A DNA stretch of 41,940 nt from Paenibacillus oceani (lineage in GTDB: Bacteria; Bacillota; Bacilli; Paenibacillales; NBRC-103111), in NCBI RefSeq assembly GCF_014705615.1, contig NZ_JACXJA010000065.1, positions 1 through 41,940 of the forward strand, read 5' to 3'. Made by a program: the position numbers and the translations under genes. Below are positions 1-41,940 of the stretch, piece after piece (positions within the stretch are counted from its first letter, which is position 1; each line of letters opens with the position of its first letter). The notes under the pieces are model-generated. The model was given only the letters and a program-made list of their open reading frames with translations. It had not been told where the DNA came from and searched no databases.

Positions 1-459
1 TCCATGTGCACTGCGTTTGGGGCGGAACCCGTAGGAGCAGTCACGAAAGTCTGCTTCGAAGATCGGCTCGATGACCAGTTTGGCCGCCATTTGCACGAGT
101 CGGTCCCGTACGGTCGGGATGCCTAGCGGGCGCATCTTTCCATCCCCTTTCGGGATTTCCTGACGCCGGACAGGTTTGGCCCGGTATTCGCCACTCCGCA
201 GCATTTCCGCCGTCTCTTCCTTGAAACGTCCTTCTCCATATTCCGATACGATGTGGTCGATGGTTAGCTTGTCGATGCCGGGACTTCCTGCGTTGGTCTT
301 GACCCGCTTCCATGCCTCTTCCATGATGTCTTTCCGATACACTTTGTCGTACAGCGCGTGAAATCTTCGCTTTGGGTTTTCCTTAGCCGCAGTGTAGAGG
401 ACTCGCTGGAGTTCTTGAACTTTGTTTTTGGGTGTAGTTAGCCTTTGATCGGCATTCAC
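1..459 (-). CDS. ltrA: Group II intron-encoded reverse transcriptase/maturase, N-terminal 153 residues (partial)
   Basis: Reading from a GTG at 459 gives 153 open codons to the window edge. A GAGGAGGT ribosome binding site sits 11-18 bases upstream (470-477). The translation contains the RT fingers signature of group II intron proteins: AGSPGIDKLTIDHI near residue 55, then EIPKGDGKMRPLGIPTVRDR near residue 105, and a GFRPKRSAH block at the edge. The YADD active site, the maturase domain and any endonuclease domain would lie beyond the window. The protein is known in this family to splice its host RNA and drive retrohoming. The gene is open as far as it can be read, so there is no sign of decay. 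Confidence 0.88.
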   Translation of the reverse strand, partial: MNADQRLTTPKNKVQELQRVLYTAAKENPKRRFHALYDKVYRKDIMEEAWKRVKTNAGSPGIDKLTIDHIVSEYGEGRFKEETAEMLRSGEYRAKPVRRQEIPKGDGKMRPLGIPTVRDRLVQMAAKLVIEPIFEADFRDCSYGFRPKRSAHG

Positions 460-996
460 TTGCTCGTACCTCCTCGATTTCCGTGAACAAAGTGGGGGAT
501 TGTCTTTCGACGCCCTTCCCTCCGCAAGGTTATGTTGTCCTTGCTTCATTGGTACTACGGCCCCCTCCGACTCCCTTCCCGCAGCTCGCCGTTTCACCTT
601 TTGGACTTATCGGTCTGCTCTTTACGACACTTTGCTGCCGTGCGGGGGAGGGTCTCCCTAGTTCCAAGCACAACTGTATTCACATGCCGATCCCTTTACA
701 CCGGAAGGTTCTTCCGTGCTGTAACTCCAAGTTCTTCACACGTTCCTTGGCCTTCGCCCGAGCTGCCGGGGCTCGGCACCTTCTTGTCCTCTGAGGGTTC
801 GTTTTTACGATGCGGCGGGATTCACGGTCGGTCCATTACGGCCTGTGAATTCGCTTCCCTGCGCTTTGCGCAGTTTTTCGCAGGGCTTCAGCCGCCGGAT
901 CTCTCCTGCGTCTGCCTGCTAGCTACGGGGCGGCTTGGCCCCTACCCCGGCTGAACTTTCATCAGCTAGTTGTGCCTAGCTTGGCTAGGCGCGCAC
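1..996 (-). mobile_element. Group II intron, 5' portion (cut by window start)
   Basis: On the minus strand an intron-like sequence begins at 996 with GTGCG, the group II 5' consensus. It continues through about 530 bases of GC-rich, non-coding, stem-rich sequence before an intron-encoded reverse transcriptase starts at 459. A long structured RNA leader followed by an RT gene is the normal layout of domains I-IV of a group II intron. The 3' half (rest of the RT, domains V and VI, 3' exon) lies outside the window. The 5' exon, 997-1013, is half of a palindrome found elsewhere in the window, so the insertion point is inside a hairpin. The structural class was not assigned; hairpin targeting recalls class C introns. 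Confidence 0.85.
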
Positions 997-1066
997 AGCT
1001 GCAAATCGCTCTTAAACTCCCCTCGAGCCCGATTTTGGACAAAATAAGGGGTGCAAACCGCTCTTA
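997..1066 (-). repeat. Palindromic AATAAGAG-type intergenic element, interrupted by the intron
   Basis: On the minus strand this reads a GCGGTTTGCACCCCTTATTT block, then AAGAGCGATTTGCAGCT, where the intron begins. The first block matches 41728-41747 at 19 of 20 bases. The second matches the left arm, loop and start of the right arm of an intact hairpin at 32050-32066 at 15 of 17 bases. There the sequence continues CTTATT; here the group II intron starts at that point. Confidence 0.7.
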
Positions 1067-1079
1067 ACACCTGACTCTG

Positions 1080-1262
1080 TGCAGGGGCGGGGGATGGTTG
1101 CAGGGACAGTTGCGGGTAACTGGGTACGGGCGGCAGAATGTAGTGGCTGAGTGCAGGTAGCGGGGTGCGGGTAGCGGGGTGCGGGTAACTCGATACGGGT
1201 GGTTAGGTGTGGGTAATTGGGTACTGTGGCTAGGTGCGGGTAGCAGGATGCGGCGGTAGATT
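1080..1262. repeat. Degenerate GT-rich short repeats
   Basis: The plus strand carries imperfect repeats of about 15 bases built on GGGTGCGGGTAGCG, GGGTAACTGGGTACGG and similar words. They are degenerate and show no convincing gene. The open minus-strand frame over them lacks a ribosome binding site and is proline/threonine-rich because of the repeat. Confidence 0.6.
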
Positions 1263-1322
1263 GGCGCGCCTTTTGTCTGCTTTGTGTACCACGTGCTGGT
1301 GAGCCCGCCTCGAATAGATGAC

Positions 1323-1367
1323 AAAGACGTCTCCAAGTCCGCTAGTGAAGCGAACAGGAGACGTCTT
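1323..1367 (-). terminator. Inverted repeat, probable end of glycan operon
   Basis: AAGACGTCTCC (minus strand) pairs perfectly with GGAGACGTCTT across a 22-base loop, about 120 bases past the stop of the last glycosidase gene. The following sequence (TGTCATCT) has only a weak T tract, so termination is inferred from position and stem strength. Short repeats of GACTCTATCAACATA lie at about 1378-1410. Confidence 0.5.
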
Positions 1368-1486
1368 GGGGTATAACGACTCTATCAACATAGCAAGTCT
1401 ATCAACATAATGACTCTATCTGCACAACGTGTCTGGCAGAGGGACTGCAGCCCGTAGCCGGCGAACGATGAAAGGACTGCGAAGGT

Positions 1487-4400
1487 TCAGCCGACCTTTA
1501 CATCGACTTCCTCCGGCCGGTACACGGCCAGCAGGTCGCCCGCGCGGTTCGTCGCAAACAGCACCGAGCGTTCGCTCTCGAGCTTGAAGGAATAGGTGCG
1601 GCCCGACATCGGGTCCTTCACCCGGATTGCGGCGCTGCGGCCGTATTCCGATACGAACACGTACAGCGAGCCGTCGCGGAACTCCAGCTTGCGGCCGTAT
1701 ACGCCGGGCAGCCCGCCGCCAAGCTCCCACTCCAATTCCGGGGCGATGCCGCAATCTGCAAGCACGTGCCCGTACAGGGCGTTCACCGCTTCGCTCCGGT
1801 CGTTCAGCTCGACCGGCAGCCCCGTCCACAGCAGACGGCCCGCGCCAAGCGTGACCTCCGTCAGTCCAGCCGGCACCTCCGCCTCATCCGTTTCCCGCCC
1901 GGAACCGGAGACCGCGACGGTTTCCTTGCACAGCTGCGCGATCTTGCGCTCCCCGAACGATAAGCGCACGACTGATTCCCCGACAGCCAGTTCCTCTTCA
2001 CGCAGAACATTCCCCAGCTTACGTGGCCCGAGCCGGCCCGTCAGCCTGTCGACCGGCTGCCAATACTCGTTCAGTCCGGCCGGACCGGTGAACAGCAGCG
2101 TGCCTCCCGCTTCGCTCACATGATCCATTAGCTGCCGCAGTGCCGCGTCGCTGAAATTGTGAGCGCTCGGCACAACGATCAGCTTCGGCGGGTGATCCTT
2201 CAGCGCGCTTTGCTCGTATTCGCCCAAGGCGCGGAAATGCGCGTTCAGCTCGTAGGCGAGCACCCTCGTCAGCCGGCTCGTCGCTTCGACCGCGAGCCTC
2301 CGGTTCGACAAATCGTTCGAATACGGGAACACGACGACGATCTCCTCCAGCCGCCGGTCCTCGAACAGATCGCGAATGGCAGCCATAAACCGTCCGAAGC
2401 CGTACGACACGTCCGCTTCCGGCTTCTGGGTGCCGTCCGCCCGCAGAGCTCCGATATTCGATTCGTTGACGTTGTTCATATACATATTCGTATGCCACAG
2501 CCATTGCACCGCACCGGCTCCGCCGGTCGAGAACGCGTAAGCGTATTTGCGCTCCAAAATGTTGCGCAGTTCCGCTTCCGAGCGTTTCGCCCGGCCGTCC
2601 GGCGTCTCGACGTACATAATGCCGGTCTCCTGAATCAGGTTCGGCTTGCGCGGCGCTTTGGCGAATATTCCGTCCCATACCAGCTGATCCATCAGCCACC
2701 ACGAATGATTCGTCGTATAATCGACCGCGCTTTCGTACAGGAACGGCGAAGGCCGCTGGGCGCCGAGCGCTTCGTCCTGACCGACCGTGATCAGCCGGTC
2801 CGGAGCGAGCATGCGGATCGTGGCGCTCAGCTCCTCCGTCCACCGGTTCAGCATCTCCATGCCGAACAGCGAGTAGTCGAGCCAGCGCGTCCCTCTTTTG
2901 CCGGAATGCATGTCCTGAATGTCGAAATTGATCTCCGACGGCTCGGGCGGCCGCACCGCTTCGAAGCCGGGCAGTTCGGCCGGCGTATATCCCCATCGCT
3001 CCTGGAGCACGCCGATCGTCGCATAGCGGGCTTTCAGCCATCCGATGTAGGCAGCCTGCTCATAAACGTCCCCGCTGCTTCGCGGTCCTTCGAAAATACG
3101 CTTGGGATCGAACATCGACGGCTCGTTGATCAAATCCCAATGCACGTTCGTCGTCTCGCGATGCCTCGACACGATCGCCGCGATAAACCGTTTCTGCGCC
3201 GCCACGCTGCGCGGATCGAGGTACGGGTTCGTCCCTTCCCACAGCTCCGGCGTAAAGGCGAAAAAATTAAACGTCACCTCCAGGTCGTGCCGCTTGGCGG
3301 TTAAAATAAACGCGTCGATCGCCCGCAGCGCTTCCTCGGAAGGGTGCCCGTCCTCGTACATCACATTGCGGTAGCCGGTCCACAGCCCGGTTCGAATCAG
3401 ATTGATCCCGGCCCGCTTCATCTCGGCCATGTCCCGGTCCCATACCGCTACGTTGGGCAGGAACAAAAACTTGCGCGCCACGTCCGACGTCATGTAGGTC
3501 ATCCCGACGATCGGCAGCGGCCGGCCTTCCTTGCGAAAATAATCGCGGCCGCATACGAGCGGCTCGCCCTGCGCCAGCAGCTCGCGATCGAACCCCCACA
3601 CGGCCTGACGCAGCACGCGCTTCTCTCCGTTGTCAGAGACGGCGGTCAGCTCGGCGCTGTAAAGCCCCGGACTCAGCTCGACCGGAACGTGCAGCGGAAT
3701 GACCGCCAGCTCCCGGGAGCCGTTCCACTCGAACGTATGCGTCCATTCCGGCGATCCCGACGCGATGCCGCCGTCAGGCGACGGCTTGCCGAAGCGGAAC
3801 GTGCAGCTCCAGCTGCTTCCGGCGCCTGTGGCAGCCCCATCCGCCCGTCCCCGGCCGAGCTGCTGCATCTGGCAGCGAAACTTCGGCCGGTCTCCCGGCT
3901 CATAGGCGGCATACAGCGGCAGCAGCCACATCTCGGCGACGCCGTGCGAGCAGAAGCGGGCCCAAGCGGCAATCGCCTCCTCGCCCGCTTTCGCCCAGAA
4001 GCTGGACGTTAGCCGCTGGTTCACGAACAGCCAGCGGCCGCCGGCGAATTCGCCCTTCGCATGCTCCAGCAGCACGACCGGCGCCGCCACCTCGCGGCCG
4101 TCCGCCGCGACGCCCTTCACAAGCGGAACCAGACGCGCGTCCATCGGTCCGGCCGATCCGCTTTCATGCGGAATATCGCTTTGCCGGGTGACGTGCATAA
4201 TCAAGCTGCAGGTCGGCTCGACCGTCAACGCCTCCATGTAAGGAGAGGCGACGGGAATATCTCCGTTCGCAACGAGACGTACGATCGGCGACGGGTCGAT
4301 CGGCATCGCCTCATGGATCAGCAGTTGGCGATGATAGGCCGTCTGCTCGGCCTCCACGGCCCACTCACCGTCCTTGCGGCTTACCGGCAGGCGGAAAGGC

Positions 4401-4648
4401 GCTCCGCCTGCGCTGACCAAACCGCCGCCGCGTTTCAGAAACTGGAGAATCGCACGCCAGGCGAGCTTCGGAAAATAAGGAGCGTGCATATTGACGAAGC
4501 AGCCGCCCTCGCAATCGTCGAGCGCCTCGGCCAGCCCTTCGGCGTCGACCAGGGAGCCAGCGGCGGCGAGCCGTTCGAGCTGCCCCATATCCGGCGCCTC
4601 GGACGCCAGCGGGAAGCCGGGCTCGTAAAATAAAATCGTACGATTCAT
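1487..4648 (-). CDS. Large clan GH-A glycoside hydrolase with C-terminal GATase-like domain
   Basis: A 1053-residue protein without a signal peptide, so probably cytoplasmic. Residues 1-350 form an unassigned N-terminal part with a Rossmann-like start and a beta-rich region. A TIM barrel spans about 365-730. It contains WDLINEPS with Glu509 as the likely acid/base and LIQETG with Glu674 as the likely nucleophile, the two-glutamate layout of clan GH-A retaining enzymes. Residues 770-900 resemble the GATase-like trimerisation domain of GH42 beta-galactosidases. The NEP motif looks more like GH5/GH2-type enzymes than GH42, so the family stays open. It is last in an operon with GH38, GH125 and two sulfatases. 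A beta-mannosidase or beta-galactosidase role is inference. The TAAGGAGG binding site contains the stop codon of the upstream sulfatase gene. Confidence 0.85.
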   Translation of the reverse strand: MNRTILFYEPGFPLASEAPDMGQLERLAAAGSLVDAEGLAEALDDCEGGCFVNMHAPYFPKLAWRAILQFLKRGGGLVSAGGAPFRLPVSRKDGEWAVEAEQTAYHRQLLIHEAMPIDPSPIVRLVANGDIPVASPYMEALTVEPTCSLIMHVTRQSDIPHESGSAGPMDARLVPLVKGVAADGREVAAPVVLLEHAKGEFAGGRWLFVNQRLTSSFWAKAGEEAIAAWARFCSHGVAEMWLLPLYAAYEPGDRPKFRCQMQQLGRGRADGAATGAGSSWSCTFRFGKPSPDGGIASGSPEWTHTFEWNGSRELAVIPLHVPVELSPGLYSAELTAVSDNGEKRVLRQAVWGFDRELLAQGEPLVCGRDYFRKEGRPLPIVGMTYMTSDVARKFLFLPNVAVWDRDMAEMKRAGINLIRTGLWTGYRNVMYEDGHPSEEALRAIDAFILTAKRHDLEVTFNFFAFTPELWEGTNPYLDPRSVAAQKRFIAAIVSRHRETTNVHWDLINEPSMFDPKRIFEGPRSSGDVYEQAAYIGWLKARYATIGVLQERWGYTPAELPGFEAVRPPEPSEINFDIQDMHSGKRGTRWLDYSLFGMEMLNRWTEELSATIRMLAPDRLITVGQDEALGAQRPSPFLYESAVDYTTNHSWWLMDQLVWDGIFAKAPRKPNLIQETGIMYVETPDGRAKRSEAELRNILERKYAYAFSTGGAGAVQWLWHTNMYMNNVNESNIGALRADGTQKPEADVSYGFGRFMAAIRDLFEDRRLEEIVVVFPYSNDLSNRRLAVEATSRLTRVLAYELNAHFRALGEYEQSALKDHPPKLIVVPSAHNFSDAALRQLMDHVSEAGGTLLFTGPAGLNEYWQPVDRLTGRLGPRKLGNVLREEELAVGESVVRLSFGERKIAQLCKETVAVSGSGRETDEAEVPAGLTEVTLGAGRLLWTGLPVELNDRSEAVNALYGHVLADCGIAPELEWELGGGLPGVYGRKLEFRDGSLYVFVSEYGRSAAIRVKDPMSGRTYSFKLESERSVLFATNRAGDLLAVYRPEEVDVKVG

Positions 4649-4658
4649 ATCTTCCTCC

Positions 4659-6179
4659 TTACTGCTCGATTCGCATCCGCTTGTACTGCCGCAGCAGCCC
4701 GTCGTCGTGCAGCGTCATCCAATCCGCCAGCGCCTGCCGCATCCCGGCCAACTGATCCCCGTACTCCTCTGTGCCGACCAGATTGGTCATCTCGTACGGG
4801 TCCGCCTGCAGATCGTACAGCTCGTCGAGATCGCCACAGTTGAACACGTATTTGTAATGACCCTTGCGGATCATGCGCTGCGTGAACATCGCCGCCTCCA
4901 GCCCCGCCCCTTCGGTGACGATGCTGTCCGGCCAATTCTCCACCGTTCCTCCCGCCAGCATCGGCGCGAACGAGCGGCCGTCAGTTCCTTCCGGCAGCGC
5001 CCCTGCCCCGGCCAGATCGAGAATCGTAGCGTGAATGTCGCACGTGCCTACGAAGCTGGCTTCCTTGCGCGAGCCGTCCAGTCCGGCAGCCGGCTTGACG
5101 ATCAGCGGGATGCGGCACGTTTCCTCATACATGAAGAACGACTTGTCGCACAAACCGCCATGAATGCCAAGTGATTCGCCGTGATCGGCGGTAAAAATAA
5201 TAATCGTATTATCGTACAGATCATGGCGCTTCAAATAATCTAACAGACGCCCGATCTGCTCGTCGATGCTGCTCATCGCCGCATAATAATGCTTGATATA
5301 CGGAACAAAATCGGCCCACTCCTTCGTGTTGCCCCTCTTGATGCTGTGAATGGACGGTTTGTCCGAACGGTCATCGTAAAAATTCGGCCAAGGCTCCAGC
5401 TCCACGTCGCGATACAGGTCCAGGAAGCGGGTCGGCGCGATGTACGGCTCATGTGGCCCCCAGAAGTTCAGCGAGAAGAAAAACGGCTTGTCCCGCTGGC
5501 GGAACTCGTCGATATAATGGATCGCCCGCTCGGTCAGAAAATACTCGACCGTCGACTCGACAGGAGACGTCAGCTCGGACGCGTAATGCCATTCGAAATG
5601 ACCGCTCACCTTATTCTCCTCTTGCCAGGTCAAGCCGTTGTCCTGTAAATATTGGCGGAACTGCGGGTAGGTCATTCCACCGCCGCCGTGACCGGCGAAG
5701 TCGTCGCCTTCATAGCCGACGTCGGTCGGCAGCGACTTGATGCCTGCGGCAATGTCCGCAAACTGCACGTGCGCGAGATTGCCCCGTAAATATTGGCCCA
5801 TCTCCGGCCCGAAGCCGAGATGCCATTTGCCGGTGTAGCCGATACTGTAGTCTTGCTGCTCCAATTGCCGGCTCAGCAGCCGCGGCGTATCCGGCAGCTC
5901 CTGCACCATGCTGCCCATGCCGTAGCTGTTCGTCTGCATGCCGTGCTTGAACGGATACAGCCCCGTTTGCATCGAAGCGCGCGCCGGCGTACATACCGGG
6001 CAGCTCGTATAGGCGTTGTCGAACACGACGCTTTCTTCGGCCAACCGGTTCAAATGCGGGGTTTGGCACACCCGGCCCCCGTAGCTTTTCAGCGTATCGA
6101 CACGCTGCTGGTCGGTCTGGATGAACAATATATTCGGACGACGGCTCTCCGTCTTTTTCTGGCTGGTTGGGGTAGACAT
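4659..6179 (-). CDS. S1-family sulfatase (first of two)
   Basis: A 506-residue type I sulfatase that hydrolyses sulfate esters. RPNILFIQTDQQ near the N terminus carries metal ligand Asp23. CTPARASMQTG (Cys63-x-Pro-x-Arg67) is the signature whose cysteine is converted to formylglycine. TADHGES and other metal-site blocks follow. There is no signal peptide, so it should act on imported substrate in the cytoplasm. A Cys-type motif can be matured by FGE or by an anaerobic radical-SAM enzyme; neither is in this window. The start has a GGAAGGAG site seven bases upstream. It lies 61 bases after the GH125 gene and directly abuts the GH-A gene. The substrate is unknown; context suggests sulfated mannose-containing oligosaccharides. 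Confidence 0.9.
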   Translation of the reverse strand: MSTPTSQKKTESRRPNILFIQTDQQRVDTLKSYGGRVCQTPHLNRLAEESVVFDNAYTSCPVCTPARASMQTGLYPFKHGMQTNSYGMGSMVQELPDTPRLLSRQLEQQDYSIGYTGKWHLGFGPEMGQYLRGNLAHVQFADIAAGIKSLPTDVGYEGDDFAGHGGGGMTYPQFRQYLQDNGLTWQEENKVSGHFEWHYASELTSPVESTVEYFLTERAIHYIDEFRQRDKPFFFSLNFWGPHEPYIAPTRFLDLYRDVELEPWPNFYDDRSDKPSIHSIKRGNTKEWADFVPYIKHYYAAMSSIDEQIGRLLDYLKRHDLYDNTIIIFTADHGESLGIHGGLCDKSFFMYEETCRIPLIVKPAAGLDGSRKEASFVGTCDIHATILDLAGAGALPEGTDGRSFAPMLAGGTVENWPDSIVTEGAGLEAAMFTQRMIRKGHYKYVFNCGDLDELYDLQADPYEMTNLVGTEEYGDQLAGMRQALADWMTLHDDGLLRQYKRMRIEQ

Positions 6180-6240
6180 ACGTTGGCTCCTTCCGGTTAT
6201 AACGAATTTTACTATGGCAGCTGTTTTCAGCTTGTGGCTG

Positions 6241-7509
6241 TTACCGCTTCATCCACTTGTATACAGCTTCGGCAAACAGACTGTTCGCCCAGGCAAACCA
6301 AGGACGCGTAAACTGGCCCGGATCGTCGACATGGAACCCTTCGTGCATAAATCCGGTCTCCGCGTCGGTCGATACGCACGTCTCAATCAGCGCTTCCGCT
6401 TCGCCCGGATCGGTCGCCGTGAGCGCCTGCATCGACAAGGCGATATGCCATATATAACGGTCCGGCGTATGCGGGCTTCCGATGCCCCGGGCGGCGCTTC
6501 CTTCGTAGTAATAAGGATTGCGCTTGCTCAGGATGAACCTACGTGTATTTTGCACCATCTCGTCGACCGCGCTCCGGTAGCCGATATACGGAATCGAGAG
6601 CAGGCTCGGCACGTTCGCATCGTCCATCAGATTATGGTTGCCGAAGCCGTCGGTTTCGTAAGCGTACATTTTACCGAATTCCGGATGGTACACCGTGCCG
6701 TACGTTTCGATGCCGTACTCGATCTCCTCCGCAAGCCGGGCCGCATCCCGTTTCAAATAATCGTCTTGAAAGACGACCTCGGCGATTTCCGCCACATGAA
6801 CGAGCGCCACCGCCGCGAACATGTTCGACGGAATCAAGTAGCCGAACGTGCATGCGTCGTCGCTCGGACGAAAGCCGCACCAGGTCATGCCCGTATATTG
6901 CACCGGCATGCCTTGGCCATTATTGCGCAGCGTGTCCGATTTCGGACCGGTCAGCCGGGTGAACCGGTAACCGGACTGCTCGCTATGGCGCTGCTCGGTC
7001 GTCCACAGGCGGATGATCGAGCGGACCGCCGCCCGGTACGATTCATCGAACACGCTGGCCCGCCCGGTCGCCTTCCAATACGCGTAAGCCAGCTCCAGCG
7101 GGTAACATAATGAGTCGATTTCGTATTTACGCTCCCATACCCACGGGCTCAGCTCGGTCAGATCCTCCTCATAACGCCGCCCGTTCGGCTCCTCGTTAAA
7201 CGCGTTGGCGTAAGGATCGATGCCGATGTAAAAAAATTGGCGGCGCAGCAATCCTTCGATCAGCGCCTGAAGCTCCTCGTCTTCTGCAGCCAGCGGCACA
7301 TAGTGGCGGACCTGGGCGCTGGAATCGCGCAGCCACATGGCCGGAATGTCGCCCGTAAAGACGAAGGTCGTGCCGTCGGCCAGCCGTTTCGTAGTCGTTT
7401 CGATCGTATTAACGTAGCATTGTTTGAATAAACGAAGCAGCTTCGGACGGTCAGCCAGTTTCACGTCGGCCTCGCGCAGCAGCTGTTGAACAGCCGGGGG
7501 CATCGTCAT
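6241..7509 (-). CDS. GH125 exo-alpha-1,6-mannosidase
   Basis: A 422-residue protein matching the metal-independent glycoside hydrolase family 125 (formerly DUF1237). It shows GDIPAMWLRDSSAQVRHY near residue 55, a glycine/tyrosine-rich (alpha/alpha)6 barrel and the C-terminal MHEGFHVDDP and TRPWFAWANSLFAE blocks typical of the family. Known members in Streptococcus pneumoniae and Clostridium perfringens release alpha-1,6-linked mannose from N-glycan-like substrates. There is no signal peptide. It follows the GH38 gene by 58 bases, and the two are natural partners because GH38 removes other alpha-mannosyl linkages. A second ATG two codons in is an equally good start; AAGGGAGAGAG lies upstream. 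Confidence 0.92.
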   Translation of the reverse strand: MTMPPAVQQLLREADVKLADRPKLLRLFKQCYVNTIETTTKRLADGTTFVFTGDIPAMWLRDSSAQVRHYVPLAAEDEELQALIEGLLRRQFFYIGIDPYANAFNEEPNGRRYEEDLTELSPWVWERKYEIDSLCYPLELAYAYWKATGRASVFDESYRAAVRSIIRLWTTEQRHSEQSGYRFTRLTGPKSDTLRNNGQGMPVQYTGMTWCGFRPSDDACTFGYLIPSNMFAAVALVHVAEIAEVVFQDDYLKRDAARLAEEIEYGIETYGTVYHPEFGKMYAYETDGFGNHNLMDDANVPSLLSIPYIGYRSAVDEMVQNTRRFILSKRNPYYYEGSAARGIGSPHTPDRYIWHIALSMQALTATDPGEAEALIETCVSTDAETGFMHEGFHVDDPGQFTRPWFAWANSLFAEAVYKWMKR

Positions 7510-7567
7510 CGTGTCTCTCTCCCTTGTCGATGGTTTCCGATTTTTACGGCTCAGCTCCGAACCGGTG

Positions 7568-10384
7568 TCAGCGGGATACGCTCGCCGGGCGAATGCCGAC
7601 CGTTACGATTTCGCAGCCGCCTGCCGTCAGCTCCGCTCCGTTCTCTGCGGCCAGCTCGGCACCGGCATCCTCCAAAATTCCGCTCCGGTAAGCCGATTCG
7701 GCGCCGATCACCGCGTTCATCCGGAACGAAAGCTCCGTGCCGCGCTTGCCCATGTTGTACCATCTCGCCATCCAGTCGCCCGTCTGCTCGTTAAGCTTCA
7801 GGCTCGAGAACGCCATGCCCGCTCCGCTCCATTGCAGGAACGATAAAGACGCCGGCAGCAGATGGCGATCCGCAAGTTCCCGTCCAGCCTCAGTCATGTC
7901 CGGCCGGATCTGGATCGTTTGCCACGGAATCTGGTATTTGTAGGCTTCCGCGTAAGCGGAGAACGCCGGCTCTTCCCCGCCGCCGTCATGCGGAATGACA
8001 TACAGTTCCGCGGTGCAAGGCCGCAGACATTGTGCCTCGGGCGTCAGGAAGACGCCCCAGTCGCCCAATTCGGCAACGGAGCGGACGAGCGTAACGGCAA
8101 TCGTCGACCGGCCGTCACGCACAAGCTCGTACTCCTGCAGGCCGCGGTTCGCCACGGTCAGTCCGCTCGTCTCGTCATGCACACTCGCAAAGGCGTGCTG
8201 GTGCTGGCAGTTGCTCGGGTTTTTCCACTCCGCCGAAGGTTCGTTGTCCCGTCTCGCCACCTCGAAGATCGAATCAGCATAATGAACGCTCGAGCGCGAA
8301 TCCGTCGGAAACAGCATCCGCAGACGGTGATCCTTCGCCTTGTTGTCGAAGGACGACAACAGACGGACGCCTTTGCCGTTTGCTTCCAGCTCGACGATTA
8401 GCCGCAGCTCCATCGGCACCGTCGCCGACGAACGGCAAGCCTTCCGGCTCGTGAAAGGGACCATGCCGGCGATTTCCGCTTCCAGCCGCTCGTCCGCCGA
8501 AGCGGGCAGCTTGATGCGATGAACGATTTCGATAGCGGCGCGGTAGCCTGTGTCCTCCGTCAGGCGGATGTCGGCGGCGCATCCTTCGGTCGTCCATACG
8601 GAGCCGTCGGCGGATTGCTTGTAAATGTATTCGTTGCCGATATCCCCCGTATCTTCATAAACGCCGAGCCCCGCATAGATCCGCCCTGTTCTTTTTTCAG
8701 TCACAGTCAGCGAGCCGTCGCCTTCGATCTCTACTTTCAAATACCGGTTCTCCAGCGTCCGTTCTCCGGCCGTTACCTTTTCTCCGGCGACTGCCTCAGC
8801 AGCCGCAGCCGTATGTGCTGCTTGTCCCGTTACCCACGCATAAGTCCGGTACCCAAGCGCCGGCACCGCTCCGCTATGGAACGTCAGGCGGATGCGGCGG
8901 CCCATGTACGGCTGGCGGAACTTGTCGTCCGGCAAGTCGTACCCGAACTGGACGCCGAGGTCATCCAGCGTATGGAGTACAGGCCGGCCGTTCTCGTCCA
9001 CGAGCAACCCTGTCGGCAGCGGTAGCGCGCCAAGCTCCCGGGCGAGCCGGTCTGGTGCGCCTTCGCTGAAATAGCTGTGTCCGACCGTCAGTTCGACCGA
9101 AACCGTTCCTTTGCGCTCCCAGCCGGACGTGTTGAATACGGTGAACGGAAACGCACTTTCGCCTGCCGCTCCGTCCCCGGCAAATGCCGACGTATCGATA
9201 TGGCCAGTTATCGTCTGCAAGCTTTCAGCGATTACGTTCTCCGCCACCTGTCCGCTTTTCTCGAAGCGGGTCACCATCTCCCGGTGCACTTCGTCGACGC
9301 TGCAGCCGCATATGCTGTCGTGCGGATGGTTTTGCATCAGCGTCTTCCAGCCGTATTCCAGCCAATGCGAAGGATAAGGATGGCCGAGAGAAGCTGCGAA
9401 CACGGCGAGCGGCTCCGCCGCTTTCTCCAGCAACGTCTGCACCTTATGGTTCATCTGCTTCAGATACACTCTCGCAGACGCCGTATTCACCAGCGTATAC
9501 CAGCCTTCGGTCCGCTGGCTGCGCAGTTCTCCCTCGATCACGGACAGACGCTCCGGCATGGTCGCTTTCACCGCTTGCACATACTCCTCGAAGCTGGAAT
9601 GGACGAACCGGGTATCCGGATACAGACGCTCCGCCGTCCGGATCGCTTCCGTCAAATCGGTCTGTAGCGGCTGGTGATCGCAGCCGTTCATAAACAGCAG
9701 GTGCGGCGTGGAAGCGAACTTCTCCGCTTTGTCCAGCCTGGAATCCCAGTAAGCTTTCGCCTGTTCCGGATCGACAGGCACTTCCATGCCGTTGCAATAC
9801 CAGTTGGCGAACAAAATGCCGAGCACCGACGAGCCGTCCGGAGACTTCCACATCATCTCGGAATACGGCGACTCGTACTCGCCCGCATCCCCTACCGAGT
9901 TATTGAAGCCGGTCGGCGTTACACCGCGGCCGAACACGGCCGTATCGATGCCCGCCTGCAGGAGCAGCTGGGGCGCTTGCCCCATATTGCCGAACGAATC
10001 CGGGAAATAGCCGATTTTGCACACAACTTCCTCTCCGTACTTGGCGGCGTCGCGATGGCCGTATTGCAGGTTGCGCACGTTGGCTTCGCTGCTCGTCAGA
10101 AATTCGTCCTGGAGCACGTACCAGGGGCCGATAATCAGACGTCCTTCGCGGATATGGCGGGCCAGCCGTTCTTGCTGTTCCGGGCGAATTGCCAAGTAAT
10201 CGTCCAAGATGATCGTTTGCCCGTCCAGATGAAAGCTGCGGAACGACGGATCGGACTCGATCGTATCGAGCAGCGTATCCATCAGTTTAACCAGCAAATG
10301 ACGGTGCGTCTCGAACGGCAAATACCATTCGCGGTCCCAATGCGAATGCGAAATAATGTGGGCAGTTTTCTTGCTGCTATCCAT
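7568..10384 (-). CDS. GH38 alpha-mannosidase
   Basis: A 938-residue retaining alpha-mannosidase. HIISHSHWDREWYLPFE (residues 9-25) supplies zinc ligands His15 and Asp17. GYFPDSFGNMGQAPQL holds the likely nucleophile Asp129. HPHDSICGCSVDEVH carries the later zinc-ligand histidine. The C-terminal half is the beta-sandwich region of the family. No signal peptide is present, so it is expected to act in the cytoplasm on imported mannosides. An open frame extends 21 codons upstream, but an AAGGAGGA site 6-7 bases before the ATG at 10384 decides the start. It is separated from the upstream sulfatase by a terminator-like hairpin. Linkage preference cannot be read from sequence. Confidence 0.93.
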   Translation of the reverse strand: MDSSKKTAHIISHSHWDREWYLPFETHRHLLVKLMDTLLDTIESDPSFRSFHLDGQTIILDDYLAIRPEQQERLARHIREGRLIIGPWYVLQDEFLTSSEANVRNLQYGHRDAAKYGEEVVCKIGYFPDSFGNMGQAPQLLLQAGIDTAVFGRGVTPTGFNNSVGDAGEYESPYSEMMWKSPDGSSVLGILFANWYCNGMEVPVDPEQAKAYWDSRLDKAEKFASTPHLLFMNGCDHQPLQTDLTEAIRTAERLYPDTRFVHSSFEEYVQAVKATMPERLSVIEGELRSQRTEGWYTLVNTASARVYLKQMNHKVQTLLEKAAEPLAVFAASLGHPYPSHWLEYGWKTLMQNHPHDSICGCSVDEVHREMVTRFEKSGQVAENVIAESLQTITGHIDTSAFAGDGAAGESAFPFTVFNTSGWERKGTVSVELTVGHSYFSEGAPDRLARELGALPLPTGLLVDENGRPVLHTLDDLGVQFGYDLPDDKFRQPYMGRRIRLTFHSGAVPALGYRTYAWVTGQAAHTAAAAEAVAGEKVTAGERTLENRYLKVEIEGDGSLTVTEKRTGRIYAGLGVYEDTGDIGNEYIYKQSADGSVWTTEGCAADIRLTEDTGYRAAIEIVHRIKLPASADERLEAEIAGMVPFTSRKACRSSATVPMELRLIVELEANGKGVRLLSSFDNKAKDHRLRMLFPTDSRSSVHYADSIFEVARRDNEPSAEWKNPSNCQHQHAFASVHDETSGLTVANRGLQEYELVRDGRSTIAVTLVRSVAELGDWGVFLTPEAQCLRPCTAELYVIPHDGGGEEPAFSAYAEAYKYQIPWQTIQIRPDMTEAGRELADRHLLPASLSFLQWSGAGMAFSSLKLNEQTGDWMARWYNMGKRGTELSFRMNAVIGAESAYRSGILEDAGAELAAENGAELTAGGCEIVTVGIRPASVSR

Positions 10385-10401
10385 TCCGATTCCTCCTTGT
10401 G

Positions 10402-10436
10402 AAAGAGAAAAGAGAGGCGAGCCCCTCTCTTCTCCG
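10402..10436 (-). terminator. Terminator-like hairpin inside the glycan operon
   Basis: On the minus strand AGAAGAGAGG pairs with CCTCTCTTTTCT around a GGCTCG loop and is followed by CTTTC. It lies between the sulfatase stop at 10490 and the GH38 start at 10384. A short stem with a pyrimidine-rich tail could attenuate or stabilise the operon transcript. It is not a strong terminator. Confidence 0.4.
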
Positions 10437-10489
10437 ACCTTCTTCATGTAAGTCGCCTCAGCGAGGGAGGCGAATCTGCCAATTCTCCG

Positions 10490-11785
10490 TTACTCGGCGG
10501 GAACGAGTCCCGCGTACCAATCGCGCACATCCTTCTCCAGACGCGACGCCAGTTCGGGATATTCGTCCTTCCGATTGACGCGTTCGCCAGGGTCCGCTTC
10601 CAGATCGGACAAATGAACCGCGTCGGGCTGCGTCCGGTCGAAGTCCAGCTTGCCGCCGAGCACCAGCTTCCATTTGCCCTCGCGGACCGCGAGCTGGCTG
10701 CCGTATTCCCAGAACAGCTGGCGGTGCGGCGTAGCCGCCTCCTCGGTCACCATCGCCACGACGCTGCTGCCGTCGATCTCTCCGGCCGCCGGAGCCGCAA
10801 GCCCGGCGAATTCGAGTACGGTCGGCACGAAGTCGGCCATCATCCCGGCTTCTTCGCATACTTGCCCGGCCGGTATCCGGTCCGGATAGACGAGGATGGC
10901 CGGCTCGCGAATGCCGCCGTCGAAAAGGCTCGCCTTATGCCCCCGGAAGATGCCGGCGCTGCCGCCGTAATAGACGTCTTCCGTGCCGTCCAGATAGTTG
11001 CGCGCCTCCGAAGACGGACCGTTGTCGCTCGAGAAAAAGACGATCGTGTTCTCGTATACCCCGGCCCGCTTCAACGCGGCTACGATGTCGCCGACCCCGT
11101 CGTCCACCGCCGAGATCATCGCCGCCATCAATTGACGGTCGCGCGGCAGATGACTGTAACGATGCATATATTTGTCCGGCGCATGCATTGGGTAGTGCGG
11201 AGCGTTATAAGCCGCGTACAGGAAAAATGGCTGCTCGCGGTTGCGCTCGATAAATTCGACCGATTTGTCGGTAATGAGATGCGTCATATATTCGCCGTCG
11301 TGCCATACTTCCTCGCGATTGCTCCACAGGTCGTGCACCGGATTCACATGCGGCACGCCCCAATAAAAGATATGCGAGTAGTAGTCGATACAGCCGGCAT
11401 GAAAGCCGAAATATTCGTCGAAGCCGCGAGCGTTTGGCTTGGCGCCTTCCGCGGAGCCGAGATGCCACTTGCCGTGCAGCGCCGTCCGGTAACCGGCCGG
11501 CTTCAGTCTCTCGGCGAGCGTTTTCGCCCCCGGCTTCAGTCCTCCGGTTCCCCGCTTGCCGCCCAGAATATGGCTGACTCCGGCTTTTGCCGGATACAGT
11601 CCGGTCAACAAAGCCGCGCGGGACGGCGAGCAGACGGGCGAATTGGAGTACCAGTCGGTGAAACGCACCCCATCCGCCGCCAGCGCGTCCAGATGAGGGG
11701 TACGGATCGCATCGGACCCGTAACACCCCAAATCGCCGTACCCCAAATCGTCGCAGTAAAAAACTACGATATTCGGCTTTGACAT
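10490..11785 (-). CDS. S1-family sulfatase (second)
   Basis: A 431-residue type I sulfatase. SKPNIVVFYCDDLGYGD holds the N-terminal metal-binding aspartates (Asp12, Asp13). CSPSRAALLTG (Cys52-x-Pro-x-Arg) is the formylglycine signature, and FFSSDNGPSSEA gives a further metal site. No signal peptide is visible. It is only distantly similar to the other sulfatase in this operon (431 versus 506 residues, different flanking sequence), so the two probably attack different sulfate positions. The frame is open from a GTG three codons earlier, but AAAGGTG is correctly spaced for the ATG at 11785. It follows the solute-binding protein gene by about 20 bases, so it belongs to the transporter operon. 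Confidence 0.9.
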   Translation of the reverse strand: MSKPNIVVFYCDDLGYGDLGCYGSDAIRTPHLDALAADGVRFTDWYSNSPVCSPSRAALLTGLYPAKAGVSHILGGKRGTGGLKPGAKTLAERLKPAGYRTALHGKWHLGSAEGAKPNARGFDEYFGFHAGCIDYYSHIFYWGVPHVNPVHDLWSNREEVWHDGEYMTHLITDKSVEFIERNREQPFFLYAAYNAPHYPMHAPDKYMHRYSHLPRDRQLMAAMISAVDDGVGDIVAALKRAGVYENTIVFFSSDNGPSSEARNYLDGTEDVYYGGSAGIFRGHKASLFDGGIREPAILVYPDRIPAGQVCEEAGMMADFVPTVLEFAGLAAPAAGEIDGSSVVAMVTEEAATPHRQLFWEYGSQLAVREGKWKLVLGGKLDFDRTQPDAVHLSDLEADPGERVNRKDEYPELASRLEKDVRDWYAGLVPAE

Positions 11786-11806
11786 AGCGATCACACCTTT
11801 ACAGCA

Positions 11807-13396
11807 TTATTTGTTTTTATTCCAGCGGTCGTAAGCGTCTTGATAAATTTTCAGCATTTCGTCGAGACCCATCTTTTTGATCGTATTCACGTAGTCGTCC
11901 CATTTCGTGAACGGCTCCTGGCCAACGATGAATTTCGCTTCCATCTGCTCTACGTACGTCTTGATGTCGGTTTTGACGACGTTCAACCGTTTTTGTTCTT
12001 CGCTGCTGAAGTACACGTCCGGATATTCTCGTTTCGCATACGGATTCAGCTTTTCGTCGACCATCTTGTTGTAATCCAGACCTTTGCCGTTGTCGCGCTT
12101 CGAGTCGAACTCTCTCTCCTTGATCAGCGGAAGCTGGCCGCCTACGTCCGGCGTAAGCTTGGCGCGGTATTCCTCTGCGTTCACGCCTTCCGGAGAAACG
12201 AACGTCCATTTTGTTTTGGCGTCGTCCAGCCATTTGTAACTGTTGCCGAGGAAGCCGAGGCGGCTGCCTTCATCCGAATACAAGTAGTCGACCCAACGCA
12301 TCGTCGCTTCCGGATGTTTGTTATTGCTCGTAATCGCGAACGTACCGCGGCGAATGTTCGAGGCGCGCATCGTCAGCTTTTCACTGTTGAACTTGCTTGT
12401 AAGCGGAGCAAGCATCGGATGTTTGTAGTTGTCTTCCGGCTTGGCCACCTTCAGCACCAGATCGGGAGCTGATCCCACGAACGCGCCGACTTGATTCGAA
12501 TTGCCTTTGGCCGCCATTTGCTGGGACGTTTGCACGAACATTTCGTTATCCAGCAGCTTTTCGCTGAACAGTTTGTTCAAGTAGCTCAAATATTCCTTGT
12601 ACTCGTTCTGAACCGGGTTAAAGCGGACCTTGCCGTCCTTCACTTCCACTTCGCGGCCGAGCAGGCCGAATGCCGGAAGCAGGACACCTTCGAGGTTGTT
12701 CAGCTTAACGTTGGACATCGGAATTTCGTCGGCTTTGCCGTTTTTATTCGGGTCTCCGTTTTTGAATTGCTTCAGCAGCTCGTAAAAATCGTCCGTAGTC
12801 TCCGGAAGCTTCGTAATGCCGAGGCTCTCCATCCAGTCGCCGTTCAGCCAGAGCCGGTTCGGGACGAACGCCCGCGGCTGGTCGATAATAAGCGGCAGCG
12901 CGTAAATGTGACCGTCCATCGTCGTGATCGACTTTTTAATATCCGGATTGGCTTCCATCCGCTTCTTCAGGTTAGGCGCGTATTTCTCGATCAGCTCTTC
13001 GAGCGGGATCAGATACCCTTGGCTGCCGTAAGTAACTTCATCGTCCGGAGTAAGCAGCGAATTGAAAAAGACGTCAGGCAGCTGGCGGCTCGCGAAAGCG
13101 AGGTTTTTCGCCTCCTGGTAATTCGCCTGCGGCGGAGTGTTGAACTCGAAATGAATGTTCGTCATTTTCTCCATTTCCTTGAACAACACCATTTCGTTCC
13201 AAGGTCCGTGGATAGCCGCTTTCGATCCCATCATGTTCAGCGTTATTTTCTCGTTAACGACCGGGTACCCTTCGGCATTGAAATTTTTCGCCTGCCCGTT
13301 TTCCGCTTTCGGCTCCTCGGTTTTTCCGCTGCAGCCAGCCAGCAGCACGGCGCCTCCCACAGTCGTAACCATAATTGTCTTCAACCATTTTTTCAT
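11807..13396 (-). CDS. Carbohydrate ABC transporter solute-binding lipoprotein (LipO/YtcQ type)
   Basis: A 529-residue extracellular sugar-binding protein. A positively charged N terminus and hydrophobic stretch end in the lipobox LLAGC, giving lipid-modified Cys22. A Lys/Glu-rich linker follows, then a family 1 binding fold with the DPNKNGKADEIP calcium-loop-like motif common in this Paenibacillus/Bacillus group. It lies just downstream of its two permeases, an arrangement common for CUT1 systems that rely on a shared ATPase encoded elsewhere. No ATPase gene is in this cluster. The ligand is presumably the oligosaccharide handled by the downstream mannosidases and sulfatases. The start ATG has an AAGGGG site. 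Confidence 0.92.
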   Translation of the reverse strand: MKKWLKTIMVTTVGGAVLLAGCSGKTEEPKAENGQAKNFNAEGYPVVNEKITLNMMGSKAAIHGPWNEMVLFKEMEKMTNIHFEFNTPPQANYQEAKNLAFASRQLPDVFFNSLLTPDDEVTYGSQGYLIPLEELIEKYAPNLKKRMEANPDIKKSITTMDGHIYALPLIIDQPRAFVPNRLWLNGDWMESLGITKLPETTDDFYELLKQFKNGDPNKNGKADEIPMSNVKLNNLEGVLLPAFGLLGREVEVKDGKVRFNPVQNEYKEYLSYLNKLFSEKLLDNEMFVQTSQQMAAKGNSNQVGAFVGSAPDLVLKVAKPEDNYKHPMLAPLTSKFNSEKLTMRASNIRRGTFAITSNNKHPEATMRWVDYLYSDEGSRLGFLGNSYKWLDDAKTKWTFVSPEGVNAEEYRAKLTPDVGGQLPLIKEREFDSKRDNGKGLDYNKMVDEKLNPYAKREYPDVYFSSEEQKRLNVVKTDIKTYVEQMEAKFIVGQEPFTKWDDYVNTIKKMGLDEMLKIYQDAYDRWNKNK

Positions 13397-13479
13397 CTTG
13401 CTTAACCCCTTCCCATATCGGTATCTATATGAAGAACGGCTTGTCGCCGTTGTTCACGAACTTAGACGGCGGCTGCGGC

Positions 13480-14373
13480 TCAGCCTTTGACCGAACCGAT
13501 CAGCACGCCTTTCATGAAGAAGCGCTGCATGAACGGATAGACGATAATGATCGGCAAACTCGATACGATCATGACGGCGTATTTGATAATGTCCGCGATC
13601 CGTGCCTGCTTCGCCATCGCTTCCATGTCGTCGCCCGTCATCAGCATCGCGTCGCTCATCTGATTCTGCACGAGAATTTCCCGCAGGATCAGTTGAAGCG
13701 GGTACAAGCTGCGATCCTTCAAATAAATGATCGCGCTGAAGTAACTGTTCCAGTGCGCCACCCCGTAATACAGCGCCATGACGGCGATGATCGGAGCGGA
13801 CAAGGGAAGCACGATCTTAATGAACAGCATCGTATTGGAGCAGCCGTCGATTTCCGCCGACTCCTGAAGCTCCCGCGGAATATTCATCTGGAAAAACGTG
13901 CGGCAGATGATCAGATTGTACACGGCCACCGTATTCGGAATGACGAGCGCCCATACCGTATTGAGCATGCCCAGTTCGCTGACCAGCAAGAAGGTCGGCA
14001 CGAGTCCGCCGCCGAAAAACATCGTAAACACGATCAGGCCCATCATCGGCCCGCGTCCCAGCAAATCTTTGCGGGATAACGCGTAGGCGGCGGGAACGGT
14101 AAACAACAGGTTGATGAACGTGCCGCCCAGCGTGTACAGCACCGTATTGCGATACCCCGACCAGATTTCCGGGTTCTGGAAGACGCGCTGGTAACCTTCG
14201 AACGTAATGCCTCGCGGGAACAGCCACATCTTCCCTTGATTGACGTAGACCGGATCGCTGATCGAAGCGCTGATGACATAGATGATCGGATACAATACGG
14301 CAATAAGCACTCCCAACAGAAACAATTTGTTAATGAAGTTGAACACACGGTCCGACCACGATTCTCTAATCAT
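13480..14373 (-). CDS. CUT1 sugar ABC transporter permease (YtcP/LplC type)
   Basis: A 297-residue inner membrane permease with six predicted membrane helices. The EAA loop near the C-terminal third reads ELQESAEIDGCSNTMLF, the contact for the ATPase. The C terminus FFMKGVLIGSVKG is characteristic of the YtcP/LplC group. The frame opens at a GTG three codons earlier, but that codon directly abuts the AAGGGAG site. The ATG at 14373 is better spaced. It follows the other permease gene by about 15 bases and precedes the binding-protein gene by 83 bases. Confidence 0.92.
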   Translation of the reverse strand: MIRESWSDRVFNFINKLFLLGVLIAVLYPIIYVISASISDPVYVNQGKMWLFPRGITFEGYQRVFQNPEIWSGYRNTVLYTLGGTFINLLFTVPAAYALSRKDLLGRGPMMGLIVFTMFFGGGLVPTFLLVSELGMLNTVWALVIPNTVAVYNLIICRTFFQMNIPRELQESAEIDGCSNTMLFIKIVLPLSAPIIAVMALYYGVAHWNSYFSAIIYLKDRSLYPLQLILREILVQNQMSDAMLMTGDDMEAMAKQARIADIIKYAVMIVSSLPIIIVYPFMQRFFMKGVLIGSVKG

Positions 14374-14388
14374 TATTACCACGCTCCC

Positions 14389-15345
14389 TTACCATAGGCT
14401 CGTTTCGTTTACCCGTCTGGCGATCCGGTTTACGGTAAGCAGCAGGATAAAGTTAATTACCGAGTTGAACAGGCCGATCGCAGCCGAGAAGCTGAACTGG
14501 CCTTGGACAAGTCCGCTCCGGTATACGTAAGTGGAGATGACGTCCGATGTTTGCAGATTTAACGGGTTTTGCAGCAAAAATACTTTCTCGAATCCGACGG
14601 ACATGAAGCTGCCGACATTCAAAATCAGCAGGATGACCATCGTCGGCACGATGCTGGGCAGATTGATATGCCAGACGCGCTGTATCCGGGTTGCTCCGTC
14701 CATCATCGCCGCTTCGTGCTGCTGCGGATCGACGCCGGCGAGCGCAGCCAAATAAATGATCGTCCCCCAGCCCATATTCTGCCACACGCCCGACATAACG
14801 AATACGGTCTTGAACCAGCCCGGCTCGGTCAGAAACGGGATCGGCTCACCGCCCAGCGCTTTGATCGCCAGATTGATAATACCGCTTCCCGGCGCGAGAA
14901 ACGCGATGATCATCCCGGCCATGACGACTACGGATATAAAGTGAGGTGCGTACGTGATCGTTTGCACCCATTTTTTGAACGCTCCGTTTTTCAGCTCGTT
15001 AATCGCCAAGGCCAGCAGGACCGGCACCGGAAAACCGACAATCAGCTCATACAGGCTGATCCCAATCGTATTTTTAATAAGGGTCCAAAAATAGTAAGAA
15101 TCGAAAAATCGCTTTAAATGTTCGAGCCCGACCCATGGGCTGTTCCATATGCCAAGACTTGGCGTGTAATCCCGAAATGCAATCTGCAGACCGTACATCG
15201 GGAAATAATGGAAGACGATAAAGTAAGCAATTGTCGGCAGTACGAATAGATACAGCTCCCAGTTTTTGCGAATCGACTTCCAACCGCTGTTTCGCCGCGA
15301 TGCGCGTTCGGCGCCTTGAGCGAGCGGCTCCGTTTTGACTGTCAT
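14389..15345 (-). CDS. CUT1 sugar ABC transporter permease (LplB/YteP type), first gene of glycan operon
   Basis: A 318-residue permease with a basic cytoplasmic N terminus, six membrane helices and the EAA motif QQHEAAMMDGATRIQRVW near residue 230. LplB-type proteins pair with LplC/YtcP permeases and a lipoprotein, as here. The ATG is preceded by a GAGGGGGAG site. It is the first gene of the minus-strand operon running to 1487. A cre-like sequence lies about 52 bases upstream of the start, which suggests carbon catabolite control. Confidence 0.92.
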   Translation of the reverse strand: MTVKTEPLAQGAERASRRNSGWKSIRKNWELYLFVLPTIAYFIVFHYFPMYGLQIAFRDYTPSLGIWNSPWVGLEHLKRFFDSYYFWTLIKNTIGISLYELIVGFPVPVLLALAINELKNGAFKKWVQTITYAPHFISVVVMAGMIIAFLAPGSGIINLAIKALGGEPIPFLTEPGWFKTVFVMSGVWQNMGWGTIIYLAALAGVDPQQHEAAMMDGATRIQRVWHINLPSIVPTMVILLILNVGSFMSVGFEKVFLLQNPLNLQTSDVISTYVYRSGLVQGQFSFSAAIGLFNSVINFILLLTVNRIARRVNETSLW

Positions 15346-15396
15346 GGATGTTTCTCCCCCTCCACTTTCGCGGTCTATGTTAGCAAGCTTATCCCG

Positions 15397-15410
15397 GGAG
15401 AGCGCTTTCG
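15397..15410 (-). promoter_or_regulatory. Putative cre (CcpA) site upstream of glycan operon
   Basis: The minus-strand 14-mer CGAAAGCGCTCTCC matches the cre consensus TGAAAGCGCTTTCA at 11 of 14 positions, including the AAAGCGCT core. It lies 52-65 bases before the first permease start, in the expected promoter region. CcpA repression when a preferred sugar is present would be typical for such an operon. No clear -35/-10 pair was identified. Confidence 0.5.
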
Positions 15411-15616
15411 TAAATTTGTTGTTCGTGCAGCCGACTTGTCCCCCATGACATCCGTTGCGGCAGTAGGGACTGCGGTGTATATATGTAAGTTTTGAGGCCG
15501 ATTGTCATTCGGAAAATTGTCGGAATCGGGCATATTCGGGGGCTTGTTGAGAGGTTCAGCCGTTACGGACAATGAGACATGTCCCGGACCGGAGCGTATC
15601 CGGTGAACAAAGTTCG

Positions 15617-15660
15617 ACAAAAAGCCGGCTCCCCGAAAACGAGATTCGGGAAACCGGCTG
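15617..15660 (-). terminator. Rho-independent terminator
   Basis: On the minus strand AGCCGGTTTCCCGAA pairs with TTCGGGGAGCCGGCT around a TCTCGTT loop and is followed by TTTTTG. It ends the transcript of the small membrane protein gene at 15771-16094 and insulates it from the glycan operon. The rest of 15346-15770 holds no gene that I can support. Confidence 0.8.
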
Positions 15661-15770
15661 CTTGAAGATAACGCGTTCCGGCGCCAAGTATGCCGCTTGC
15701 TGTATGGAACGGGAGCGAATAAAAAAAACCGCCAGCCGAAGCTAACGGGGACGTGTGATATATATAACTC

Positions 15771-16094
15771 TTACACTTTACGTTTTCGAATGAAGATGAA
15801 ACCGACATTTACAAGACTGCTCAATATAAAAGCTGCCGTGTAAAGAACCAAGAAGACGAGTATATTCAAAGGGTCGGTATACACCAAAAACGATACAATG
15901 GAAGCGATCACATATAACCCAAACCCTACAGCAAGCGACTGTACCATTAAAGCGGATTTCTTAAAAACCTTGCTTCTTCTTAGAATCGCAAAACATACAG
16001 GCACAATCAGCACGATTGCCAACAAACTCAAATTAATAAAACCTTCTAAATCGATGTGGACCCCCCCTAAATATGCAAACCCACTAAAATCCAT
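15771..16094 (-). CDS. Small three-helix membrane protein, unknown function
   Basis: I do not recognise this 107-residue protein. Three hydrophobic stretches (about 21-38, 48-72 and 75-101) predict membrane helices, and the C terminus is basic (FIRKRKV). A strong terminator follows on the same strand, which supports a real gene. The surrounding DNA is more AT-rich than its neighbours. The ATG at 16094 has no good ribosome binding site. A purine-rich AGGGGGGG at about 16064-16071 could serve a later start, so the N terminus is uncertain. It sits between the AraC sensor gene and the glycan operon, but nothing links it to either. Confidence 0.5.
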   Translation of the reverse strand: MDFSGFAYLGGVHIDLEGFINLSLLAIVLIVPVCFAILRRSKVFKKSALMVQSLAVGFGLYVIASIVSFLVYTDPLNILVFLVLYTAAFILSSLVNVGFIFIRKRKV

Positions 16095-16147
16095 GAAAAA
16101 CGGTCTTAACTATCATACAGCGGCAACAGATAACCTTAGTACCCTGT

Positions 16148-16161
16148 GCACTTATAAGTGC
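16148..16161. promoter_or_regulatory. Perfect 14-bp palindrome, possible operator
   Basis: GCACTTATAAGTGC is a perfect dyad in the gap between the AraC sensor gene and the small membrane protein gene, about 54 bases upstream of the latter's ATG. It could be an operator. Nothing else in 16095-16329 was recognised. Confidence 0.3.
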
Positions 16162-16329
16162 CCGGAATTACCTCCGCAAGATAGATTCGACACATTAATC
16201 CATTCCTTCGCCAATAGTGGATACTCATCGGATTAATTGTTGCGGAACACGGTCTGATTTGACTCCATACACGCCGACAGTCCCGTTATGTTGATGCAGG
16301 AACTGGAGGGTGACCCGCTCCGCCCCGGA

Positions 16330-18588
16330 TTAAGAATACAGCTTTCTAAACTGTCCAGGGGTCAGCCCCTCCGATTTTTTAAATTTACGCATAAAGTTAG
16401 GGACGTCTGCATACCCTACGCTCGCAACGATATCTTTGATCGGAATATCCGTCTCTTTGAGCAAGCGCTTCACTTCCTCCATGCGCAGATGGGTAACGTA
16501 ATCGGTAAACGTATAGCCGGTCTGCTCTTTCATAAAGCGGCTGAAGTAAGAAAGCGACATTTGAAAATGATCGGATATTTTTTCCAGGTTCAGATCGTAA
16601 TCTTTGAAATTGGCCTGCACATAACTCCGAATCCGGTCGCCAAGCTCGCTGTTTTTGTTTTCTTTGTTGGCGTTCACATGGTTGCATATATCTTCAATTA
16701 AGCTGTACATGCCCGCGCCGAGCTGCTCCAGCGTCGTAAATTCAGTCAAGCCCTGGCGGTGCTCCGGCTGAATGTTCACCTGCAGCTCGTTCATCGTCCG
16801 CAGGAACGTGTTGATCAAATCAAAACACATGCAGCGCAAATAAAACAAAGACACCTGTTTGCCCCGCAAATCGTTCATCAAGCTGTCGAGCGCCGCCCCG
16901 GCCGCCACTTTGTTGCCCTGCTTCATACTCTGGACCAGACGGATCTGCTCCTCGACGGAATACCAGTCATTGCTCTCCTGCCACTGCGACAGCTCGTCGA
17001 AGAAAATAATGTCTCCTCTATGAGCCCGCATATTGTGCTCGATCGCCGCCGATGCCTCGATATAGGACCGGTTGGCCTCAAGCGGTCCGGATACCGGAGT
17101 GCCGACACCGATCGTAGGTTTGATGCCGCAGCACGCCTCGAACTGCCGGGCAATTTCCCGGGCAATGTGCCCCTGAAGCTCCCGGTTTGCTTCTTCCTCG
17201 CCGGAAAAGGCGACCAGGATGACGATGGCGTTGTCCTGAATCATCTCGACTCCGTAGCCGACCGCTTGAGGCAATTCCACTTCGCTTAATAAACGGAGCA
17301 GCTCCTCCCGGTTTTGCGTCGAGACATAGTCGTTCCCTTCCATCGATACGACGGCCACGAAGCATGTTTTTCCGGAAATCGCCAGATTTTCCCGCTCCAT
17401 AAAAGTGTCGACTTCGCCAGCATCGCGCAGCGCGCCCCTCAGCAGCTTGACGAAAAACTGCTCACGCACGATCGGACGCTGCTCATCGATCTGTTCCATC
17501 AAATCTTTAGTCGCCTGCACCGTATCGCGGATCAAATCAAGCTCATTGCCGCGCCGCTCCCCGCTTCCTTGCAGCCGTCCAGCCAGCGGACGCACATGCT
17601 CGGCGATATGGCGAATCGGCCGGTATTGTCTTGTAGAGAGCAGCACCGCCGTGGCGATCCCGAAAGCGACGACAGCAAGGCAGATGAGAACGATAAAGGT
17701 ACGCATCTCCAGCACGCGCCCGAGAAACTGGCTTGTCGGCATAACGATGACATACGACCAGCCGCTTACCTCGGACTTGACCTTCATCAGCGAGTAGCGC
17801 TCGTTATCGTAAGAGACGTCATGGACGCCTTCTCCGTCGTTAGCCTCGGACAGCTTGGCCGCTTCGGCATCGGTCAGCTTGATCTCACGGCTGCGCGAAG
17901 CGATGATTCGGCCTTCTGTATCGGATACGTATACGCTTCCGTTAAAATCGCCGAGAATCGGTCCGACCAGATCGGTCATCATCGACTCGCGGATCAGAAA
18001 AAGAACCGTCGCATAAGGCGACTGGCTGTTGCGCGGAATCGGGAACATATAGGTCAGCACGTTTTGCGCGTTCTCGCTTCCCGACAACTGGGCTTGAGCC
18101 CGGCGGATCGCGGGAAAGCGGGTTTCGTTCAGCTGCGCGCCCAATCGGGCTCCGTCCAGATCGGTGAACCGGTATACTTGCTTCGTAAACGTATCCAGCG
18201 AATTCATGCCGCTTGAGGAGTAGAGCCGTTCATCCCCGTGAAAATAAAGGGCCAGATCGTCGACGATCGTATTGTTGGCCTTATACTTGCCCAGCTCCTC
18301 GATCGCTTCAATTTCTTTATATATGCCGTTTTTCACCATAAATGGGGTCAAACGGGTATCGATCGATATTCGGGACGCCGTGTTGTCCAATCCGCGCGCG
18401 ATCAGGTCGAACGTATTCATAACCTGTGTCAGCTTATACAGGCTGGACGACTCGGTTTCGCTCTTAAAACGGACAACGGCGTTATAGTAGACGACGCTGC
18501 TAAGGACGATAAACGGGATCGCGAAAATGAGCACATGCGACAATAAAATTTGCTTGAATAAACGGGAGCGCTTTCCGCTTTGTTTCAC
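16330..18588 (-). CDS. Membrane-anchored AraC-family sensor/regulator
   Basis: A 752-residue one-component regulator. Membrane helix 1 is at about 10-32, an extracellular Cache-like sensor region at about 33-290, and helix 2 at about 293-316 (FIVLICLAVVAFGIATAVLL). A cytoplasmic linker and a C-terminal AraC/XylS double helix-turn-helix over the last 100 residues follow, ending in the typical GYADVPNFMRKFKKSEGLTP block. Such proteins in Paenibacillus usually sit beside and control CUT1 sugar transporter operons. The glycan operon starts about 1 kb downstream and is the likely target. The start is GTG with an AAAGGAGGA site. No partner kinase or response regulator is present. Confidence 0.9.
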   Translation of the reverse strand: MKQSGKRSRLFKQILLSHVLIFAIPFIVLSSVVYYNAVVRFKSETESSSLYKLTQVMNTFDLIARGLDNTASRISIDTRLTPFMVKNGIYKEIEAIEELGKYKANNTIVDDLALYFHGDERLYSSSGMNSLDTFTKQVYRFTDLDGARLGAQLNETRFPAIRRAQAQLSGSENAQNVLTYMFPIPRNSQSPYATVLFLIRESMMTDLVGPILGDFNGSVYVSDTEGRIIASRSREIKLTDAEAAKLSEANDGEGVHDVSYDNERYSLMKVKSEVSGWSYVIVMPTSQFLGRVLEMRTFIVLICLAVVAFGIATAVLLSTRQYRPIRHIAEHVRPLAGRLQGSGERRGNELDLIRDTVQATKDLMEQIDEQRPIVREQFFVKLLRGALRDAGEVDTFMERENLAISGKTCFVAVVSMEGNDYVSTQNREELLRLLSEVELPQAVGYGVEMIQDNAIVILVAFSGEEEANRELQGHIAREIARQFEACCGIKPTIGVGTPVSGPLEANRSYIEASAAIEHNMRAHRGDIIFFDELSQWQESNDWYSVEEQIRLVQSMKQGNKVAAGAALDSLMNDLRGKQVSLFYLRCMCFDLINTFLRTMNELQVNIQPEHRQGLTEFTTLEQLGAGMYSLIEDICNHVNANKENKNSELGDRIRSYVQANFKDYDLNLEKISDHFQMSLSYFSRFMKEQTGYTFTDYVTHLRMEEVKRLLKETDIPIKDIVASVGYADVPNFMRKFKKSEGLTPGQFRKLYS

Positions 18589-18783
18589 CGGGTTGTCCTC
18601 CTTTCGCGGTCAGTCGTCGTAGGTTCATTATAAGCAAAAAAGTTCTCTTCGTACAATCGGACGCCCGGCGGCCAGGTTATCCGGCAATGGACGCCGAGCG
18701 GATCGCCTCTAATGAAACGGAGGTAGAACGGTTATTAACGAAACGCGATTTGTCCGCCGCTGGCGTTGTCAGTAATAGCCGGT

Positions 18784-18838
18784 AAAAAAGCCCGAAATCC
18801 CTTCCCTCTCGTTTTGTTGGAGGAAAGGGATTTGGCTT
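18784..18838 (-). terminator. Rho-independent terminator of sigma-54 regulator gene
   Basis: On the minus strand AAATCCCTTTCCTCC pairs with GGGAAGGGATTT around an AACAAAACG loop. An outer GCC/GGC closure and TTTTTT follow. It lies about 50 bases past the stop of the sigma-54 activator gene. Confidence 0.85.
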
Positions 18839-18883
18839 GTGGGACGCGTTTCCAGCCGTATTCGCCGGATGGCAGACCATCTG

Positions 18884-20452
18884 TTACAACCCGTACTCGC
18901 CGCGCTTTTTATAAAAACTCGACTTGCCCATACCGAGCCTTCGGGCAGCCGCCTGGCTGTCGCCGTTCTCGAGCCGGAGCGCCCCGGCGATCAGCTCCTT
19001 CTCCAGTCTCCGTACCTGTTCCTTCAACGGCTCCTGTTCCCTGTAAGCCGGGGAAGCTTCCGCGTTGTCCGGCGCCGCGCCCGACGTTACTCCTTGCGCG
19101 GATACGATCCTCCCCGGATCGCCATCCTTCTCCTGGATCTCCGCCGCCCGTATCCCGCCTTCTTCCGATTCGGATCTCCCGGTTGCCGGAGCACCGTCAG
19201 CCCCGTGCGCGAACGGAGGCAGGCCGAGATCCTCTTCCCGGATAACCGAGCCTTCCATGAACAGCAGCGCCCGTTCCAGCACGTTGCTCAGCTCCCGGAC
19301 GTTGCCCGGCCAATCGCAGCTTTGCAGCCTTCTTATCGCTGCGGCGTCGGCCTGCACCGTATGGAGTCCGTTGTCCCGCGCCAGCTTTTTCAGGATAAAT
19401 TCGGCCAGTACCGGTATGTCTTCCTTTCGCTCGCGCAGCGGGGGAAGCCGCAGCTCAATCACGTGGAGCCGGTAATACAAGTCCCGCCTGAACTTGCCCT
19501 GTTCGACCAGACGGGCCAGATTTTGATTCGTTGCGGCTACAATTCGGACGTCCACCGGTTCGGGGTAGGCCGCTCCTACCGGCTCAATCTCCTTCTCCTG
19601 CAAGACGCGAAGCAGCTTCGCCTGCAGCTGGAGCGGCATATCGCCGATCTCGTCCAGGAACAGGGTGCCTTTATGAGCCAGCGCAAACTTCCCTTTTTTG
19701 CCCGACTTAACGGCGCCGGTAAACGCGCCTTCCTTATAGCCGAACAGCTCCGACTCGAACAGCGGCTCCGGTACGGCAGCGCAATTAACCGTAATAAACG
19801 GGCCGGAGTAGCGGGAGCTTTCCCGGTGAATCGCATGCGCGAACAGTTCTTTCCCGGTTCCGCTCTCGCCGGTAATCAGCACCGCCCCGTTCGTCTTCGC
19901 CGCCTTAACCGCCATCGCTTTCACGGACCGCATCGGTTCGCCGTCCCCGATAATGTGCGACATACCGTATTTCGCCGAAGCGGCGCTTTTCCCTTTATCG
20001 GCCGGCTGATGGAGCTGTTTGCGGATTTCCTTGAACCGGGTGTTCATCTGAAACAAATTATCAAGATCCTGGAACACGACTTTGCCCGCTACTGCGATCA
20101 CGTTCCCGGCCTGGTCGCGAATCGGAATCCGCGTCGCGATCATCCACCGCCCCTTCACGAGCTGCAGGTCGGCGATTTCCGCCTTGCCGGTCTTGGCCAC
20201 GATATGCATCCGGGTATTCTCGATGACGTCCGCCACCGGCTTGCCGATCACGTCGGCCGCCCGCACTCCGAGCAGCGTCGCATACGTGTCGTTCAGCGTC
20301 AAAATCCGGCCCTCGCGATCACAGATGACGAGCCCTTCGTATGCGTTTTCCAGCGCCACTTTGTAGAGCCGCAGCTCCTGCGCCGCGCGGTCTCTCTCCC
20401 GGGCCGACTGCTTCAGCAACTGGGAAACCCAGCCGCCCTTCGATATTCTCAT
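18884..20452 (-). CDS. Sigma-54-dependent transcriptional activator (PAS, AAA+, Fis HTH)
   Basis: A 522-residue enhancer-binding protein. An N-terminal PAS domain (about 25-135) senses an unknown signal. The AAA+ domain has Walker A GESGTGKE (195-202), the sigma-54 contact loop GAFTGA (242-247), Walker B LFLDEIGDM (about 265-272) and the DWPGNVREL motif. The C-terminal Fis-type helix-turn-helix reads SQAAARRLGMGKSSFYKKR. Between them lies a low-complexity linker of about 70 residues. The frame is open for 18 more codons upstream, but an AGGAGAA site fixes the ATG at 20452. No metabolic operon adjoins it; repeats lie upstream and the AraC sensor gene downstream. Its target is therefore not visible. 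Confidence 0.93.
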   Translation of the reverse strand: MRISKGGWVSQLLKQSARERDRAAQELRLYKVALENAYEGLVICDREGRILTLNDTYATLLGVRAADVIGKPVADVIENTRMHIVAKTGKAEIADLQLVKGRWMIATRIPIRDQAGNVIAVAGKVVFQDLDNLFQMNTRFKEIRKQLHQPADKGKSAASAKYGMSHIIGDGEPMRSVKAMAVKAAKTNGAVLITGESGTGKELFAHAIHRESSRYSGPFITVNCAAVPEPLFESELFGYKEGAFTGAVKSGKKGKFALAHKGTLFLDEIGDMPLQLQAKLLRVLQEKEIEPVGAAYPEPVDVRIVAATNQNLARLVEQGKFRRDLYYRLHVIELRLPPLRERKEDIPVLAEFILKKLARDNGLHTVQADAAAIRRLQSCDWPGNVRELSNVLERALLFMEGSVIREEDLGLPPFAHGADGAPATGRSESEEGGIRAAEIQEKDGDPGRIVSAQGVTSGAAPDNAEASPAYREQEPLKEQVRRLEKELIAGALRLENGDSQAAARRLGMGKSSFYKKRGEYGL

Positions 20453-20548
20453 CGCTTCTTCTCCTGCCGGAAGATAATAGGTATTGCTCGCCCGCACGAA
20501 AGGCAAGGCTTGTCCGCAGCCATTCGGAAAGAGGGAGTTACTGTTACT

Positions 20549-20886
20549 GGGCGGATAGACAGGCGGTGCTAAGCGGATAAGCGCTTGCTCGGCAGATAGG
20601 AGGTTGCCGAATGAATTAGAGCTGGCTTGGGCGGACAGGAGGTTGCTGAGCGAATAAGAGCTCGCTGGGCGGACAAGGGTTGCTGAGCGAATAAGAGCTC
20701 GCTGGCGGACAAGGGTTGCTGAGTGGAATAAGGCTCGCTGGCGGATAGGAGGTCGCTGAGTGGAATAGGAGCTCGCTGGCGGATAGGAGGTTGCTGAGTG
20801 GAATAAGAGCTCGCTGGCGGATAGGAGGTTGCTGAATGGAATAAGAGCTCGCTGGCGGATAGGAGGTTGCTGAGCGAATAAGAGCT
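20549..20886. repeat. About nine imperfect tandem copies of a 38-bp unit
   Basis: The unit on the plus strand reads GGCGGATAGGAGGTTGCTGA followed by GTGGAATAAGAGCTCGCT, with two main variants (GGATAGGAGG and GGACAAGGG). The AATAAGAGCTC part resembles the palindromes at 32046 and 41785. Two more copies occur at 21411-21471. The array lies just upstream of the sigma-54 regulator start, so it may overlap its promoter. Confidence 0.85.
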
Positions 20887-21080
20887 TTTGGGGACCGTTA
20901 TTTCTTGAAAAAACGGCAATCCGAGCAAATTAAAGGATGTTTGGGACTCTTATATCGAGGCCAGTCAGCCCTTTTCGCTTATATAGCCCGAAATAACGGC
21001 CCCAAACATCACTTATTTACTCCAGGACGGGCGAATGGTGAAAAATAAGAGTCCCAAAAGACTGCTAATTCGCGCTAAAG
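20880..21080. repeat. Structured intergenic element, copy 1
   Basis: GGGGACCGTTATTTC (20890-20904) pairs with GAAATAACGGCCCC (20990-21003). GATGTTTGGGACTCTTAT (20936-20953) can pair with CCCAAACATC (21001-21010) or with ATAAGAGTCCCAAA (21045-21058). The pairings are interleaved and mutually exclusive in part. An almost identical copy lies at 21464-21674. Confidence 0.8.
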
Positions 21081-21409
21081 TTCGCCCAACCACCCCATCA
21101 CGTCCAGCAACAACGCCCGCTTACCTCTTATCACGCCAAATCAAGCTCAGTTACATCTAATGTTACTCCTAGTACGCCAAATCACGCCCAACTACCTCTA
21201 AAGGTTACGCCTAGTACACCCAGTCACGTCGAGCAACAACGTCCGCTTACCTCTCATCACGTCAAATCAAGCTCAGTTACATCTAATGTTACTCCTAGTA
21301 CGCCAAATCACGCCCAACTACCTCTAATGTTACTCCTAGTACGCCCAGTCACGTCGAACAACAACGTCCGCTTACCCCTCATCGCGTCATATCACGCTCA
21401 TTTGGTGGA
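21081..21409. repeat. Degenerate repeat block with about 125-bp period
   Basis: Words such as CCGCTTACCTC recur at 21117, 21243 and 21368, spaced 126 and 125 bases apart. Shared words (CATCTAATGTTACTCC, CACGCCCA) tie this block to the 83-bp array further on. No open frame or gene feature was found. Confidence 0.75.
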
Positions 21410-21463
21410 CAAGGGTTGCTGAGTGGAATAAGGCTCGCTGGCGGATAGGAGGTTGCTGAGCGG

Positions 21464-21674
21464 ATAAGAGCTTTTTGGGACCGTTATTTCTTGGAAATTC
21501 GGCAGTCTGAGCAAATTAAAGGATGTTTGGGACTCTTATATCGAGGCCAGTCAGCCCTTTTCGCTTATATAGCCCGAAATAACGGCCCCAAACATCCCTT
21601 ATTTACTCCAGGACGGGCGATTGGTGGGAAATAGGAGTCCCAAAAGACTTCTAATTCGCACTAAAGTTACGCCC
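21464..21674. repeat. Structured intergenic element, copy 2
   Basis: A near copy of 20880-21080 with the same arms (GACCGTTATTTC, GATGTTTGGGACTCTTAT, GAAATAACGGCCCC, GGAGTCCCAAAAGAC). Most differences fall in loops. It is preceded by two copies of the 38-bp repeat and followed by the 83-bp array, so the whole composite block appears duplicated. Confidence 0.8.
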
Positions 21675-21701
21675 AACCACCCAATCACGTCCAACTACCG
21701 T

Positions 21702-22117
21702 CCAATTACCCCTCATCGCGTCATGTCACGCCCAGCTACATCTAATGTTACTCCTGCACACGCCTAACCACGTCCAACTACCGGCCAATTACCCCTCATC
21801 ACGTCATGTCACGCCCAGCTACATCTAATGTTACTCCTACATACGCCTAACCACGTCCAGCAACCGTCCAAATACCCCTCATCACGTCATGTCACGCCCA
21901 GCTACATCTAATGTTACTCCTACATACGCCTAATCACGTCCAGCAACCGTCCAATTACCCCTCATCGCGTCATGTCACGCCCAGCTACATCTAATGTTAC
22001 TCCTGCATACGCCTAACCACGTCCAGCAACCGTCCAATTACCCCACATCGCGTTATATCACGCCAAGCTACATCTAATGTTACTCCTATGACATCCAGTC
22101 ACGTCAACCGCGCCTCG
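21702..22117. repeat. Five tandem copies of an 83-bp repeat
   Basis: CCAATTACCCC or a one-base variant starts at 21702, 21785, 21868, 21951 and 22034, exactly 83 bases apart each time. Each unit continues TCATCACGTCATGTCACGCC, then CAGCTACATCTAATGTTACTCC and a CACGTCC tail. Copies differ by a few bases. There are no unique spacers, so it is not a CRISPR. It ends about 40 bases past the 3' end of the ABC exporter gene. Confidence 0.9.
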
Positions 22118-22159
22118 GCGATCCAGCTTCTCGCGCCGCGTCACGCCTAATCAGCGTCC

Positions 22160-24043
22160 CTAGCTGGTCCCCTCGATATTTTTGAATTGATTGTGGAACA
22201 TCCGCGAATAAGCGCCCTGCTCCCGGATCAACACGTCGTGGCTGCCCTTCTCCGCGATCTCGCCGCGGTCCACGACCATGATCGTATCCGCGTCTCGGAT
22301 CGTATTCAGCCTGTGCGCGATGATGAAGCTGGTCCTTCCTTGCAGCATATGGAGCAGCGCTTCCTGGATATGCAACTCCGTCCGGGTGTCGATGCTGCTC
22401 GTCGCCTCGTCGAGAATGAGGATCGACGGCTCCGCCAGCATCACTCTCGCGATGGCAAGCAGCTGACGCTGGCCCTGGCTTAAATTGCCGCCGTTCTCGG
22501 TCAGCATCGTATCGTATTTGTTCGGCAGCTTGCGGATGAAGACGTCGGCGTTCGCCATAGCCGCCGCCCGTGTCATCTCCTCTTCGGTCGCGTCCGGCTT
22601 GCCGTATTTGATATTCTCCCGGATCGTCCCCGAGAACAGATACGTATCCTGCAGCACGATGCCGAAGCAGCGGCGCAGGCTGTCCCTCGTATACGTCCGG
22701 ATATCCCGGCCGTCGATATAGATCGTGCCGCCCGTCACATCGTAAAACCGCGTCAGCAGGTTGACGACCGTCGTCTTCCCCGCTCCCGTCGGCCCGACGA
22801 GCGCCGTGCTGCTGCCCTCGGGAACGTCGAAGCTGACCTCTTTCAGGATCGGAACGTCGGGCCGGTAGCCGAAGCTGACATTTTCAAAAACGACATGTCC
22901 CTTCGGATTCGTCAAGACGACCGCACCCAGCCGGTCCTCGGTCTCCTCGGTCTCCTCGAGCACCTCAAATGCGCGTTCTGCGCCCGCTACCCCGGACTGC
23001 AGCACGTTGTACAAGTTCGCCAGCTCGTTCAGCGGACGTACGAACTGGCGGGAATAGCTGAGGAAGCTGGCGATAATCCCTACCGTAATATCTCCCTGTA
23101 CGGCGAGAATTCCGCCGACGATCGCCACGGCCGCGAACCCGATATTGCTGATGACGCTGAGCAGGGGCATCATAAAGCCGGACCAGATTTGCGCCTTTAA
23201 CCCCGCTTCGTACAGCTTGGCGTTCACCTTATCGAACTCTTCAACCGAACGCTGTTCGCGATTAAACGCCTTTACGACCTGCAGGCCGGATACCGTTTCT
23301 TCGATATGTCCGTTCAGCTTGCCGAGCTGGGCCTGCTGTTCCTTGAACAATACGCTCGTTTTTTTCGTAATCGTGCGGGCGAGCATGTACACAAGCGGCA
23401 CCGTGATCAGACTCGCGAGCGTGAGGATCGGGCTCAGCACGAGCATCATCGTCAGCGAGCCGACAATCGCGATCGAACCGGACATCAGCTGCGCCGTCGA
23501 CTGCGAGATCGTATTACTGACGTTGTCGATGTCGTTGGACATCCGGCTCATCACTTCGCCGCTCGGCCGCGAATCGAAAAAGGCCAGCGGAAGCTTCTGC
23601 AGCTTGCGGAACATCGCGCCCCGGAGCTTCATCACGATTCGCTGAGAGACGCCTGCCATCATCCAGCCTTGGAACAAGGTGAGCAGTCCGTCCATGACGT
23701 ATGCGGCGATCATCGCAAGCAGAATGACTTGCAGCACGGAGAAATCCACAGCGCCGACAGAAACCGTCATCGTGTCGATCGACAGCCCGATCAAGTAAGG
23801 TCCGGCCAGCCCGATCCCGGCATTGATCAGCAAAAAGACGAAAATGACCGTCAGCAGCTTCCGTTCCCCGCCGAGGTACTTCCACAGTTTCGCCATCGTC
23901 GCTTTGAAGTTTTTCGGCTTTAAGACCGGTCCTCGACCCCGCGCCCCGAATCCCCCGGCCCCCGGATGCCGGCCGGGCACCGGCGGCATCGCCAGATCGG
24001 CCTGGCTTCGCTGTTCATCCGTCCGTTCATTCGGCTTGGACAT
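22160..24043 (-). CDS. ABC exporter half-transporter with consensus catalytic Walker B (YfiC/TM288 type)
   Basis: A 627-residue type IV exporter half. A proline/glycine-rich N-terminal tail is followed by six membrane helices and an ATPase domain with Walker A GPTGAGKT, signature LSQGQ and Walker B ILILDEATSSID. The catalytic glutamate is present, but the signature has Gln in place of the first Gly. This is the pattern expected of the partner of a degenerate half-transporter, which is the gene directly upstream. The open frame extends 43 codons upstream, but a GGAGGTG site precedes the ATG at 24043. The gene overlaps the upstream one by 17 bases, which suggests translational coupling. Substrates of the family are mostly drugs, lipids or peptides; none can be named here. 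Confidence 0.92.
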   Translation of the reverse strand: MSKPNERTDEQRSQADLAMPPVPGRHPGAGGFGARGRGPVLKPKNFKATMAKLWKYLGGERKLLTVIFVFLLINAGIGLAGPYLIGLSIDTMTVSVGAVDFSVLQVILLAMIAAYVMDGLLTLFQGWMMAGVSQRIVMKLRGAMFRKLQKLPLAFFDSRPSGEVMSRMSNDIDNVSNTISQSTAQLMSGSIAIVGSLTMMLVLSPILTLASLITVPLVYMLARTITKKTSVLFKEQQAQLGKLNGHIEETVSGLQVVKAFNREQRSVEEFDKVNAKLYEAGLKAQIWSGFMMPLLSVISNIGFAAVAIVGGILAVQGDITVGIIASFLSYSRQFVRPLNELANLYNVLQSGVAGAERAFEVLEETEETEDRLGAVVLTNPKGHVVFENVSFGYRPDVPILKEVSFDVPEGSSTALVGPTGAGKTTVVNLLTRFYDVTGGTIYIDGRDIRTYTRDSLRRCFGIVLQDTYLFSGTIRENIKYGKPDATEEEMTRAAAMANADVFIRKLPNKYDTMLTENGGNLSQGQRQLLAIARVMLAEPSILILDEATSSIDTRTELHIQEALLHMLQGRTSFIIAHRLNTIRDADTIMVVDRGEIAEKGSHDVLIREQGAYSRMFHNQFKNIEGTS

Positions 24044-25775
24044 TCGGCTGCACCTCCTTCCCGATTTGCGACACGTAGATTTCCTTGTATACGCTGCATT
24101 CCCGCAGCAGTTGCTCGTGCCGGCCGATTCCGACGATCTCCCCTTGGTCGAGCACGATAATCTGGTCGGCATCCATAACCGACGTAATCCGCTGTGCGAT
24201 GAGCAGGCACGTTACGTTGCTTGCGTATTGTTTTAACGATTGCTTGATCTTCGCTTCAGTAGCAACGTCTACCGCGCTGGTGCAGTCGTCCAGTATCAAT
24301 ATATCCGGCCTTCGGATGAGCGCCCGCGCAATCGAGACACGCTGCTTCTGCCCGCCCGACAAATTAACTCCGCGCTGGCCGAGCACGGTATCGTACCCCT
24401 CCGGGAAAGCCGCTACGAACTCATGCGCTTCGGCGAGCTTGGCGGCGTGTTCGATCTCCTCGCGGGTCGCATCGTCCTTGCCCCACCTAATATTGTCCGC
24501 TACCGTACCGGAGAACAGCACCGATTTTTGGGGAACGATGGCGATTTTCTCCCGAAGCGCGCTCGGATCGACCTCCAGCACGTTCGTTCCGTTCACTTTG
24601 ACCGTACCCGAATCGGCATCATAAAAACGCGGGATCAGTCCGATCAGACTGCTCTTACCCGAACCTGTAGATCCGATAATGCCTACCGTTTGCCCCGGCA
24701 AGCAGGTGAAGCTGATGCGATGGAGCGCCGGCTCGCCCGACGGGCCGTCGTACGAAAACGTCACGTTTTCGAAATCGACTCTCCCTCTCGCGGCCGGAAC
24801 GTCCCGGATCGTCTGTTCCTTCCACATCATCGTATTCATCTCGGCGAACACTTCCCCGATCCGCACAGCGGAAGCCCGCGCACGGACGAACATGTTAAAT
24901 ACCATCGAGATCATCAGCAGCGACATTAAGATTTGGGTCATATAGTTAATAAAGGCCAGCACGTGCCCGACCTGCATCTGACCGCTGTCCACCCGGATGC
25001 CGCCGATCCAGATGACGGCGACGATCCCGAAGTTGACGGTCAGCATAATGGCCGGGTTAAACACGGACATCGCTCTCATCACCTGGACCGAGCGGTCTTT
25101 GTATTCGCCGTTCGCCTTGTCGAATTTGTCCGTTTCGTAGTCGAACCGGTTAAACGCCTTCACGACCCGCACACCTGATAAATATTCGCGGATGACGCCG
25201 TTGACCCGGTCCAGCGCCTTCTGTACCTTCATAAACCGCGGAAAGCCGATCTTCATGTTCAGCACGACGAGCAAAGCGACGACGGGGACGACGACGGCAA
25301 GGACGGTCGACAAGTGCGGATTAAGCCGGACGGCCATAATCAAACTGCCGATGCAGAGCAAGGGAGCTTTTACGAAAATACGCATAAGTCCGTTCACGAA
25401 GTTTTGCACTTGCGTCACGTCGTTCGTCAGCCGGGTAACCAAGGAAGCCCTTTCAAATTGATCGATGCTTGTAAACGACAAGCTCTGGATCTTGCGGAAC
25501 AAGTCGGCCCTCAGCTCGGTGCCGAACTTCTGCGAGACGCGGCTGGCGATGATATTGCGCGCACTGGCGGACAACGCCCCGACAGCCGTAATAAACAGCA
25601 TCAGGCCTCCGATCCGCATGATGTAATCCATCCGGCTCTCGGCTACCCCGACATCGATAATGCTCGCCATCAGCGTAGGCAGCATGAGATCACACAGCGC
25701 TTCAATCGTGAGAAAGAAGACCGCTACGCAAAACAGCTTCCAATACTTTTTGACATACACGTTCAAAAACTGCAA
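24027..25775 (-). CDS. ABC exporter half-transporter with degenerate ATPase site (YfiB/TM287 type)
   Basis: A 582-residue half-transporter with six membrane helices (about 13-300) and an ATPase domain. Walker A is GSTGSGKS (368-375), the signature is canonical LSGGQ (472-476), and Walker B reads DILILDD, with Asp497 where the catalytic Glu is expected. This substitution marks the non-hydrolysing site of heterodimeric exporters such as TM287/TM288 and BmrCD. Its own canonical LSGGQ would complete the active site of the partner. The start is TTG with a GAGGAGAG site. It is the first gene of a two-gene operon. Confidence 0.92.
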   Translation of the reverse strand: MQFLNVYVKKYWKLFCVAVFFLTIEALCDLMLPTLMASIIDVGVAESRMDYIMRIGGLMLFITAVGALSASARNIIASRVSQKFGTELRADLFRKIQSLSFTSIDQFERASLVTRLTNDVTQVQNFVNGLMRIFVKAPLLCIGSLIMAVRLNPHLSTVLAVVVPVVALLVVLNMKIGFPRFMKVQKALDRVNGVIREYLSGVRVVKAFNRFDYETDKFDKANGEYKDRSVQVMRAMSVFNPAIMLTVNFGIVAVIWIGGIRVDSGQMQVGHVLAFINYMTQILMSLLMISMVFNMFVRARASAVRIGEVFAEMNTMMWKEQTIRDVPAARGRVDFENVTFSYDGPSGEPALHRISFTCLPGQTVGIIGSTGSGKSSLIGLIPRFYDADSGTVKVNGTNVLEVDPSALREKIAIVPQKSVLFSGTVADNIRWGKDDATREEIEHAAKLAEAHEFVAAFPEGYDTVLGQRGVNLSGGQKQRVSIARALIRRPDILILDDCTSAVDVATEAKIKQSLKQYASNVTCLLIAQRITSVMDADQIIVLDQGEIVGIGRHEQLLRECSVYKEIYVSQIGKEVQPNVQAE

Positions 25776-25871
25776 CCCGATCTCTCCTCACCTATTAGCG
25801 CTATCGTTATTATACATCCATAACCGGCAAAGAGGTATCACATCATTACCTAACTACCTATCGGTTCAGCC

Positions 25872-25926
25872 CAAAAAACAGAGCCGTCACCCCGGTCATG
25901 AATGAGACCTAACGGGACAGCTCTGT
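25872..25926 (-). terminator. Rho-independent terminator of siderophore operon
   Basis: On the minus strand ACAGAGC with TGTCCCG pairs with CGGGGTGACGGCTCTGT, followed by TTTTTT. It lies 35 bases past the stop of the siderophore-binding lipoprotein gene. Confidence 0.8.
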
Positions 25927-25960
25927 TCGCTTATACGCTTCCTAGCGCCATTATGCCGGT

Positions 25961-26929
25961 TTACTTGACGCCCTTCTCGACTTCCTTCACCATCTCGGCG
26001 ACCGAGATCAACCCGCCGCCTGACAAATACCAGTAGTTCGGGTCGAGGTACACGATATTGCCGTTTTGGAACGCTTTGGTCTTTTTGACGAGCTCGTTTT
26101 CGATCGTTTTCTTCGCTGCCGGTTCTCCGCCGACAGCCGCTCCGCGGTCGATGACGAACAGATAGTCCGGGTTTTTCTCGGCGATATATTCGAACGAGAC
26201 GGGCTTGCCGTGCGTCGAAACTTCAATGTTTTTGTCCACAGGTTCGAAGCCGATGACATCATGCAGGATGCCGAAGCGGGAACCCGCGCCGTAAGCGCTG
26301 ATCGAGCCTTCGTTGGCGAGTACGATCAAGGCGTTTTTGCCGCTTACTTTCACTTTTTGGTTCAGCTTCTGGATCGAATCGCTGACTGCTTTCAGTTCGG
26401 TTTCCACTTGCTGCTCTTTGCCGAAGATTTGTCCGACGATTTTGGAGTTTTCCGTGTAGGATTCCATATATTTCACTGTATCTACGCCAAGGAAAATCGT
26501 CGTACCGATTTTGCTGAGCTCTTCGTAGGCGGTTTGCTGTCTGCCGGAAATGATGATCAGGTCCGGTTTGATAGCGCTGATTTTCTCGAAGTCAGGCTCT
26601 ACCAGGCTGCCTACGTTTTTGTACTTGGCGTCTTTGTATTTGGCCAGGTACGGCGGTATGTTCGCTTGCGGTACGCCGGTCACTTCAACGCCGAGCTTGT
26701 CGAGCGTATCGAGAATGCCGAAATCGAATACGACGATTTTTTGCGGGTTTTTCTTCACTTTCGATTCGCCCAGCTTGTGCTTGATCGTCAGCTCCGTTTG
26801 TTCCGGAGCCGATGTGGACGACAATGCGGACGGCGCGGCGCCGTTCGTCTTGTCGCCCGAACCGCCGCATGCGGCCGTTACGAGGGCCAAGATCAACAAT
26901 GATGCCAACATCATAAAATTCCTTTTCAT
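25961..26929 (-). CDS. yclQ: Siderophore-binding lipoprotein (YclQ/FatB type)
   Basis: A 322-residue type III binding protein. The N-terminal signal ends in LVTAAC (Cys21 lipidated). A Ser/Thr-rich linker leads to TIKHKLGESKVKKNPQKI and VVFDFGILDTLDKLG, very like B. subtilis YclQ, the petrobactin receptor. Middle residues ISGRQQTAYEELSKIGTTIF and the IDRGAAVGG segment also fit. An ATG six codons upstream lacks a binding site, while AAAGGTGG precedes the ATG at 26929. It is the last gene after two permeases and an ATPase, the same order as yclNOPQ. The ligand is probably a catecholate siderophore; this rests on similarity only. Confidence 0.88.
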   Translation of the reverse strand: MKRNFMMLASLLILALVTAACGGSGDKTNGAAPSALSSTSAPEQTELTIKHKLGESKVKKNPQKIVVFDFGILDTLDKLGVEVTGVPQANIPPYLAKYKDAKYKNVGSLVEPDFEKISAIKPDLIIISGRQQTAYEELSKIGTTIFLGVDTVKYMESYTENSKIVGQIFGKEQQVETELKAVSDSIQKLNQKVKVSGKNALIVLANEGSISAYGAGSRFGILHDVIGFEPVDKNIEVSTHGKPVSFEYIAEKNPDYLFVIDRGAAVGGEPAAKKTIENELVKKTKAFQNGNIVYLDPNYWYLSGGGLISVAEMVKEVEKGVK

Positions 26930-27005
26930 TTGGAACCACCTTTTCATCGTTTTTTATATGTGAATCATATTTCTACATAACCGTTGGGATGGTACGCGTA
27001 TGTCT

Positions 27006-27764
27006 TCATTTAAAGTAGACGCATATTTTGTTGCCGTCGACCTGATGAATCGGGATATGCAGATCGTATATATCCTGCAGAACCGGCGTGCTGATAATAT
27101 CGTCGGTCGGCCCTTCCTTGACCACCTTGCCGTTTTTGAGCGCGACAATGTAATCCGAGTAACACGAGGCGAAATTAATGTCGTGCAGGACGAGCACGAT
27201 CGTTTTGTCCAGATCGCTGACCATCCGCTTCAGCACCTGCATAATTTGCACGGAATGCTTCATGTCCAGATTGTTGAGCGGTTCGTCGAGCAGCACGTAT
27301 CCGGTGTTTTGGGCGATAACCATCGCGATGAACGCCCGCTGCTTCTGCCCTCCGCTCAGTTGATCGAGGAATTTGTTCTGCATCGGCCCGAGCTCCATAT
27401 AATCGATCGCTTCTTCCACATAAGCGCGGTCTTCCTTCGTCAGCCTGCCTTGCGAGTACGGAAATCTGCCGAAGCCGACGAGATCCTTGACGGTCAACCG
27501 GACGTTGATATGGTTCGCCTGTTTGAGGATCGAGATTTTTTTGGCCAAATCGTTGCTCTTCCACTTGCCGAGCTCGACTCCTTCAATCAGCACCTCCCCT
27601 TCGTCCTTGTCGGCCAATCGGCTGACCATCGAGAGCAGAGTGCTTTTGCCGGCGCCGTTCGGACCTATGAATGAAGTGATTTTGCCTTTCTCGATGTTCA
27701 CGGAGACGCGTTCGACTACCGCTTTGCCCCCGTATGTTTTGGTAACGTTTCTGACCTCTATCAC
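27006..27764 (-). CDS. yclP: Iron-siderophore ABC transporter ATPase (YclP type)
   Basis: A 252-residue ATPase with Walker A GPNGAGKST near residue 35, signature LSGGQKQR, Walker B YVLLDEPLNNLD and the H-loop histidine in VLHDINFA. The FhuC/FepC-type fold and the SKDIV-like motif region match YclP. The start is GTG, and its first bases overlap the stop of the upstream permease gene (GTGA). An AAAGGAGAG site lies inside that gene's end. It energises the two permeases encoded immediately upstream. Confidence 0.92.
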   Translation of the reverse strand: MIEVRNVTKTYGGKAVVERVSVNIEKGKITSFIGPNGAGKSTLLSMVSRLADKDEGEVLIEGVELGKWKSNDLAKKISILKQANHINVRLTVKDLVGFGRFPYSQGRLTKEDRAYVEEAIDYMELGPMQNKFLDQLSGGQKQRAFIAMVIAQNTGYVLLDEPLNNLDMKHSVQIMQVLKRMVSDLDKTIVLVLHDINFASCYSDYIVALKNGKVVKEGPTDDIISTPVLQDIYDLHIPIHQVDGNKICVYFK

Positions 27765-28708
27765 GATTTACTCTCCTTTAGGAGCAAATACAGGAAGTAC
27801 ACTCCGCCGATGAAATTGATGATGACGCTGATTGTGGTCGAGAAGGTGAACACCCGTTCCACCACGAGCTGCCCGCCGACCAGCGCGATGATGCTGATCA
27901 GGATCGATCCGGGTATCAAATATTTATGCTCGTACGTCTTCAGCATCTGGTAAGCTACGTTCGCCACGAGCAGGCCAAGGAATGTGATCGGGCCGACCAG
28001 CGCCGTGGAGATCGAGATCAGGACCGCTACGACGATCAGCAGCTTTTTCACAATGGCGTTATACGGAACTCCGAGGTTGACCGCATGCTCCCGGCCGAGC
28101 GACAGAACGTCCAAATATTTGGCCATTCTCCAGCAGTACAGGCCGACCAATCCGATCGCGATAATCGAGATTGTCAACAAGTCGGTATTGATCCGGTTGA
28201 AGCTGGCGAACATCTTGTCTTGAACGATCATGAATTCGTTCGGATCGATCAGCACTTCCATAAAGGTCGTGATGCTGCCGAAAAACGAACCCATAATGAT
28301 GCCCACCAGCAGCAGGTAGTAAATATTCCGCCCTTCCTTCCTGAACAAAAACCAGTACAGCAGGAAGGCGAATCCGACCATGAAAGCGACCGAGATGACG
28401 AAATTGATGTTTTTGTTCGTGATCGACAAGCTCGTCGAGCCGTATACGAAAATGATGAACACCTGAATGAGCAAATACAGTGAATCTTGGCCGATAATGC
28501 TCGGCGTTAAGATCCGGTTGTTCGTTATCGTCTGGAACACGATCGTCGAGAAAGCGATAGCCGCGGCCGTCAGCACGATAGCGGCGATCTTGATCCCTCT
28601 TCGCGGCAGTATGTAGCTCCAGTTGCCTCCGGACTGGATCACGAGAAAGACGACGATCAGCGCGACGGAGACCAGCGCCAGTATACCGAGCTTACCTTTA
28701 GGACTCAT
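27761..28708 (-). CDS. yclO: Iron-siderophore ABC transporter permease (YclO type)
   Basis: A 315-residue FecCD-family permease with about nine to ten membrane helices. The conserved GPITFLGLLVANVA block precedes the ATPase contact region. TNNRILTPSIIGQDSLYLL near the N terminus fits the family. Its start overlaps the end of the first permease gene by 11 bases, and its stop overlaps the ATPase start by 4 bases. Tight overlaps indicate one translationally coupled operon. Confidence 0.92.
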   Translation of the reverse strand: MSPKGKLGILALVSVALIVVFLVIQSGGNWSYILPRRGIKIAAIVLTAAAIAFSTIVFQTITNNRILTPSIIGQDSLYLLIQVFIIFVYGSTSLSITNKNINFVISVAFMVGFAFLLYWFLFRKEGRNIYYLLLVGIIMGSFFGSITTFMEVLIDPNEFMIVQDKMFASFNRINTDLLTISIIAIGLVGLYCWRMAKYLDVLSLGREHAVNLGVPYNAIVKKLLIVVAVLISISTALVGPITFLGLLVANVAYQMLKTYEHKYLIPGSILISIIALVGGQLVVERVFTFSTTISVIINFIGGVYFLYLLLKESKS

Positions 28709-29651
28709 ATGCCTTTCTCCTCAACAGCAAGTAAAGAAAAATACCGCTTCCGATGACGCCGACGGTCAGCCCGATCGGGATTTCATACGGAAATATAATA
28801 ACGCGGCCCAAGATGTCGCATACCAGAACGAAGACGGCTCCGAGCAAAGCGGTGTGAGGGAGATTTTTTTTCAAATGATCCCCATTGTACATCGTTACGA
28901 TATTCGGCACGACCAGCCCGAGAAACGGGATAATCCCAACCGTCAGAATGTTCGCCGACGATACGAGCGCGACGATGATCAGTCCGATGTTGACAACCTG
29001 CTTGTACTTCAGCCCAAGGTTGCGGGAGAAATCTTCGCCCATGCCGGCGATCGTAAACCGGTTGGCGTACAAGTACGAGATGACGAGCAGCGGCAGGCTG
29101 ACGTACAGCATTTCGTACCGGCCTTTCATAATGAGCGAGAAATTGCCTTGCAGCCATGACGAGATGTTCTGGATCAGGTCGTGCTTGTAAGCGAAAAAGG
29201 TCGTAATGGAACCGATAATGTTCCCGAACATCAAGCCGACGAGCGGAATGAAGATCGCGTCCTTGAATTTCACTTTGTCCAAAATTTTCATAAACATCAG
29301 CGTGCCCGCCAGCGCGAATACGAACGCGACCAGCATCTTGATGAGCGGCGCGGCGGCGCCGAACATAACCATCGACACCAGCACCCCGAGCCTGGCCGAG
29401 TCCATCGTCCCTGCAGTCGTCGGTGATACGAACTTATTCCTCGTCAGCTGCTGCATGATCAGTCCGACGACGCTCATGCTCACGCCGGCGATCAGGATGC
29501 TGATCAAGCGGGGAAACCGGCTGATCCACAGGACATGAACCTGATCGTCGCTCAGATCGAACAGATCGAGCGGTGAAATGTTTTTGACCCCGATAAACAG
29601 GGAGACGATCGAGAGCACCACCAAAGCAGCAATCAAGTATCTTTTTTTCAT
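28698..29651 (-). CDS. yclN: Iron-siderophore ABC transporter permease (YclN type), first gene of operon
   Basis: A 317-residue FecCD permease. RFPRLISILIAGVSMSVVGL and the TRNKFVSPTTAGTMDSARLG segment are family hallmarks, as is the GIIPFLGLVVPNIV block ahead of the ATPase contact. Eight to ten membrane helices are predicted. It is the first gene of the importer operon; two Fur-box-like sequences lie 30-45 and about 190-200 bases upstream. It probably forms a heterodimer with the next permease. Confidence 0.92.
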   Translation of the reverse strand: MKKRYLIAALVVLSIVSLFIGVKNISPLDLFDLSDDQVHVLWISRFPRLISILIAGVSMSVVGLIMQQLTRNKFVSPTTAGTMDSARLGVLVSMVMFGAAAPLIKMLVAFVFALAGTLMFMKILDKVKFKDAIFIPLVGLMFGNIIGSITTFFAYKHDLIQNISSWLQGNFSLIMKGRYEMLYVSLPLLVISYLYANRFTIAGMGEDFSRNLGLKYKQVVNIGLIIVALVSSANILTVGIIPFLGLVVPNIVTMYNGDHLKKNLPHTALLGAVFVLVCDILGRVIIFPYEIPIGLTVGVIGSGIFLYLLLRRKAYES

Positions 29652-29680
29652 AACGCCCCGTTAACTTCCTTCATTGGAAA

Positions 29681-29695
29681 AGATAATCATTCTCA
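29681..29695 (-). promoter_or_regulatory. Fur box-like site near the yclN start
   Basis: The plus-strand 15-mer AGATAATCATTCTCA matches the 7-1-7 Fur box TGATAATCATTATCA at 13 of 15 positions. It lies 30-44 bases upstream of the first permease start, so a bound iron-Fur would block the promoter or early elongation. Confidence 0.65.
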
Positions 29696-29837
29696 ACAGA
29701 TCTCAAAAATAGAAGCGGCGATGCCGCCATTCAACAAGTGCACCGATCCGAATGCCTTGCACGCCATAGACCGGACCGCGGATAAACTCCCGGTTGTGGA
29801 TCAGGCAACGTGAGATTCGGAACGCTGCAGTTAACAG

Positions 29838-29852
29838 TGATAATCATTATCA
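29838..29852. promoter_or_regulatory. Perfect Fur box between regulator and siderophore operon
   Basis: TGATAATCATTATCA is a perfect 7-1-7 Fur box dyad. It lies 187 bases upstream of the importer operon start and about 80 bases past the stop of the Btr-like gene. It likely controls the importer promoter. Confidence 0.8.
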
Positions 29853-29934
29853 ACTCCACCTATTTTACACGAAAACCCGGTTAGTTTAATGGAGTTTTCT
29901 ATATTTGCGCATGGACTTTTCTATTTGTGTCCGA

Positions 29935-31506
29935 TTATTGGAGAAACTGTCCCACGAGCCGGTCGATTATGCTTTCATAGGTGGCGGCGTTATACATCAG
30001 AGGCGACTTGCAGCGGACGATCAGGCAGCGGGTATACGTGCGGTTGCCCTTCAGCTTCCTCCAGCGCTCCTCCAGCTTGGCGCACCGGTCGGCCGGCCAT
30101 GACTCCGGAGCGAGAAACAGCAAGTTGTCGGCATCGATATCCGCGATTTCGTCAAAGGTCGCCGGCTCCAGCATCCCGATGTCGCCGACAGCGTCGGGAG
30201 CGGCCACTTGTAAATCATCGTAGAACAAATCTTTGATTTTGCTCGTTCGTTTGCCGTATACGCGAAACCGGACTCCGAACGTGCTGGCCAGCAAATAAGG
30301 CGTCTCCCCGAACGTGCGGCGGACGTGAAATCTCGCATTCTCCACTTTGATGTCATAAAAAGCAAGCCATCTCTTCGCCACGGTCGAAATGTCGAGCACT
30401 TCGCTTATTTGCAGCAGGCGGTCTCTCCATGAATTTTCTTTCCAGGCGAGGGATACGACGGGTGCGATCGAAGACAGCGTGATGCGAAGCTCCTCCGTAA
30501 TCGGCGAAGTCAGGATCAGCTCCGGGTGGCTGGCTCGGATCTGCTCGATGTAAGGGCCGGTGTCGGGCGCTTCGGACCATCCGCGGTCGAGCACGAGCTC
30601 GGGCATAATGCCGAGCACCGATATATCGCCGGCGAAAACCGGCGGGATGACGATCCGCTTCTGGGCGCACGACGCGTATTCGGTCGGGGACATGCCCATA
30701 TGCTTTTTGAACAATCTGCTAAAATAAAGCTCATCCGCATATCCGACGGAGTGCGCCACATCCATGACCGGAATGCGGGAATTGGCCAGCAGCCGCAGCG
30801 ACTCGTTCAAGCGAACGGTCGTCATAAATTTATGCGGACTTAACCCGGTCTGCCTGCGGAACAGCTCGTAAAACCGGCTGGAGCTGGCCCCGGACAACCG
30901 GGCAAGCTGCTCCATATCGGCAGGCTCGGAGTAACGATCCAGCATATGCTGCTTGGTCCGTTCCACGTAATCGACCAGTTCGTCGTCAGCGCCGCCCGGT
31001 TTCTCGGCATCCACCGCATAGGCGGCAAAGGCGGATGCGATGGCGTACAGATGCGATTGCAGCCGGTAATAGACGGCCGGCTCCACCTTCGCGTTCGGAT
31101 CGCCGCTCGTAAAGTCCGGAATCCAGGTTACCGATTGCGGGACGCGAAACCCGGACAAACCGTCGCCTTTCCCCGCCAGCGGATAGGGCTGCAAGCCTTC
31201 CGGTACCGCTCGCCCCCGGCGCTCCACCTGAAACCGGATCATCGCCACGCGGGCCGCACGGCTCTCGTCATTATGAATCATGCACCGGCAATAAGGCGGA
31301 ATGTAGACGAGCTCACCCGCATGTATAGGTCCCGTACGTCGTCCGTCTTCCAGATCGAACTTAACCGTAACGGTTTCTTTTTTAATCATAGCGAACTTCG
31401 GATATCTTCTCTCCGGTAGCTCGATACACTGTCCGCCCTCTATGATCCGTTCTTCCGTCTTGACGTAACGGAGGAATACGTCCCGATACTCGCCCGCAGC
31501 ACTCAT
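29935..31506 (-). CDS. Btr-like AraC regulator fused to a siderophore-binding domain
   Basis: A 523-residue cytoplasmic regulator. An N-terminal cupin-like region (about 1-160) and an AraC double helix-turn-helix (about 170-275, ending GYADELYFSRLFKKHMGMSP) precede a C-terminal periplasmic-binding-protein-like domain (about 285-523). That domain starts VFAGDISVLGIMPELVL and lacks a signal peptide. B. subtilis Btr (529 residues) has the same plan and activates siderophore uptake genes when the ferri-siderophore binds its C-terminal domain. Placement directly upstream of the importer, with Fur boxes on both sides, supports the same job here. The start ATG has an AAGGAAGTGA site. Confidence 0.88.
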   Translation of the reverse strand: MSAAGEYRDVFLRYVKTEERIIEGGQCIELPERRYPKFAMIKKETVTVKFDLEDGRRTGPIHAGELVYIPPYCRCMIHNDESRAARVAMIRFQVERRGRAVPEGLQPYPLAGKGDGLSGFRVPQSVTWIPDFTSGDPNAKVEPAVYYRLQSHLYAIASAFAAYAVDAEKPGGADDELVDYVERTKQHMLDRYSEPADMEQLARLSGASSSRFYELFRRQTGLSPHKFMTTVRLNESLRLLANSRIPVMDVAHSVGYADELYFSRLFKKHMGMSPTEYASCAQKRIVIPPVFAGDISVLGIMPELVLDRGWSEAPDTGPYIEQIRASHPELILTSPITEELRITLSSIAPVVSLAWKENSWRDRLLQISEVLDISTVAKRWLAFYDIKVENARFHVRRTFGETPYLLASTFGVRFRVYGKRTSKIKDLFYDDLQVAAPDAVGDIGMLEPATFDEIADIDADNLLFLAPESWPADRCAKLEERWRKLKGNRTYTRCLIVRCKSPLMYNAATYESIIDRLVGQFLQ

Positions 31507-31628
31507 CCGCTCACTTCCTTACTATAGGTTCAGGTTATCTGCTTCTTCTGCTGCCCAATGAATGGATGGTAGAAATGCCCGATTCAGCAGCCGCCCTTCG
31601 GCGGCCCATACAACAAATCGATCTTATC

Positions 31629-31643
31629 TGAAAACCATTCTCA
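31629..31643 (-). promoter_or_regulatory. Fur box-like site upstream of the Btr-like gene
   Basis: TGAAAACCATTCTCA (plus strand) matches the 7-1-7 Fur dyad at 12 of 15 positions. It lies 123-137 bases before the Btr-like start, which suggests that the regulator gene is itself iron-repressed. Confidence 0.55.
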
Positions 31644-31789
31644 ATGCAATGCGAATGGCACATTTGGCAAATGTTAGATGGACGCCTGACCAACCGCCCG
31701 GGCTCTCTTGAAAAAACCGAAGTAACCTCAGCGGTCACGCTCGTACGGTTCATCGATTCGGTCTGCAGCGGCCAGGCAAGCCGACCTTA

Positions 31790-31990
31790 CGGTGGCGGGT
31801 GCGATATAGTGGCAGGTTGGCGCGTTGGGCGATGCGGCGGGCGTGGTACAGTGGCGGGGTGGACACATTTGCGTCCGGGGACGGGCAGGTTGGTGCGTTG
31901 TTGGATGATGTGGCGGGCGCGGTATGGTGGCGGGTTGGACCCGTTTGCCTGCGGTAGATGGGCAGGTTGCCGCGTTGGGCGATGCGGCTG
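31790..31990. repeat. Degenerate GC-rich repeat, about 75-bp period
   Basis: GGCAGGTTG starts at 31811, 31884 and 31961, each followed by a GCGTTGGGCGATG-like word and a GTGGCGGGTTGGAC-like word. Three partial units are seen. No gene can be supported in 31507-32287; the gap holds this block and the palindrome cluster next to it. Confidence 0.6.
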
Positions 31991-32019
31991 AGGTTTAGGA
32001 GCGGTTTGAGACTCTTATT

Positions 32020-32190
32020 TCCGCGGATAGATACATTTTTGGTGAAATAAGAGCGATCCGCAGCTCTTATTGAAGCGGGAATCTTGGTTTTGGGCTCAAA
32101 ACGAAAAAATAAGAGCTTCCAATAGCCCTTATTTCGATAAATTGGTTAGATTAGGAGTAAATAAGAGCTGTTGGTAGCTCTTATCCCTTT
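32020..32190. repeat. Cluster of three AATAAGAGC/GCTCTTATT hairpins
   Basis: Hairpins lie at 32046-32071 (8-base loop), 32108-32133 and 32160-32184, with arms AATAAGAGC and GCTCTTAT(T) or close variants. A partial arm GACTCTTATTTCC is at about 32030. Both orientations of transcript would fold. They sit between the 3' end of the DUF1294 gene and the Btr promoter region. Confidence 0.85.
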
Positions 32191-32287
32191 CAAGTATTCT
32201 TATAATCGGCGCCGAAAGGCTGTCTACTATATCTCATATGCAGCATATGCCGGTTGTCTGCTTGGTCTTCGCGGCTCTGGGTTGGGG

Positions 32288-32578
32288 TTAGCCGAACATT
32301 TTAATAATCAAACTGACACAGACCACATTCAACGCGATTAGGGCAGGGACTCCGATCGTAAACGACAAATGCTTCGTCTTGTGCCGGAACGCCCGCATCC
32401 CGATCAGCGCTCCAGCCGCCCCGCCAATTGCCGCAACGAGAAATAAACGCTTCTCCGGCACACGCCGGCGCTTGCGGACCGCCATCGACTTGTCGTAACC
32501 AAACATAAAAAAACCGACCACATTAATGATTACCAGATATAAAATAATAAGCGCCAATCGCACGTCCCCCTTCCGCAC
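32288..32578 (-). CDS. DUF1294 family small membrane protein
   Basis: A 96-residue protein matching DUF1294. It has a first membrane helix, the conserved GYDKSMAVRKRRRVPEKRL motif, then AAIGGAAGALIGMRAFRHKT and a C-terminal helix. Two to three membrane segments are predicted and the function is unknown. The ATG at 32578 lacks a ribosome binding site, while AAGGGGG is eight bases before a TTG at 32557. The true product may therefore be 89 residues. It is a single-gene unit. Confidence 0.82.
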   Translation of the reverse strand: MRKGDVRLALIILYLVIINVVGFFMFGYDKSMAVRKRRRVPEKRLFLVAAIGGAAGALIGMRAFRHKTKHLSFTIGVPALIALNVVCVSLIIKMFG

Positions 32579-32725
32579 ATTCTATCATTCTATCAAACTA
32601 TACAGGTTACGGAAAGATGTCGCGCTGAAACAACTACCGGCGATCGAATGCTTACCGAAGACAATTAGCCCTGGCTCCGGCTTTGCCACCACTGGGCCTC
32701 GGTACTGAATCTGAAACTAAAAACC

Positions 32726-32772
32726 GGTACTGAAATCCAGGAACGCATCCGAGCGATCCCGATTTCAGTACC
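32726..32772. repeat. Inverted repeat GGTACTGAAATC / GATTTCAGTACC
   Basis: Two perfect 12-base arms flank a 23-base centre. A third partial copy (GGTACTGAATCTGAAA) starts at 32701. It lies in the 316-base gap between the DUF1294 start and the stop of the solute-binding protein gene, where no gene is seen. Its role is unknown; the element is too far from the lipoprotein stop (about 120 bases) and lacks a T tract to be called a terminator with confidence. Confidence 0.6.
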
Positions 32773-32894
32773 AGTCGTCACAAGCCGGGGCGGAGGAGCG
32801 CCGCCGAAGCGGAGCGGCCGCATCAGGTTCACGGAGTTTCACCGCGAACGGCACGCCTTCCTCCCGGCCCCAGCCGCAAACCAACTATCCAGTC

Positions 32895-34175
32895 TTACTT
32901 TTTCCGCTCGGCGTCCAGCACTTTATTTGCCCTGTCGTTCGCATCCCGCAGTGCCGTGTTGACGTCCTTCGAGCCGCCGAGCACCTCGTTCATCGCTTTG
33001 GTCAGCTCGGCGCGGACGAGTGAGTCGTACACCGATACTTGATACAGCGGGGCCGACTTCAGCTTAAAGATCGCCTGCACGTTTTTGCCCTTCAACGACT
33101 GCAGGTTGGCGCCGAAGCTTTTCTCCATGGCCGGATCGACCAAAGCGGACACATAGCCGCCCCGGACAATATCCTGCTGAATCTCGGTGGACGTGAGGTA
33201 AGCGATTACCTGGAACGCCGCTTCCCTATGCTTGCTCAGCGACGAAATGCTCATATTGTGCGAATCGACCTGATACGATTTGCCCGGCGCCTCGTCGTAG
33301 GTCGGCATCGAGACCATATCCCAATTCAGGGCCGCGCCTTTCAAGTGCTGCTCCTCAAAATTCGCAAGCACGTTCCAGAACGTCGACATTGCAACCGTTC
33401 CTTTGTAGAAATCCTGCATGTTGTTGCCGCGCTTATTGCCCGGGATGCTATAGATCGTCTGCAGATTGTTAAGCGCTGTCTCAAACCCGCGCGCCTCCAG
33501 ATTCGCTTTTCCCGACGACTGGACGAAAGGCGTGGTCAACTGCGATACGGCGGACGTGATGTCGCTGGCATCCAGCCCTTTGTACTCCACCCCGCCATCG
33601 GTCCGGGTCAGCTTGCGCGCCAGCTCCGTCGCCTGACTCCAGGTCATGCCGTCCTGAGGATACGCTACCCCGAATTTGTCGAACAAATCTTTGTTGTAAT
33701 ACATGACGGCAAAATTGCGGTAGATCGGGATCGCGTACAGCTCGCCTTTCGTCCCCCACAGCTTGATCGCCTCGATCGCCAGCGGGTCCAGCTTGTTCAG
33801 ATCAAATCCGTTCGAGCTGACCAGCGAATTCAGATCCTGCAGCACGTTCAGATTGATATACTCGGCGTACCAGGGCGTACTGTTGTAGATCAGGTCCGGA
33901 AAATCCCCCGCAGCCACGAGGTCTGCCGGAAGCTGGCCCTTTTGCCGCAGCAGCGGCTTGAGTGTAATATGCGGGTACTTTTTCTGGACCGCATCCACGA
34001 TCAGATCCTGAATCGGAAACGCCGATTGCATATACAACGTCAACGTAACCGGTTCCGGAGGTTTCGGCTGTTCCTTCCCCACCTCTCCGCCCGACGTTGA
34101 TTCCTTGGCGGCACAGCCCGCCAAAATAACGGCCAGAAGCGCCGCAACACTACCCACTCGACGATACGTTTTCAT
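32895..34175 (-). CDS. Orphan ABC-type sugar solute-binding lipoprotein
   Basis: A 426-residue family 1 extracellular binding protein. Lipobox LAGC gives Cys21, followed by a Ser/Glu/Pro-rich linker. IYRNFAVMYYNKDLFDKFGV and the GTVAMSTFWNVLANFEE segment are typical of sugar binders. The AAGGGGG site eight bases before the ATG at 34175 overrides an upstream in-frame ATG. No permease or ATPase gene is nearby, so it either feeds a transporter encoded elsewhere or acts as a sensor for the AraC regulator or the histidine kinase next to it. About 280 bases of intergenic DNA upstream should hold its own promoter. Confidence 0.87.
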   Translation of the reverse strand: MKTYRRVGSVAALLAVILAGCAAKESTSGGEVGKEQPKPPEPVTLTLYMQSAFPIQDLIVDAVQKKYPHITLKPLLRQKGQLPADLVAAGDFPDLIYNSTPWYAEYINLNVLQDLNSLVSSNGFDLNKLDPLAIEAIKLWGTKGELYAIPIYRNFAVMYYNKDLFDKFGVAYPQDGMTWSQATELARKLTRTDGGVEYKGLDASDITSAVSQLTTPFVQSSGKANLEARGFETALNNLQTIYSIPGNKRGNNMQDFYKGTVAMSTFWNVLANFEEQHLKGAALNWDMVSMPTYDEAPGKSYQVDSHNMSISSLSKHREAAFQVIAYLTSTEIQQDIVRGGYVSALVDPAMEKSFGANLQSLKGKNVQAIFKLKSAPLYQVSVYDSLVRAELTKAMNEVLGGSKDVNTALRDANDRANKVLDAERKK

Positions 34176-34459
34176 TTGGTTATCCCCCTTGTCGTTAGCA
34201 CGCAACTTACGACTCTATCTTATAAAAATATCCGCGTCCGGTCGTTGCAGAATAGTGTCCGATATGCGAAAGCGGCCCGTTCGCCCGTTCCTTGCGCCGT
34301 CTAAGCTTGCCTGCCGGCGTTGAACGATTTTGACATTGTCCGTCTCTCCGTCGCCGGATCTCGACGCAGATCCGCCCGGTCTCCCACCGGACAGACGATT
34401 ATGCCTCCCCTAACCGGTTGGATGAAAACATTACGTCCGCGAAAACACCGCATTCCTCA

Positions 34460-34506
34460 TTGCTCCAAAAAAAAACGGATCATCCGGCCAAGACCGAACC
34501 ATCCGC
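34460..34506 (-). terminator. Rho-independent terminator after AraC gene
   Basis: On the minus strand CGGATGGTTCGG pairs with CCGGATGATCCG around TCTTGG, followed by nine T. It overlaps the first bases after the AraC stop and separates that gene from the solute-binding protein gene. Confidence 0.82.
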
Positions 34507-34508
34507 TC

Positions 34509-35333
34509 CTATCGTTTGCCCTGCCGCTCATCCCTCCATTGTTGGGGGCTGATGCCATGCTTTTGCTTAAACAGTCTCGAGAAATAATGAACGCTGTTAA
34601 AACCCGTTTCCTCCGCGATCCGGTGAACCGCCATATCCGTATGCGACAGCAGACTGATCGCCGCATTCAGCCGGAGCTTGTGCAAATATTGGATCGGCGT
34701 AACCCCGGCTATGCTTTTGAATGAACGGATGACATAAGACGGGTTCAAATGAACCCTTTTCGATAACATATCGATATCGATCGGTTCATAATAGTTGGTC
34801 TCCATATGCCGCATCAGCCTCTGGACGAACGCTTTCGTCGAAGTATCGGCATAACCGGAAGCGGTATCGGCCGTCTGCAGCTGTTTGCGGATCAGCCGCA
34901 TCGTTTTCTCCAAATCCAGCCGGACCAGCTCTTCGTCGTAGGCCGAAGGTTCCGACCTGAGGCAATCCGCCGAGTAGGAGATATGCTCCAGCGTCTGCCC
35001 GATCAGCCAAAGCGAGGAGGACGAATAATCCGCGGTTTCCTGAAAGCGATTCCACTGCATGGCTTGCTCCACCGAAAAGAAAGGCTCGTGCGGCTCCATA
35101 TCGAGCTCGACGTACCAGAACCGCAACGGCTCGGAAACCCGGATGATCCGGTGCGGCGTATCCGGCGCCAGTACGAACAAGCTTGGCGAAGAGGCCGTAT
35201 ACTCGGCCCCCATCCATTCCAGCACGGCATGTCCCGCGCGGACGCAGAGCAATTCGCCGTATGGGTGGATGCCTCCGCTTTTGCCCGTATGATTACGCTG
35301 GAGCGTGTGCGTATTAAATGATCGGATCCGCAT
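34509..35333 (-). CDS. AraC-family transcriptional regulator (cupin plus HTH)
   Basis: A 274-residue one-component regulator. An N-terminal cupin-type ligand-binding domain (about 15-100, with the HPYGELLCVRAG and VLAPDTPHRI blocks) precedes an AraC double helix-turn-helix (about 170-270, ending GFNSVHYFSRLFKQKHGISP). GGAGGAGGGG lies eight bases before the ATG. It starts 51 bases after the stop of the histidine kinase gene, so read-through from that gene is possible. It may regulate the solute-binding lipoprotein gene downstream. The ligand is unknown. Confidence 0.9.
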   Translation of the reverse strand: MRIRSFNTHTLQRNHTGKSGGIHPYGELLCVRAGHAVLEWMGAEYTASSPSLFVLAPDTPHRIIRVSEPLRFWYVELDMEPHEPFFSVEQAMQWNRFQETADYSSSSLWLIGQTLEHISYSADCLRSEPSAYDEELVRLDLEKTMRLIRKQLQTADTASGYADTSTKAFVQRLMRHMETNYYEPIDIDMLSKRVHLNPSYVIRSFKSIAGVTPIQYLHKLRLNAAISLLSHTDMAVHRIAEETGFNSVHYFSRLFKQKHGISPQQWRDERQGKR

Positions 35334-35383
35334 AATCTCATCCCCTCCTCCGAAATACGCCGCTTCTCAAGCCTATAGCCGAA

Positions 35384-37252
35384 TTATACGTCGTTGGTGC
35401 CCGATATTCCAGTACATTCCCCGCCTGCGCCGCCCGGGACCGGCAGCGTCACCTCGACGATCGTTCCGCGGACCGGAGCATCGGAATATTCGATATGGCC
35501 CTGATGCTCGTTAATGATTTTGTAGCATACCATAAGCCCAAGGCCGGTTCCTTTCTCCTTCGTACTGTAAAACGGCTCCCCGAGCTTCGCCTTCATCTCC
35601 GAAGAAATCCCGATTCCTTCATCGGTAATGCGGAACAGCATGTCCGTCCCGCCCTTTCTCCTAATTTCCACTTTTACGGTGCCCCGGCCGCTCATCGTCA
35701 TCGATTCGATCGCATTTTTCACCAGATTGACGAACGCCTGCTTCAACTTGTTCCGGTCGACCAGCAGCTCCGGCAGCTCCGGCTCGAATTGCGTTTCGAT
35801 CGCGACGTTGTTCATATTGGCCTGGCTTTGCACGAGCGTAAGCACTTGTCCCATTAGTTCCGCAGGATTCGTCCGGACGTACTCGGATTGCTGATGATTC
35901 GCGAGCAGCAGAAACTCGGTAATGATCCGGTCGATATGCATAATCTCGGAGCTCATAATCTCATAAAACTCTTCCTTTACTGCGCCACCGCGTAAAAGCT
36001 GAACGAACCCTTTGATCGTAGTCAGCGGATTCCGGATCTCGTGAGCGACCCCTGCCGCCAATTGTCCCGCCATGCCCAGCTTGTCCGATTTGCGGTAATG
36101 CTCTTCATTTTGCTTGTGCTGCGTAATATCTTTAAAAATCGCAATAACGGCGACTACCTGCTCGCCCTGCCTCATCGGAATGCCGGTAACGCTCAGATCG
36201 AGCAGATGCCCGTGCTTATGAAGAAACACCGATTCGAAATGCTGCGCCTGTCCCTGCTTCACCATCTCGAACAGCCGGTTCGAGGCGGCAATCCGGTCCG
36301 GTGGCAGGAGCGAACGATAGCTGCGGCCCCGGAGCTCCTCCTGGGTATACCCGGTCAACCGCTTTGCAGCCTGGTTGGCATGGAGAAACTTCCCTTCCAG
36401 ATCAAACGTGCAGACGAGATCTGGATTGTTGTTATACAACGCGTCGAACTGCAAAATGCTGGACTTGGCCGACTCCAGCGCCAGCTTGCGATCGATAAAA
36501 GCGCCTCCGAGCAGGACGACGATCAGAAAAAAACCGGTAACGCCCATCCACACGGCCAATACGCCGGGGCTGAGCGGCGTCTGCAGGAAATGCCAGGACT
36601 CGGACAGCGAAACTTCCGGATAGGGCGGCGAGTAGCTCATGAAATGGCTCGCTTTCATCCCTGTGTAATGCATGCCGGATATAGCGCCTCCGAGCAACAG
36701 AGCGCCGCCGGTCTTCGCCTTGTCGCCGATAGGCGGAGAGTCCTTTTTCTGGAGACGGAACGTCAAATAAAGCGCCCAGTAAGAGACAACAATCGCGATC
36801 AGGATCGAGATCACGAACGGCAGCAGCTCATAATGAATCGTACAGCCGCTGCGGATCGCCTCCATCCCGACATAATGCATAGTCGCAATCCCTCCGCCCA
36901 TACACAAACCGGCCATGCTAAACCGCAACAAACTCAGCTCGCTGCGGCAGACAAACAGGATCGCGAGGAAGGATGAGCCGATGGCCAGCAGTAAAGAAAA
37001 CAGCGTCCACATCAAATGATACGTAACCGGATGCGGCAGCTTGAGCGCCAGCATTCCGACGAAGTGCATCGACCAGATCCCAAGCCCGAGCGTAATCGCA
37101 CTAACCGATATGAGTGCGTATTTCCTGCTGCGTTCGTGCAGCTTGCTCGCCCGACCTGTCAGGTCAAGCGAGCCGTAGGACGCCGCGACGGCGATAACGA
37201 CCGAAAGGACCACAAGGGCGTAATTATAGTGACCATGCGCATATTCCATCAT
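35384..37252 (-). CDS. MHYT/PAS sensor histidine kinase
   Basis: A 622-residue membrane kinase. The N-terminal seven-helix MHYT domain carries its three diagnostic motifs (SMHFVGM at 61, TMHYVGM at 124, GMHYTGM at 193), predicted in the literature to bind a metal and sense a diatomic gas. A PAS domain spans about 265-380. The HisKA H-box VAHEIRNPL has His404, and the HATPase domain has LVKNAIESM, DEGIGIS and GTGLGL. The kinase half resembles Bacillus/Paenibacillus sporulation-type kinases that feed a phosphorelay. No response regulator gene is nearby. The AAAGGGGGAG site favours the ATG ATG pair at 37252/37249 over a GTG at 37339. Confidence 0.92.
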   Translation of the reverse strand: MMEYAHGHYNYALVVLSVVIAVAASYGSLDLTGRASKLHERSRKYALISVSAITLGLGIWSMHFVGMLALKLPHPVTYHLMWTLFSLLLAIGSSFLAILFVCRSELSLLRFSMAGLCMGGGIATMHYVGMEAIRSGCTIHYELLPFVISILIAIVVSYWALYLTFRLQKKDSPPIGDKAKTGGALLLGGAISGMHYTGMKASHFMSYSPPYPEVSLSESWHFLQTPLSPGVLAVWMGVTGFFLIVVLLGGAFIDRKLALESAKSSILQFDALYNNNPDLVCTFDLEGKFLHANQAAKRLTGYTQEELRGRSYRSLLPPDRIAASNRLFEMVKQGQAQHFESVFLHKHGHLLDLSVTGIPMRQGEQVVAVIAIFKDITQHKQNEEHYRKSDKLGMAGQLAAGVAHEIRNPLTTIKGFVQLLRGGAVKEEFYEIMSSEIMHIDRIITEFLLLANHQQSEYVRTNPAELMGQVLTLVQSQANMNNVAIETQFEPELPELLVDRNKLKQAFVNLVKNAIESMTMSGRGTVKVEIRRKGGTDMLFRITDEGIGISSEMKAKLGEPFYSTKEKGTGLGLMVCYKIINEHQGHIEYSDAPVRGTIVEVTLPVPGGAGGECTGISGTNDV

Positions 37253-37446
37253 ACTCCCCCTTTCTCTTGCTGTACCGCAGGTTGGTACGGATCGTAGCAG
37301 ATTGTTCATACCGCGCGGGTAAATGTTGGTAACTGTCACCTCCTTCGCTTCTGTGATCCGGCGGGACGTACAAGCCGGAGTTCCGATCGGGAAGGAAGGC
37401 GGCAGGGAAGCAATCGGTAACGCGTATGCAACGCTTCGTGCCCGGA

Positions 37447-37477
37447 CGAATAACCGCTGCCACCGGAAGCGGTTATT
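37447..37477 (-). terminator. Hairpin terminator after the SPFH gene
   Basis: GAATAACCGCT and AGCGGTTATTC pair perfectly around a nine-base loop. The element lies about 30 bases past the SPFH stop. Flanking T-rich sequence is modest on either strand, so it may work in both directions. Confidence 0.65.
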
Positions 37478-37505
37478 CCTTTATTCTTGCTTGCCGTGAA
37501 GGTCG

Positions 37506-38441
37506 TTATTTATCCTTCTTGACCGCTCCCAGCATTTCGCCGATGGCGCCGATGGTGCCCAAGGTCTCGACAGCCCTCGTCGGAATAAATACTTTGTTCG
37601 CCGGGCCGTTCGAGATGGCCGTCAGCGTCTCCAGCGAGCGGTAGGTAAGCACATGCTCGTCAAGACCGGCCGCCCGCAGCATCTCGATCCGCGACTTCTC
37701 GGCCTCTGCGACGTGCTGGATTGCTTTCGCCTGACCGAGCGCCTCCAGTTCCTGAGCTTGCCGCAGCCCTTCCGCTTCCCGGATTCTCGCTTCCTTGTCG
37801 CCTTCCGCCTTCAGAATCTTGCTCTGCTTGTCGCCTTCCGCCCGCAAGATCATATCCTGCTTGGCCGCTTCCGCTTCCAGCACGATCGCGCGCTTGCTGC
37901 GCTCGGCCTTCATCTGCTTATCCATCGCCTCCTGGATGTCCCCGGGAGGCTGAATGTCGATCACTTCGACCCGTTCGATGCGGACGCCCCATTTCTCGGT
38001 CGCTTCATCCAGAGCTATACGAATGTCGGATGAGATTTTCTCCCGTCCGGACAATGTCTCGTCCAGCTCCATTTTCCCGATGATTTGCCGCATAGTCGCC
38101 GTACTTATATTGCGCACCCCGTATACATAATCGGAGATGCCGTAGGTCGCCTGTTCGGGTCCGGTCACCTGATAGAAGATGATCGTATCGATCTGCACCT
38201 GCACGTTATCCTTCGTAATAACCGTCTGCGGCGGCACGTTCGCCTGCTGGATGCGCAGATCGTGATACGTGCGTACATGATCGATGATCGGAACGAGAAT
38301 ATTGACGCCCGGCGTCAGCAGCCGGTTGAATTTGCCCAGCCGCTCCACGACTCCGACCCTTTGCTGAGGTACGATCTTGATCGATAACGCCGCAATAACG
38401 AGTACAAGAACCAAAATAATAATAGTAACCCACGCACCCAT
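37506..38441 (-). CDS. SPFH/band 7 stomatin-like protein (paraslipin type)
   Basis: A 311-residue membrane scaffold protein. One N-terminal membrane helix (about 4-24) is followed by the SPFH domain (VPQQRVGVVERLGKFNRLL, then PGVNILVPIIDHV). A long charged Ala/Glu/Lys coiled coil lies at about 175-255, and a Gly-rich C terminus ends the protein. Family members form membrane rings that organise lipids and proteases. Its ATG follows immediately after the stop of an NfeD gene (TAAATG). NfeD and SPFH proteins are known to be paired in many genomes. This matches the short NfeD plus stomatin-type pair rather than the flotillin type. Confidence 0.92.
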   Translation of the reverse strand: MGAWVTIIILVLVLVIAALSIKIVPQQRVGVVERLGKFNRLLTPGVNILVPIIDHVRTYHDLRIQQANVPPQTVITKDNVQVQIDTIIFYQVTGPEQATYGISDYVYGVRNISTATMRQIIGKMELDETLSGREKISSDIRIALDEATEKWGVRIERVEVIDIQPPGDIQEAMDKQMKAERSKRAIVLEAEAAKQDMILRAEGDKQSKILKAEGDKEARIREAEGLRQAQELEALGQAKAIQHVAEAEKSRIEMLRAAGLDEHVLTYRSLETLTAISNGPANKVFIPTRAVETLGTIGAIGEMLGAVKKDK

Positions 38442-38876
38442 TTATACCGAGCCTCCCCATCTGCGTACTTCGAGTACCGCGCTGCCGCGATTCACGATAA
38501 CAACGGTCTCCCCCTTGCCCACGTACTCATCCGCTACGGCGCTCCACGTATCTCCGCCGATCTTGACGATCCCCGGCTTATCCGCCGTAATATCCTCCAC
38601 GACGATTCCCTGCCTGCCGACCAGATCGTCCACCGCGTCCTTGAATCCGCGCGACTTGCGAAACCGCCGGGTGAGCGGCTTCGTAAAGATCGTAAGCACG
38701 ATAACGACCACGCTGCCCGTGAGCGCCTGTGCGGCGAACGACTCTGGAAACAGCCAGGCGACTGCAGCGGCAGCCAACGCGCCCAGTCCGAACCATAATA
38801 AATAAAAAGTAAGTGTCAGCATTTCCACAATCAGCAGCACACCGGCTATAATTAGCCAGATCGCCCATATCTCCAT
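38442..38876 (-). CDS. NfeD family membrane protein (short form)
   Basis: A 144-residue NfeD1b-type protein. Membrane helices at about 5-50 and 55-78 are followed by a C-terminal OB-fold domain (DDLVGRQGIVVEDI, then KIGGDTWSAVADE and GETVVIVNRGSAVLEV). The frame is open for 58 codons upstream, but an AGGGGGCGG site and the conserved MEIWAIWLI start fix the ATG at 38876. It partners the SPFH protein encoded directly downstream. Long NfeD forms carry a serine protease; this short form does not. Confidence 0.9.
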   Translation of the reverse strand: MEIWAIWLIIAGVLLIVEMLTLTFYLLWFGLGALAAAAVAWLFPESFAAQALTGSVVVIVLTIFTKPLTRRFRKSRGFKDAVDDLVGRQGIVVEDITADKPGIVKIGGDTWSAVADEYVGKGETVVIVNRGSAVLEVRRWGGSV

Positions 38877-39153
38877 GGAGCCGCCCCCTTTCTGCCTAAG
38901 TTTATTCGGTACGGAGCCGCTTATTTCCTCTTTTTTGCCGCAACGCGTCCCCTTTGTTTCTATGCCGTGCAGCCGATCCGGTGTTGCCGGAACCTGGCCG
39001 GTACGTATAATGGAGCAATGGTGTATGCATCCGTTTGTGAATGTTGACAAATAACCTCCCCTGTTTTTGTAGACGTCCCATAATGCGCTGGCCCTCCAAG
39101 CGAACTATACTGAAATGAGGACCGAATGTCGGAAGTCAGGAGTGCTGTTAGTT

Positions 39154-40320
39154 ATGAATGAAACCGGACTGAATCCCCCCTTCTACAGGGAAACGCGGGC
39201 CGAGGTGTCGCTGGACGCCGTCGCCCGCAATACGAAGCTGTTCTGCACCAAAATCGCCGAGAGCTGCCGGCTGATGGCCGTCGTGAAAGCGAACGGCTAC
39301 GGACACGGTGCCGTAGAAACGGCAAAAACAGCGCTCTCCGCAGGCGCCGAAGCGCTAGGGGTCGCCATACTGGAAGAGGCGCTGGAGCTCAGGGAAGCGG
39401 GGCTCGACTGCCCCATTCTCGTGCTGGGAAGCACGCCGTCTGCTGCTATTCCGCTCGCCCTCCGGCATCGAATCGCTTTGACCGTGTATACGGAGGAATC
39501 CGTCCGGGCAATTATCGCCGAGGCGGAGCGGGCGAAGAGTACCGCCGTCCTGCATCTCAAACTGGACACCGGCATGTCCCGACTAGGCGTAACGAGCAAG
39601 TCGGACGCCCTGCGGCTGGCGCGGCTGGCGTTATCGTCGGACCGGGTGCGGCTCGAGGGCATGTTTACCCACTTCGCCGACGCCGACAACCCGGACCCGG
39701 CTTACACCGAGCGGCAGTTCCGCACGTTTCTGGACTGGACCGGCCATTTGTCCGGTCACGGGATCGACATTCCCGTCAAACATTGCTGCAACAGCGCGGC
39801 GACGGTTCGTTATCCGGATATGCATCTCGATATGGTCCGGGTGGGCGTCGCTTTATATGGACTGCCGCCGGTGACCGGAGCGGAGGACGACTATCCGCTG
39901 CGGCAGGCGATGCAGCTGAAGACCAGAATAACCGACGTGCGGCGCCTTGCCGCCGGACAGTCGGTTGGATACGGACGGACGTTCACGGCCGGCCGGGAGA
40001 TGACCGCCGCGACGATTCCGATCGGGTATGCCGACGGCTGGTCCAGACGGCTGTCCAACAACGGCAGCGCGCTCGTCGGCGGCGTGCGGGTCCCGATCGT
40101 CGGCCGCGTCTGCATGGACCAGACGATTCTCGATGTCTCCGCGCTGCCTGACGCCGGCATCGGCGACGAAGTGGTGCTGTTCGGTGGAACGCCAGGCGTG
40201 CCGGAGCGGTACATCCCGATCGGCGAAGTCGCCGACAAGCTGGATACGATCCACTATGAGGTCGTATGTATGCTGGGCCGGCGGGTGCCGAGGGTATATG
40301 CCGGATGCGGGCAAGTTTGA
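39154..40320 (+). CDS. alr: Alanine racemase
   Basis: A 388-residue PLP enzyme that interconverts L- and D-alanine for peptidoglycan synthesis. MAVVKANGYGHG carries the PLP lysine (Lys45) in the TIM barrel. AGQSVGYGRTF supplies the second catalytic base Tyr273 in the C-terminal domain. MDQTILDVS and the VVCMLGRRVPRVY ending are typical. The length equals that of B. subtilis Alr (389). The frame opens at 39115, but a TATACT -10-like hexamer at 39106-39111 is too close to that ATG. The ATG at 39154 has AGGAG 11 bases away. It is the only clear plus-strand gene and is divergent from the NfeD/SPFH pair. Confidence 0.93.
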   Translation: MNETGLNPPFYRETRAEVSLDAVARNTKLFCTKIAESCRLMAVVKANGYGHGAVETAKTALSAGAEALGVAILEEALELREAGLDCPILVLGSTPSAAIPLALRHRIALTVYTEESVRAIIAEAERAKSTAVLHLKLDTGMSRLGVTSKSDALRLARLALSSDRVRLEGMFTHFADADNPDPAYTERQFRTFLDWTGHLSGHGIDIPVKHCCNSAATVRYPDMHLDMVRVGVALYGLPPVTGAEDDYPLRQAMQLKTRITDVRRLAAGQSVGYGRTFTAGREMTAATIPIGYADGWSRRLSNNGSALVGGVRVPIVGRVCMDQTILDVSALPDAGIGDEVVLFGGTPGVPERYIPIGEVADKLDTIHYEVVCMLGRRVPRVYAGCGQV

Positions 40321-40392
40321 GCCGGGCGCGCGATGCTTAGCTCCGGGTGACAAGCGTGTACGCCGGAATGCGGGCATTTCGCGTGCGAGGAC

Positions 40393-40420
40393 GGAGCCGG
40401 GCGGCGGGTTGTCCGGCTCC
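40393..40420. terminator. GC-rich hairpin between convergent genes
   Basis: GGAGCCGG and CCGGCTCC pair around a 12-base loop between the alr stop and the dehydrogenase stop. The T tract is weak (TTGGCTGG). It probably serves convergent alr and dehydrogenase transcripts. Confidence 0.5.
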
Positions 40421-40473
40421 TTGGCTGGGTGCGTCCGGCGGACGAGCCGCATCATAATGGGCGCTGGGCTCGA

Positions 40474-41313
40474 TCAGCGCAGTGCGCGGCGTATTGCGCC
40501 TTCGAGCCAGCTCCACGGCAGCAGCGCCTTCGCCGCCAGCAGCAGCGCGGAGCCTCTGCCGAGCGCATAGCGCAGGCGGGGCGATCTGGCATCCGCGATC
40601 CGGCCGACCAGTTCGGCGACTTCGCGCGGGTCGGGAGCCGTCTCTGCCGCCCGCTGCGAGTAGCTCATCATCGCCTTCATCGGACCGGCATACGGCGAAG
40701 CCTCGCTCGTCCGGATGGCGGCGATCCCTTTCCCCCATATTGCCGTCCGGTAGGCGCCGGGCTCGACAAGCACGATCCGTACGCCGAACGGAGCCATCTC
40801 GTGCCGTAGACTCTCGCTGAACCCTTCGACGGCGAATTTGGAAGCGGCGTACGGGGCGTATCCCGGAAAGGCGATCCGGCCGCTGACGCTGCCGATATTA
40901 ACGATCGTGCCGCTCCCGCGCTCCCGCATGGAGGGCAGCACCTCCTTCGTCACGGCGATCAGCCCGAAGAAGTTCGTCTCCATCTGCTGCCGCCAGTCTT
41001 CCAGTGGCACCTCCTCGACGAACCCGCCGAGAGCGAAGCCGGCGTTATTGACCAGAACATCGATAGCTCCGTACCGGGCTATCGCATCGGCGACGACGCG
41101 CGCCACCTCCTCGGAGTCGGTCACGTCGAGACGCACCGTCTCAATTAACGCATCCGCGTCTACGCCGGCGCGGGCGGCTTCGTGCAGCAACGCCTCCTGC
41201 TTGGACAAATCCCGCATCGTAGCGACAACCTTGTACCCTTTCCCGGCGAGAACGACGGCCGTCAGCAAGCCGAAGCCGCTCGACGTGCCTGTAATGAACG
41301 CCACTTTTCCCAT
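40474..41313 (-). CDS. Short-chain dehydrogenase/reductase
   Basis: A 279-residue SDR oxidoreductase. TGTSSGFG (8-15) is the nucleotide-binding loop, followed by LDVTD, NNAG (89-92), the catalytic Ser144 in the GSVSG segment, and Tyr155-x3-Lys159 (YAASK). The VEPGAYRT block follows. The C terminus has a hydrophobic SALLLAAKALLPWSWLEG stretch, as in SDRs often annotated as oxidoreductases of unknown substrate. The frame is open 14 codons upstream, but AAGGAGGAACC precedes the ATG at 41313. It appears to be a single-gene unit. Confidence 0.92.
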   Translation of the reverse strand: MGKVAFITGTSSGFGLLTAVVLAGKGYKVVATMRDLSKQEALLHEAARAGVDADALIETVRLDVTDSEEVARVVADAIARYGAIDVLVNNAGFALGGFVEEVPLEDWRQQMETNFFGLIAVTKEVLPSMRERGSGTIVNIGSVSGRIAFPGYAPYAASKFAVEGFSESLRHEMAPFGVRIVLVEPGAYRTAIWGKGIAAIRTSEASPYAGPMKAMMSYSQRAAETAPDPREVAELVGRIADARSPRLRYALGRGSALLLAAKALLPWSWLEGAIRRALR

Positions 41314-41450
41314 CGATGGTTCCTCCTTATCCGAACAAACTCCCTCCCACATCATTCGCCTCCTTCAGTCAGCATTCCTGCTTGTTCGCCTGATCGCCTT
41401 TTGGGTCATCTATGACTCTGAGTTAGCGGTAGGGTAGAGGTTGAGAGATC

Positions 41451-41548
41451 GGGTTCGGGGTTCGGGGTTCGGGGTTCGGGGTTCGGGGTTCGGGGTTCGG
41501 GGTTCGGGGTTCGGGGTTCGGGGTTCGGGGTTCGGGGTTCGGGGTTCG
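41451..41548. repeat. Fourteen perfect GGGTTCG heptamer repeats
   Basis: The plus strand carries 14 uninterrupted copies of GGGTTCG in 98 bases, followed by imperfect copies to about 41585. The runs of three or four G separated by TTC can form G-quadruplexes on the plus strand. The minus-strand open frame over it reads as a NPEPRTP repeat only because seven-base units cycle through all frames without a stop. Confidence 0.95.
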
Positions 41549-41668
41549 GATTCGGCTCGGGGTTCGGGTCGGATTCGGGTTCGACCTCGGGGGCGGGTGG
41601 ATTAGCAGCAGGAAAGTTCAGTTTCGCTGATAACGATACGTACTGGTTCAAAGTTAGTCTTTAAAAAG

Positions 41669-41826
41669 AATAAGGGTCTTTTGCATCCTCTATTTTCGTC
41701 ATATGTGGATGATTGAAGCGAATAGAGGCGGGTTGCACCCCTTATTTCAACTCATCTGATGGTCAGCAGACGTTTTCGCGGATTATAAGAGCTGCAAAAA
41801 GCTCCTATTTTCGATTTCAAGCGGGT
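41669..41826. repeat. AATAAGGG / AATAAGAGC palindrome cluster at right edge
   Basis: Nested arms AATAAGGG (41669) with CCCTTATT (41739-41746), and CCTCTATT (41687-41694) with AATAGAGG (41721-41728), form one long hairpin. A second hairpin pairs ATAAGAGC (41785-41792) with GCTCCTAT (41801-41808). A further AATAAGAG word is at about 41818. The block GCGGGTTGCACCCCTTATTT matches the element cut by the intron at the left edge. The remaining bases to 41940 show no gene; a GGAG at the very end might belong to one beyond the window. Confidence 0.8.
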
Positions 41827-41940
41827 TTCCAACAAAATAAGAGGTCCAAACCGTAACTACTTAGGTACCTCAAAAAAGATGGTTTGAATGATGGGAAATT
41901 TGTGTAATGAAAAGTAATGGAACTATTTTTTAATAGGAGC

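Follow-up and report, generated by a model that had tools for sequence, protein, structure and literature searches.

We assign, with slightly better than even confidence, a putative operon of Paenibacillus oceani to the cytoplasmic utilization of sulfated oligomannosidic N-glycan-type oligosaccharides, with a large clan GH-A enzyme (GHA) cutting Man-β-GlcNAc. The operon lies within a 41,940-nucleotide stretch of DNA (the window) and comprises two CUT1 permeases, a lipoprotein solute-binding protein (SBP), SULF2, GH38, GH125, SULF1, and GHA (Table 1). Its unusual part is the sulfatases; a GH38/GH125-type sugar-use gene set is already known.

Table 1. Features of the operon and its upstream region in the window
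Feature	Position	Strand	Description	Evidence
GHA	1487..4648	(-)	clan GH-A glycosidase, 1053 aa	partial Pfam GH42, GH5; model
SULF1	4659..6179	(-)	Cys-type S1 sulfatase, 506 aa	motif CTPAR
GH125	6241..7509	(-)	predicted exo-α-1,6-mannosidase	full-length PF06824, E 6e-160
GH38	7568..10447	(-)	α-mannosidase	five Pfam domains; GH38 structure matches
SULF2	10490..11794	(-)	Cys-type S1 sulfatase, 434 aa	PF00884 1e-60; motif CSPSR
SBP	11807..13396	(-)	lipoprotein solute-binding protein, 529 aa	PF01547 5e-17; lipobox LLAGC
PERM2	13480..14382	(-)	CUT1-type ABC permease	PF00528 3.9e-9
PERM1	14389..15345	(-)	CUT1-type ABC permease	PF00528 5e-18
Hairpin pair	15623..15748	(-)	two terminator-like hairpins	T tails; consensus match only
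Regulator	16330..18588	(-)	AraC-type regulator, 752 aa	GGDEF_2-like, AraC HTH; dCache match under its cut-off

Gene organization and conservation

The sequence-only reading of this DNA had proposed an eight-gene minus-strand operon; all eight ORFs were confirmed at 1487-15345, closely packed with intergenic gaps of 6-83 bp, and Pfam returned the families proposed, with only partial matches for GHA. All eight genes are collinear in Paenibacillus contaminans, P. ginsengarvi, P. mesophilus, and P. doosanensis (identities of 71-93%, taken from the longest segments aligned), and thus the grouping goes beyond chance and the poor synteny that the same reading had named as evidence against itself was not found. 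The full set occurs in five species, the window included, of one family only, and we infer that the genes are transcribed together. Two hairpins just upstream of PERM1, one of 15 stem pairs (15623-15659) and one of eight (15729-15748), may delimit the transcription unit on its upstream side; terminator-like sites over the region are not above chance (19 found versus 15.9 +/- 4.7 in shuffles). No sigma-70 promoter was found before PERM1 (3 in the region versus 7.1 in shuffles), and a CcpA cre site near the promoter is unsupported, the window having 37 matches where 35 were expected.

The draft genome contains 20 PF00884, five GH38, and two GH125 matches, and the operon is the sole place where a PF00884 match lies within 10 kb of a GH38 or GH125 match. 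Among 104 family genomes, window included, the five GH125 proteins sharing ≥81% identity are all ≤0.6 kb from SULF1, and the next best GH125 is 68% identical. Searches at E ≤ 1e-120 returned 78 GH125 places, of which 76 are counted here (omitting the window and G087, L094); a sulfatase is found near six of these 76 family loci, four of the six being the operon itself. Pfam gave no GH76, GH92, GH20, GH29, ROK, hexosaminidase, or fucosidase match in the operon, and an NCBIfam scan of ten proteins gave no model above its cut-off among the matches listed. Neither GH85 nor GH92 is matched anywhere in the genome, which has three GH18 matches, and a search run without a positive control returned no GH2 β-mannosidase relative at E ≤ 1e-20.

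Sulfatases and their genomic partners

Both sulfatases match the Pfam sulfatase family (2e-52 for SULF1) and contain GKWHLG along with different variants of the C-x-P-x-R motif (Table 1), with the Cys motif present in 33/33 SULF1 rows and 13/13 SULF2 homologues examined. The genome also encodes an FGE-type protein (C46, 292 bits) containing GGSYLCHKSYC, a two-cysteine motif that we take to be the formylglycine-generating-enzyme signature, so that a maturation enzyme for Cys-type sulfatases appears to be available; anSME gave a sub-threshold match only (22 bits versus a cut-off of 349).

Neither sulfatase falls clearly inside a subfamily of known specificity. SULF1 comparisons with S1_30A, S1_11, S1_46, and PsS1_NC are all close, and a literature search on subfamily S1_30 found nothing usable. 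SULF2 is nearest to 6prm (exo-4S-κ-carrageenan) and 9fo1 (S1_16), with 9hh3 (S1_19) further off; several of the nearest solved relatives of the pair are carrageenan-active, and their fold neighbors gave no single specificity. One or both S1 proteins might instead be phosphodiesterases of the phosphonate monoester hydrolase type, removing methylphosphate or a similar group from mannose. We regard this as highly improbable, as SULF1 is nearer by sequence to carbohydrate sulfatases (3e-50 to 9ihk) than to such enzymes (4e-37 to 2w8s) and SULF2 is closest to carrageenan sulfatases.

The closest solved relatives of SULF1 include the S1_11 structures 7p24 and 5g2v, the latter on GlcN-2,6-disulfate, and this favors an N-glycan whose sulfate is carried by GlcNAc, fucose, or galactose instead of mannose, perhaps with GHA as a β-galactosidase. 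Such modifications have precedents in the accessible parts of two papers: a gut sulfatase attacks GlcNAc-6-sulfate on N-glycans (PMC8379841), and insects bear sulfate on fucose according to work on Dictyostelium (PMC11795075). The operon, however, lacks a hexosaminidase or fucosidase match, and mannosidases are the partners in the window and in the Cohnella and Pontiella loci, which makes sulfate on sugars other than mannose quite unlikely.

This partnership varies among relatives. The Cohnella loci (L022-L024) have an alternative arrangement, sulfatase-GH125-SULF1, and the Pontiella SULF1 (47% identity) adjoins a GH38. Five Bacillus/Lederbergia loci combine SULF1, and four of them also SULF2, with related permeases, SBPs, and AraC; GH29 is nearby in all five, another GH38 in four, GH3 in four, and a GH2 β-mannosidase in three, which together form an N-glycan-core repertoire. 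Altogether, 14 of the 34 SULF1 loci have a glycosidase for mannosides or N-glycans (L013-L015, L035, L022-L024, L026, where it is a remnant, L033, L034, L037, L038, L043, and L044), as counted by BLAST with proteins from the window and the Bacillus loci, supplemented by Pfam scans of selected neighbors; L029, among the SULF1 loci, has one flank cut short. A SULF1 tree of 33 rows, consisting of the window and 32 of the 34 loci (L044 and L045, in which SULF1 is broken, were omitted), places this context in 14/33 rows with at least six changes of state. A search of 14 genomes for GH85 found it in two, those carrying L033 and L044.

In the other 20 of the 34 loci, no GH38, GH125, GH2 β-mannosidase, or GH29 turned up within 10 kb; the sulfatases are therefore not tied to mannosides everywhere, and sulfated mannose is not proven as their target. 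L016 keeps AraC, permeases, SBP, SULF2, and SULF1 and is missing GH38, GH125, and GHA; L017-L020, L025, and L042 have SULF1 without SULF2 and without any of these four glycosidases; and L030, L031, L036, and L040 have SULF1 and SULF2 after an SBP belonging to one cluster (DUF3502 type in L031), again with no such glycosidase detected. These 20 loci favor sulfatases that scavenge sulfate from an unrelated ester and are mere genomic neighbors of the mannosidases. We consider scavenging very unlikely, since the sulfatase genes are interspersed among those for GH38, GH125, and GHA with gaps of 10-61 bp and linkage to mannoside or N-glycan glycosidases recurs in several clades and genera.

Glycosidases, importer, and regulator

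The GH38 protein has GH38N, middle, and C-terminal domains and aligns over nearly its whole length with a GH38 structure (842 bits to 3lvt, 810 bits to 2wyh). Assignment as a mannosylglycerate hydrolase was rejected (NCBIfam 489 bits versus a cut-off of 1138), and the true start may be an ATG 21 codons downstream of the annotated one. GH125 scores 561 bits to 2nvp/6rqk.

GHA is predicted to be a β-mannosidase, and it may act as such on the N-glycan core. Members of clan GH-A have a TIM barrel with a conserved acid/base Glu following Asn and a nucleophile Glu; the GHA model and its GH-A type fold matches show this arrangement, with E509 (NEP) as proposed acid/base and E674 (QET) as proposed nucleophile. 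Both Glu are invariant in 20/20 rows of an alignment (A1) of the window, the four full-operon loci, and 15 of 31 other GHA places chosen by eye, as were ten GHA regions inspected from nine genomes. The model has a pLDDT of 79.7, with stretches beside both catalytic Glu below 50. Pfam matches to GH42 (4.5e-7) and GH5 (1.9e-6) are partial, both above cut-offs. GH5 mannan-active enzymes and the GH164 β-mannosidase rank on top by VIA and GH42 ranks first by Foldseek, at identities of 12-19% (GH5), 11-12% (GH164), and 13-16% (GH42). The model thus fits GH5/GH164 β-mannosidases, with GH42 nearly as good, and the fold comparison does not separate β-mannosidase from β-galactosidase. Other known families acting on the Man-β-1,4-GlcNAc bond are GH130 and GH5_18. 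Of the 76 GH125 loci, 42 contain GHA (four of those being the operon) and none contains a GH2 β-mannosidase, and the two never occur together in 110 loci (106 distinct, as L101-L104 are the same records as L013, L014, L015, and L035). GHA is therefore not specific to sulfated substrates, being commonly found with GH125 at loci that have no sulfatase.

By a crude hydropathy test judged by eye, the enzymes lack a signal-peptide-like hydrophobic start, in agreement with the earlier observation, whereas SBP has a lipobox. The lipoprotein SBP and two permeases are the binding and membrane parts of a CUT1 importer; no ABC ATPase gene lies inside the operon, and the ATP-binding subunit may be a shared MsmX-type ATPase encoded elsewhere. 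The nearest solved structures to SBP are 5g5y, 5xs8, 5gub, and AlgQ1/AlgQ2, and we do not call it an NgtS orthologue because NgtS (5SWA/5SWB) is absent among its 14 PDB matches at E ≤ 0.001. The AraC-type regulator upstream probably controls the operon; its orthologue precedes the permeases in L014, L015, L016, and L035 (69-82% identity) and also in Bacillus/Lederbergia/Gracilibacillus loci (30-37%).

Proposed pathway and comparison with known systems

In the pathway that we propose, an enzyme encoded elsewhere would free the oligosaccharide outside the cell, SBP would capture it, and PERM1/PERM2 with the ATPase would import it with sulfate still attached. SULF1 and SULF2 would then each release sulfate from a different position, GH38 and GH125 would take off the α-mannoses, GHA would cut the last Man-β-1,4-GlcNAc bond, and mannose, GlcNAc, and sulfate would enter central metabolism. 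No recognized product of the operon would account for removal of core fucose or a second GlcNAc.

The Streptococcus pneumoniae N-glycan locus, as given in the accessible part of its description, consists of CPL (GH20, ROK, GH38, GH125, GH92, GH29), NgtS-P1-P2, and EndoD, and imports Man_nGlcNAc-type oligosaccharides (PMC5215778), as proposed here. The two share the GH38/GH125 pair and an SBP with two permeases. The window operon differs in its sulfatases (the string "sulfat" never appears in that paper's main text), in the added GHA, and in having no GH20, GH92, GH29, or ROK match. Since EndoD (GH85) and GH92 are missing from the genome, the operon may work like the pneumococcal system but is not classed as a member. 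A Cutibacterium acnes GH38/GH5_18/GH20 locus shares a cytoplasmic GH38, a clan GH-A β-mannosidase, SBP, and permeases; it has a GH5_18 of 408 aa in place of the larger GHA, and the accessible part of that paper mentions no sulfatase (PMC6160142). The common Paenibacillaceae GH125-GHA-GH38 loci (e.g., L114, L116-L118) share the three glycosidase families (GH38 57-58%, GHA 56-57%, GH125 61-62% identity) in another gene order, with no sulfatase detected within about 9 kb.

The GH38 and GH125 combination is also found in flavobacterial type B α-mannan PULs (GH76, GH125, GH38), according to the portion of the source available (PMC6298971), and the substrate might be a sulfated α-mannan polysaccharide from algae, fungi, or another source that is taken up as oligosaccharides. 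In Polaribacter, two sulfatases and two glycosidases degrade a C6-sulfated α-1,3-mannan (Krull et al. 2026; PMC13063451, accessible in part), and L170, which belongs to a different genus of the same family as the window, combines GH125 with two GH76, four sulfatases, and two SBPs, a set suggesting that sulfated α-1,6-mannan is eaten in the family. The Polaribacter PUL, as there described, differs in being from Bacteroidota, extracellular/periplasmic, and equipped with GH195, GH92, and S1_51 and S1_11 sulfatases. We consider a sulfated α-mannan unlikely, as the operon has no GH76 or GH92 match and the possible β-mannosidase GHA points to N-glycans. Because the genome lacks GH92 and the Bacillus/Lederbergia loci contain GH29, GH2 β-mannosidase, and GH3, an N-glycan type fits better than the algal polysaccharides that the sequence-only reading had also named; its proposal that sulfated, mannose-rich oligosaccharides are imported and broken down in the cytoplasm stands as the best-supported reading.

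Sulfated oligomannosidic N-glycans have been described in Dictyostelium, in the part of the report available (PMC11795075). A narrower proposal, tentative and rather unlikely in our estimate, is that SULF1 and SULF2 are position-specific mannose sulfatases (e.g., for Man-6-sulfate and Man-2-sulfate) acting on such N-glycans from soil amoebae, and that GHA founds a new N-glycan-core β-mannosidase family filling the GH2/GH5_18/GH130 slot in Paenibacillaceae. If so, no Bacillota route for sulfated N-glycans would have been described before this operon. More generally, if the N-glycan reading is true, Gram-positive bacteria would take up sulfated N-glycan fragments intact and strip off their sulfate inside the cytoplasm, in contrast to the Polaribacter route, which runs outside it. 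It would also yield two candidate mannose sulfatases that could help to map N-glycan sulfation, along with a possible new β-mannosidase family found at many GH125 loci, and could link soil bacteria to the sulfated glycoproteins of amoebae or invertebrates as food.

Operon layout and flanking genes

ORF calling placed the eight genes of the operon exactly where the sequence-only reading had put them, all on the minus strand, and Pfam searches bore out every family assignment except that of the 1053-residue clan GH-A enzyme, GHA, a predicted beta-mannosidase (see table). From PERM1 to GHA, the intergenic gaps measure 6, 83, 12, 42, 58, 61, and 10 bp. Two terminator-like hairpins separate PERM1 from a small ORF, and because both sit between these genes, operon transcription may start within ~15345–15620, a stretch in which no sigma-70-like site was found; terminator-like sites across the whole region are not above chance. 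The draft genome totals 8.05 Mb over 94 contigs, of which C62 is the window. Past the 3' end of the operon, the contig end truncates a partial reverse transcriptase (RVT_1, 28.2 bits, slightly below the 29.6 cut-off), possibly from a group II intron. Elsewhere in the window, an AraC regulator gene is grouped with genes for a FecCD-type importer, comprising an ATPase, a periplasmic-binding protein, and a pair of permeases, and for two ABC proteins that have both membrane and ATPase domains.

Coordinates of the operon genes and flanking features in the window
Feature	Position	Strand	Remark
PERM1 (CUT1 permease)	14389-15345	-	Pfam-supported
PERM2 (CUT1 permease)	13480-14382	-	Pfam-supported
SBP (lipoprotein)	11807-13396	-	Pfam-supported
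SULF2 (S1 sulfatase)	10490-11794	-	Pfam-supported
GH38	7568-10447	-	Pfam-supported
GH125	6241-7509	-	Pfam-supported
SULF1 (S1 sulfatase)	4659-6179	-	Pfam-supported
GHA	1487-4648	-	partial GH42 and GH5 Pfam matches only
AraC-type regulator	16330-18588		upstream of operon
Small ORF	15771-16094
Partial reverse transcriptase	1-597
AraC, FecCD-type importer, and ABC proteins	22160-31506

Conservation of the operon and its GH125 background

One scan of genome contigs with SULF1 returned 34 loci, among which all eight genes are collinear in four, from P. contaminans (L013, with PERM1 at the locus edge), P. ginsengarvi (L014), P. mesophilus (L015), and P. doosanensis (L035). Within 104 genomes of the bacterial family of P. 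oceani, SULF1 was found at E ≤ 1e-120 in nine, five of which (P. oceani included) harbor a GH125 of at least 81% identity no more than 0.6 kb from SULF1; the next-best GH125 in these 104 genomes shares 68% identity. GH38, GH125, and sulfatase appear together in two open-licence papers, PMC6298971 and PMC12834350, the first of which describes GH38/GH125-type alpha-mannan PULs as notably devoid of sulfatases. Among the open-licence papers listed by further searches, titles and abstract openings mention no Bacillota locus of the GH38, GH125, and sulfatase type.

We scanned 76 loci out of the 78 GH125 places in the family, and these contain a window-type GH38 in 47 cases, GHA in 42, and a GH2 beta-mannosidase in none. 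Six contain a sulfatase, namely the four copies of the operon, L163 (at a distance of ~7 kb), and, from another genus, L170 (G062, C22:29000–48900). L170 combines GH125 with two GH76, four S1 sulfatases, and a pair of SBPs and is a second, separate sulfatase–mannosidase arrangement and a candidate sulfated alpha-1,6-mannan locus. The P. oceani genome itself holds 20 PF00884 matches (19 over the cut-off), five GH38, and two GH125, and only in the window does PF00884 lie within 10 kb of GH38 or GH125; the closest sulfatase–mannosidase pair on contig C39 is ~57 kb apart. Three GH18 genes are also present, two on C45 and one on C21. An extra GHA copy (contig C30; L078, L083; 66% identity) has a BNR-repeat protein and an SBP nearby, and another on C29 (L093; 58% identity, incomplete in the stretch examined) lies ~7 kb from the second GH125.

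SULF1 neighborhoods beyond the operon

No mannoside or N-glycan glycosidases were detected within 10 kb in 20 of the 34 SULF1 loci, which counts against a fixed link of SULF1 to these enzymes. L016 retains the regulator, permeases, SBP, SULF2, and SULF1 without GH38, GH125, or GHA; L017–L020, L025, and L042 contain SULF1 with neither SULF2 nor such glycosidases. In L030, L031, L036, and L040, an SBP gene belonging to a single cluster (of the DUF3502 type in L031) is followed by SULF1 and SULF2, and Gracilibacillus L041 encodes AraC, SBP, SULF1, and SULF2 without GH29, GH2 beta-mannosidase, GH38, or GH3. On the SULF1 tree, a mannoside or N-glycan glycosidase is close by in 14 of 33 rows, requiring at least six changes, which may be gains or losses.

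Cohnella L022–L024 share the order transporter, another sulfatase, GH125, SULF1. In P. alba (L026), a GH125 remnant (11515–11879) is flanked by SULF1 and a second sulfatase; P. marchantiophytorum L027 gave no GH125 match, and in Pontiella L043, SULF1 (47% identity) is followed by GH38. Five Bacillus/Lederbergia loci (L033, L034, L037, L038, and L044) combine SULF1 with AraC, related permeases, and SBPs, all with GH29 and all but L038 with SULF2 and GH3; a GH2 beta-mannosidase occurs in L034, L037, and L038, and a different GH38 in all but L034. Three tandem SBP genes (44–47% identity to the window SBP) precede SULF1 in the Bacillus loci L034 (4773–9821) and L037 (4261–9541). SULF1 is broken in B. 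niameyensis (L044, 10001–11768), where the SULF2 frame is also short (225 aa) and GH29, GH38, and GH3 remain close by, and in P. cymbidii (L045, 10001–10689).

Candidate substrates

GH38/GH125 pairs are regarded as N-glycan-core trimmers, in other Firmicutes too, and NgtS binds Man5GlcNAc (PMC5215778, in part). C. acnes has a cytoplasmic GH38 and GH5_18 beta-mannosidase (PMC6160142, in part). Plant N-glycans are acted on by a GH3 beta-1,2-xylosidase and a GH29 core fucosidase, and one Bacteroides locus of that type includes a sulfatase (PMC9522356, in part). Sulfated N-glycans are reported from molluscs and insects (PMC4891362, in part) and, in oligomannosidic form, from Dictyostelium, including D. 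purpureum and D. giganteum, with 6-sulfate described on subterminal mannose (PMC11795075, in part); amoebae as the source of the operon substrate would be a guess. The pairing of two dissimilar sulfatases with two mannose sulfate positions, while no evidence of specificity, is a suggestive match. The operon would import sulfated oligomannosidic oligosaccharides and then desulfate and trim them in the cytoplasm.
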